From: Robiginitalea sp.
GTDB taxonomy: Bacteria > Bacteroidota > Bacteroidia > Flavobacteriales > Flavobacteriaceae
Reading direction: 5' to 3'
Assembly (NCBI GenBank): GCA_024642005.1
Contig: JAHECA010000029.1
Location: 1-36,576 of the forward strand
DNA length: 36,576 nt
Position numbers and translations under genes: made by a program. Under the pieces are notes generated by a model. That model worked only from the letters and a program-made list of their open reading frames with translations. It searched no databases and was not told the origin of the DNA. Positions 1 to 36,576 of this stretch are shown piece by piece (within the stretch, counting starts at the first letter, position 1; each line of letters starts with the position of its first letter).

Positions 1-8
1 GACACGCC

Positions 9-245
9 ATGATCTCATGTGAGCAGGCCATGACCATTTGCAGCAAAAGCCAGTACAGGGAAGCCGGCAGGCGCGAGCGTTTCCAGCTCTGGCTGCACCT
101 GCTTTTCTGCAAAACCTGCTCCCGGTTCTCCCTCAGGAACCGCAAACTCACAGACCTCTGCAACCATGCCCCGTTGCAGCAGCTTTCCCCCGGAGAAAAG
201 GAAGCCATGAAGCAGCGCCTGCTGGGCAACGGGCATACCCCCTAG
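9..245 (+). CDS. Small Cys-containing cytosolic protein, putative anti-sigma-like zinc finger
   Basis: A 78-residue protein beginning MISCEQAMTICSKSQYREA. It has Cys4, Cys11 and a CKTC pair near residues 34-37 and 48, in the arrangement H/C-x-LLxCKTC seen in small zinc-binding anti-sigma factors. It has no membrane segment. Small proteins of this sort often follow an ECF sigma gene in flavobacteria; the preceding gene lies outside the window, so this cannot be tested here. The ATG lies 8 bases from the window edge. Its stop shares the bases CTAG with the stop of the convergent UbiA-like gene. The real-gene call rests on the Cys pattern and the exact stop-to-stop fit. Function is inferred only. 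Confidence 0.65.
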   Translation: MISCEQAMTICSKSQYREAGRRERFQLWLHLLFCKTCSRFSLRNRKLTDLCNHAPLQQLSPGEKEAMKQRLLGNGHTP

Positions 246-1102
246 CCCGCCAGGGCCTGCCAGGCCATATAGCAGGCGAGCACCGCCATGGGAATAGCCT
301 CGATCCAGAACGAAGCGTAATAGGGATCTTGTTCCGCTTTGCTGTATTGCACCCCCAGGCCCGCGAGCAGCCCGGCCATTGCTTTGGCCAGGAACTCGCC
401 CCCGGAGAGATCGTCCTTTAAGAAGCTTACGCCCAAAAACACAAGGGCCCCCACCCAGCCCAGCCAGCGGGTGCCTTTCAGGCCCAGGCGCCTGGGCAGG
501 GTCCGCAGGGCCGGCGGGTCGACCTGCATGTCGCGCACCTCGAAAGGCAGCATGAGCAGGCTTACCCAGAGCAGGCGCTGAAAGCCTTCGACCCAGAGGT
601 CCCTTTCCAGGAAATAACCACTTTCCCACAGCGGGATAAACAAGCTTACCAGGGTCCACACCAGGGCCACCAGAAACACCTTCAACATTCCAAAACTCCG
701 GAGGTTTCGGAAGCCGGGCAAGACCGGGAGGGCGTACAGGGTGGCGATCAGCGAAGAAATACCGAGCAGGATCCAGTAGCTCAGGGCGAGCCGGGTGAGG
801 CACAGCACTGCCAGCAGTGCGCTGGCCAGGCTCACCCAGAGAATGGCCCTGTTCCAGCTCCCCCTTGACTTGCGGCGCTTCCAGGGCTCGGCCCCGTGCT
901 TGATGGCATTATAGCCGGCCACGCTCCCGAAAAAAAGCACCCCGTAATACGCCGGGGGAACCGCAATGCCGAACAGCAGTTGGGTAAAAGCCAGCAAACA
1001 GACCAGGGCGAGGGATACGTGAAAACTCGCCTGAATGTAAAAGGCGAAAAGCGCGGACAGGGGTCGCATAAAACAAAGGTAGCCAAACTGTTCATAAACC
1101 AT
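242..1102 (-). CDS. UbiA-like prenyltransferase-family integral membrane protein
   Basis: A 286-residue protein with about eight or nine hydrophobic helices. It resembles the UbiA superfamily: the second aspartate-rich motif is visible as RDMQVDPPALRTLPRRLG (D-x3-D followed by a T-x2-x2-LG tail), while the first motif, usually NDxxD, is degenerate (YNAIKHG). Loss of the first Asp motif makes a classical polyprenyl transferase reaction doubtful, so the substrate is unknown. Two starts are possible, the ATG at 1102 and a second at 1069 giving MRPLSALF; a TACCTTTG string lies just before the second. It is divergent from gcvP and convergent with the small Cys protein. Family assignment is moderate, function open. 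Confidence 0.6.
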   Translation of the reverse strand: MVYEQFGYLCFMRPLSALFAFYIQASFHVSLALVCLLAFTQLLFGIAVPPAYYGVLFFGSVAGYNAIKHGAEPWKRRKSRGSWNRAILWVSLASALLAVLCLTRLALSYWILLGISSLIATLYALPVLPGFRNLRSFGMLKVFLVALVWTLVSLFIPLWESGYFLERDLWVEGFQRLLWVSLLMLPFEVRDMQVDPPALRTLPRRLGLKGTRWLGWVGALVFLGVSFLKDDLSGGEFLAKAMAGLLAGLGVQYSKAEQDPYYASFWIEAIPMAVLACYMAWQALAG

Positions 1103-1145
1103 TTTTTCAGTTAAAAACTTTATGGGGCGGGGCGGGGCGAAAACG

Positions 1146-1175
1146 TGTGAGTGCGGGATTTTATCCCTAATTTTG
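1146..1175 (+). promoter_or_regulatory. Candidate promoter of gcvP
   Basis: TAATTTTG at 1168-1175 is a perfect Bacteroidota -7 box (TAnnTTTG), with TGTG at 1146-1149 as a 3-of-4 match to the -33 TTTG, 18 bases apart. Transcription would start near 1181, downstream of the in-frame GTG at 1151, which supports the ATG at 1205 as the gcvP start. Confidence 0.5.
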
Positions 1176-1204
1176 GAGACTTTAAAAAGCTGAATGCGCT
1201 TGCC

Positions 1205-4060
1205 ATGAATACAGAGTCTTTCGCCTTACGGCACCTGGGCGTACGCCCCGAACATCTCCCGGCCATGTTGCGAGTTATCGGGGTCGACAGCCTGGATCAA
1301 CTCATCAATGAAACCCTGCCAGACGACATCCGCCTGAAAAAGGAGATGCAGCTCGACCCGCCCATGAGCGAACACGAGTTCCTGCAACACATTCACAGCC
1401 TGGCCCGCGAAAACCAGGTATTCAAAAACTACATTGGCCTGGGTTACCACCCGGTCGTAACACCGTCGGTGATCAAACGCAACATACTGGAGAACCCGGG
1501 CTGGTATACGGCCTATACGCCTTACCAGGCCGAGATCGCCCAGGGCAGGCTCGAGGCCCTGGTGAATTACCAGACCATGGTATGCGACCTCACCGGCATG
1601 GAACTGGCCAATGCCTCCCTGCTCGACGAGGGCACGGCCGCAGCCGAAGCCATGACCATGCTGCTCGACCTGCGCAGCCGCGACCAGAAAAAGGCCGATT
1701 GCCTTCGGTTTTTTGTTTCGGACCAGGTGTTGCCCCAAACCCTTGCGGTACTACAGACCCGTTCGAAGCCCCTGGGCATCGAGCTGGTGGTTGGCCCGGC
1801 TTTGGAAGGGGCGCTCGACAGGTCCTTCTATGGCGCACTGCTGCAATACCCGGCAGCCGACGGGAAGGTATCTTCCCCGGAAGGGTTTATCGGCAAAGCC
1901 CATGAACTGGAGATTAAAGTGGCGGTTGCTGCCGACCTGCTAAGCCTCTGCCTGCTGACCCCTCCGGGCGAACTGGGCGCCGACGTGGTGGTGGGAAGCA
2001 GCCAGCGGTTCGGTATCCCGATGGGGTACGGCGGCCCTCATGCCGCCTTTTTTGCCACCCGGGAAGATTACAAACGCAGCGTACCGGGGCGAATTATTGG
2101 GCTCAGCAAGGATGTAGACGGGAAACCGGCCTACCGCATGGCCCTGCAAACCCGCGAACAGCATATCAAGCGCGACAAGGCTACTTCGAATATCTGTACC
2201 GCACAGGTGCTGCTGGCCGTAATGGCGGGCGCATACGCCGTATACCACGGCCCCAAAGGGCTGCAGCATATTGCCTCGCGCATTCATGCGCTCGCCGTAA
2301 CATTGGCCGAAGGGCTCGAGGCCCTGGGCGTTTCCCTGAAGCACCAGAACTTTTTCGACACCCTGCACCTGGCCTTCCCGGCCGGGCAGGTCCAACCCCT
2401 GGCCGAAGCAGCAGGCGTTAACTTCCACTACCCCGGCCCAGGGGAGGTCTGCATTAGCCTGAACGAGACCAGCGGTCCGGCAGACGTGGCCGAAATCGTC
2501 GGGTTGTTTGCACAGGCCCTCGGCAAACCGGGCAAGTCTCCTGAAACGACCCTGAGCCAGGCCAGCCGTATCCCCAAGTCCCTGCAACGCAGCAGCGGCT
2601 TTATGGAACAGGAGGTCTTTAACCGCTACCACTCCGAATCGGAAATGATGCGGTACCTGAAAAAACTGGAACGCAAAGACCTTGCCCTGAACCAGTCTAT
2701 GATCTCCCTGGGTTCCTGCACCATGAAACTGAATGCTGCCTCCGAAATGCTGCCGCTCAGCATGCCCGAATGGGCCAGCATGCACCCTTTTGTGCCGGTA
2801 GCACAGGCGGGCGGGTACCAGCGCATGCTGAAAAAGCTGGAAGACTACCTCACCGAAATTACCGGCTTTGCAGCCACTTCCCTCCAACCGAACTCGGGGG
2901 CCCAGGGCGAATACGCCGGGCTCATGCTCATCAGGGCCTACCACGAGTCAAGGGGTGAAGGGCACCGCAATGTGTGCCTGATTCCGGCTTCGGCCCATGG
3001 CACCAACCCGGCCTCTGCAGTTATGGCGGGCATGGAGGTAGTGGTGACCAAAACCGACGAAAAAGGCAATATCGACCTGGCCGACCTGGAAGAGAAGGTA
3101 CTGGCCCACAGCGCCTCCCTGGCCGCTCTGATGGTGACCTACCCTTCCACCCACGGGGTATTTGAATCGTCCATCAGGAAGGTGACACGCCTCATCCATG
3201 ACCACGGCGGGCAGGTTTATATGGACGGGGCCAACATGAACGCTCAGGTGGGCCTTACCAACCCCGCTACCATCGGGGCCGACGTGTGCCACCTGAACCT
3301 GCACAAGACCTTTGCCATCCCGCACGGCGGCGGCGGGCCCGGGGTAGGACCCGTGTGCGTGGCCCCCCAGCTGGTGGAATTCCTGCCGAAGAACCCGGTT
3401 GTGGAAACCGGGGGAGCCAGGGGTATCCCGGCCGTTTCCGCAGCGCCCTGGGGGAGCGCCCTGGTTTGCCTGATCTCCTATGCCTACATCCGCATGCTTG
3501 GGGCCGAGGGCCTTACCGAATCTACCCGAATCGCCATTCTGAACGCCAATTACATGAAGGAACGGCTCAAGGAGGCCTATCCTATCTTGTACACGGGCGA
3601 GATGGGCCGTGCCGCCCACGAGATGATCGTCGACTGCCGGCCTTTCAAAAAACAGGGTGTCGAAGTAACCGATATCGCCAAGCGGCTTATGGATTACGGC
3701 TTCCACGCCCCCACCGTTTCCTTCCCCGTGGCGGGCACCCTGATGATTGAACCCACCGAGAGCGAAAGCCAGGAAGAACTCGACCGCTTCTGCGACGCCC
3801 TGCTGGCGATCCGCAAAGAGATCGACGCTTCCGGGGATGCGCCCAGCCCCCTGCTGAAAAACGCCCCCCATACCCTGGCCATGATTACGGCCGATGCCTG
3901 GGACTATCCGTATACACGGGCCGAGGCTGCCTATCCACTGCCCTATGTGGCCGAAAACAAATTCTGGCCGGGTGTGAGGCGGGTAGACGACGCCTACGGC
4001 GACCGCCACCTGATCTGTACCTGCACGCCCCTGGAGGCCTATGCCGAAACAGCCGAATAG
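1205..4060 (+). CDS. gcvP: Glycine dehydrogenase (aminomethyl-transferring), P-protein of the glycine cleavage system
   Basis: PLP enzyme of about 951 residues that decarboxylates glycine and passes the aminomethyl group to the lipoyl H-protein, together with GcvT, GcvH and the L-protein in the cytosol. The length fits the fused (alpha-beta in one chain) type. The N half contains the FIGLGY-like GLGYHPVVTPSVI and the C half holds the PLP-lysine motif NLHKTFAIPHGGGGPG, with Lys701 as the Schiff-base residue. The start was set at 1205 (MNTESFALRHLG), the usual family N terminus, not at the upstream in-frame GTG at 1151, which lies ahead of the predicted transcription start. gcvT and gcvH are not in the window. 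The methyltransferase gene follows after 6 bases, so they are probably cotranscribed. Confidence 0.97.
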   Translation: MNTESFALRHLGVRPEHLPAMLRVIGVDSLDQLINETLPDDIRLKKEMQLDPPMSEHEFLQHIHSLARENQVFKNYIGLGYHPVVTPSVIKRNILENPGWYTAYTPYQAEIAQGRLEALVNYQTMVCDLTGMELANASLLDEGTAAAEAMTMLLDLRSRDQKKADCLRFFVSDQVLPQTLAVLQTRSKPLGIELVVGPALEGALDRSFYGALLQYPAADGKVSSPEGFIGKAHELEIKVAVAADLLSLCLLTPPGELGADVVVGSSQRFGIPMGYGGPHAAFFATREDYKRSVPGRIIGLSKDVDGKPAYRMALQTREQHIKRDKATSNICTAQVLLAVMAGAYAVYHGPKGLQHIASRIHALAVTLAEGLEALGVSLKHQNFFDTLHLAFPAGQVQPLAEAAGVNFHYPGPGEVCISLNETSGPADVAEIVGLFAQALGKPGKSPETTLSQASRIPKSLQRSSGFMEQEVFNRYHSESEMMRYLKKLERKDLALNQSMISLGSCTMKLNAASEMLPLSMPEWASMHPFVPVAQAGGYQRMLKKLEDYLTEITGFAATSLQPNSGAQGEYAGLMLIRAYHESRGEGHRNVCLIPASAHGTNPASAVMAGMEVVVTKTDEKGNIDLADLEEKVLAHSASLAALMVTYPSTHGVFESSIRKVTRLIHDHGGQVYMDGANMNAQVGLTNPATIGADVCHLNLHKTFAIPHGGGGPGVGPVCVAPQLVEFLPKNPVVETGGARGIPAVSAAPWGSALVCLISYAYIRMLGAEGLTESTRIAILNANYMKERLKEAYPILYTGEMGRAAHEMIVDCRPFKKQGVEVTDIAKRLMDYGFHAPTVSFPVAGTLMIEPTESESQEELDRFCDALLAIRKEIDASGDAPSPLLKNAPHTLAMITADAWDYPYTRAEAAYPLPYVAENKFWPGVRRVDDAYGDRHLICTCTPLEAYAETAE

Positions 4061-4066
4061 GAGCCG

Positions 4067-4588
4067 ATGTACAAATACTATCCCGAAAAAAGGTACCGCC
4101 TGACCCTGGAATTCCTGCAAAGGCACGTCGCCACGTCGGAAGCCATCCTGGACCTGGGGGTTCTCAACCCCTTTTCGGAGATCATGACCCAGAACGGGTA
4201 CCGGGTTACCAATACCGGGGGAGAAGACCTCGACCTCGACCTGGAAGCGGTTCGCGCCTCAGGCGCCCCTGTGGTTACGGCGTTCGAAATACTGGAACAT
4301 TTGGTAGCTCCCTTTAAGGTGTTGCAGGCCATCCCCGGCGACCGCCTGCTGGCCAGCGTGCCGCTCAGGCTGTGGTTTGCCGCCGCCTACCGCTCCAAGA
4401 CAGACCCGCGCGACCGGCACTTTCACGAATTCGAGGCCTGGCAGTTCGACTGGCTGCTCGAAAAGGCGGGCTGGCGCGTCATAGATCGCGTGCAGTGGGC
4501 CCACCCGGTGCGCAAGTTCGGCATCAGGCCGTTGCTCAGGCGGTTTACCCCCCGCTACTACCTGGTTTATGCCGAGCGCGTGAAATGA
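4067..4588 (+). CDS. SAM-dependent methyltransferase-like protein
   Basis: A 173-residue protein with the fold pattern of a short class I methyltransferase: motif I is atypical (AILDLGVLNPFSE in place of the GxGxG loop), followed by an acidic strand end DLDLDLEA and a motif-IV-like region VVTAFEILEHLVAPF, where the E-x-LEH signature is typical of WbsX/Methyltransf_11 and _23 type enzymes. The C half has DRHFHEFEAWQFDWLLEKAGW, common after the catalytic core in this group. It starts 6 bases after gcvP and overlaps the glycosyltransferase by ATGA, so the pair is translationally coupled. A role in modifying a surface glycan or lipid is likely from context, but the substrate is unknown. Confidence 0.7.
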   Translation: MYKYYPEKRYRLTLEFLQRHVATSEAILDLGVLNPFSEIMTQNGYRVTNTGGEDLDLDLEAVRASGAPVVTAFEILEHLVAPFKVLQAIPGDRLLASVPLRLWFAAAYRSKTDPRDRHFHEFEAWQFDWLLEKAGWRVIDRVQWAHPVRKFGIRPLLRRFTPRYYLVYAERVK

Positions 4589-5478
4589 GCACGCCCGGGC
4601 CCCATAGCAATTCCGCTGCTCCGGCCAAAGTCTGGTTGGCAGTGGTGATGCCGGCCCACAACGAAGCCCAGCACCTCGAGGCCTGCCTGGCCTCCTTTGC
4701 AGGCCAAACCCGCCCCCCCGACGAATTGCTGGTGGTAGACGACTGCAGTACCGATGCCTCTTCGGAAATTGCTTCGCGCTTTTCAGCCTCCCATGGCTGG
4801 ATACGCCTGGTGCGCAAGGATTCGGAGCCGGGCCACCGGCCGGGAGCCAAGGTGGTGAGGGCTTTTGAATATGGCCTTGAAGCCCTGTCGCGGCCTTTCG
4901 ATTTGATCGGGAAATTCGATGCCGACCTGCTGCTTCCCCCCGACTATTTTGAACGGGTTTTGGACGCATTTGACAGCAAGCCGAACCTGGGTATGTGCTC
5001 GGGGCTGGTCTACATTCGCAAGCAACAGGAATGGGTATATGAACCCATCGCCAACCGGGACCATGTACGGGGGCCGGTAAAACTGTATTCGGCTGCCTGT
5101 TTCAATGCCATAGGAGGCCTGCGCCCTGCGGTGGGCTGGGATACGGCCGATGTTATGCAGGCCCGTTACCACGGGTTCGGGGTCGAAACCCTGGGCGACC
5201 TGCAGGTTAAGCACCTGAGGCCCACCGGCAGCGCTTACGCCAAAGAGAACGCCCTCAGGCAGGGAGAGACCCTGTATACCTTGAGATACGGCTTTTTACT
5301 GGGCCTGCTGGCTTCTGTAAAAATGGCCTGGAAGCGCCGCAAACCCGATTTGCTCTGGTGGCACCTGCGCGGTTGCCTGCAGGCCCGCCGCAGGGGGGCG
5401 GCCCGACTGCTTACGCGGGCCGAAGGGCGTTTTGCCAGGCAATGGCGCTGGCGGCAAATTACCCGAAAATTAGTCTAG
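4585..5478 (+). CDS. Family 2 glycosyltransferase
   Basis: A 297-residue GT-A fold enzyme. It shows the nucleotide-sugar binding N terminus VVMPAHNEAQHLEACL, the VVDDCSTD motif at the end of the second strand, and the metal-binding DxD as GKFDADLLLP. The ATG at 4585 overlaps the stop of the methyltransferase (ATGA), and an upstream in-frame start at 4372 is rejected because it would lie wholly inside that gene. The C terminus is basic (RRKPDLLWWHLRG, then many Arg), which suggests peripheral membrane association. It probably adds a sugar to a lipid-linked or surface polymer; donor and acceptor are not evident. Its end overlaps the convergent pafA by 9 bases. Confidence 0.88.
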   Translation: MSTPGPHSNSAAPAKVWLAVVMPAHNEAQHLEACLASFAGQTRPPDELLVVDDCSTDASSEIASRFSASHGWIRLVRKDSEPGHRPGAKVVRAFEYGLEALSRPFDLIGKFDADLLLPPDYFERVLDAFDSKPNLGMCSGLVYIRKQQEWVYEPIANRDHVRGPVKLYSAACFNAIGGLRPAVGWDTADVMQARYHGFGVETLGDLQVKHLRPTGSAYAKENALRQGETLYTLRYGFLLGLLASVKMAWKRRKPDLLWWHLRGCLQARRRGAARLLTRAEGRFARQWRWRQITRKLV

Positions 5479-7149
5479 TACCTCCGGAATGGGCTCTCCC
5501 GTGGTACCGTCGGGCAGCGCAATGCCCAACAGTGCCGCCAGGGTGGGCGCAATTTCGGGGATGGTGGTACGTCTCAGCAAATTCCCATGCCTGATTCCCT
5601 TACCGAAAAACAACAGGGGCACATGGGTGTCGTACGGATAGGGGGACCCATGGGTAGAACCCGTCGGGGGGTAATTGACATAGCCCCGTGGCAGCGCCAG
5701 CAACAGGTCGCCTGACCGTTTCGGGTTGAAGCCCTTCTGGAGAATGGCCGGCACCCCTTCGGAGTACTCGGCCTGCATCATCTGGGAGGCCGTATAGACC
5801 GCCTCTATTACGTCGTAGGTCATCAGCTCGGCGGCCAGTGTGCGCTGAACCTGGTCAAGGTCGAGGTCGAGGTTGCGCAGCAGGTCGTGGTCGAGGAAAA
5901 TCTGGTTGTTCGAGATGTTCCGAATCAGTTTTATATCCCCGTAGGTATATTGTATAAATTCGGTGAGGCGGGTATACATGCCACTCATTTCGAGGTTGCC
6001 GGCCGGTAATTTCTGGTCGGCCAGGTACCCGGCAACCGGGAGAGCCCCGTGATCGGCCGTCAGAAAGACAGTATAGTTGCCAGTTCCCACCGTTTTGTCG
6101 AGCTGCTTCAGCAAGCGGGCCAGGTCCTGGTCGAGGCGCAGGTAGGTGTCTTCCACCTCCTTGGAATCGACCCCATAAAAATGCCCAACATAATCAGTGC
6201 TCGAATAGCTGATGGCCAGGAAATCGGGCACATCATCCCCCCCGAGGTCTTCTGATTTCAGGGCTTCCAGGGCAAAGTCGGTGGTTAGGCTGTTGCCGAA
6301 AGGGGTAATGCGCAACAGGCCGTAGCCGCCGTTGGCCTCCCAGAGTTCCGGAAGTTTATGCGGGAATACCGGGGCCTGCTCCCCATCGATGATCCCTTCA
6401 TACGGGGAATTGTCAGGGCCGCTTTCCACATAGGTATCTAAAGCCCTGAGTGGCTCCCAAACTTTACGGTAAGCGGCGGCGGCCCCCGAAGTATTGAAGC
6501 GCTGTACCCAGTCGGGGAGGACTTCCATGTAGTAAGAACTGGAAATCCAATGGCCCTTGGATCCTTCATACCAATAGGCCGCGTTGGCCATATGGCCGCC
6601 CGGCAGCACGGCACCGCGGTCTTTGAGGGCCACCGCTATTACCTTGGAGCGCTGCTGATAGTGCAACCTGAGTTGGTCGGTAATGGTGGAAACCAGGAGG
6701 CGATGGGGAGAATTCTTGCCATCGACCGAAGTGGTACCCACAGAGCTGACCGTGTCATCGCCGGTACAATAAACCGATTGCCCGCTGGCCACGTCGAACC
6801 AGTCGTTGCCCAGAATGCCGTGAACGGCCGGGGTGGTGCCCGTATAGACCGAGGCATGACCCGGCCCGGTACTGGTGGGTGCATAGTTAAAATGGTGGTT
6901 CCGGCAGAGGAACCCCTCCCCGACCAGGCGCCTGAAACCGTCGTCTGAATATTTCTCCCAAAAGCGCGACAGGTAATCGGCGCGCATCTGGTCTACCACG
7001 ATGCCCACCACCAATTTGGGTGGGTCCCCGAAAGGCGGAGTGGCCCGGGTGCCCTGACTGTTACGGGCCCCGGCCTGGGCTAACAGGGATGTTGTGGCAA
7101 ACATAACGGAGAAGATGCAGGAAGCAGATCGCTTCAGAAATGGTGTCAT
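5470..7149 (-). CDS. pafA: PafA-type alkaline phosphatase (type I phosphodiesterase/nucleotide pyrophosphatase superfamily)
   Basis: A 559-residue secreted phosphomonoesterase with an N-terminal signal peptide ending near LLAQA. It has the two-zinc alkaline phosphatase core: metal ligand Asp53 (VVDQMRADY), nucleophile Thr94 (YAPTSTGPGHAS), Asn115 (GILGNDWFD), the K-x-R pair Lys176/Arg178 (ALKDRGAVLPGGH) that marks PafA monoesterases, then STDYVGH, TADHGA and the C-terminal His in THVPLLFFGKG. PafA in Bacteroidota releases phosphate from organic phosphoesters constitutively in the periplasm. It lies alone on the minus strand, divergent from mlaE. All key residues are present, so it is expected to be active. 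Confidence 0.93.
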   Translation of the reverse strand: MTPFLKRSASCIFSVMFATTSLLAQAGARNSQGTRATPPFGDPPKLVVGIVVDQMRADYLSRFWEKYSDDGFRRLVGEGFLCRNHHFNYAPTSTGPGHASVYTGTTPAVHGILGNDWFDVASGQSVYCTGDDTVSSVGTTSVDGKNSPHRLLVSTITDQLRLHYQQRSKVIAVALKDRGAVLPGGHMANAAYWYEGSKGHWISSSYYMEVLPDWVQRFNTSGAAAAYRKVWEPLRALDTYVESGPDNSPYEGIIDGEQAPVFPHKLPELWEANGGYGLLRITPFGNSLTTDFALEALKSEDLGGDDVPDFLAISYSSTDYVGHFYGVDSKEVEDTYLRLDQDLARLLKQLDKTVGTGNYTVFLTADHGALPVAGYLADQKLPAGNLEMSGMYTRLTEFIQYTYGDIKLIRNISNNQIFLDHDLLRNLDLDLDQVQRTLAAELMTYDVIEAVYTASQMMQAEYSEGVPAILQKGFNPKRSGDLLLALPRGYVNYPPTGSTHGSPYPYDTHVPLLFFGKGIRHGNLLRRTTIPEIAPTLAALLGIALPDGTTGEPIPEVLD

Positions 7150-7207
7150 GGATTTCGGCTTTGCCGGCTAAAATACAGAATACGCCCTATTTGGAGCAGC
7201 GCCCCAC

Positions 7208-7237
7208 TTTAAATCAAGATGAATATGCTTATTTTTA
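7208..7237 (+). promoter_or_regulatory. Weak candidate promoter for mlaE-mlaF
   Basis: TTTA at 7208-7211 and TATTTTTA at 7230-7237 are 18 bases apart, each one mismatch from the Bacteroidota -33 and -7 boxes. Transcription would start about 20 bases before the mlaE ATG. Confidence 0.35.
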
Positions 7238-7262
7238 CCGCTAATACCCCGCACCGGCGCCT

Positions 7263-8000
7263 ATGAACTACCTGGCATCTATCGGAAGTTACGCGATCAT
7301 GATCGTGGAGACCTTTAAAAAGCCCACCAAATGGCATATCATGAGGTCCCTGATTCTGAAAGAGATCGACGAGCTCATTTTCGGCTCCCTCGGCATCATC
7401 ATCTTTATCTCCTTCTTTATAGGCGGGGTGGTATCCATACAGACGGCCCTGAACATCAGCAACCCGCTCATACCGCGCAACCTCATCGGTTTTGCCACGC
7501 GCCAGTCGGTGATCCTGGAGTTCGCCCCTACCTTCACCTCCATCATCATGGCTGGAAAAGTAGGTTCCTACATTACCTCGAGTATCGGTACCATGCGGGT
7601 AACCGAGCAGATCGACGCCCTGGAAGTCATGGGTGTCAACTCCCTGAATTACCTGGTCTTCCCAAAAATCGTCGCCATGTTCTTTTACCCTTTTGCAGTG
7701 GCCATCGCCATGTATGTGGGCATCTTGGGCGGCTGGATCGCCGGGGTGTTCGGAGGGTTCAGCTCCAGCGCCGATTTCATCGAAGGCCTTCAGCTCGATT
7801 TTGACCCCTTTCACGTTACCTATTCCTTCATCAAATCGGTGGTATTTGCCTTTGTGATCGCCACGGTGCCTTCCTACCACGGCTATTACATGAAAGGAGG
7901 GGCACTGGAAGTAGGCAAGGCGGCCACGGTTTCATTTGTCTGGACCAGCGTGGTGATCATTATCCTGAACTACATCCTCACTCAACTCATGCTCGGCTGA
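7263..8000 (+). CDS. mlaE: MlaE-family ABC transporter permease
   Basis: A 245-residue inner-membrane permease of the MlaE/YrbE/TRIGALACTOSYLDIACYLGLYCEROL 1 family, with five or six hydrophobic segments. Family hallmarks include the internal region VLEFAPTFTSIIMAGKVGSYITSSIGTMRV-type stretch (residues about 82-112), the EQIDALEVMGVNS coupling segment that follows, and the motif SFIKSVVFAFVIATVPSYHGY. It would move phospholipid between inner and outer membrane with an ATPase and an MCE protein (MlaD). The ATPase is the next gene (stop and start overlap as TGATG), while MlaD is not in the window directly downstream. Confidence 0.9.
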   Translation: MNYLASIGSYAIMIVETFKKPTKWHIMRSLILKEIDELIFGSLGIIIFISFFIGGVVSIQTALNISNPLIPRNLIGFATRQSVILEFAPTFTSIIMAGKVGSYITSSIGTMRVTEQIDALEVMGVNSLNYLVFPKIVAMFFYPFAVAIAMYVGILGGWIAGVFGGFSSSADFIEGLQLDFDPFHVTYSFIKSVVFAFVIATVPSYHGYYMKGGALEVGKAATVSFVWTSVVIIILNYILTQLMLG

Positions 8001-8767
8001 TGATTGAAGTCAAAGACCTGCATAAAGCGTTCGGGGGCACTGAGGTGCTCAAAGGGATCAGCACCACCTTCGAAAAGGGCAAGACCAACCTGATTATCGG
8101 GCAAAGCGGTTCGGGGAAAACCGTTTTTATGAAATGCCTGCTGGGCCTGATTACCCCAGACAGCGGCATTATTAGCTATAACGGACAGGTCTATTCCGAG
8201 CTGAGCCCTTCCAAACAACGCGATCTGCGTCAGGAAATGGGAATGGTCTTTCAGGGCAGCGCCCTCTTCGATTCGATGACCGTGGAAGGCAACGTGATGT
8301 TTCCGCTGGAAATGTTTACCCGCAAGTCGCAGGAAGAGATGCAAGACCGGGTAGATTTCGTGTTGAAACGGGTGAACCTGATAGACGCCCATAAAAAATT
8401 CCCTTCGGAGATCTCAGGGGGTATGCAGAAACGCGTGGCCATAGCCAGGGCCATTGTAATGAACCCGCAATACCTGTTCTGCGACGAGCCCAATTCGGGC
8501 CTCGACCCCAAGACGGCTATCATTATCGACAACCTGATCAAGGAAATCACGGAGGAATACAACATAACCACCGTAATCAACACCCACGACATGAACTCGG
8601 TGATGGAGATCGGGGAAAAGATCGTCTTCCTCAAAAATGGCCACAAAGCCTGGGAAGGCACCAAACAGCAAATCTTTCGCACCGACAACAAGGCCGTTAC
8701 CGACTTCGTTTACTCCTCAGAACTTTTCAAAAAGGTACGGCAGATGTACCAGGAAGAGCGCGACTGA
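8000..8767 (+). CDS. mlaF: MlaF-type ABC transporter ATP-binding protein
   Basis: A 255-residue ATPase. Walker A is GQSGSGKT, the Q-loop region is MGMVFQGSALFDSMTV, the signature is SGGMQKR, Walker B is YLFCDEPNSGLDP and the H-loop His lies in NTHDMNSV. The SGGMQKR signature and DEPNSGLDP are typical of the lipid-importing Mla group. It overlaps mlaE by one base, so stoichiometric coupled translation is likely. Its TGA abuts the TGA of the convergent DUF389 gene with no gap (palindrome TGATCA at 8765-8770). In flavobacteria the MCE subunit is commonly encoded elsewhere. Confidence 0.93.
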   Translation: MIEVKDLHKAFGGTEVLKGISTTFEKGKTNLIIGQSGSGKTVFMKCLLGLITPDSGIISYNGQVYSELSPSKQRDLRQEMGMVFQGSALFDSMTVEGNVMFPLEMFTRKSQEEMQDRVDFVLKRVNLIDAHKKFPSEISGGMQKRVAIARAIVMNPQYLFCDEPNSGLDPKTAIIIDNLIKEITEEYNITTVINTHDMNSVMEIGEKIVFLKNGHKAWEGTKQQIFRTDNKAVTDFVYSSELFKKVRQMYQEERD

Positions 8768-10222
8768 TCAGTCGCCGGCCACCCGCACCTGAATTTTCGG
8801 GTTTTTCAGGCGCACCTGTATCCACTCGGCAAAGCGCTTTAAATCGGCTTCCCTGTCTGTTGCAGAAATCCCTTCTTTCCAATGCGTTTCCAGAATGGGG
8901 ATGGTGTCGGTTTTCTGAAAATCGGTCTGGAGGGTATAGGCGTAATCGAGACCCATCAGGTTCGGGTAACTGGCCCTGGCCTCGGCAGAAATATCCTGGA
9001 AAGGGATCTGGCTCGCCACCAGGCTGCTCATGCCCGACAGCTCTTCCTCCAGCATGCGGATGCGTTCGTCCTTGTTGAGCAGCTCGGCCTTCTTGGATTC
9101 GTAGAGCTCGTTCACGTAGCGGAATTTCTCCTCTGAATCGTCTACCCCGCCCTGTACGATCTTGAGATCGGCATCTTTGAGTTTCGAGTACCTGTCTTTG
9201 CGGGTCTGCCAGCTGGTAATCACATTTTCAGGAATGGCGTCGTCTCCCATGCTCACCAGCTCGATGATGGACCCCCCTTCGGCATGGTATTCCAATTGGG
9301 TGAGGTTGTCCATAAACCGCCCATTGGTCGGGAAGTGGTAAGTCCCAATAGTCTCGGAAATGAACTGCTGAGCCTGGCTGCGGAAGCGGGATTCCTGGAA
9401 CACCTTGTAAAAGGTATATCCGGCCGGGATCATCACCAGTACGGCCACCAGGGAGGCCACCCGGGCAATCAGGCGGCGGCGGCGCGAATTGGCATACTTG
9501 GCCATCGGAAACCGCAATAGCTTGACTACCAAAAAGGTGGCCAGGCCAATAAAAATAGTATTGATGGCAAACAGGAAGAGGGCACCCCCGGCGTATTCGA
9601 GGTTCCAGATCGCCAGCCCAAACCCTACCGTACACAGGGGGGGCATCAGGGCCGTGGCAATGGCAACCCCGAAAATTACACTGGCAATCGTGCCCCGCTT
9701 TGCCCGTGCGATTACCAGGGCCAGGCCGCCGAAAAAGGCGATGAGCACATCGCGGATGTCGGGGGCGGTGCGGGCCAGCAATTCAGACGAGGTATCGCGC
9801 AAGGGGAAAAACCTGAAAAAAAGGTAGGCCGTAAGCACGCTGAGCACGACCATGATGGCAAAGTTATTCAGGGAGCGCCTCAGGGTATCGATGTCGTTAA
9901 TAGCCAGCGAGAGCCCCATGCCCAGAATTGGACCCATTAGGGGGGAAATCAACATGGCCCCGATTACCACGGCCGTGGAGTTTGCGTTCAGGCCAATAGA
10001 GGCGATAAAGATCGAACACACCAGAATCCAGGCCGTATGCCCCTTGAAGGGAATATCGGCCACGATGGCCTCGCGCGTGGCATCCTGGTCGGTGTTGTTG
10101 CGGATATCGAGCAGTTCTTTCAGGAATGTGCGGCCGCTTGCCATCAGCCCTCTAAAGTCCTTTTTTACCAACTCGCGGCTGTCTGGGGTTCCGTCCTGAC
10201 GGGGGTTTTTCTCAGCTTCCAT
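8768..10222 (-). CDS. DUF389 (TIGR00341-type) integral membrane protein
   Basis: A 484-residue protein. The first 60 residues are hydrophilic, then roughly 60-260 contain six or more membrane helices with the family-typical SIGLNANSTAVVIGAMLISPLMGPILG start and AFFGGLALVIARAKRGT turn. The C-terminal 220 residues are a soluble domain with a helical segment (ESKKAELLNKDERIRMLEEEL) that looks coiled-coil. DUF389 proteins have no established biochemical role. It starts 2 bases downstream of the guanylyltransferase stop and so is the last gene of a SprT - guanylyltransferase - DUF389 operon. Family is clear, function unknown. Confidence 0.88.
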   Translation of the reverse strand: MEAEKNPRQDGTPDSRELVKKDFRGLMASGRTFLKELLDIRNNTDQDATREAIVADIPFKGHTAWILVCSIFIASIGLNANSTAVVIGAMLISPLMGPILGMGLSLAINDIDTLRRSLNNFAIMVVLSVLTAYLFFRFFPLRDTSSELLARTAPDIRDVLIAFFGGLALVIARAKRGTIASVIFGVAIATALMPPLCTVGFGLAIWNLEYAGGALFLFAINTIFIGLATFLVVKLLRFPMAKYANSRRRRLIARVASLVAVLVMIPAGYTFYKVFQESRFRSQAQQFISETIGTYHFPTNGRFMDNLTQLEYHAEGGSIIELVSMGDDAIPENVITSWQTRKDRYSKLKDADLKIVQGGVDDSEEKFRYVNELYESKKAELLNKDERIRMLEEELSGMSSLVASQIPFQDISAEARASYPNLMGLDYAYTLQTDFQKTDTIPILETHWKEGISATDREADLKRFAEWIQVRLKNPKIQVRVAGD

Positions 10223-10224
10223 AG

Positions 10225-11310
10225 TTAGGTGAATTTTGGCCCAAAAGCATCCTTAACGCGGGCCACCCATTGTTTGATTTCCTGCTCCCGGCTGCGGGGT
10301 ACTACCAGCAGCACCTCTTCGGTATCTACCACGATAAAATCGCTGAGCCCTTCCAGCACTGCAATCTTCCCTGCCGGCATGCGCACCATATTGCCCTGGC
10401 TGTGCTCGAACAGTATCGTTTCGCCCGCCCCGGCGTTCCCCTGGGGGTCTTTTCCCAGCTTGTCGTAAAGGGAGCCCCAGGTTCCCAGGTCATTCCAGTC
10501 GAAGGAAGCCGGAAGAACGAACACCTGGTCGGAATGCTCCATGATGGCGTAGTCTATCGAAATATTGGCGGCACGGGCGTAGTTCTCAGCGATAAAGGCC
10601 GCTTCGCCCGGGGTATTGTAATGCTCCAGGCCCGAGGCAAACAAGGCGTATTGTTCGGGCTGATAGTGCTCGAAGGCCGCTACGATACTCCTGGCGCTCC
10701 ATGCAAAAATACCGGCATTCCAAAGGAAATTACCCTGCCTGAGGAAGGCCTGTGCCGTCTGGTAGTCTGGTTTTTCGCGGAACTGGGCAACTTTTTTAAG
10801 GCCGTCTGGATCTTCGCCGTCCCGGTCGAACTCGATGTAACCGAAGCCGGTGTTCGGAAAGGTGGGCTGTATGCCAAGGGTACAAAGGGCCTCAGTTCGG
10901 GAAGCCCTTTCAAAACAGCGGCTTACATCGTCTGCAAAGGCGGCTTCGTCTTCGATCCAATGGTCGCTGGGAGCTACCACCATACAGGCATCTGGGTCCA
11001 TTTTGCGGATTTTCAGAGCCGCATAGAGAATGCAGGGGGCGGTATTGCGCATGGCTGGTTCGGTAACCACCTGCCCGGGCCCGATTTCGGGCAGCTGTTC
11101 CAGTACCAGGTCGCGGTAGTCGGCATTGGTCAATACCAAAATGTTTGAGGGGGGAATAAAACGCGCCAGGCGCGAAAAAGTCTGTTGCAGCAGGGATCGG
11201 CCGCTGCCGAGCAGGTCGTGGAACTGCTTGGGGAACGACCGGGTGCTCACCGGCCAGAACCGGGAGCCTACCCCGCCCGCCATAAGCACGGCGTAATAAT
11301 GCGAATTCAT
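10225..11310 (-). CDS. manC: Mannose-1-phosphate guanylyltransferase
   Basis: A 361-residue nucleotidyltransferase that makes GDP-mannose from mannose-1-phosphate and GTP for glycan synthesis. It has the signature AGGVGSRFWPVSTRSFPKQF at the N terminus, VVAPSDHWIEDEAAF with the metal-binding Asp, FGYIEFDRDG and FREKPDYQTAQAFL, WNAGIFAW, and the SIDYAIMEHSDQVFVLPASFDWNDLGTW segment. It has the short form: the phosphomannose-isomerase domain of bifunctional enzymes is missing, as usual for flavobacteria. It begins 4 bases after the SprT gene stop, and DUF389 follows after 2 bases. Confidence 0.95.
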   Translation of the reverse strand: MNSHYYAVLMAGGVGSRFWPVSTRSFPKQFHDLLGSGRSLLQQTFSRLARFIPPSNILVLTNADYRDLVLEQLPEIGPGQVVTEPAMRNTAPCILYAALKIRKMDPDACMVVAPSDHWIEDEAAFADDVSRCFERASRTEALCTLGIQPTFPNTGFGYIEFDRDGEDPDGLKKVAQFREKPDYQTAQAFLRQGNFLWNAGIFAWSARSIVAAFEHYQPEQYALFASGLEHYNTPGEAAFIAENYARAANISIDYAIMEHSDQVFVLPASFDWNDLGTWGSLYDKLGKDPQGNAGAGETILFEHSQGNMVRMPAGKIAVLEGLSDFIVVDTEEVLLVVPRSREQEIKQWVARVKDAFGPKFT

Positions 11311-11314
11311 GTGT

Positions 11315-11920
11315 TCAGTTTTCTGCGAGTAATTCTACTTCGGCATGCGGTTGGAAAAGATACAATTTTCCGGTAGCAACTTCCACGCATTGGTAGCGTT
11401 TTATTTGGCAGGGGCCCTTGCGGAATACCCGTCCGTTGTAGAGGCGGAACAGGCTCCCTTCCGGTATCTCGTACACATGGCAGCCCTCTGGTTCCTGTGG
11501 ATCGTAAAACTTCAGGGCCAGGGAAAGGGCAGTGTCGGTGCTGCTGCTGGCCTTCGGGTTTTTGAAATGGCGGGCCAACACGGGCAACAGCCGGTCGGGG
11601 AAAATCTCGGGCCTTAAAAAGGGAAGCATGAGCCGCTGAAAGGTGTGCTTCCATTCGACCCCGTGGGGTTTGATGCGGCGGCCGTAGGTTTCAAAGGCCA
11701 GCAAATGAGCAATTTCATGCACCAGGGTAATCAGGAAGCGGTAGCGGTTTGCCATGGCATTGACCGTGATCTGGTGCCCGCCCCCGGGCAGCCGCCGGTA
11801 ATCGCCGTGGCGCGTAATGCGCTGGCGCACCACTTTAAGGTGCACGCCGTTAGACCGGATCAATTCCAGGCAGGGTGCCACGGCCCGTTCTGGCAGGTAT
11901 CTGGCAAGTACCTCATTCAT
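11315..11920 (-). CDS. SprT-like zinc metalloprotease domain protein
   Basis: A 201-residue protein. It holds the gluzincin-type active site HEIAH (in LITLVHEIAHLLAFETY) with a third His ligand about 19 residues on (PHGVEWKHTF), which matches the SprT/Spartan domain. Bacterial SprT proteins are poorly characterised; eukaryotic relatives cleave DNA-protein crosslinks. The C-terminal half lacks the four Cys of a zinc ribbon. The start was set at 11920 (MNEVLARYLPERA), because the in-frame extension to 12169 runs through the divergent lipoprotein gene. It is the first gene of the operon with manC and DUF389. Confidence 0.85.
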   Translation of the reverse strand: MNEVLARYLPERAVAPCLELIRSNGVHLKVVRQRITRHGDYRRLPGGGHQITVNAMANRYRFLITLVHEIAHLLAFETYGRRIKPHGVEWKHTFQRLMLPFLRPEIFPDRLLPVLARHFKNPKASSSTDTALSLALKFYDPQEPEGCHVYEIPEGSLFRLYNGRVFRKGPCQIKRYQCVEVATGKLYLFQPHAEVELLAEN

Positions 11921-12010
11921 GCGGGTAAAGGTATACAATCTGTGCTTTTTTCCGGGTATCAGGTGTTTGGGCAAGCAGAACGGGCACAGTTGATAAGTTT
12001 CCCGTATCTT

Positions 12011-12433
12011 ATGGGGATGAAAAAGTTGCTGTTTTTGCTTTTGGCATCCCTGTTGCTGCCAGGTTGCCAGAAAGACTCCGACGAGCGCCCCGACCCTGAC
12101 GTGCTCGAAGGTACCTGGTTGCTTACCGAGGCGCTCTTCGACCCCGGCGACGGGAGCGGGGAATTCCAAAAAGTCGATTCGGAGCGCGAGCTGAACCTGG
12201 CCCCCGATAATACCTTCAGCTCAAATTACGATATCTGCCAGGCCATTGAGGAAGGGCAGAAATTCAGCGGCAATTTTGATCGGATTGGCGTCAAGGAATT
12301 TTTGATCCCCTGTGCAGGAAGCCTCCTGAACAGTGTACAGGGGCGTTTGGAAGACGGGTTTCTCGTGCTGTATTATCCGTGTGACGAACCCTGCGCCTAC
12401 CGGTTTACGAAAACCTCTGACTTCAGGGAGTAG
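12011..12433 (+). CDS. Small lipocalin-like lipoprotein, function unknown
   Basis: A 140-residue protein with a Lys-Lys n-region, a leucine-rich core and a lipobox ending LLLPGC, so Cys19 should be lipidated. The mature part starts QKDSDERPDPDVLEGTWLLTEALFD and ends with ...CAYRFTKTSDFRE; a beta-rich W-x-L start of this kind is common in lipocalin-like domain lipoproteins of Bacteroidota. Four Cys (near residues 77, 98, 123, 127) could form disulfides. A second ATG at 12017 is an equally possible start. It overlaps the SDR gene by 11 bases at the 3' end. I do not recognise a specific function. Confidence 0.75.
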   Translation: MGMKKLLFLLLASLLLPGCQKDSDERPDPDVLEGTWLLTEALFDPGDGSGEFQKVDSERELNLAPDNTFSSNYDICQAIEEGQKFSGNFDRIGVKEFLIPCAGSLLNSVQGRLEDGFLVLYYPCDEPCAYRFTKTSDFRE

Positions 12434-13103
12434 AGCGGCTTACCTGCAGCACCTTCCCATTGTAAAGCGCATGGCCCGTAAGGGCGAATTGGCCGATATA
12501 GGCAGCCATTTCCGGGGCAGTAACCGGTGCCTGATAGCCGGGAAAGGCCTCCTCCAGCATTTCGGTCTGCACCGCCCCCAGGGCCAGGGCGTTAAAAGCC
12601 GGGCCTGTTTCCTTGTATTCTTCAGCCAGCAATTCGGTCAGGGTAATTACGGCCCCCTTGCTGGAGCTGTAGGCCGCCAGGCCTGGGAATTTGGCGCTCC
12701 CCTGAATACCCCCCATAGAGCTTACGGCCAGTACATGGCCTGCGGGGTCAAGCACCGGCAGCAAAGCCCGGGTAAGGGTGGCTACCCCAAAAACGTTTAC
12801 ACGGTAAACCGCTTCAAAATCGTCGACCCGGGTTTCCCGGAAGGGTTTGTTTACCAGGCTGCCTGCGTTGTGCACCAGCACCCCGGCCTTCCCCCAGTTT
12901 GCCTGCACCCAGGCGGCCGCCTGGACAGAAGCCCCCGGGTCTGTAATATCAAAGGTGAGAGAGGTAACCTGCTCGAGGCCCAGCGCCTCTACTGGCCCGG
13001 GGTTGCGCGACAGGGCCAGAACGCTGTGGCCGCCTGCAGCCAGCCATTGTACCAATTCGTAGCCTATACCGCGGCTGGTTCCTGTTACAACAACCTTTGC
13101 CAT
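12423..13103 (-). CDS. Short-chain dehydrogenase/reductase
   Basis: A 226-residue classical SDR oxidoreductase. The NAD(P)-binding motif is TGTSRGIG at residues about 7-14, the structural NAG motif is VHNAGSL, and the catalytic Tyr/Lys pair is YSSSKGAV with the preceding Ser in LAVSSMGGI. The chain is a little shorter than the usual 240-250. The substrate cannot be told from sequence. It overlaps the M28 peptidase stop by one base (TGATG), so it belongs to the pdhA-pdhC-peptidase operon, as its last gene. Confidence 0.92.
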   Translation of the reverse strand: MAKVVVTGTSRGIGYELVQWLAAGGHSVLALSRNPGPVEALGLEQVTSLTFDITDPGASVQAAAWVQANWGKAGVLVHNAGSLVNKPFRETRVDDFEAVYRVNVFGVATLTRALLPVLDPAGHVLAVSSMGGIQGSAKFPGLAAYSSSKGAVITLTELLAEEYKETGPAFNALALGAVQTEMLEEAFPGYQAPVTAPEMAAYIGQFALTGHALYNGKVLQVSRSTP

Positions 13104-14098
13104 CAGTTCAGTTTCAGGTTTCCTGGTGGGGCATTGGCAACGCCCTGCACCACAGGAATGAGTTGGTTCAAAACCGCCGACATATGGCCGAAGTCCATAC
13201 GGGAAGCCTCGTCGCCCGGCTTGTGGTAGTAGTTGTAATTCGTGAAATCGAAGGTCGAAAAGGTATGGGCCGGCACCCCGAATTCGTTGAAAAAAGAATA
13301 GTTGTCTGACCGCTGAAAAAGGTTGTATTCCTGTGCTGCCGGCAGCAGGCCAACCAGATTGGAGCCCGCGTATTCGTTGGCCAGTTCGGCCAGGTTGCTT
13401 TTCTCGTACCCGGTCAGGTAGACCTGGTAATCTTTGTCGGCCATGGGCACCCCTGTCATTTCAAAATTGAGCATGGCATGTAGCCGGAAGCCCTGCTGTT
13501 TCAACCGGGCTGCCATATGTGCACTGCCCAGCAGGCCACGTTCCTCGGCCCCGAAAAAGGCAATCAGCAAGCTTCGCGCCGGGGCCCTGCAGCCCGAGAA
13601 GTAACGGGCCAGCTCGAGCAGTGTGGCCGTGCCCGAAGCATTGTCGTTGGCTCCGTTGGCAATGCTGTCTCCTTCAATGGGGGCTATGCGGCCGATATGG
13701 TCGTAATGCGCACCCAGCACCACGAATTCGCCTGCCAGTTCGGGGTCGCTGCCGGGGATTACCCCCACAATATTAAAGGACAACTCGCCGACATTCGACA
13801 GGGTATCGCGGTAAGTGGCAAAGTACGGGACAATCTGGTATTGTTTCAGCTGCCCCTCCAGGTAGGCGGCTGCCAGTTCGCCCCCTTCGGTGCCTGTGTT
13901 GCGCCCTTCGAGAGCATCGGACGCCAGGTAATCCACGATTTTTTCCATATGCCGGGCATCGCTGAAATGGGCAGCCTCTTCAGGGGAACAAACCCGATTG
14001 CGGGACGAGCCGCATCCCCCCAGCAGCAGGAGCAGGGCACTGCCGATAAGCATGCCACAGGCCCGGGCCGCCTGGCGGCATGTGTTGCGGCCCCTCAT
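13103..14098 (-). CDS. M28-family zinc aminopeptidase, predicted lipoprotein
   Basis: A 331-residue exported peptidase. The N terminus has a signal with lipobox LLLGGC, so it is likely anchored to a membrane. The M28 metal site is readable in order: His in LGAHYDHIG, bridging Asp in NGANDNASG, catalytic Glu pair in FFGAEERGLLGS, a Glu in place of the usual Asp in NFEMTG (family norm NLDMIG), and the last His in YYHKPGDE. The family removes N-terminal amino acids from periplasmic peptides. It starts one base after the pdhC stop and is followed by the SDR. The Asp-to-Glu change is conservative and probably keeps zinc binding. Confidence 0.92.
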   Translation of the reverse strand: MRGRNTCRQAARACGMLIGSALLLLLGGCGSSRNRVCSPEEAAHFSDARHMEKIVDYLASDALEGRNTGTEGGELAAAYLEGQLKQYQIVPYFATYRDTLSNVGELSFNIVGVIPGSDPELAGEFVVLGAHYDHIGRIAPIEGDSIANGANDNASGTATLLELARYFSGCRAPARSLLIAFFGAEERGLLGSAHMAARLKQQGFRLHAMLNFEMTGVPMADKDYQVYLTGYEKSNLAELANEYAGSNLVGLLPAAQEYNLFQRSDNYSFFNEFGVPAHTFSTFDFTNYNYYHKPGDEASRMDFGHMSAVLNQLIPVVQGVANAPPGNLKLN

Positions 14099-14099
14099 G

Positions 14100-15716
14100 T
14101 TAGGCGAGCATGGTTACCGGGTGCTCCATGTAGGCGCGCAGGGTTTGCAGGAACTGCGCCCCGGTTGCCCCGTCGACGGTGCGGTGGTCGCAGGCCAGGG
14201 TTATGGTCATGGTATGCCCTGCCACGATTTGCCCGTCTTTTACGACTGGTTTCTCGACGATGGCTCCCACCGATAAGATGGCCGAATTGGGCTGGTTGAT
14301 GATAGAGGTAAACTCCAGGATGCCGAACATGCCCAGGTTGGAAACCGTAAAGGTACTGCCCTCCATCTCGGCCGGGGTCAGTTTTTTAGTGCGTGCCCTG
14401 CCGGCCAGGTCTTTAACCGCCTCCCCGATCTGGGTCAGGCTCATCTGGTCGGTGAATTTGAGTACCGGCACCACCAGGCCATCTTCCACGGCTACCGCTA
14501 CACCTACGTGTACGTGGCGGTTGTAACGGGTGGTGTCGCCATTCCAGCTGGTGTTTACCTGGGGATGCTTCTTCAGGGCCATTGCGCAGGCCTTAACCAC
14601 CATGTCGTTGAAAGAGACTTTGGTGTCGGGCAATTCATTGATGCGCGCCCGCGACCCCATGGCGTGTTCCATGTCTACCTCGATGGTGAGGTAGTAATGT
14701 GGGGCGGTGAATTTGGATTCGCTAAGGCGCTTGGCGATAACCTTGCGCATTTGGGAGTTCTTGACCTCTTCCACGGCTTCCTGCCCTGTCGGGGCCTGCA
14801 CAACAGTTTGCGCAGCAGAAGGGGCAGAAGCTGCGGCAGCCGGTCTGGCTGCAGGGGTGAAGTTTTCAATATCGCGTTTCACAATGCGGCCCTGGTCGCC
14901 GCTCCCGGCTACCTGGCGCAAGTCGATTCCCTTGTCTTCAGCCATTTTGCGGGCCAGGGGCGAAACGAACAGGCGGGTGCCATCGGCAGCGGGTTGAGCC
15001 TCAGGTGCTTTGGGAGCCTCAGGGGCTGGATCGTGGGCAGGTGCCGCAGGGGCTGCCTGTTCCTGGGCAGGTGCGGCTCCGGCCGGTGCGCCGCTCAGCA
15101 CGGCCTGCACGTCGGTGCCCTTGGGCCCGATTACGGCCAGCACGGCATCTACAGGAGCCGATTGGCCTTCCTGAATGCCGATATGCAGCAAGGTCCCGGA
15201 ATAAAACGATTCGAACTCCATGGTGGCCTTATCGGTTTCAATCTCGGCCAGGATGTCCCCTTCCGAAACGGTGTCGCCCACTTGCTTGATCCAGGTGGCA
15301 ACCGTTCCTTCTTCCATGGTATCGCTCAGGCGCGGCATGCGCACAACTTCCACACCGGCAGGGATGGCGGGCTGGGGCTGGGAAGGCGCAACAGGGGCAA
15401 CAGGAGCGTCCTGCTGTTGGGCAGGGGCGGCCGGGGCTGCCTCTTTCTTATCCTCGAGCAGGGATGAAATATCTTCCCCCTTCTCCCCGACGATAGCGAG
15501 CAGGGCGTCTACCGGGGCTCCGTCTCCCTCCTGAATGCCTATATGCAACAGGGTGCCCGAGTGGAACGATTCGAATTCCATGGTGGCCTTGTCTGTTTCG
15601 ATCTCGGCGAGAATGTCGCCTTCTTCCACCTTATCTCCCACCTGTTTCAGCCATTTGGCCACGGTACCTTCTTCCATGGTATCGCTGAGCCTGGGCATTG
15701 TTATGATTTCTGCCAT
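14100..15716 (-). CDS. pdhC: Dihydrolipoamide acetyltransferase, E2 of pyruvate dehydrogenase, with two lipoyl domains
   Basis: A 538-residue E2 that forms the core of the pyruvate dehydrogenase complex and transfers the acetyl group from lipoyl to CoA. Two lipoyl domains are visible with nearly identical sequence, lipoyl-lysines Lys43 and Lys163, both in DKATMEFESF. Ala/Pro-rich linkers follow, then the E1/E3-binding domain (RLFVSPLARKMAEDKGIDL), and the catalytic domain ending with the His-Asp motif HRTVDGATGAQFL. The two lipoyl segments also repeat at DNA level (about 15,195-15,345 and 15,540-15,700). It lies 11 bases after pdhA, and E1-beta is encoded elsewhere. Confidence 0.97.
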   Translation of the reverse strand: MAEIITMPRLSDTMEEGTVAKWLKQVGDKVEEGDILAEIETDKATMEFESFHSGTLLHIGIQEGDGAPVDALLAIVGEKGEDISSLLEDKKEAAPAAPAQQQDAPVAPVAPSQPQPAIPAGVEVVRMPRLSDTMEEGTVATWIKQVGDTVSEGDILAEIETDKATMEFESFYSGTLLHIGIQEGQSAPVDAVLAVIGPKGTDVQAVLSGAPAGAAPAQEQAAPAAPAHDPAPEAPKAPEAQPAADGTRLFVSPLARKMAEDKGIDLRQVAGSGDQGRIVKRDIENFTPAARPAAAASAPSAAQTVVQAPTGQEAVEEVKNSQMRKVIAKRLSESKFTAPHYYLTIEVDMEHAMGSRARINELPDTKVSFNDMVVKACAMALKKHPQVNTSWNGDTTRYNRHVHVGVAVAVEDGLVVPVLKFTDQMSLTQIGEAVKDLAGRARTKKLTPAEMEGSTFTVSNLGMFGILEFTSIINQPNSAILSVGAIVEKPVVKDGQIVAGHTMTITLACDHRTVDGATGAQFLQTLRAYMEHPVTMLA

Positions 15717-15727
15717 CTGCCTGTATC

Positions 15728-16729
15728 TTATAATTTATGCGCCAGAAACGGGTAATCGCGCTGTTCGTAGACCACGTCGTAAAGTTGTTCTGCAGGGGGG
15801 AAGTCGGAATTTTCCGCGAACTCCTCACACTCCTGCACCAGCTTGCGAACCCGCTTGTCAATCGCGGCGATCTCGGCATCGGTGGCGTATTTCTTATCCT
15901 TGATCACGTCGAGCACCTGGGTGATCGGGTCTATTTTCTTGTATTCTTCAACCTCATCCTTGGTACGGTAGTGCTGGGCATCCGACATGGAATGGCCCCG
16001 ATAGCGGTACGTCTTCATCTCCAGGAAGGTAGGGCCCCCGCCGGTCCGGGCTCTTTCGACAGCCTTGTACACCTCTTCGGCCACAGCCACCGGGTCCATC
16101 CCGTCTACCGGGCCGCAGGGCATTTCGTACCCGAGTCCCAATTTCCAGATATCGGTGGTATGGGCGGTACGGGCAACCGAAGTACCCATGGCATAGCCGT
16201 TGTTTTCGCAGATGAAAACGACTGGCAACTGCCAGAGCATGGCCAGGTTGAAGGTTTCGTGCAGGCTGCCCTGCCTCACGGCCCCGTCGCCCATATAGCA
16301 CAGGGTAACCGCATCGCTGCCGTGGTACTTATCGGCAAAGGCCAGGCCGGCTCCCAGTGGAATCTGCCCGCCCACGATGCCGTGGCCCCCGTAAAAGCGG
16401 TATTCTTTGGAAAAGATATGCATGGAGCCCCCCATCCCTTTGGAGGTACCGGTAACCTTCCCGTACAGTTCGGCCATTACCCGGCGGGGGTCTTCGCCCA
16501 TGCCGATGGGCTGCACGTGGTTCCGGTAAGCCGTAATCATCTTGTCTTTGGTGAGGTCCATGGCGTGCAGCGAACCTGCCAGCACTGCCTCCTGCCCGTT
16601 GTACAAATGCAGGAAGCCGCGCACCTTTTGCTGGATGTAAACAGCGGCCAGTTTGTCTTCAAACTTCCGCCAGAACAGCATATCCTCATACCATTTCAGA
16701 TATACCTCTTTGGTTATTTTCTTCATCAA
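15728..16729 (-). CDS. pdhA: Pyruvate dehydrogenase E1 component, alpha subunit
   Basis: A 333-residue thiamine-diphosphate subunit that decarboxylates pyruvate together with the beta subunit. The ThDP-binding motif runs from GDGAVRQGSLHE to ENNGYAMGTS. The activating HGIVGGQIPLGAGLAFA segment and the C-terminal phosphorylation-loop region TYRYRGHSMSDAQHYR are typical of PdhA. The first of two adjacent Met codons is used (MMKKITKEVY). It is the promoter-proximal gene of a pdhA-pdhC-M28-SDR unit. Confidence 0.97.
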   Translation of the reverse strand: MMKKITKEVYLKWYEDMLFWRKFEDKLAAVYIQQKVRGFLHLYNGQEAVLAGSLHAMDLTKDKMITAYRNHVQPIGMGEDPRRVMAELYGKVTGTSKGMGGSMHIFSKEYRFYGGHGIVGGQIPLGAGLAFADKYHGSDAVTLCYMGDGAVRQGSLHETFNLAMLWQLPVVFICENNGYAMGTSVARTAHTTDIWKLGLGYEMPCGPVDGMDPVAVAEEVYKAVERARTGGGPTFLEMKTYRYRGHSMSDAQHYRTKDEVEEYKKIDPITQVLDVIKDKKYATDAEIAAIDKRVRKLVQECEEFAENSDFPPAEQLYDVVYEQRDYPFLAHKL

Positions 16730-16802
16730 AATGCTTTAAATGACTTAGTTACCAATGAGATTGGCCAGCCGATAAGGATGCTGTAACCCCCAAGTGGAAA
16801 AG

Positions 16803-16833
16803 CAAAAATAAACATTAAATATAACAGGAAAAA
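16803..16833 (-). promoter_or_regulatory. Candidate promoter of the pdhA operon
   Basis: Read on the minus strand, TATTTTTG at 16810-16803 is a perfect TAnnTTTG -7 box, preceded after 19 bases by TTTT (16833-16830), one mismatch from the -33 box. Start of transcription near 16798 gives a leader of about 70 bases before pdhA. Confidence 0.5.
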
Positions 16834-16872
16834 ATGGAGTTGCCGAAAGCAGACCCCTTGCCACACGGCCTT

Positions 16873-17358
16873 TCAGCGCAGGTAGCTGCTATCGAACCCG
16901 AGGGGGAGCAAAGCGGCCATGGAAGGACACTCGTAAACGACCCCCTGCCCGGCCTGCAACAGCACCCTGATCGGGTTTATTTGCCGGTTCTCATATTCCA
17001 GGATGGCCTGCCGGCAATTGCCGCAGGGGGCAGCCGGCACCTGCAGTTTGTTGTCGGCAGAACGGGCCACAATGGCCAGGGTTCTGATCGGGGTACCCGG
17101 AAAGCGGGCCCCGGCCTGAAAAACCGCCACGCGTTCGGCACAAAGTCCCGATGGATAGGAGGCATTTTCCTGATTGCTCCCTATGATCGTTTCGCCCGAT
17201 TCGAGCAGCAGGGCCGACCCAACCCGGAAATTCGAATAGGGGGCGTAGGCCCCTTCCAGAGCCTGCCAGGCAGCCTCAAGAAGCCGGCTGTCGGCATCGG
17301 GCAGGGCTGAGGCTGATTCGTATATGGTGAGCTCGAAGCCGACCGGGCGTTTCTCCAT
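16873..17358 (-). CDS. cdd: Cytidine deaminase
   Basis: A 161-residue zinc enzyme that deaminates cytidine and deoxycytidine to uridine forms in pyrimidine salvage. The tetrameric Cdd zinc site is present: CAE (SGLCAERVAVF) carrying the catalytic Glu and one Cys ligand, and PCGNCRQ with the other two. The start was set at 17358 (MEKRPVGFELTI), because an in-frame extension to 17433 reads back through the porV terminator hairpin. A TATCTTTT string at 17363-17370 could be a -7 box but would leave almost no leader. The order porV-cdd-pdhA is the usual flavobacterial one. Confidence 0.95.
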   Translation of the reverse strand: MEKRPVGFELTIYESASALPDADSRLLEAAWQALEGAYAPYSNFRVGSALLLESGETIIGSNQENASYPSGLCAERVAVFQAGARFPGTPIRTLAIVARSADNKLQVPAAPCGNCRQAILEYENRQINPIRVLLQAGQGVVYECPSMAALLPLGFDSSYLR

Positions 17359-17390
17359 ACCGAAAAGATACGATTTTCCCTTGCCCCTGC

Positions 17391-17418
17391 ATAAAAAAAC
17401 CTGCCTGCCGGCAGGTTT
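17391..17418 (-). terminator. Rho-independent terminator of porV
   Basis: The inverted repeat AAACCTGCC-TGCC-GGCAGGTTT (17397-17418) is followed on the minus strand by a run of seven U (17397-17391). It lies 23 bases after the porV stop. Confidence 0.85.
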
Positions 17419-17441
17419 TGAAACAGGCGGCATGCCTGCTT

Positions 17442-18587
17442 TTAGTCGTTGTACATTTCGGGGCCCAGATTGAATACCAGGGAGAAACGCAGCGTATTTT
17501 CGAGAGGGTTGCGCACCTGTGCGGTCGAAAAAAGGTACGACAGGTCTATCTGTACCGAATTGTACCGGAAACCTGCCCCGAGGCTGAAGAACTTCCGAAA
17601 GCCCTTCATCTCCGATTCGTTAAAATACCCTGCCCGCAACATAAACTTTTCCTGGAAGGCATATTCGGCCCCCAGGCCCCAGGTGATTTCCTTCAGTTCT
17701 TCCGAAAAGCCATCCGGCGCATCGCCGAAGGATTTAAACACGCCTTCGAAAAAGCCGATGTTCTGATAAATTTCATTGTCGGCACTATCCATAATGCCGT
17801 CCCCGTTAAAATCCTGGGGAGTCGGCACCAGCAGTTTGTTCAACTCACCGGTAAGGGCCAAAACGTTGTCGGCATCGAAGATGAAATCGAATCCCCCTCC
17901 CAGGCCGAGGTTGGTGGGCAGGAAGTTTTCCTGTCCGCCCTGGTCGTACTGGATTTTACCGCCCAGGTTGGAAATATTGAAGCCGGCCCGCCAGCGGCCG
18001 TCAAAACTTTCAAAGGCCTTTTCGCGCCCGCGGTAATACCCGGCAATGTCGACAGCAAATGATTTGCCCGATTGCACGGCGTTACCCAATTGCGGGATCT
18101 CCAGGTTGGAACTGATAAACCGCCCGGCCACAGCCATGGAAAACGTCTCGCTCAGTTTAAGGGCATAAGACCCGTCAAGGGAAAGTTCATTGGGTTTTAC
18201 CAGGGTGCCGTCTTCCGAAAAGGTGTTGCGCAGCTCGATTTCACCCAGGGTGAAATACCGGATGGAAACACCGAAGGCGCTGCGGTCGTTAATCTTGTTG
18301 AAATAACTGCCGTTCAGCAGGGCTATATCGGTGATGATGCTTTCCAGATAGGGCGTGTAGCTGATCCCAACACCCATTTTCCGCTCCGCAAAGGCAAACT
18401 TGGCCGGGTTCCACTGCTGGGAAAAGGCGTCCGCGCTGGTGGCCACACCCACGTCGCCCATTGCCGAAGACCGGGCATCGGCTGCAATGGTCAGGAATGG
18501 CACCGCCGTGGTGATTACGCGCTCCCCATTCTGTGCCAGGGTTGAAGTTGTTACCGCAAATAAAATGAGTACCCAGATTTTTTTCAT
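17442..18587 (-). CDS. porV: PorV (LptO), outer-membrane beta-barrel of the type IX secretion system
   Basis: A 381-residue barrel protein with a signal peptide ending at LAQN. The mature start ITTAVPFLTIAADARSSAMGDVGVATSADAFSQQWNPAKFAF is the hallmark of PorV, a FadL-like shuttle that carries cargo from the SprA translocon to the attachment complex. The C terminus ends in alternating hydrophobic strands (LRFSLVFNLGPEMYND). An EF-hand-like Ca loop DFNGDGIMDSADNE lies near residue 260. It is divergent from gldJ and would normally follow porU, which is not present here. Confidence 0.93.
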   Translation of the reverse strand: MKKIWVLILFAVTTSTLAQNGERVITTAVPFLTIAADARSSAMGDVGVATSADAFSQQWNPAKFAFAERKMGVGISYTPYLESIITDIALLNGSYFNKINDRSAFGVSIRYFTLGEIELRNTFSEDGTLVKPNELSLDGSYALKLSETFSMAVAGRFISSNLEIPQLGNAVQSGKSFAVDIAGYYRGREKAFESFDGRWRAGFNISNLGGKIQYDQGGQENFLPTNLGLGGGFDFIFDADNVLALTGELNKLLVPTPQDFNGDGIMDSADNEIYQNIGFFEGVFKSFGDAPDGFSEELKEITWGLGAEYAFQEKFMLRAGYFNESEMKGFRKFFSLGAGFRYNSVQIDLSYLFSTAQVRNPLENTLRFSLVFNLGPEMYND

Positions 18588-19027
18588 CGGTTCTTTCGAA
18601 AGGTTTTTCCGTTACAGTACGAACATACAGTTAAATGTGTATAACTAAAAATTGCGTCGTCTATTGTGAAAGAAGAGGCATTTTCGGTATAATATACGGT
18701 TCGTTGCCCAAAAATGGCGCTATTATCTTGTAAAGAGGCTTTAGCCGGGCATTTCCCTCGTTGTACCCCTCATTTTCCAAAGGGGCGGAGCTGAAGGCAA
18801 AAAGGGTTCGGGCAGGCATACTAGATCAGGAATTTCCCCGTTAATGATGGTACCGTCCCTGCGACCGAAACAAAGGTGGGGAGGTGGGCGTCAAATTTTG
18901 GCGGATTGTAAAATATTATCGGCATATGCCCGTTCTATATGCCGAAAGTCGATTAAAAACACCTATATATTGATTACTCCGGACCGTATTATTTCCGGTC
19001 TGTTTTGAACCTAAGTCCTAAATACAG
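18588..19027 (+). other. Noncoding divergent region between porV and gldJ, at the place of porU
   Basis: 440 bases without a credible gene and visibly richer in A and T than the neighbours. It holds a porV promoter candidate near its left end and two inverted repeats near gldJ: CGGCATAT/ATATGCCG at 18920-18944 (8-base arms, 9-base loop) and GACCG/CGGTC at 18982-19000. The inverted repeats would lie in or just before the gldJ leader and may act as operator or RNA structure. I see no remnant of porU. Confidence 0.6.
18620..18650 (-). promoter_or_regulatory. Candidate promoter of porV
   Basis: On the minus strand TATGTTCG (18627-18620, one mismatch from TAnnTTTG) lies 19 bases after TTTT (18650-18647). 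The predicted start leaves a leader of about 28 bases to the porV ATG. Confidence 0.4.
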
Positions 19028-20692
19028 ATGAAACAAACACGAATCAGCGCATTACTGATGGCAGCCGTTGTCGCCGGTTCCCTGGGCATGCAAAGTTGCA
19101 AAAAGTCTTCAGGGAGCTCGAAGAATACCTCTCGGGCAACCGGCTGGAAGATCAATGCCAAGGAAGGCGGCTTCGAATACAATACCGATTTCAAGGAGCA
19201 GGAAACCGCCCCGGGTCTGGTTTTCGTTGAAGGCGGAACTTTTACCAAGGGTAAGCTGCAAGACGATGTAATGCACGACTGGAACAACACCCCCACCACC
19301 CAGCACGTCCAGTCCTTTTATATGGACGAGACCGAGGTGACCAACGTGATGTACCTGGAGTATCTGGACTACCTCAAGAAAGTATACCCGCCCGAGAACC
19401 CGAAGTACAAGAATATCTACGTCGGGTCACTGCCCGATACCCTGGTATGGCGCAACCGGCTCGGCTTCAATGAGACCATGACCAACAATTACCTGCGCCA
19501 CCCGGCCTATGCCGAATATCCGGTGGTAGGGGTTAACTGGGTTCAGGCCGTACAATTTTCAGAATGGCGCACCGACCGGGTGAACGAGGCCATGCTGGAG
19601 CGGGAAGGGTACCTGGCAGAAGATGTCAAGTACCGCGCCATGAACGGGGAAATCGGCGGCACCTTCAGCACGGAGGCCTATGTGAACCGTCCCGAATCGG
19701 TATACGGGGGGCAGATTGACTCCCTGGTGGGCAAAGCCCAGAAAGACTCGGTGCCGGTTTTCGCCAACCGCAGCACGGGCATCATCATGCCGGAATACCG
19801 CCTGCCTACCGAAACGGAATGGGAATACGCGGCCCAGGCCCTGCAGGGCAGCCGGGAATACAACAACTACCGCGGGCGCAAAAAGTATCCGTGGGATGGG
19901 GACTACACCCGTAACGGACAACGCGTGGGAAGGGGCGACCAACTCGCCAACTTCAAGCAGGGCAAAGGAGATTACGGCGGAATTGCCGGCTGGTCAGACG
20001 ACGGGGCCGACATTACCGCAGAGGTTAAATCGTACAAGCCAAACGACCTCGGTCTTTACGACATGGCCGGCAACGTGGCAGAATGGGTTTCTGACGTATA
20101 CCGACCGATCGTGGACGACGAAATCAGCGACTTTAACTACTACCGTGGAAACGTCTATATGAAAACCGCCATCGGCGAAGACGGCAAGGTTAAGATTTTG
20201 CGCGACAGCATCGTGTACGACACCCTGCCTACCGGCAAAGTGGTGGCCGTAAACCTGCCAGGAGAGATCAAGATGGTACCCGTAGATGAGACCGAGACCT
20301 ACCTGCGCACCAACTTCTCAGACAGCGACAACCGCGACTACCGCGACGGAGACCCCGGGTCTTCCCGCTACTTTGACCTGTTCAGCGATGAGGAAGAGCA
20401 GCGGCCCATGTACAACGCGCCCAAGCACAAGGTGGAGCGTGACTCCACAGGCAGCGTGGTTCGCCAGTACGACAAGAGCAATGCCCGTACCAGCCTGATC
20501 AACGACGAGGTGCGTGTGTTCAAGGGAGGCTCCTGGAGAGACCGCGCCTACTGGCTCGACCCGGCCCAGCGCCGGTACCTGCCCCAGTACATGGCCACCG
20601 ACTACATCGGCTTCCGCTGTGCCATGTCGCGTGTAGGATCCAAGTCCAAAACCAAGAACAAAACGGTTCGCGGGAAAAAAGTTAAAAAATAG
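19028..20692 (+). CDS. gldJ: GldJ, gliding motility lipoprotein with a formylglycine-generating-enzyme-like fold
   Basis: A 554-residue exported lipoprotein needed for gliding and for stability of other Gld proteins in flavobacteria. The signal ends at GMQSC with Cys24 as the lipid site (a loose lipobox). The body is an FGE-sulfatase-type domain: FVEGGTFTKG, DETEVTNVMYLEYLDYL, YRLPTETEWEYAAQA, GLYDMAGNVAEWVSDVY and the closing FKGGSWRDRAYWLDPAQRR...IGFRCA. The catalytic Cys pair of true formylglycine enzymes is not apparent, in line with a structural role. The C terminus is very basic (KSKTKNKTVRGKKVKK). It is followed by a strong terminator and then murF. Confidence 0.96.
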   Translation: MKQTRISALLMAAVVAGSLGMQSCKKSSGSSKNTSRATGWKINAKEGGFEYNTDFKEQETAPGLVFVEGGTFTKGKLQDDVMHDWNNTPTTQHVQSFYMDETEVTNVMYLEYLDYLKKVYPPENPKYKNIYVGSLPDTLVWRNRLGFNETMTNNYLRHPAYAEYPVVGVNWVQAVQFSEWRTDRVNEAMLEREGYLAEDVKYRAMNGEIGGTFSTEAYVNRPESVYGGQIDSLVGKAQKDSVPVFANRSTGIIMPEYRLPTETEWEYAAQALQGSREYNNYRGRKKYPWDGDYTRNGQRVGRGDQLANFKQGKGDYGGIAGWSDDGADITAEVKSYKPNDLGLYDMAGNVAEWVSDVYRPIVDDEISDFNYYRGNVYMKTAIGEDGKVKILRDSIVYDTLPTGKVVAVNLPGEIKMVPVDETETYLRTNFSDSDNRDYRDGDPGSSRYFDLFSDEEEQRPMYNAPKHKVERDSTGSVVRQYDKSNARTSLINDEVRVFKGGSWRDRAYWLDPAQRRYLPQYMATDYIGFRCAMSRVGSKSKTKNKTVRGKKVKK

Positions 20693-20709
20693 AGGCTATG
20701 ACCCCTCAT

Positions 20710-20739
20710 AAAAAGCCCCGGCATATGCCGGGGCTTTTT
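20710..20739 (+). terminator. Strong terminator after gldJ
   Basis: A perfect 30-base palindrome: AAAAAGCCCC-GGCATATGCC-GGGGCTTTTT. Hairpin plus U-run works on both strands. It starts 17 bases after the gldJ stop and leaves only 11 bases to the murF ATG. Confidence 0.88.
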
Positions 20740-20746
20740 ATATTTG
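20739..20746 (+). promoter_or_regulatory. Possible -7 box of murF at the edge of the gldJ terminator
   Basis: TATATTTG is a perfect match to TAnnTTTG and its first base is the last T of the terminator. Transcription would begin close to the murF ATG at 20751, giving a very short or absent leader. No -33 box is visible, so murF may depend on read-through instead. Confidence 0.25.
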
Positions 20747-20750
20747 GGGC

Positions 20751-22025
20751 ATGAGCATCGAAGCACTGCACCAATTGCTGCTGCGCCATCCGCAAGTGAG
20801 CACAGACAGCCGGAAAATACCGGAAAACGGAATTTTTTTCGCCCTCAAGGGCCCCAACTTCAACGGCAACGCTTATGCGGGCGAAGCGTTGAAAAAGGGG
20901 GCCGCCGTGGCCGTTATAGACGAGGCCGCGTATGCCGGGGAGGGCACGGTACTGGTAGACAATGTGCTCGAATGCCTGCAAAAGCTCGCCACCTTCCACC
21001 GCGATTACTGCAAAACCCCGGTAATTGCCCTGACGGGCAGCAACGGGAAGACCACCTCCAAAGAACTGATCGCTGGTGTGCTGGCCAAACGGTACCGGAC
21101 CCTGGCCACAGCAGGCAATCTGAACAACCATATCGGGGTGCCCCTGACCCTGCTCGGCCTGCGCCCGGAAACCGAGCTTGCCGTAGTGGAAATGGGTGCC
21201 AACCATCAGGGTGAAATCGGCTTTCTATGCAGCCTGGCCAAGCCCGATTACGGGTATATCACCAATTTTGGAAAGGCGCACCTGGAAGGATTCGGGGGCG
21301 TGGAAGGCGTAATCAAGGGCAAGTCGGAGCTGTATGAGTACCTAATGGCCAATGGCAAGACTGTTTTCATGAATGCCGACGACCCCATTCAGCGGCAGAA
21401 ACTGGACCACTACCCTCACAAGGTTGGCTTCAGCACTGAAGACCCGGCCTGGTACCGCATTGCCAACCTGGGTGCCCAGCCTTTTGTCGAGCTGGGGCTG
21501 GAGAATACCCGCGTGTGCACCCGCCTGTTGGGGGCCTATAATTTTCCGAACTGCGCGGCCGCTGCCCTCATAGGCCATCATTTCAAGGTGCCGCTTCAGG
21601 AGATTCGGGAAGCCCTGGAGCACTACACCCCCCTTAACAACCGCTCACAGTTGCTGCAACAGGGCACCCTGGAAATTGTCCTCGACGCCTACAATGCGAA
21701 CCCCACCAGCATGCAGGCAGCCCTGGACCATTTCAGGAAGCTGGAGGCCCCCAGGAAAATTGCCATCTTGGGTGATATGTTTGAGTTGGGGCCGGAGGCC
21801 GCCGCCGAACACCTGGCCATCGGGCAGTTGGCCCGGGAGTTGCAACTCGACGGCCTCTACCTGGTTGGAGCCAATTTTCACGCCACAGGCCTGCCTGAAG
21901 CCCGATTTCCCGATTTTGAGACCCTGAAAGCGGCATTGGCCGAGCGACCCCTCCGCGGACCGGCCACCGTGCTGATAAAGGGATCGCGGGGTATGGCGCT
22001 GGAACGGGTTCTGGATTGTCTTTGA
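20751..22025 (+). CDS. murF: UDP-N-acetylmuramoyl-tripeptide--D-alanyl-D-alanine ligase
   Basis: A 424-residue Mur ligase that adds D-Ala-D-Ala to the UDP-MurNAc-tripeptide in peptidoglycan synthesis. The ATP-binding P loop is ALTGSNGKTTSKEL, followed by TAGNLNNHIGVPLTLLGL, VEMGANHQGEIGFL, the LLGAYNFPNCAAAALIG segment and the C-terminal DAYNANPTSMQAALD that binds the nucleotide ribose and peptide end. Length is a little below the 450 norm, as usual in Bacteroidota. gldJ-murF adjacency is conserved in flavobacteria. Confidence 0.96.
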   Translation: MSIEALHQLLLRHPQVSTDSRKIPENGIFFALKGPNFNGNAYAGEALKKGAAVAVIDEAAYAGEGTVLVDNVLECLQKLATFHRDYCKTPVIALTGSNGKTTSKELIAGVLAKRYRTLATAGNLNNHIGVPLTLLGLRPETELAVVEMGANHQGEIGFLCSLAKPDYGYITNFGKAHLEGFGGVEGVIKGKSELYEYLMANGKTVFMNADDPIQRQKLDHYPHKVGFSTEDPAWYRIANLGAQPFVELGLENTRVCTRLLGAYNFPNCAAAALIGHHFKVPLQEIREALEHYTPLNNRSQLLQQGTLEIVLDAYNANPTSMQAALDHFRKLEAPRKIAILGDMFELGPEAAAEHLAIGQLARELQLDGLYLVGANFHATGLPEARFPDFETLKAALAERPLRGPATVLIKGSRGMALERVLDCL

Positions 22026-22122
22026 AAGTTTTTCTTTCGTAAAATTTGAGGTGTCGGTGCGAGGGCTATTGAAAATGTCACCTGCCCGGCTTACCTTCAG
22101 GTTGAGCTGATGCCTGCTGATT

Positions 22123-22635
22123 ATGTGGTTCTTTCCCTCAATGCCCCTGCTTTTTATCCCCTTGTCCGTCTGGACCTTTTTGCGGGATGAAGGACCGCTA
22201 ATTGCCATTTGTATTGGGGCATCACTGCTCGGGGCACTGGCAGTGCTGACTCTTGCCGAACTGCTGCTGCGCAAGCGCCGCAGGCAAGCGTGGCTGGCAG
22301 AACACAGGTCAACCCTGCAAAAAGTAATGATACTGGGGTACTTTGTGGCTTCTCTGGGTCGTAAACTGCCGGCCTGCAGCAAATGCGGGCAAAACCACTA
22401 CCATTTATGGAATTGTGGGAAACAACTGGTGGTTTACCGCTGCTCCTACTGCCTTTGCACCTACTCCCTGAGCGCCTTTTCCTATCCTGAAATCAGGCAT
22501 ATAAACCGCTATCTGCCTGCCCTTCTGGTGCTTCAAATCTGGCTGAATAAATTCCGAAGGGGGGGCCTCGGGCGGCACCTGATGAAGCTCCGCAGGCCCC
22601 TGGAGGCGTATTGCCGGAAAAGGCTCACCCGATAG
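22123..22635 (+). CDS. Hypothetical membrane protein with a Cys4 zinc-ribbon-like segment
   Basis: A 170-residue protein with two hydrophobic helices in the first 50 residues (MPLLFIPLSVWTFL and IAICIGASLLGALAVLTLAELLL), a positive loop of RKRRRQAW, then a soluble part with CSKCGQNHYHLWNC and YRCSYCLCTY, that is two or three CxxC-type pairs able to hold zinc. The C terminus is strongly basic. I do not recognise the family. The base composition matches its neighbours. It is not obviously in an operon; murF ends 97 bases upstream. Confidence 0.55.
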   Translation: MWFFPSMPLLFIPLSVWTFLRDEGPLIAICIGASLLGALAVLTLAELLLRKRRRQAWLAEHRSTLQKVMILGYFVASLGRKLPACSKCGQNHYHLWNCGKQLVVYRCSYCLCTYSLSAFSYPEIRHINRYLPALLVLQIWLNKFRRGGLGRHLMKLRRPLEAYCRKRLTR

Positions 22636-22860
22636 GTGCCGTGCAAGTGCTGAGGCCGCTAATCCTGTTTGGGGGAATCCCAAATTCAAATTCCGGACAT
22701 TGCGGGGATGGTTTCCTTTGAATCCTGCATCATATCGGGGACTAGCCCCCCTCCCCGATCTTAAGATACGGCCACCGGCCGCAAGTGCCTTGCCTTAAGT
22801 CGTATTTGATACTAAGGTTCGTGGGTATAGTGGAATTGGGTATACAGGGCTACAGCCAAC
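22636..22860. other. Noncoding region leading into the repeat array
   Basis: No credible gene. Near 22,834-22,856 the sequence AATTGGGTATACAGGGCTAC is a diverged copy of AATTGGTATACTGGGTTACC from the tandem repeat, so a degraded partial unit precedes the three intact ones. Confidence 0.45.
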
Positions 22861-23154
22861 AGAGGGCCGAGCGCTACCTTCAAAATTGGTATACTGGGTT
22901 ACCGCCACGCGCTTTCAGCGAATGGCGGTGGACCAGAAATAACCGCACTCCTGCAAATAGAGGGCCGAGCGCTACCTTCAAAATTGGTATACTGGGTTAC
23001 CGCCACGCGCTTTCAGCGAATGGCGGTGGACCAGAAATAACCGCACTCCTGCAAATAGAGGGCCGAGCTCTACCTTCAAAATTGGTATACTGGGTTACCG
23101 CCACGCGCTTTCAGCGAATGGCGGTGGACCAGAAATAACCGCACTCCTGCAAAT
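22861..23154. repeat. Three tandem copies of a 98-bp unit
   Basis: Copies at 22861-22958, 22959-23056 and 23057-23154 are identical except for one G-to-T change in the third (GAGCGCTACC to GAGCTCTACC). Each contains a hairpin ACCGCCA-CGC-loop-GCG-AA-TGGCGGT (first copy 22901-22929) and a smaller inverted repeat GGTA/TACC just before it. The unit length is not a multiple of 3, so a frame reading through it changes frame in each copy and no protein is expected. The near identity implies recent expansion. Confidence 0.9.
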
Positions 23155-23162
23155 AGAAAACA

Positions 23163-23190
23163 TCGCTTCGCTAACGCAAAGCGACTTTTT
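23163..23190 (+). terminator. Hairpin with T-run at the end of the repeat array
   Basis: TCGCTT (23163-23168) pairs with AAGCGA (23179-23184), then C and five T. It could end a transcript that crosses the tandem repeats on the plus strand. The stem is only 6 bp, so strength is uncertain. Confidence 0.4.
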
Positions 23191-23242
23191 GCGTTTCCGG
23201 TCCGAAAGCTCAAGCGAGCATGGCTTTCTCCCCGAAAACGCA

Positions 23243-23270
23243 AAAACCCGCGCCTACCGGCGCGGGTTTT
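23243..23270 (-). terminator. Terminator downstream of tRNA-Val
   Basis: Perfect 12-bp inverted repeat AAAACCCGCGCC-TACC-GGCGCGGGTTTT. On the minus strand it lies 10 bases after the tRNA and ends in U residues. It would also work on the plus strand. Confidence 0.85.
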
Positions 23271-23280
23271 CTGCTTGATG

Positions 23281-23355
23281 TGGGTTATACTGGGCTCGAA
23301 CCAGTGACCTCTGCCCTGTCAAGGCAGCGCTCTGAACCAACTGAGCTAATAACCC
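23281..23355 (-). tRNA. tRNA-Val (anticodon GAC)
   Basis: A full 75-base cloverleaf on the minus strand: acceptor GGGTTAT/ATAACCC with discriminator A, D arm GCTC/GAGC, anticodon arm CTGCC-TTGACAG-GGCAG giving anticodon GAC (reads GUC, valine), variable loop AGGTC, T arm ACTGG-TTCGAAC-CCAGT. The 3' CCA is not encoded, so it must be added after transcription. Confidence 0.96.
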
Positions 23356-23430
23356 GCTTTGGAACAGCGGTGCAAGATCGGAAAAAATTAAGAGCTTCAA
23401 AAGGGTTCGCTTGAAAATTAAGGGCGAAAC

Positions 23431-23442
23431 TGACCGCGATCA
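23431..23442 (+). promoter_or_regulatory. CRP/FNR-like box, distal site upstream of hsp20
   Basis: TGACCGCGATCA fits TGAY-N4-RTCA. It lies 32 bases upstream (about three helical turns) of the proximal hsp20 box, on the same face of the helix. No -7 box at the standard distance is seen, so it probably acts with the proximal site. Confidence 0.45.
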
Positions 23443-23462
23443 ATACGACGGAAAACCCCTGC

Positions 23463-23505
23463 TGACTTGGGTCATTTCGTTTCAGGGAATGTCAATATAC
23501 ATTAG
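23463..23505 (+). promoter_or_regulatory. CRP/FNR-like box plus -7 box of hsp20
   Basis: Box TGACTTGGGTCA at 23463-23474 followed by TT. Exactly 23 bases later TACATTAG (23498-23505) matches TAnnTTTG except for one base. This puts the box near -41.5, a class II activator position. The hsp20 ATG is at 23553. Confidence 0.6.
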
Positions 23506-23552
23506 GGTTCCGATTCAAATCATACAATGTTTAACCCTAAAATACGCGCTTT

Positions 23553-24017
23553 ATGACCCTGGTAAAATTTAAAAGGAGACCTTTTGGAAATCTGTTGACA
23601 CAGGATTTTTTTGACCTCGATAACTTTTTCGATACCCGCATGTGGAATTCTGACCTGTTGGATACCGAATTCTGGAACGGCAAAACCGTTGAACCCGCCC
23701 TGAATATCAAGGAAACCCCAGACCATTTCGAAATTGAACTGGCTGCCCCGGGCTTCGCCAAAAAAGACTTCAAAGTAACCATAGAAGACGGTTGCCTGAA
23801 CATCTCTGCCGAGAAGAAAGTGAAATCAGAAGAAAAAGAAGAAGATTACACCCGTCGTGAATTTAACTACAGTGCCTTTGAAAGGTCGCTGCAACTTCCG
23901 GAAATCGTGAAAGAAGAAGCAGTAGAGGCAAAATACAAAGACGGCATTCTCAGCTTTAACATTCTCAAAAAAGAAGAGGCCAAGAAAAAACCTCCGAAAG
24001 TAATCGAAGTTGGCTGA
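23553..24017 (+). CDS. Hsp20/alpha-crystallin small heat shock protein
   Basis: A 154-residue ATP-independent holdase that binds unfolding proteins. The N-terminal arm is aromatic (DFFDLDNFF, MWNSDLLDTEFW). The alpha-crystallin domain spans about residues 46-142, starting PALNIKETPDHFEIELAAPGFAKKDFKVTIEDGCL-type strands and ending KYKDGILSFNILKKEE. The usual I-x-I tail appears only loosely as KVIEVG. It stands alone between the tRNA and a strong terminator, with two TGAY-N4-RTCA boxes upstream, so control by the linked receiver-CRP protein rather than heat alone is plausible. Confidence 0.95.
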   Translation: MTLVKFKRRPFGNLLTQDFFDLDNFFDTRMWNSDLLDTEFWNGKTVEPALNIKETPDHFEIELAAPGFAKKDFKVTIEDGCLNISAEKKVKSEEKEEDYTRREFNYSAFERSLQLPEIVKEEAVEAKYKDGILSFNILKKEEAKKKPPKVIEVG

Positions 24018-24105
24018 TGCAAAATCGTGTAATGCCCGCGGTACCCCGTAACTACCCTTTTGTTGATTGTCCATAAGCAAACCTTTACGGGCGTCCCGCA
24101 CATGC

Positions 24106-24147
24106 AAGCCCTCCCCTTTCGTTCTCATACGGGGAGGGCTTTTTTTT
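24106..24147 (+). terminator. Terminator of hsp20
   Basis: GCCCTCCCC (24108-24116) pairs with GGGGAGGGC (24131-24139) and is followed by eight T. It lies about 90 bases after the hsp20 stop and separates it from the kinase gene. Confidence 0.88.
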
Positions 24148-24163
24148 GCCGGGGGATGGCATA

Positions 24164-24206
24164 TGACCCTTATCATTCTTTGGTAATTGTCTATAGCGTA
24201 ACTTGT
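24164..24206 (+). promoter_or_regulatory. CRP/FNR-like box plus -7 box of the sensor kinase gene
   Basis: Box TGACCCTTATCA at 24164-24175 followed by TT. After 23 bases comes TAACTTGT (24199-24206), a partial -7 box with TAnnTT intact. The spacing equals that at hsp20, ytxH and usp. It implies that the kinase-regulator operon activates itself. Confidence 0.6.
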
Positions 24207-24256
24207 ATGATCATTTCTTCAGGTACGCCCACAGGGTATTTGAACCGACATGGCTT

Positions 24257-27200
24257 ATGGACCCGCATACCTCTCTTGAATTATTCCGGGAAGTGGGATC
24301 GGAAACTTCCCAGGGCCTGATCCTGACCGACAGGCATGGCCTCATCTTGCAGATGAACGAGGCCGCCGAGCACCTCTCGGGTTACCTGAGCGCCGAATTG
24401 GAAGGCAGCCCGCTGCAAACCCTTATCGCTGAAGCCCTGCCGACTGATTTCCTGACCAAAAAACGCACACCCCATACCTGCACCCTGCAACCCCAGGCAG
24501 GTCCTGAAATCCCTGTGGCGCTAAAATTCAGCCCCATGATTGGCGCAGGGCAGTTCCAGGTACTGCTGTTGCGCGACCTGAGGATGGAACTGCCCGACGA
24601 GGCCAGGATAAAAAGGCAGCAAACCAAGCTGAATGCGCTGCTGGAAGCCATCCCCGACAGTATTTTTTTCCAGGACTTCGACGGTAACTTTCTCGACTAT
24701 TACCCCCCGGTAACCGGTCGTTTTCTGGCGCCAGGCACCCAGGTAAAGGGGCGCAACATCGCTCAGGTGTTTCCAGAAGAACTGGCTACCCGCTTTCTGG
24801 AGGCTTTTAGGGAGATCAGGGCCAAACGCGAAACCGTGCAGTTCGAATTCAGCCAGGGAACCAGGCCGGTATCGCATTTCGAGGCCCGTGTAGTGCCCAT
24901 GAACAACCACAAGATCCTTTCCATCGTCAGGGAGGTTACCGAGAGCGTGCGCAACAAGCAGGAACTGGAGAAGGAAAAAACCCTGCTCCGGAATTACCTC
25001 GACACGGCTGCCTCCATGTTTGTAGTCATCAATGCCGACCACCGGATTCTGATGGCCAATAAAAAGACCTGCGAAGTGCTGGGGTACAGCCATCGGGAGC
25101 TGTTGGAGAAAAACTGGTTCAGCCGGTTTGTGCCCGAAGAAGACCGAAGCCGGCAGGAAGCCCTGTTCGACCGCAGTATCCGTCGGCGCAGCCGGCAGTC
25201 GGAGTACTTCGAAAGCTACGTGATTACGCGCAAGGGAATACGCCGGCTCATCAGGTGGCGAAACGCCCTGCTTCGCGATGAGCGCGGCAAGGTTACCGGC
25301 CTGATCTGCTCAGGGGTAGATGTCACCAAACGCAAAGAAGCCGAGCAGGAGTTATTTGAAAGCGAAGCGCGCAACCGGGCCATCCTCGATGCCATCCCCG
25401 ACCTGATCCTGATCCACGACTGCCAGGGCAGGCTGCTCGACCTGGAAACCTCGGAAGCCCAGCAAGACCTTTTCCCGCAAGGCGGCCTGAAACAGCGGCA
25501 AACCGAGGCGCTTTTCCCTGCAGAAGTAGCCAGGCAAATGCGCGATATCATTGAGAAAGTCTGTCTGAGCGGGGAACCGCAGACCCTCGAATTTACCATG
25601 GCATCCCCCAGGGGGCTGCTGCATTTTGAGGCGCGGTATGTGCATATGGAGGGCCAGAGGGCCCTGGCCGTGGCCCGCGACATCACCCGGTCCAAATCGG
25701 TGCAGAATGTGCTGGAGCTGCGCAACCGGGCCCTGGAAGCTGCCAGCGACGGCATCGTGATCTCCGACGCCCGACTGCCCGACCAGCCAGTTATTTACAG
25801 CAACAGGGCCTTTACCAAAATTACCGGCTATGAGGCCGCGGAAATCCTGGGGCGCAACTGCCGCTTGCTGCAGGGCAAAGATCGCGACCAGGAAAGCATT
25901 GCCCTGATCTCCCAGGCGGTCAGCCAGGGTGAACCCTGCCGGGCCGTGCTGCGCAACTACCGTAAAAACGGGGAACTCTTCTGGAACGAGTTGTCGATTA
26001 CCCCGATCAAAGATACCGTAGGGATAACCACGCATTTTATCGGGGTGCTCCGCGATGTGAGCCAAAAAATCGCCGAGGAAAACCGGCAGCAGGGCATCCG
26101 CAACCTGCTCGAAGCCATAACGGAAGACCGGCCGCTGCCCGAAATAGGGAAACAGCTCTGCGAACTCCTGGTCGCGCAAACGGGCTCGGGGTCGGCCCTG
26201 ATCGCTACGCTGCATGAAGAAACCCGACAACTGCAAGCCCTGGCCAATTACGCCCTTCCCGCTTCCCTGGTCGGGCCTGTTGAATCCATTCCCATTGACC
26301 GTCAACCACCCTGCCCCTGCAGCAAAGCTGCCAACATTAAATCGGAAGTAATCGTGGAAGATATTATGGCCGATAAGCAGTGGAAAGACTGGGATTCGCC
26401 CATGCGGGAAAACGGCTTTATGGCCTGCTGGTCGTTCCCGGTGTTGTCTTCCTCCAACCAGGTATTGGGCACCTGCACGCTGTACCGGCCCGAAACCGGC
26501 GGGCCAGACAGGGAAACCAGGGAACTGATCCGCGAGGTAACCCAGCTTACCGGGGTCGCCGTCGAACGGCATCAGTCACAGGTAAAACTGCGGCAAAGCA
26601 ATGCCCAACTGGAAGCGTATACCCAGATCCTGGAGCAGAGCGTGGAGGAACGTACCCGCGAGGTAAAGGCCACCATGCAAAAACTCCTTAAAACAAACGA
26701 GGAGCTGGAAGAGCAGATCAATACCACACGCCAGGCCGAAAGCCGGGCACTTGCAAGCCAGGCCCTGTTTGCAGCCATCGCCCGCCACTTCCCGAAAGGG
26801 GTTATCATGGTGCTCGACCGCCACCTTGCCTTCGTACACCTTGAAGGGGAAGACATGCCCCGCATGAGCCTGGATACCTGGAATTACCAGGGGCAGCGCC
26901 TGCAAGACCTGCCCGGGTTTGAACCCGCTCAGATCGACCTGCTCAAAGCCCGGATCGGCGAAACCCTGGCGGGCTCGCACCTGTCATTTGAGATGGAATA
27001 CCTCGAACAGGCCTATATGGTGAATTCCACGCCCCTGTCCATTGATGACCAACTCCATTGGGCCCTGCTGGTCTGGAGCAACACCACCGAGATGAAGCAC
27101 ACCGAACAGGAATTGATACGCGCCCTAGAAACCGAGCAGGAGCTCAACGATTTGAAATCGCGGTTCATGTCGATGGCTTCCCACGAATTCCGCACCCCGC

Positions 27201-27859
27201 TAAGCGCCATCCTTTCCTCTGCCATCCTGATCGGCAAACAGAATGAGCCGGGCAGGGAATCCAAGCGCGAGCGCTATGTGAAACAGATCAAGAACAACGT
27301 CAGGAACCTCGTCGTGATTTTGGACGACTTCCTCTCGCTCAGCAAACTGGAAGAGGGGGAAATCAGTTGTCAACCGGCCGATTTTGATTTGAGGGAGCTC
27401 CTGCGTTCGGTACTGGAGGAAATGGAGACCAACCTGAAGGTGGGCCAGCATTTCGTGGAAGACTGCCAGCCCACTTCCTACAAGCTCTGGCAAGATCCGA
27501 AGCTCACCCGTCACATCCTGGTAAACCTGCTTTCGAATGCCATCAAGTACTCGGCTGAAAATTCGACCATAGAGATCGTGCTGGGCCGGGAGGGCAGGCA
27601 CTTTGTGCTTTCGGTGCGCGACGAGGGCATGGGCATCCCTGAAAACGAACAGGGTCAGATCTTCAACCGCTTTTTCAGGGCCCGGAACGCCGAGAACATT
27701 CAGGGTACGGGCCTGGGCTTGAATATCGTGAAACAATACACCGAACTCATGGGCGGAACCATTGAATTTAGCAGTAAATTAGGGGAAGGAAGCCTCTTTA
27801 TACTGAAGCTTCCCAGCTCCTTTAATACCCGAAGCGATGAAAAAGATCCTGATTATTGA
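24257..27859 (+). CDS. Soluble multi-PAS/LOV/GAF sensor histidine kinase
   Basis: A 1200-residue cytosolic kinase without membrane helices. Domains in order: PAS-like segments at about 15-110, 125-245, 255-370 and 385-495; a LOV-type PAS at about 505-605; GAF at about 615-765; a coiled coil near 770-830; one more PAS-like domain at about 835-945; HisKA with phospho-acceptor His976 (SMASHEFRTPLSAI); HATPase with N box (HILVNLLSNAIKYSA) and G boxes (DEGMGIP, GTGLGL). The LOV domain has GRNCRLLQG with photoactive Cys535, FMN-contacting Asn567 and Asn577 (NYRKNG, FWNEL), but Leu598 where Gln is normal (GVL, not GVQ). The GAF carries a CPC motif. The ATG at 24257 was chosen since the TTG at 24203 lies inside the predicted -7 box. 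It overlaps its response regulator by 23 bases. Confidence 0.93.
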   Translation: MDPHTSLELFREVGSETSQGLILTDRHGLILQMNEAAEHLSGYLSAELEGSPLQTLIAEALPTDFLTKKRTPHTCTLQPQAGPEIPVALKFSPMIGAGQFQVLLLRDLRMELPDEARIKRQQTKLNALLEAIPDSIFFQDFDGNFLDYYPPVTGRFLAPGTQVKGRNIAQVFPEELATRFLEAFREIRAKRETVQFEFSQGTRPVSHFEARVVPMNNHKILSIVREVTESVRNKQELEKEKTLLRNYLDTAASMFVVINADHRILMANKKTCEVLGYSHRELLEKNWFSRFVPEEDRSRQEALFDRSIRRRSRQSEYFESYVITRKGIRRLIRWRNALLRDERGKVTGLICSGVDVTKRKEAEQELFESEARNRAILDAIPDLILIHDCQGRLLDLETSEAQQDLFPQGGLKQRQTEALFPAEVARQMRDIIEKVCLSGEPQTLEFTMASPRGLLHFEARYVHMEGQRALAVARDITRSKSVQNVLELRNRALEAASDGIVISDARLPDQPVIYSNRAFTKITGYEAAEILGRNCRLLQGKDRDQESIALISQAVSQGEPCRAVLRNYRKNGELFWNELSITPIKDTVGITTHFIGVLRDVSQKIAEENRQQGIRNLLEAITEDRPLPEIGKQLCELLVAQTGSGSALIATLHEETRQLQALANYALPASLVGPVESIPIDRQPPCPCSKAANIKSEVIVEDIMADKQWKDWDSPMRENGFMACWSFPVLSSSNQVLGTCTLYRPETGGPDRETRELIREVTQLTGVAVERHQSQVKLRQSNAQLEAYTQILEQSVEERTREVKATMQKLLKTNEELEEQINTTRQAESRALASQALFAAIARHFPKGVIMVLDRHLAFVHLEGEDMPRMSLDTWNYQGQRLQDLPGFEPAQIDLLKARIGETLAGSHLSFEMEYLEQAYMVNSTPLSIDDQLHWALLVWSNTTEMKHTEQELIRALETEQELNDLKSRFMSMASHEFRTPLSAILSSAILIGKQNEPGRESKRERYVKQIKNNVRNLVVILDDFLSLSKLEEGEISCQPADFDLRELLRSVLEEMETNLKVGQHFVEDCQPTSYKLWQDPKLTRHILVNLLSNAIKYSAENSTIEIVLGREGRHFVLSVRDEGMGIPENEQGQIFNRFFRARNAENIQGTGLGLNIVKQYTELMGGTIEFSSKLGEGSLFILKLPSSFNTRSDEKDPDY

Positions 27860-28907
27860 AGACAATGAGGACGTTCGGGAAAACACGGCCGATCTGCTCC
27901 ACCTGGCCGGGTACGACACAGCCACTGCCTCTGAAGGGCGCTCTGGGCTGAGATGCGTACAGGATTTCAGGCCCGACCTGATCTTGTGCGACATCATGAT
28001 GCCTGGTATGGATGGCTATCAGGTACTCGAAGCCGTGCTCCAGGACCCTGAAACGGCCCATACCCCCTTTATCTTCCTGACCGCCAAGACCGAGAAGGCC
28101 GATATCCGCAAGGGGATGAACCTGGGTGCCGACGATTACCTGACCAAGCCCTTCGAGGAAGAGGAGCTGTTGGAAGCCATTCGCTCGCGCCTGAGGAAAC
28201 ACGATTTCCTGCGGCAGGAATTCAGCCCGGGCATGCCGGGTATCCGGCAATTCGTGGAATCGGCCGCGGCCTACCTGAACACCGACTACATCGAGCTGAA
28301 GTACTATTCTAAAACCTATGAGGTGCGCGATTACCTCTTTATGGAAGGCGATGGGGCCCACCACCTGTACTTCCTGAAAAAAGGCCTGATTAAAACCTAC
28401 AAGTCTACCGAGGCGGGCAAGGAACTGGTAACGGGCCTGTTCAGCAGCGGGCATTTTGTGGGGCAGCTCTCCCTGTTGAACCCCGGTGGGGTGTATCTGG
28501 AAACAGCCATCGCCATGGAGGTATCCGAAATCTATGCGATTCCCAAGGGCGACTTCATCCACCTGCTGGAAAGCAACCGGGAAGTATCCCGCAAGTTCAT
28601 GGAACTGATTTCGGGTGAACTAATCGATGTGCAGGAACAGCTGGTGCATATGGCCTATTGGCCGGTTAAGCAACGTGTGGCCCGCACGTTGCTGAAACTC
28701 AGGGATGCCGGCCTGATGCAGGAAGAAGGCCCCGAAGGGATCGAAATTGCCCGGGAAGACCTGGCCGGCATGGTGGGAACTGCCACGGAAACCACCATCA
28801 GGGCCCTGTCGGAACTCAAAGCGGATGGGGTAATACGTATGGGGAAGGCACGCCGCATCATCATCGCAGATCCGGAGCGGCTTCAGGAACTGGCCGAATC
28901 AGGGTAG
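27837..28907 (+). CDS. Response regulator: receiver domain fused to a CRP/FNR-type DNA-binding protein
   Basis: A 356-residue transcription factor. Residues 1-120 are a receiver with acidic pocket Glu8/Asp9, phospho-acceptor Asp52 (LILCDIMMPGMDG), a Thr in FLTAK and the Lys in YLTKPF. Residues about 150-270 are a cNMP-binding-type beta roll (LFMEGDGAHHLYFLKKGLIK, GHFVGQLSLL), with no Cys cluster for an iron-sulfur centre. Residues about 280-345 are the winged helix with recognition helix TATETTIRALSEL: Glu318 and Arg322 match the Glu/Arg pair by which CRP and FNR contact TGA/TCA half sites. The gene overlaps the kinase by 23 bases, so it is the likely phosphotransfer partner. It is the best candidate to bind the TGAY-N4-RTCA boxes nearby. 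Confidence 0.93.
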   Translation: MKKILIIEDNEDVRENTADLLHLAGYDTATASEGRSGLRCVQDFRPDLILCDIMMPGMDGYQVLEAVLQDPETAHTPFIFLTAKTEKADIRKGMNLGADDYLTKPFEEEELLEAIRSRLRKHDFLRQEFSPGMPGIRQFVESAAAYLNTDYIELKYYSKTYEVRDYLFMEGDGAHHLYFLKKGLIKTYKSTEAGKELVTGLFSSGHFVGQLSLLNPGGVYLETAIAMEVSEIYAIPKGDFIHLLESNREVSRKFMELISGELIDVQEQLVHMAYWPVKQRVARTLLKLRDAGLMQEEGPEGIEIAREDLAGMVGTATETTIRALSELKADGVIRMGKARRIIIADPERLQELAESG

Positions 28908-28910
28908 TCG

Positions 28911-28926
28911 GGGCGGCGGGCCGCCC
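28911..28926. terminator. GC-rich hairpin between convergent genes
   Basis: GGGCGG-CGGG-CCGCCC lies between the regulator gene and the convergent 77-residue gene. No T-run follows, so its role as terminator is uncertain. Confidence 0.3.
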
Positions 28927-29159
28927 TAGCATGCCTCGCTCCGGGCTGTGAGGCGGCGTTTCACTGCTTTTGCGAACAGGGATAGGGCCACGGTGCGCAA
29001 AAGGGGTTTCAGTGCAAGTTGCAGACCGCTTCTCAAGGTTCCCCCTGCAGCTTTTTCCACGTTGGACCTGATGCGGTAGAGGCTGATCTGCCGTTCCACC
29101 GCCAGGATCTCAAGCTGGGTGTCGATCTCTTTGAAAGAGGAAAAGCGCCGGGTATCCAT
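28926..29159 (-). CDS. Small conserved-type protein, last gene of the ytxH operon
   Basis: A 77-residue protein starting MDTRRFSSFKEIDTQLEILAVERQISLYRIR, a helical soluble half, followed by a hydrophobic/basic C-terminal segment (SGLQLALKPLLRTVALSLFAKAVKRRL) that could lie on the membrane. Proteins of this pattern follow YtxH and holin-like genes in other flavobacteria (it may be a DUF6327-type protein; from memory, not verified). Its ATG overlaps the stop of the previous gene by one base (TGATG). Function unknown. Confidence 0.7.
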   Translation of the reverse strand: MDTRRFSSFKEIDTQLEILAVERQISLYRIRSNVEKAAGGTLRSGLQLALKPLLRTVALSLFAKAVKRRLTARSEAC

Positions 29160-29503
29160 CAGTCGAAGTATAGGTGAGAGAAATGCCTGAGCAACTGGCC
29201 TTCGATGCGGTTGCGCAGCAGGTAGGCCAGTATGAAGATCAGCACATAGGCTGCGCCCACGGCAAAAAACCCGTACGAGGTGCTTCCCATCCAGGCCCCC
29301 AGGCCCAGGGCAGCCCCATAGGAGAGGAACAGAAGGGCCAGCAGGGCGAAAAGCCCGACCAGCATAATTTTTCCCAGAGAAGTTACCAGGTGCATGGCCA
29401 TTTTAAAGACATGCAGTTTCAGGTAGTCTTTTGTGGTATCCAGATACGTCTGTACCTCTCCTACCGCATTATTAAGCGCCTCTTTAGGGGTTGCGGGCTC
29501 CAT
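29159..29503 (-). CDS. Phage_holin_3_6-type two-helix membrane protein
   Basis: A 114-residue protein: a short amphipathic start (VGEVQTYLDTTKDYLKLHVFK), then two long hydrophobic helices (IMLVGLFALLALLFLSYGAALGLGAW and YGFFAVGAAYVLIFILAYLL) and a basic C terminus. This is the pattern of the Phage_holin_3_6/DUF1469 family of stress-linked membrane proteins, which are not phage holins in most bacteria. It lies 6 bases after ytxH and overlaps the next gene. Confidence 0.75.
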   Translation of the reverse strand: MEPATPKEALNNAVGEVQTYLDTTKDYLKLHVFKMAMHLVTSLGKIMLVGLFALLALLFLSYGAALGLGAWMGSTSYGFFAVGAAYVLIFILAYLLRNRIEGQLLRHFSHLYFD

Positions 29504-29509
29504 GGTTGC

Positions 29510-29839
29510 CTATTTCTGGAGTTGGGAATTCTTTTTGCGAAGGTCTTCGAGTTTGCGTTCCAGCCCGGCGATAATATCGTCGGCTTTGTAGCTCATGTGG
29601 CTGAGTGCATCTTCGAGCTTGTCTTCAAAGGCTTCCTTCTTCTCCTTGGCGGTGCGGGTAAGCTCATCCTTGGCATGGGTAATACGGTCGGTCAGGTCGT
29701 GCCTGGTTTCGTCTACTTTGTCTTTGATTTTCTTGCGGGTATTAGACCCTTTGTCGGGGGCGAAGAGGATGCCTACGCCGGCACCGACAGCTGCTCCGGC
29801 CAAAACGGCGAGCAGGATGTTTCCGGTATCACTTTTCAT
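29510..29839 (-). CDS. YtxH-domain stress protein
   Basis: A 109-residue protein with a Gly/Ala-rich N-terminal helix (GNILLAVLAGAAVGAGVGILFAPDKGSNTRKKI), the hallmark of YtxH, and a long charged coiled coil rich in Asp, Lys and Glu after it. YtxH proteins are general-stress proteins in Bacillus and are common with Hsp20 and universal stress proteins. The start at 29839 (MKSDTGN) was chosen over an in-frame codon at 29863. It is the first gene of a three-gene operon with a CRP/FNR-like box in its promoter. Confidence 0.88.
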   Translation of the reverse strand: MKSDTGNILLAVLAGAAVGAGVGILFAPDKGSNTRKKIKDKVDETRHDLTDRITHAKDELTRTAKEKKEAFEDKLEDALSHMSYKADDIIAGLERKLEDLRKKNSQLQK

Positions 29840-29878
29840 GGCTATAAAATTAAGGTTACACATTACTTAAATGTTGCA

Positions 29879-29921
29879 TAAAAGTACTGGCAAGGCATCC
29901 ATTTCAAAATGACCTGGGTCA
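29879..29921 (-). promoter_or_regulatory. CRP/FNR-like box plus -7 box of the ytxH operon
   Basis: Box TGACCTGGGTCA (29910-29921) is a near-perfect palindrome flanked by AAAA and TT. Read on the minus strand, after 23 bases comes TACTTTTA (29886-29879), one base off TAnnTTTG. The ATG of ytxH is 40 bases further on. Confidence 0.6.
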
Positions 29922-29978
29922 TTCGCCTGCGCTTTGAGGCGAGCGCTCGGGGGCTGGTCGGCGCCCGGGAGTGGCAAC

Positions 29979-29990
29979 TGATTTAGATCA
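29979..29990 (+). promoter_or_regulatory. CRP/FNR-like box upstream of the sigma-like gene
   Basis: TGATTTAGATCA followed by TTTTTTTT, the FNR-like TGAT/ATCA variant. Its centre lies 63 bases before the sigma-like ATG. No -7 box is found 23 bases on; TAACTTCT at 30027-30034 is a weak alternative. A perfect palindrome CGAGCGCTCG (29940-29949) lies between this and the ytxH box. Confidence 0.5.
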
Positions 29991-30047
29991 TTTTTTTTCA
30001 GGTAGATAATGCGGAAATTGAGTGAATAACTTCTAATCCTGGGCATC

Positions 30048-30818
30048 ATGAAAGATCCCGTTCGCTACGATCCGCGAGGCGCCGCATTCCAACTCGAGGT
30101 GGCTGCCGGCTTTGAGGAACTTAAACAAGCCAAGGCCGAAGGCCGGCGCGAAGCCTTCAACCAAAAATTGCTGAGCCTGCTCCCGGAGGTGAAACGGTAT
30201 ATTACGCGGGGCCTTCGCCTGGCCCTGGCCAAAGGGGTTATTTCCCACAATAAATACAAACCCGAAGACTTTTTCGACCAGCTCTTCCTGGACGTATACG
30301 ACCGGTTGGGAGAAGTCCCCGGCAGGGATGCTTTTCACGCCTGGCTTTTTGCCCGGGCCGAAATTTTACTGGAAGAGATGGAAGTGAAGGAGATCTTCGA
30401 CGCCTTCCTGTTCGACAACCTCGACGAATTCTCCAGGGCTGAACGTTCTGAAATGGACGAATCGTTCAGCACCGACGGCGATGGCGACCTGATCATGATG
30501 GACGAGCTCGACGATATTTCCTATAAAAACCGCCAGACCCTGCTCCGGAACATCTTCCTGGACGATGCCCACGAAGACCTCATGGCCCTTACCGAAACCG
30601 GGGCCAATCAAAAAAAGATCGAAAGCCAGCTCGACAACGTGCTTTTCGAGTTGCCGGCGAATTTGCGCTCCCTGTTTGAACTGGCATACGAACAGGGCTT
30701 CAGCCCCGAAGACATCGCACGGATCAAGAACATGAAACCCGAACAGGTTAACGACCAGCTCCAAAAAGCCCGCAAGCATTTGCGCCTTGCCCTGGGCGAA
30801 CAAATAGCAAACAGATGA
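30048..30818 (+). CDS. ECF-sigma-like protein
   Basis: A 256-residue protein. Residues about 70-112 (DFFDQLFLDVYDRLGEVPGRDAFHAWLFARAE) resemble sigma region 2 of ECF factors; an acidic linker of about 80 residues follows (SEMDESFSTDGDGDL, MMDELDD); residues about 205-250 (LPANLRSLFELAYEQGF, SPEDIARIKNMKPEQVNDQLQKARKHLRLAL) match the helix-turn-helix of region 4, where SPEDIA-x4-MKPEQV parallels the family. The basic residues of region 2.4 are few, so DNA melting activity is not assured; it may be a divergent sigma or an adaptor. It overlaps the next gene by ATGA. A box at 29979 lies upstream. Confidence 0.75.
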   Translation: MKDPVRYDPRGAAFQLEVAAGFEELKQAKAEGRREAFNQKLLSLLPEVKRYITRGLRLALAKGVISHNKYKPEDFFDQLFLDVYDRLGEVPGRDAFHAWLFARAEILLEEMEVKEIFDAFLFDNLDEFSRAERSEMDESFSTDGDGDLIMMDELDDISYKNRQTLLRNIFLDDAHEDLMALTETGANQKKIESQLDNVLFELPANLRSLFELAYEQGFSPEDIARIKNMKPEQVNDQLQKARKHLRLALGEQIANR

Positions 30819-31243
30819 CACCAATAACCGAAGCCATGAACACCAAAAAACTGGTATCCCGAACCGATTACCTGCTGCCCCGCGGGCTCGACGAATTGCA
30901 CGATCAAAGCAGGGAATGGCTCGACACCCTGGCCTTCTGGAAAGACGAGACCCGCTTTTTCGCCTCCCTGCTGAAACGACATCAGTACGATGTGCCCAAA
31001 ACCCAGGGCTATTCTGGCCTGCTGGCCAATATGGAGCGGTTGCATACGCTGCTCTACGACTACCTTACCGAGGAGATCAAAGCCCATGAGCGCCTGCTGA
31101 GCCGAATCGAAAAAGGGGAAGAGGGGCTGGCCGATTTCGATTACCGGGACCAGCACCGCAAACTGCGCAACAAGATGCGGGTCTTCGAAACCGATTTCAG
31201 GGACTTTAAAAAAATGGTTTTCGGCTATGCCCGGAAATGGTAG
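30815..31243 (+). CDS. Helical protein cotranslated with the sigma-like gene
   Basis: A 142-residue protein, all helix in appearance, with repeated charged heptads (SREWLDTLAFWKDETRFFASLLKRHQYDV; TLLYDYLTEEIKAHERLLSRIEKGEE; FRDFKKMVFGYARKW). No membrane segment, Cys pair or known motif is visible. The ATG at 30815 overlaps the stop of the sigma-like gene; a second ATG at 30836 is possible. Tight coupling suggests it binds or controls the sigma-like protein, but it does not look like a known anti-sigma factor. Confidence 0.65.
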   Translation: MTPITEAMNTKKLVSRTDYLLPRGLDELHDQSREWLDTLAFWKDETRFFASLLKRHQYDVPKTQGYSGLLANMERLHTLLYDYLTEEIKAHERLLSRIEKGEEGLADFDYRDQHRKLRNKMRVFETDFRDFKKMVFGYARKW

Positions 31244-31267
31244 GCCAGCCTGTCTGAAACCGATACT

Positions 31268-32455
31268 TTACCTGAGCAATTCGAAAGCCTGGCGGGCAAT
31301 CTCCAATTCTTCGTCTGTGGGCACCACCCAAATTTTGACCCGCGACCCGTCGGCCTGCAATTCCTGTATGCCCGGGCCGGGCTTCCGGTTCTTCGCCTGA
31401 TCGAGTTCAATGCCCAGGGCCTCAAGGCCTGTGCATACAAGGCTGCGCATGCCGGGGGAGTGCTCGCCTATGCCCGCCGTAAAGACCAGGCCGTCCAGCC
31501 CGTTTAGCACGGCCGTGTAGGCCCCGATATACTTGCGGATGCGGTAGGCGCTTATTTCGAGGGCCAGCTGGCAGGCCTCGTTTCCGGCTTCTGCCTCCCG
31601 TTCTACGTCCCGGAGGTCACTGAAACCCGTTAGCCCCAGCAGGCCGCTTTCCCGGTTGAGCAGGGCCTCGGCCCGTTCGGGGGAATACCCCAGGCTGCCC
31701 GTCAGGTAAAAGACGATCCCCGGGTCGACATCCCCGCTCCGGGTGCCCATTACCAGCCCCCCGGTAGGGGTAAAACCGAGGCTGTGATCGATGCTTTTTC
31801 CACCCCTGATGGCGGTGGCGCTGCACCCGTTGCCCAGGTGGAGGCTGATGAGCTTCCCGTCTGAAGGAAGGCGCGAGGCCAATTCCTGAGAAACATACTT
31901 GTGGCTGGTGCCGTGGAAGCCGTATACCTGTACGCCATGCTCGCGGTACAGGGCTTCGGGCAGGGCATACTGGCGGGCATGGAGGGGAATGGTACGGTGG
32001 AATGCTGTGTCGAACACCCCTACTTGCAGGGCTTCCGGAAACAAAGCCTCGGCCACGCGAATGCCTACCAGGTTGTGCGGGTTGTGCAGGGGGGCCAGGC
32101 GCGACAAATCTTCAATGGCCTCCACTACCTCGGCCGTGATGCGCACGGGGTCGCTGAAGCGGGTGCCGCCGTGCACTACCCGGTGCCCTACGGCAGCTAT
32201 GTCGGTAGTTTTGCCCAGCACGCCCTTTTCGGGGTCGAGCAGGGCGGTGGCGATGAGTTCAAGTGCCCGGGCGTGGTCGCCAGCGGCTACCGGGCGGGAA
32301 TAGTCGCTTTGAGCCGAGCGGAATTGCAGTCGGGCGTCTCCCGCCCCGATACGCTCGACCATCCCCTGGCAGATCCGCCTTTCGGAGGGCATCGCCAGTA
32401 CCTGGAATTTGAGGGAAGAACTCCCGGAATTCAAGACAAGTATCTGTGTTTCCAT
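31268..32455 (-). CDS. ackA: Acetate kinase
   Basis: A 395-residue kinase that converts acetyl-phosphate and ADP to acetate and ATP. The ASKHA signature ILVLNSGSSSLKFQV is at the N terminus; VGHRVVHGG, FHGTSHKYVS, GNGCSATAIRGGKSIDHSLGFTPTGGLVMGTRSGDVDPG and FTAGIGEHSP follow in order. With pta 21 bases upstream in the same direction it forms the Pta-Ack pathway for substrate-level ATP from acetyl-CoA, useful when respiration is limited. Confidence 0.97.
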   Translation of the reverse strand: METQILVLNSGSSSLKFQVLAMPSERRICQGMVERIGAGDARLQFRSAQSDYSRPVAAGDHARALELIATALLDPEKGVLGKTTDIAAVGHRVVHGGTRFSDPVRITAEVVEAIEDLSRLAPLHNPHNLVGIRVAEALFPEALQVGVFDTAFHRTIPLHARQYALPEALYREHGVQVYGFHGTSHKYVSQELASRLPSDGKLISLHLGNGCSATAIRGGKSIDHSLGFTPTGGLVMGTRSGDVDPGIVFYLTGSLGYSPERAEALLNRESGLLGLTGFSDLRDVEREAEAGNEACQLALEISAYRIRKYIGAYTAVLNGLDGLVFTAGIGEHSPGMRSLVCTGLEALGIELDQAKNRKPGPGIQELQADGSRVKIWVVPTDEELEIARQAFELLR

Positions 32456-32476
32456 ATGCGGGATAATGCCTGCTGT

Positions 32477-34570
32477 TTACTCGCCCTGGGCCTGTATGGC
32501 GGTTATGACCACCGTGTTGAATATATCGTCTTCGGTACAGCCCCTGCTCAGGTCGTTCACGGGTTTGTTCAGGCCCTGCAGCATGGGTCCGATGGCCAGG
32601 GCCCCGGTTTCGCGCTGCACCGCCTTGTAGGTGTTGTTGCCCGTATTCAGGTCGGGGAAGACAAAAACGGTGGCGCGCCCGGCCACTTCCGAATCGGGGA
32701 GCTTGCTGCGGCCCACCTTGAGGTCTACAGCGGCGTCGTACTGTATGGGGCCCTCTACCAACAGGTCGGGCCTGCGTTCGCGCACCAGGCGGGTTGCCTC
32801 CCGCACCTTGTCTACTTCGAGGCCCTGGCCAGAGGTGCCCGAGGAATACGACAGCATGGCTACGCGCGCCTCGATGCCGAAGGCCGTGCTGGTATCGGCC
32901 GAGGTAATAGCGATCTCGGCCAGTTCCCCGGCAGTCGGGTTCGGGTTAATGGCACAATCGCCGAAAACGGTTACCCGGTCGGGCAAACACATAAAAAAGA
33001 CAGAAGAAACCAGGGAAACGCCCGGTTTGGTCTTAACGAACTGGAGGGCGGGCCTGATGGTGTGCTGGGTGGTGTGGGTCGCCCCCGACACCATGCCGTC
33101 GGCATCCCCTTTGTAGACCATCATGGTTCCGAAATAAGAGACATCGGCCATCAGGTCCTGGGCCATGGTCAGATCGGTGTTCTTGTGCTTGCGCAGTTCG
33201 TATAGGGTCTGGGCGTACTCCTCAAACTTCGGGGCAGAGCGGGGTTCGAGAATGTGAACCTTGTCGAGGTCGAGGTCGAGCTTGAGCTGCTGAACCTTCT
33301 CGCGGATTTCATCCGGATTCCCCAACAGGGTAATTTCGGCGGCCCGGTGGTGGATCAGCTCGCGGCTGGCCCTCAGTATGCGCTCGTCAGTACCCTCGGG
33401 CAGCACGATATGCTTCCGGTCAGACTGGGCCTTTTTCAGCAGGTTGTACTGGAACATGCGCGGGGTAATCCCCTCTGCACGGAAAGTTACCAGCCTCTCG
33501 GCCAGGGCGTCTTCGGGCACGTAGGTCGAAAAATCCTTGAGGGAGATGTTTATCTTCAGGGCGTTGCCTGCATAGATCTGCGACTGTATCGCCCCGATGC
33601 GGTTGGTGGCGGCAAAGGTGCCTTCCTGCACCGAGAAAATGGGCACGATTTCACTAAGCCCCTTGATGAGCAATATAATGCTGTCTTCCGGGATAAGCCC
33701 CCCGGTAAGGCATATGCCGGAGATGGAGGGGTAATTGGCCGAAATATTGGCCTGGAGGGCCCCGAGGATGATATCGGCCCGGTCTCCCGGGGTAATGACC
33801 AGGGTGTCTTCATCGAGATGGGTCAGGTAATTGCGCAATTGCATGGCCCCCACCCCGAAATGGGCCACCTGTTTTTCCAGGTAGCGCTCCCCGAAAAGCA
33901 GCCGGCCGTCGAGTGCCTCGACGATTTCGCGCACGCTGGGGTTGCCGAGTACCGGGTTGAGGGGTATGGCGGCGGTGAGCACGCCCACGGGCAATTCTTT
34001 TTCCAGGCTGCGCAACACCAATTCCCGGTTTTCAGGCTGGATCATGTTAGCCGTTACCATTAACACCTCTACCCCGTTATCCTTGAAGGAATCGCAGGCC
34101 AGCACCAGGGAATTCACGAACTCGTCCAGCGACTTGCCCACCCCGCTCGAAATGATGATGGTCGGGATGCCCAGGTTTTTGGCCATGAGCACGTTAACGT
34201 CCCATTCAATGATTGACCCCTCGCCGGTGAAATCGGTGCCTTCTACCAGCACGAAATCGAACCGGCTTTCGAGCTGCTTGTATTTTTGGATGATGGTATC
34301 GAGCACCTCGTCTTCCTGGTTGCGGCTGTTCTTGAGCACTACCTCGCTGCGCGTGCAGGCGTAAGCCTCTTCGTAGGCCATGGGCAGGTGGAAGTGCGTG
34401 AGTATGGTTTCGATATGGTTGTCTCGCCGGCCTTCCGGATAGTCGTTGATGATGGGCCGGAAATAGCCCACCCGCGCCATTTTTCCGAGCAAAAGGCGCA
34501 TGAGGCCCAGAGTCAGGATAGACTTGCCGCTGTTGGCCTCGATGGTAGCGATATAAATGGCTTTGTTCAT
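32477..34570 (-). CDS. pta: Phosphate acetyltransferase, long form with N-terminal regulatory domains
   Basis: A 697-residue enzyme that interconverts acetyl-CoA and acetyl-phosphate. The N-terminal domain is a P-loop dethiobiotin-synthetase-like region (YIATIEANSGKSILTLGL), then a DRTGG domain (about 215-330), then the PTA_PTB catalytic domain starting at about residue 385 (IVLPEGTDERILRAS, MVSGATHTT, SSVFFM, EGPIQYDAA). The start was set at 34570 (MNKAIYIATIEANS), as the extension to 34708 has an unrelated Trp/Pro-rich sequence and lies upstream of a good promoter. Cotranscribed with ackA. Confidence 0.95.
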   Translation of the reverse strand: MNKAIYIATIEANSGKSILTLGLMRLLLGKMARVGYFRPIINDYPEGRRDNHIETILTHFHLPMAYEEAYACTRSEVVLKNSRNQEDEVLDTIIQKYKQLESRFDFVLVEGTDFTGEGSIIEWDVNVLMAKNLGIPTIIISSGVGKSLDEFVNSLVLACDSFKDNGVEVLMVTANMIQPENRELVLRSLEKELPVGVLTAAIPLNPVLGNPSVREIVEALDGRLLFGERYLEKQVAHFGVGAMQLRNYLTHLDEDTLVITPGDRADIILGALQANISANYPSISGICLTGGLIPEDSIILLIKGLSEIVPIFSVQEGTFAATNRIGAIQSQIYAGNALKINISLKDFSTYVPEDALAERLVTFRAEGITPRMFQYNLLKKAQSDRKHIVLPEGTDERILRASRELIHHRAAEITLLGNPDEIREKVQQLKLDLDLDKVHILEPRSAPKFEEYAQTLYELRKHKNTDLTMAQDLMADVSYFGTMMVYKGDADGMVSGATHTTQHTIRPALQFVKTKPGVSLVSSVFFMCLPDRVTVFGDCAINPNPTAGELAEIAITSADTSTAFGIEARVAMLSYSSGTSGQGLEVDKVREATRLVRERRPDLLVEGPIQYDAAVDLKVGRSKLPDSEVAGRATVFVFPDLNTGNNTYKAVQRETGALAIGPMLQGLNKPVNDLSRGCTEDDIFNTVVITAIQAQGE

Positions 34571-34597
34571 GCGTGCATCACAAGTAAGTTCGCGCTG

Positions 34598-34628
34598 CAA
34601 AGGTAGGGCATTGCGAGGGTCTGTAAAA
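34598..34628 (-). promoter_or_regulatory. Promoter of pta-ackA
   Basis: On the minus strand TACCTTTG (34605-34598) is a perfect -7 box, 19 bases after TTTT (34628-34625). The predicted start lies about 23 bases before the pta ATG, which supports that start. Confidence 0.55.
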
Positions 34629-34695
34629 GGGTAAAATCCTATAGATGGAACACCCGCCCAGGGGCGTGAAACTGACATTAGCCAGCCCGGGCTAA

Positions 34696-34738
34696 TGACC
34701 CACATCATTTACAAACCAAGGTGTCAAACGTACATTTG
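34696..34738 (+). promoter_or_regulatory. CRP/FNR-like box plus perfect -7 box of usp
   Basis: Box TGACCCACATCA (34696-34707) followed by TT. Exactly 23 bases later stands TACATTTG (34731-34738), a perfect TAnnTTTG. Transcription would start near 34743, with the box at -41.5. It is the best example of the shared arrangement. Confidence 0.65.
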
Positions 34739-34754
34739 GTTAAAATCAATCCCC

Positions 34755-35615
34755 ATGAAATCGATATTATACGCCACGGATTACTCAAACGCCTCCCTGG
34801 CTGCGTTGCACTGTGCTCAGTCGTTGAGCGTGATGCTCAGAATGCGGTTGGTACTCACTCATGTTTACGACCTTCCCACCGCCCTGGGCACCCAACTCGA
34901 AGGCCCGTTTCCCGACCTGCGCTCCGACTCCCTTACCCACAACCGGAAGAAACTCGAGGCCTTTTACGACAAGAACCGCCTCGAAGACCCGACCCCTGTG
35001 GAACGCTGTGCCGAACCGGTAGAGAATATGTCTGTGCTGTCGGGCATTATCTCCAAGGCCAATGAATGGAATGCCCGCCTTATTGTGGTCGGCATGAAGG
35101 GCGAACACCTGGTAAAGGAAATGGTGATGGGCAGTACCACCAAAAAACTCATCGACAAAGCCCCATGCCCCGTGCTGGCCGTACCGGCCAACCACCACTT
35201 CGACAAGGTGTCAAGCCTGGTCTACGCCACCGACTTTGAACTGGAAGACCTCCGGGCGCTCGAAAAAGTAGTCGACCTGGCCAGGGCCTTTTCGGCCGAA
35301 ATACGCGTGGTGCACGTTACCAGCGACAAAGAGTATTACGGCCCGGCCCAGATGGAATGGTTCAAGGCCATGCTGCGCGAACGGGTGCATTACGACAAGA
35401 TGTACTTCGAACTGCTGGAATCTGACGACGTGGTCCACTCCCTGCAAGATTACTCCCAACACCTGGGTGCCGGCCTGATCGGCATGCTGGAGCGTGCACA
35501 GAAAGGCGGCGTGAAAAAATTGTTCCACCGCGACCTGGTCAAACAGATGGCATCGAACAACAGCATTCCGCTGCTCAGCTTTAACGAGCAGAACCTGCAG
35601 ACGTACTTTTACTGA
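34755..35615 (+). CDS. Universal stress protein, tandem Usp domains
   Basis: A 286-residue cytosolic protein with two Usp folds. The N-terminal one begins MKSILYATDYSNASLAALHCA and keeps the ATP-binding G-x2-G-x9-G-S motif (GMKGEHLVKEMVMGS); the C-terminal one begins SSLVYATDFELEDLRALEK and lacks that motif, ending in QKGGVKKLFHRDLVKQMA. The start at 34755 was chosen since an upstream in-frame codon lies inside the CRP-like box. It is divergent from pta and convergent with the next usp. Confidence 0.9.
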   Translation: MKSILYATDYSNASLAALHCAQSLSVMLRMRLVLTHVYDLPTALGTQLEGPFPDLRSDSLTHNRKKLEAFYDKNRLEDPTPVERCAEPVENMSVLSGIISKANEWNARLIVVGMKGEHLVKEMVMGSTTKKLIDKAPCPVLAVPANHHFDKVSSLVYATDFELEDLRALEKVVDLARAFSAEIRVVHVTSDKEYYGPAQMEWFKAMLRERVHYDKMYFELLESDDVVHSLQDYSQHLGAGLIGMLERAQKGGVKKLFHRDLVKQMASNNSIPLLSFNEQNLQTYFY

Positions 35616-35636
35616 TTGGCCATTCTTAAAAACTAC

Positions 35637-36485
35637 CTACCCCAGTTGCGGTAATATCAACAGTGGAAGGTCGCTCTCGAACGCCACCCGTTTGAGAACG
35701 GGTTCGCGTATCAGGGTTTCGAAGAAGGGATGCCGGTGATGGACCAGGGCGATCAGGTCGGCCTCCGACTCACGACTGTAGCGGGTAAGGGTGCGGCTTA
35801 CCTTCTTGCCCAGCGGTATTTCTTCAGTTTTATGGGCAACCTGTTGCAACAGGTCTTCCAATTGCTTTTTATGGGCTTCCTGGGTCGGGTTCAGCCGGAA
35901 TTCGGCGGCCGCGTAAACGATATGGAGCCTGGCCTTCCAGGCCCGCAACAGTTCCAGTAAGGGCTGCAATTCAAAGGCCTCGAAGGGGCGCAGGTAATCG
36001 GTCGGAAACAACACTTTTTGCAGGCGTTGCAGGTCATAGGCCTGGGGCACGGCCACAATCGGTTTGTTTTTCACCGTGCGGATAACCCGCACCGTATTGC
36101 TGCCCATAAAAACCCTTTTGGCACCGGTGGCGCCCTGGGTACCCATGACGATCAGGTCGACGGTCTCCGAGTCGAGCAGGTCGCGGATAACCGCGGTGAG
36201 CTCACCCTGGCGGCAAACGGTGCGAAACCGGTGGTGGGGGTTCTGGTACTCTTTTTCCAGATAGGCGGTTACTTCTGACATCTTTGCTTCCGATGCCTTT
36301 TTAAGCTCCTCGTAGACGGCCCAGAGCTGCTTTTCGCCCCGGTCGGCCAGCAGGTAGCCAACCCCGGGCTGGTAGGCGTGGACGATCAGGAATTCGCACT
36401 GCTGCCTGTCGAACATCTTGAGGGCCGTAAAGAGGGCATTCCACGCATTGTTGGAAAAGTCGGTGGGCAACAAGATCGTTTTCAT
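35637..36485 (-). CDS. Universal stress protein, tandem Usp domains
   Basis: A 282-residue protein starting MKTILLPTDFSNNAWNALFTAL, with the intact motif GTQGATGAKRVFMGSN (G-x2-G-x9-G-S) in the first domain and a second, degenerate domain starting KVLFPTDYLRPFEAFEL. The mid region (KASEAKMSEVTAYLEKEYQNPHHRF) is helical. It follows another usp gene by 10 bases and so is part of a minus-strand operon of stress proteins that continues past the window. Confidence 0.92.
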   Translation of the reverse strand: MKTILLPTDFSNNAWNALFTALKMFDRQQCEFLIVHAYQPGVGYLLADRGEKQLWAVYEELKKASEAKMSEVTAYLEKEYQNPHHRFRTVCRQGELTAVIRDLLDSETVDLIVMGTQGATGAKRVFMGSNTVRVIRTVKNKPIVAVPQAYDLQRLQKVLFPTDYLRPFEAFELQPLLELLRAWKARLHIVYAAAEFRLNPTQEAHKKQLEDLLQQVAHKTEEIPLGKKVSRTLTRYSRESEADLIALVHHRHPFFETLIREPVLKRVAFESDLPLLILPQLG

Positions 36486-36495
36486 GGGGTTGCGA

Positions 36496-36576
36496 CTATG
36501 AAACAGGTTCGGTACTGTCTGGCACTACCAGGAAAGGCACTTTAACATGAAAGCCGATCTGGTCTACGTTCTGGCG
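36496..36576 (-). CDS. C-terminal end of a further universal stress protein (partial)
   Basis: The last 26 codons are visible: ...VDQIGFHVKVPFLVVPDSTEPVS and a TAG stop. The KVPFLVVPDS strand is the typical end of a Usp domain (compare LPLLILPQLG in the neighbour). The rest lies beyond the window edge. Confidence 0.7.
   Translation of the reverse strand, partial: RQNVDQIGFHVKVPFLVVPDSTEPVS

Follow-up and report, generated by a model that had tools for sequence, protein, structure and literature searches.

Palindromic promoter boxes at a fixed 23-base spacing in Robiginitalea and other Flavobacteriaceae, with a receiver-CRP fusion and an FNR-like protein as candidate regulators

The locus under study, a stretch of 36,576 nucleotides from Robiginitalea sp. 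(assembly GCA_024642005.1, contig JAHECA010000029.1, positions 1 to 36,576; hereafter the window), carries palindromes of the form TGAY-N4-RTCA close to several genes of stress-type function, which raises the question of whether these boxes are promoter sites and, if so, which regulator uses them and which signal it answers to. An initial annotation of the sequence had listed six such boxes, five of them followed by TT and four standing 23 bases ahead of a -7 element. All six are present, at 23431, 23463, 24164, 29910, 29979 and 34696; TT directly follows every one except that at 23431, and TANNTT is found at exactly 23 bases from four of them. The boxes and the genes around them are the following.

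8001..8012, + strand: seventh match to TGAYNNNNRTCA, probably due to chance, at the start of an open reading frame (8000-8767); not a site with the 23-base distance
23431..23442, + strand: second box upstream of hsp20, probably non-functional or auxiliary; TANNTT absent at 23 bases
23463..23474, + strand: hsp20 box TGACTTGGGTCA, 23 bases before the -7-like TACATTAG at 23498-23505
23553..24017, + strand: hsp20, small heat-shock protein (Pfam PF00011, E 2e-23)
24164..24175, + strand: box of the kinase-RCR operon, 23 bases before the -7-like TAACTTGT at 24199-24206
24257..27859, + strand: multi-PAS/LOV/GAF histidine kinase (Pfam PAS, GAF, HisKA, HATPase_c), start codon inferred
25706..26086, + strand: LOV domain of the kinase, residues ~484-610 (PDB LOV matches, E 5e-36; GRNCRLLQG, Cys535)
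27837..28907, + strand: RCR, response regulator with receiver, cNMP_binding and HTH_Crp domains (Pfam), overlapping the kinase stop
29510..29839, - strand: YtxH-like small protein (putative name, from the initial annotation), with homologues 66-79% identical in RCR-A loci
29910..29921, - strand: ytxH box, 23 bases before the -7-like TACTTTTA at 29879-29886
29979..29990, + strand: box before the sigma-70-region-4 gene, with GAAATTGA at 30014-30021
30048..30818, + strand: sigma-70 region 4 protein, ECF-like (Pfam PF08281; TIGR02937 above cut-off)
31268..32455, - strand: ackA, acetate kinase (Pfam, E 5e-134)
32477..34570, - strand: pta, phosphate acetyltransferase (Pfam, E 1e-129 on the open reading frame to 34708), start inferred
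34696..34707, + strand: usp box, 23 bases before the -7-like TACATTTG at 34731-34738
34755..35615, + strand: universal stress protein (Pfam Usp, E 1e-27, on a longer open reading frame from 34695)
35637..36485, - strand: second universal stress protein (Pfam Usp, E 1e-27); no box with TANNTT at 23 bases found before it within the window

The boxes are genuine and lie far above chance level. The window holds seven matches to TGAYNNNNRTCA against 1.25 expected, a number reached in none of 100 shuffles, and TANNTT stands exactly 23 bases past the palindrome in 4 of the 14 strand-wise readings (binomial P ~5e-7). The genome as a whole (3.44 Mb) has 201 palindromes, which bears out the background of one 12-mer per 16 kb from which the initial annotation had argued; its estimate that the six boxes share less than 1 kb of intergenic DNA was slightly generous, the intergenic DNA of 22636-36485 amounting to 1,871 bases with the gene starts called here. 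The full-genome scan that it had proposed, for box-N23-TANNTT (hereafter the composite), yields 45 strand-wise matches versus ~0.8-1.9 expected and none in the reversed control, and these correspond to 42 palindromes, three of which are used in both directions. Across 80 related loci the spacing of 23 accounts for 388 of 1,110 readings, the mean at other spacings being 10.7. Window shuffles, genome-wide composites and spacing counts thus rule out a chance origin. Furthermore, the 45 sites are spread over many contigs, and of 149 genomes of the family many have composite counts well over that of the reversed control. The regulon is therefore genome-wide and family-wide, and the purely local one originally suggested is ruled out. 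What results is a sharp promoter rule across the Flavobacteriaceae, consisting of box, exactly 23 bases and TANNTT.

Position and spacing of five of the six reported boxes are kept in related species, and boxes and gene order are conserved in three Robiginitalea and two Maribacter loci. The hsp20 box is found before hsp20 in all five relatives (L046-L050), none of which has the second upstream box, and for want of this conservation 23431 was dropped as a functional site. The ytxH box is retained in L046, L049, L050 and in 6/6 further RCR-A stretches with ytxH, and the usp box in L046-L048. The opening of the kinase frame has a composite no more than 200 bases away in the window, in all three Robiginitalea loci (L046, L047, L048) and in six of ten further RCR-A loci; none was found at that distance in the other four. 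These counts are taken from open frames, as starts extrapolated from partial alignments can catch the hsp20 box instead. At the box before the sigma-70-region-4 gene, the 23-base distance leads to GAAATTGA, with the first T of the element replaced by G (GANNTT; window and L046-L048) or by C (CANNTT; L143, L144, L145, L148 and L150) in all nine loci examined, so that five of the six boxes obey the spacing.

The fixed distance also relates to the mode of action. In E. coli, the class II sites of the activators CRP and FNR stand at a fixed distance from a promoter element without overlapping it, and the constant 23 bases found here support the CRP/FNR-type activator geometry put forward in the initial annotation. 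Setting the TA of the -7 box at -12 would put the palindrome centre at about -41.5, an arithmetic value from an assumed start site. The boxes are likely to be sites from which CRP/FNR-type regulators activate in class II fashion, located 23 bases ahead of the Bacteroidota -7 element. This predicted centre, as well as the Glu and Arg described below for the recognition helix, resembles E. coli FNR/CRP class II promoters; the core TGAY-N4-RTCA, mostly followed by T, and its combination with the Bacteroidota TANNTT element are unlike them. Some CRP/FNR proteins do repress, and the sequence cannot decide whether the palindromes are repressor sites, but a constant spacing to the -7 element without overlap makes this very improbable.

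In respect to regulon content, the composites have as targets four Usp, Hsp20 and a B12-dependent ribonucleotide reductase on the stress side, and a terminal oxidase, a hydrogenase and cytochromes c on the low-oxygen side. The mycobacterial DosR dormancy regulon includes a small heat-shock protein, several Usp and a B12-dependent (class II) ribonucleotide reductase, so that the stress side matches it in these three components. The likeness concerns gene content only: DosR itself belongs to the NarL-type response regulators, and its site is unrelated to the CRP/FNR-type boxes seen here.

RCR and an FNR-like protein are the two candidate regulators of the boxes. RCR is our name for the REC-cNMP-HTH_Crp response regulator encoded at 27837-28907, already suspected in the initial annotation and supported here as a candidate at the stress genes. 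It has the CRP/FNR family fold and a Crp-type HTH (PF00027, E 3e-18; PF13545, E 3e-17), and its recognition helix carries Glu318 and Arg322 in 91/91 homologues, which we take to be the equivalents of the E. coli CRP/FNR residues that read the TGA half-site. The receiver has Asp52, a Ser or Thr switch and Lys104, each in 91/91 homologues, and in 88 of 91 loci the gene directly 5' of that for RCR codes for a histidine kinase. The Fe-S cysteine set of oxygen-sensing FNR is absent from RCR, whose translation has Cys in the receiver only, and among the 60 of 341 PDB matches listed none extends over the receiver together with the complete CRP part. The FNR-like protein is encoded in the same genome on contig C9, where its neighbours are a copper-ATPase-like gene and an oxidase gene of the COX1 type that carries a composite. 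Its recognition helix, with both Glu and Arg, is nearly identical to that of RCR, and judging from these residues it probably acts at sites of the same kind. A third Crp-type gene (C59) has Val at the place where Glu is needed and was set aside.

The occurrence of boxes across genomes bears on the choice between the two. Counting as lacking RCR those genomes, often drafts, that have no match below 1e-60, the median number of composites per genome is 47 with RCR-A (n=11), 27 with RCR-B only (n=55) and 12 without RCR (n=83). In hand-picked rows, which are confounded by paralogy, the composite precedes hsp20 homologues in 10/11, 15/15 and 3/14 cases, respectively (pooled, 25/26 from RCR genomes versus 3/14), and ytxH homologues in 6/12, 6/17 and 0/11; the six RCR-A ytxH rows without a box are second copies and G054. 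When the count is restricted to hsp20 rows with no more than 54% identity to that of the window, the box is found in 10/11 with RCR versus 2/13 without. Boxes are also abundant in some genomes without detected RCR (53 in G062, 36 in G106 and 36 in G147), which indicates that RCR is not their sole user and rules out that it is indispensable for them. Indeed, the composite present in many such genomes, the low-oxygen character of several targets, the nearly equal helices and the composite beside its own gene could all be explained if the FNR-like protein served every box, those of the window included, RCR being a passenger or binding elsewhere. We find this unlikely, as the hsp20 and ytxH boxes track RCR in the sample (for ytxH, 12/29 with versus 0/11 without), the box-less genomes G006, G059 and G068 have FNR-like matches, and RCR lies within a conserved cluster in an operon that itself bears a box. 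A possibility to which we give serious weight, though inclining against it, overlaps with our main reading: RCR and the FNR-like protein may compete for or share sites, with oxygen (through FNR) and light or another kinase signal (through RCR) integrated at one promoter. Helix residues, core and spacing are shared, and the cco boxes differ from those of hsp20 and usp in centre and 3' flank only; however, being orthologues, the cco boxes do not count as independent cases, and a clean sub-motif rule for FNR versus RCR sites, confounded by the same orthology, is not claimed.

The reading that we prefer, and consider likely, is that a FixJ- and FixK-like fusion drives a dormancy-type regulon from class II promoters, the sensors having been swapped between oxygen and light. 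The promoters of hsp20, the kinase-RCR operon, ytxH, the sig4-like gene and usp would most likely have RCR as their main regulator: the LOV kinase would control whether Asp52 is phosphorylated, and RCR in its phosphorylated form would bind the palindrome, with its centre at about -41.5, and activate the dormancy/stress set, its own operon included. The FNR-like protein, whose recognition residues are the same, would act on the low-oxygen genes by way of this type of site, with some overlap. DNA binding, phosphorylation, activation rather than repression, start sites and the response to light or oxygen are the parts of this scheme that we infer.

The sensor side differs between systems. In the RCR-A clade 13 of 14 kinases have a LOV domain, versus 1 of the 74 other partner kinases; 50 of these 74 bear a FixL-like heme-PAS signature, and for the L060 kinase, the only one tested, the best PDB match is FixL. 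The rhizobial FixL-FixJ-FixK oxygen cascade runs from kinase to receiver to CRP/FNR output, FixJ driving fixK transcription. The same elements, heme-PAS signature included, are found here, but receiver and CRP/FNR output reside in one protein, which bypasses the transcriptional step from FixJ to fixK; the kinase of the window further differs from FixL in having a LOV domain and in not matching the heme-PAS signature. The adduct-forming motif GxNCRxLQ is found in this LOV domain as GRNCRLLQG with Cys535, and NCBIfam YtvA_fam matches at 4e-43, below the family cut-off; RCR's partner kinase appears able to sense blue light. The sensor of the RCR-A clade would be of this blue-light type, whereas most paralogous systems carry the heme-PAS signature of what look like oxygen sensors. 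In YtvA-sigma B and Caulobacter LovK, LOV domains also stand upstream of a stress response, via sigma-factor partner-switching; the present LOV domain likewise accompanies an output of general-stress type, but here it is a CRP/FNR-type DNA-binding domain. A search of the open-licence literature, where absence is weak evidence, listed no report of a LOV kinase paired with a receiver-CRP fusion in Flavobacteria. We propose tentatively, at slightly less than even confidence, that paralogous systems of the Flavobacteriaceae share the fused receiver-CRP output and one promoter code, a line with mostly FixL-like oxygen sensors and a line with LOV blue-light sensors feeding one dormancy-type regulon, and that the Robiginitalea-clade LOV signals without the canonical Gln. 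If true, light or oxygen would be tied to a resting-state programme in this family.

The signalling Gln of the last LOV strand is present in 6 of 13 RCR-A LOV domains. Its place is taken by Leu in the window, by Leu, Val and Ile in L046-L048 and by His in the RCR-A kinases L143 and L148, and the helix after this strand lacks, in the window, the Arg that some relatives carry; the Leu and the missing Arg speak against the preferred reading. PMC9098866 reports that the LOV Gln is generally dispensable, that Gln-to-Leu variants keep signalling, and that His at this place abolished the response in its assays. The same source presents YF1/BjFixJ, an engineered light switch that, like the system studied here, combines a response regulator with a histidine kinase bearing a LOV domain. 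YF1/BjFixJ is man-made, whereas the division into LOV and heme sensors described here runs between paralogous systems found in nature, which offer an equivalent of the LOV-FixL swaps obtained by engineering.

All six TGAY-N4-RTCA boxes which the initial annotation had claimed (23431, 23463, 24164, 29910, 29979 and 34696) were found in the window, where the palindrome is matched 7 times against 1.25 expected, a number reached by none of 100 shuffles. The genome itself (3.44 Mb, 78 contigs) contains 201 palindromes, corresponding to 402 strand-wise readings, and the genome-wide scan for the composite box, in which the palindrome is followed after 23 bases by a -7-like TANNTT element, was positive in 45 of these readings and in none of the reversed control. 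The expectation is 0.8 to 1.9, the figure varying with the DNA that supplies the TANNTT rate (the whole window, the fetched stretches or the intergenic DNA of the window). These 45 readings represent 42 palindromes, since three act in both directions, and in 40 of the 45 the assumed transcription start has a start codon, chosen mechanically, no more than 150 bases away.

The fixed 23-base distance is indeed special: among 1,110 strand-wise palindromes from 80 related loci (1.59 Mb), TANNTT stands at 23 bases in 388 readings, compared with a mean of 10.7 and a maximum of 27 cases for every other spacing between 1 and 59 bases, the neighbouring spacings being far lower (8 cases at 22, 17 at 24). 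A second and much smaller peak is noted at distance 0 in these loci, TANNTT following the palindrome immediately in 71 of the 1,110 readings. With the TA of the -7 element set at -12, the palindrome centre would fall at -41.5, as calculated from this assumed start. The observation of the boxes is confirmed, and its interpretation as a local CRP/FNR-like regulon is partly right but too narrow.

We have carried out a Pfam analysis of the window genes and of 40 of the 41 targets outside the window, the start of the omitted one (t8) resembling that of t5; 8 of these 40 gave no Pfam match. The targets identified are listed below.

Genes with a composite box
Stress-type:
Usp, four genes, three elsewhere in the genome and one in the window
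Hsp20
RtcB, start 449 bases away from the box
BON protein
Release-factor-like protein, with an additional match, below NCBI's cut-off, to a ribosome hibernation factor family
B12-dependent ribonucleotide reductase (TIGR02504, above cut-off)
Thioredoxin and flavodoxin
Low-oxygen type:
NiFe hydrogenase small subunit
Radical SAM protein, presumably HemN
COX1, which we take to be cbb3-type
Cytochromes c
Polyferredoxin, presumably RnfB, start 465 bases away from the box
Pyruvate-type ferredoxin oxidoreductase
Ferredoxin and OmpW

Contig C64 (L131) opens with a Usp gene that in the Robiginitalea locus L046 comes after the last genes of the window, and on the basis of this gene order the Usp island of the window probably continues on C64.

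The genome is of Flavobacteriaceae type (PorV), and the nearest relatives of the receiver-cNMP_binding-HTH_Crp response regulator of the window (RCR) are from Robiginitalea (65–69% identity). The order hsp20, kinase, RCR, sig4-like (a sigma-70-region-4 gene), ackA, pta and usp is kept in all three Robiginitalea loci, one of which has ytxH; two Maribacter loci (L049, L050) retain hsp20, RCR, ytxH, ackA and pta, and neither has a kinase adjoining RCR. Boxes with the 23-base spacing are found upstream of hsp20 in 5/5 named relatives, and upstream of usp and of ytxH in 3/3 loci each. A composite box lies within 60 bases of the kinase frame opening in the three Robiginitalea loci, and about 210 bases upstream of RCR itself, again at 23 bases, in both Maribacter loci. 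In ten further loci of the RCR clade of the window (RCR-A), the distance to the kinase frame opening is up to 200 bases in six and 459–672 bases in three, the box being absent in one; the six of these stretches with ytxH all carry its box. The sig4-like box is kept in 9/9 loci examined, at exactly 23 bases and with the first T of TANNTT always replaced by G or C, as would be seen if this promoter kept a weaker -7 element:

GANNTT: window (30014-30021), L046-L048
CANNTT: L143, L144, L145, L148, L150

Box 23431 has no counterpart among the five named relatives. Two further features precede it in the window:

22861-23157: 98-base tandem repeat, three copies, 99% matching, shortly ahead of the tRNA-Val gene
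23280-23355 (-): tRNA-Val, anticodon gac

Three Crp-type HTH genes above cut-off are present in the genome: RCR, an FNR-like gene adjoining an oxidase cluster, and one on contig C59 whose product is without the recognition-helix Glu. This Glu and an Arg are common to RCR and the FNR-like protein (VGTATETTIRALSE versus VGTATESCIRILSE). The composite box is present in 146/149 family genomes, which by itself says little because the reversed control reaches 8 per strand; in G010, G039 and G073, for example, composite counts are no higher than this control. The median count per genome is 47 with RCR-A (hit below 1e-100, n=11), 27 with only other RCRs (RCR-B, below 1e-60, n=55) and 12 with none (n=83), with a Mann-Whitney P of 2e-13 for genomes with versus without RCR, which belong to one family and are not independent; some genomes without RCR are nevertheless rich in boxes. 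At the promoters (spacings of 22–24 bases and GANNTT being accepted), the composite box precedes hsp20 in 10/11 RCR-A, 15/15 RCR-B and 3/14 RCR-less stretches, and ytxH in 6/12, 6/17 and 0/11, respectively. Both sets of 40 were hand-picked from longer listings, best hits first and then by class balance, and are therefore a sample and not a census. For hsp20 rows of at most 54% identity the composite box occurs in 10/11 with RCR versus 2/13 without. As the box at these promoters tracks the presence of RCR, we favour a division in which RCR would serve hsp20/ytxH-type promoters and FNR the respiratory ones, with target sets that likely overlap.

In 88/91 loci the gene immediately upstream of RCR encodes a histidine kinase, and in a tree of the 91 RCR proteins that of the window falls in a 16-member clade (support 99/96). 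The LOV domain of the window kinase is matched by PDB LOV proteins at 5e-36 and, like those of L046-L048, contains the adduct Cys. A LOV match with Cys is found in 13/14 kinases of this clade (11 with a stricter regular expression) and in 1/74 outside it (L107), where 50/74 carry a FixL-like heme-PAS signature by a crude regular expression. One of the latter was compared with the PDB and had FixL as its best match (6e-15), the His that serves as heme ligand and the Arg both being aligned. Two kinases, L107:8038-9936 and one in L150, carry both the LOV domain and the heme-PAS signature.

At the level of sequence, the constant geometry, the conservation, the operon structure, an intact set of receiver residues, the LOV Cys and the box-RCR association are established. 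In the mechanism we propose, blue light would be the input to the kinase, which would phosphorylate RCR; RCR would bind the box DNA and activate the target promoters, and the kinase-RCR operon would be positively autoregulated. The sign of any light effect is not readable from sequence. CRP/FNR class II activation, two-component control and LOV kinases are each already known in kind, and their combination, a receiver-CRP fusion whose sensors divide into LOV and heme types over a shared promoter code, is new as far as the literature was searched.

At the position of the canonical LOV Gln the window kinase has Leu, and those of the three Robiginitalea loci (L046-L048) have Leu, Val or Ile; among the other clade members two have His and one Ser, and six retain the Gln. 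One study reports that some 350 natural LOV proteins are without this Gln and that such proteins generally still signal, Leu being functional at this position and His abolishing the response in the assays of that study (PMC9098866).
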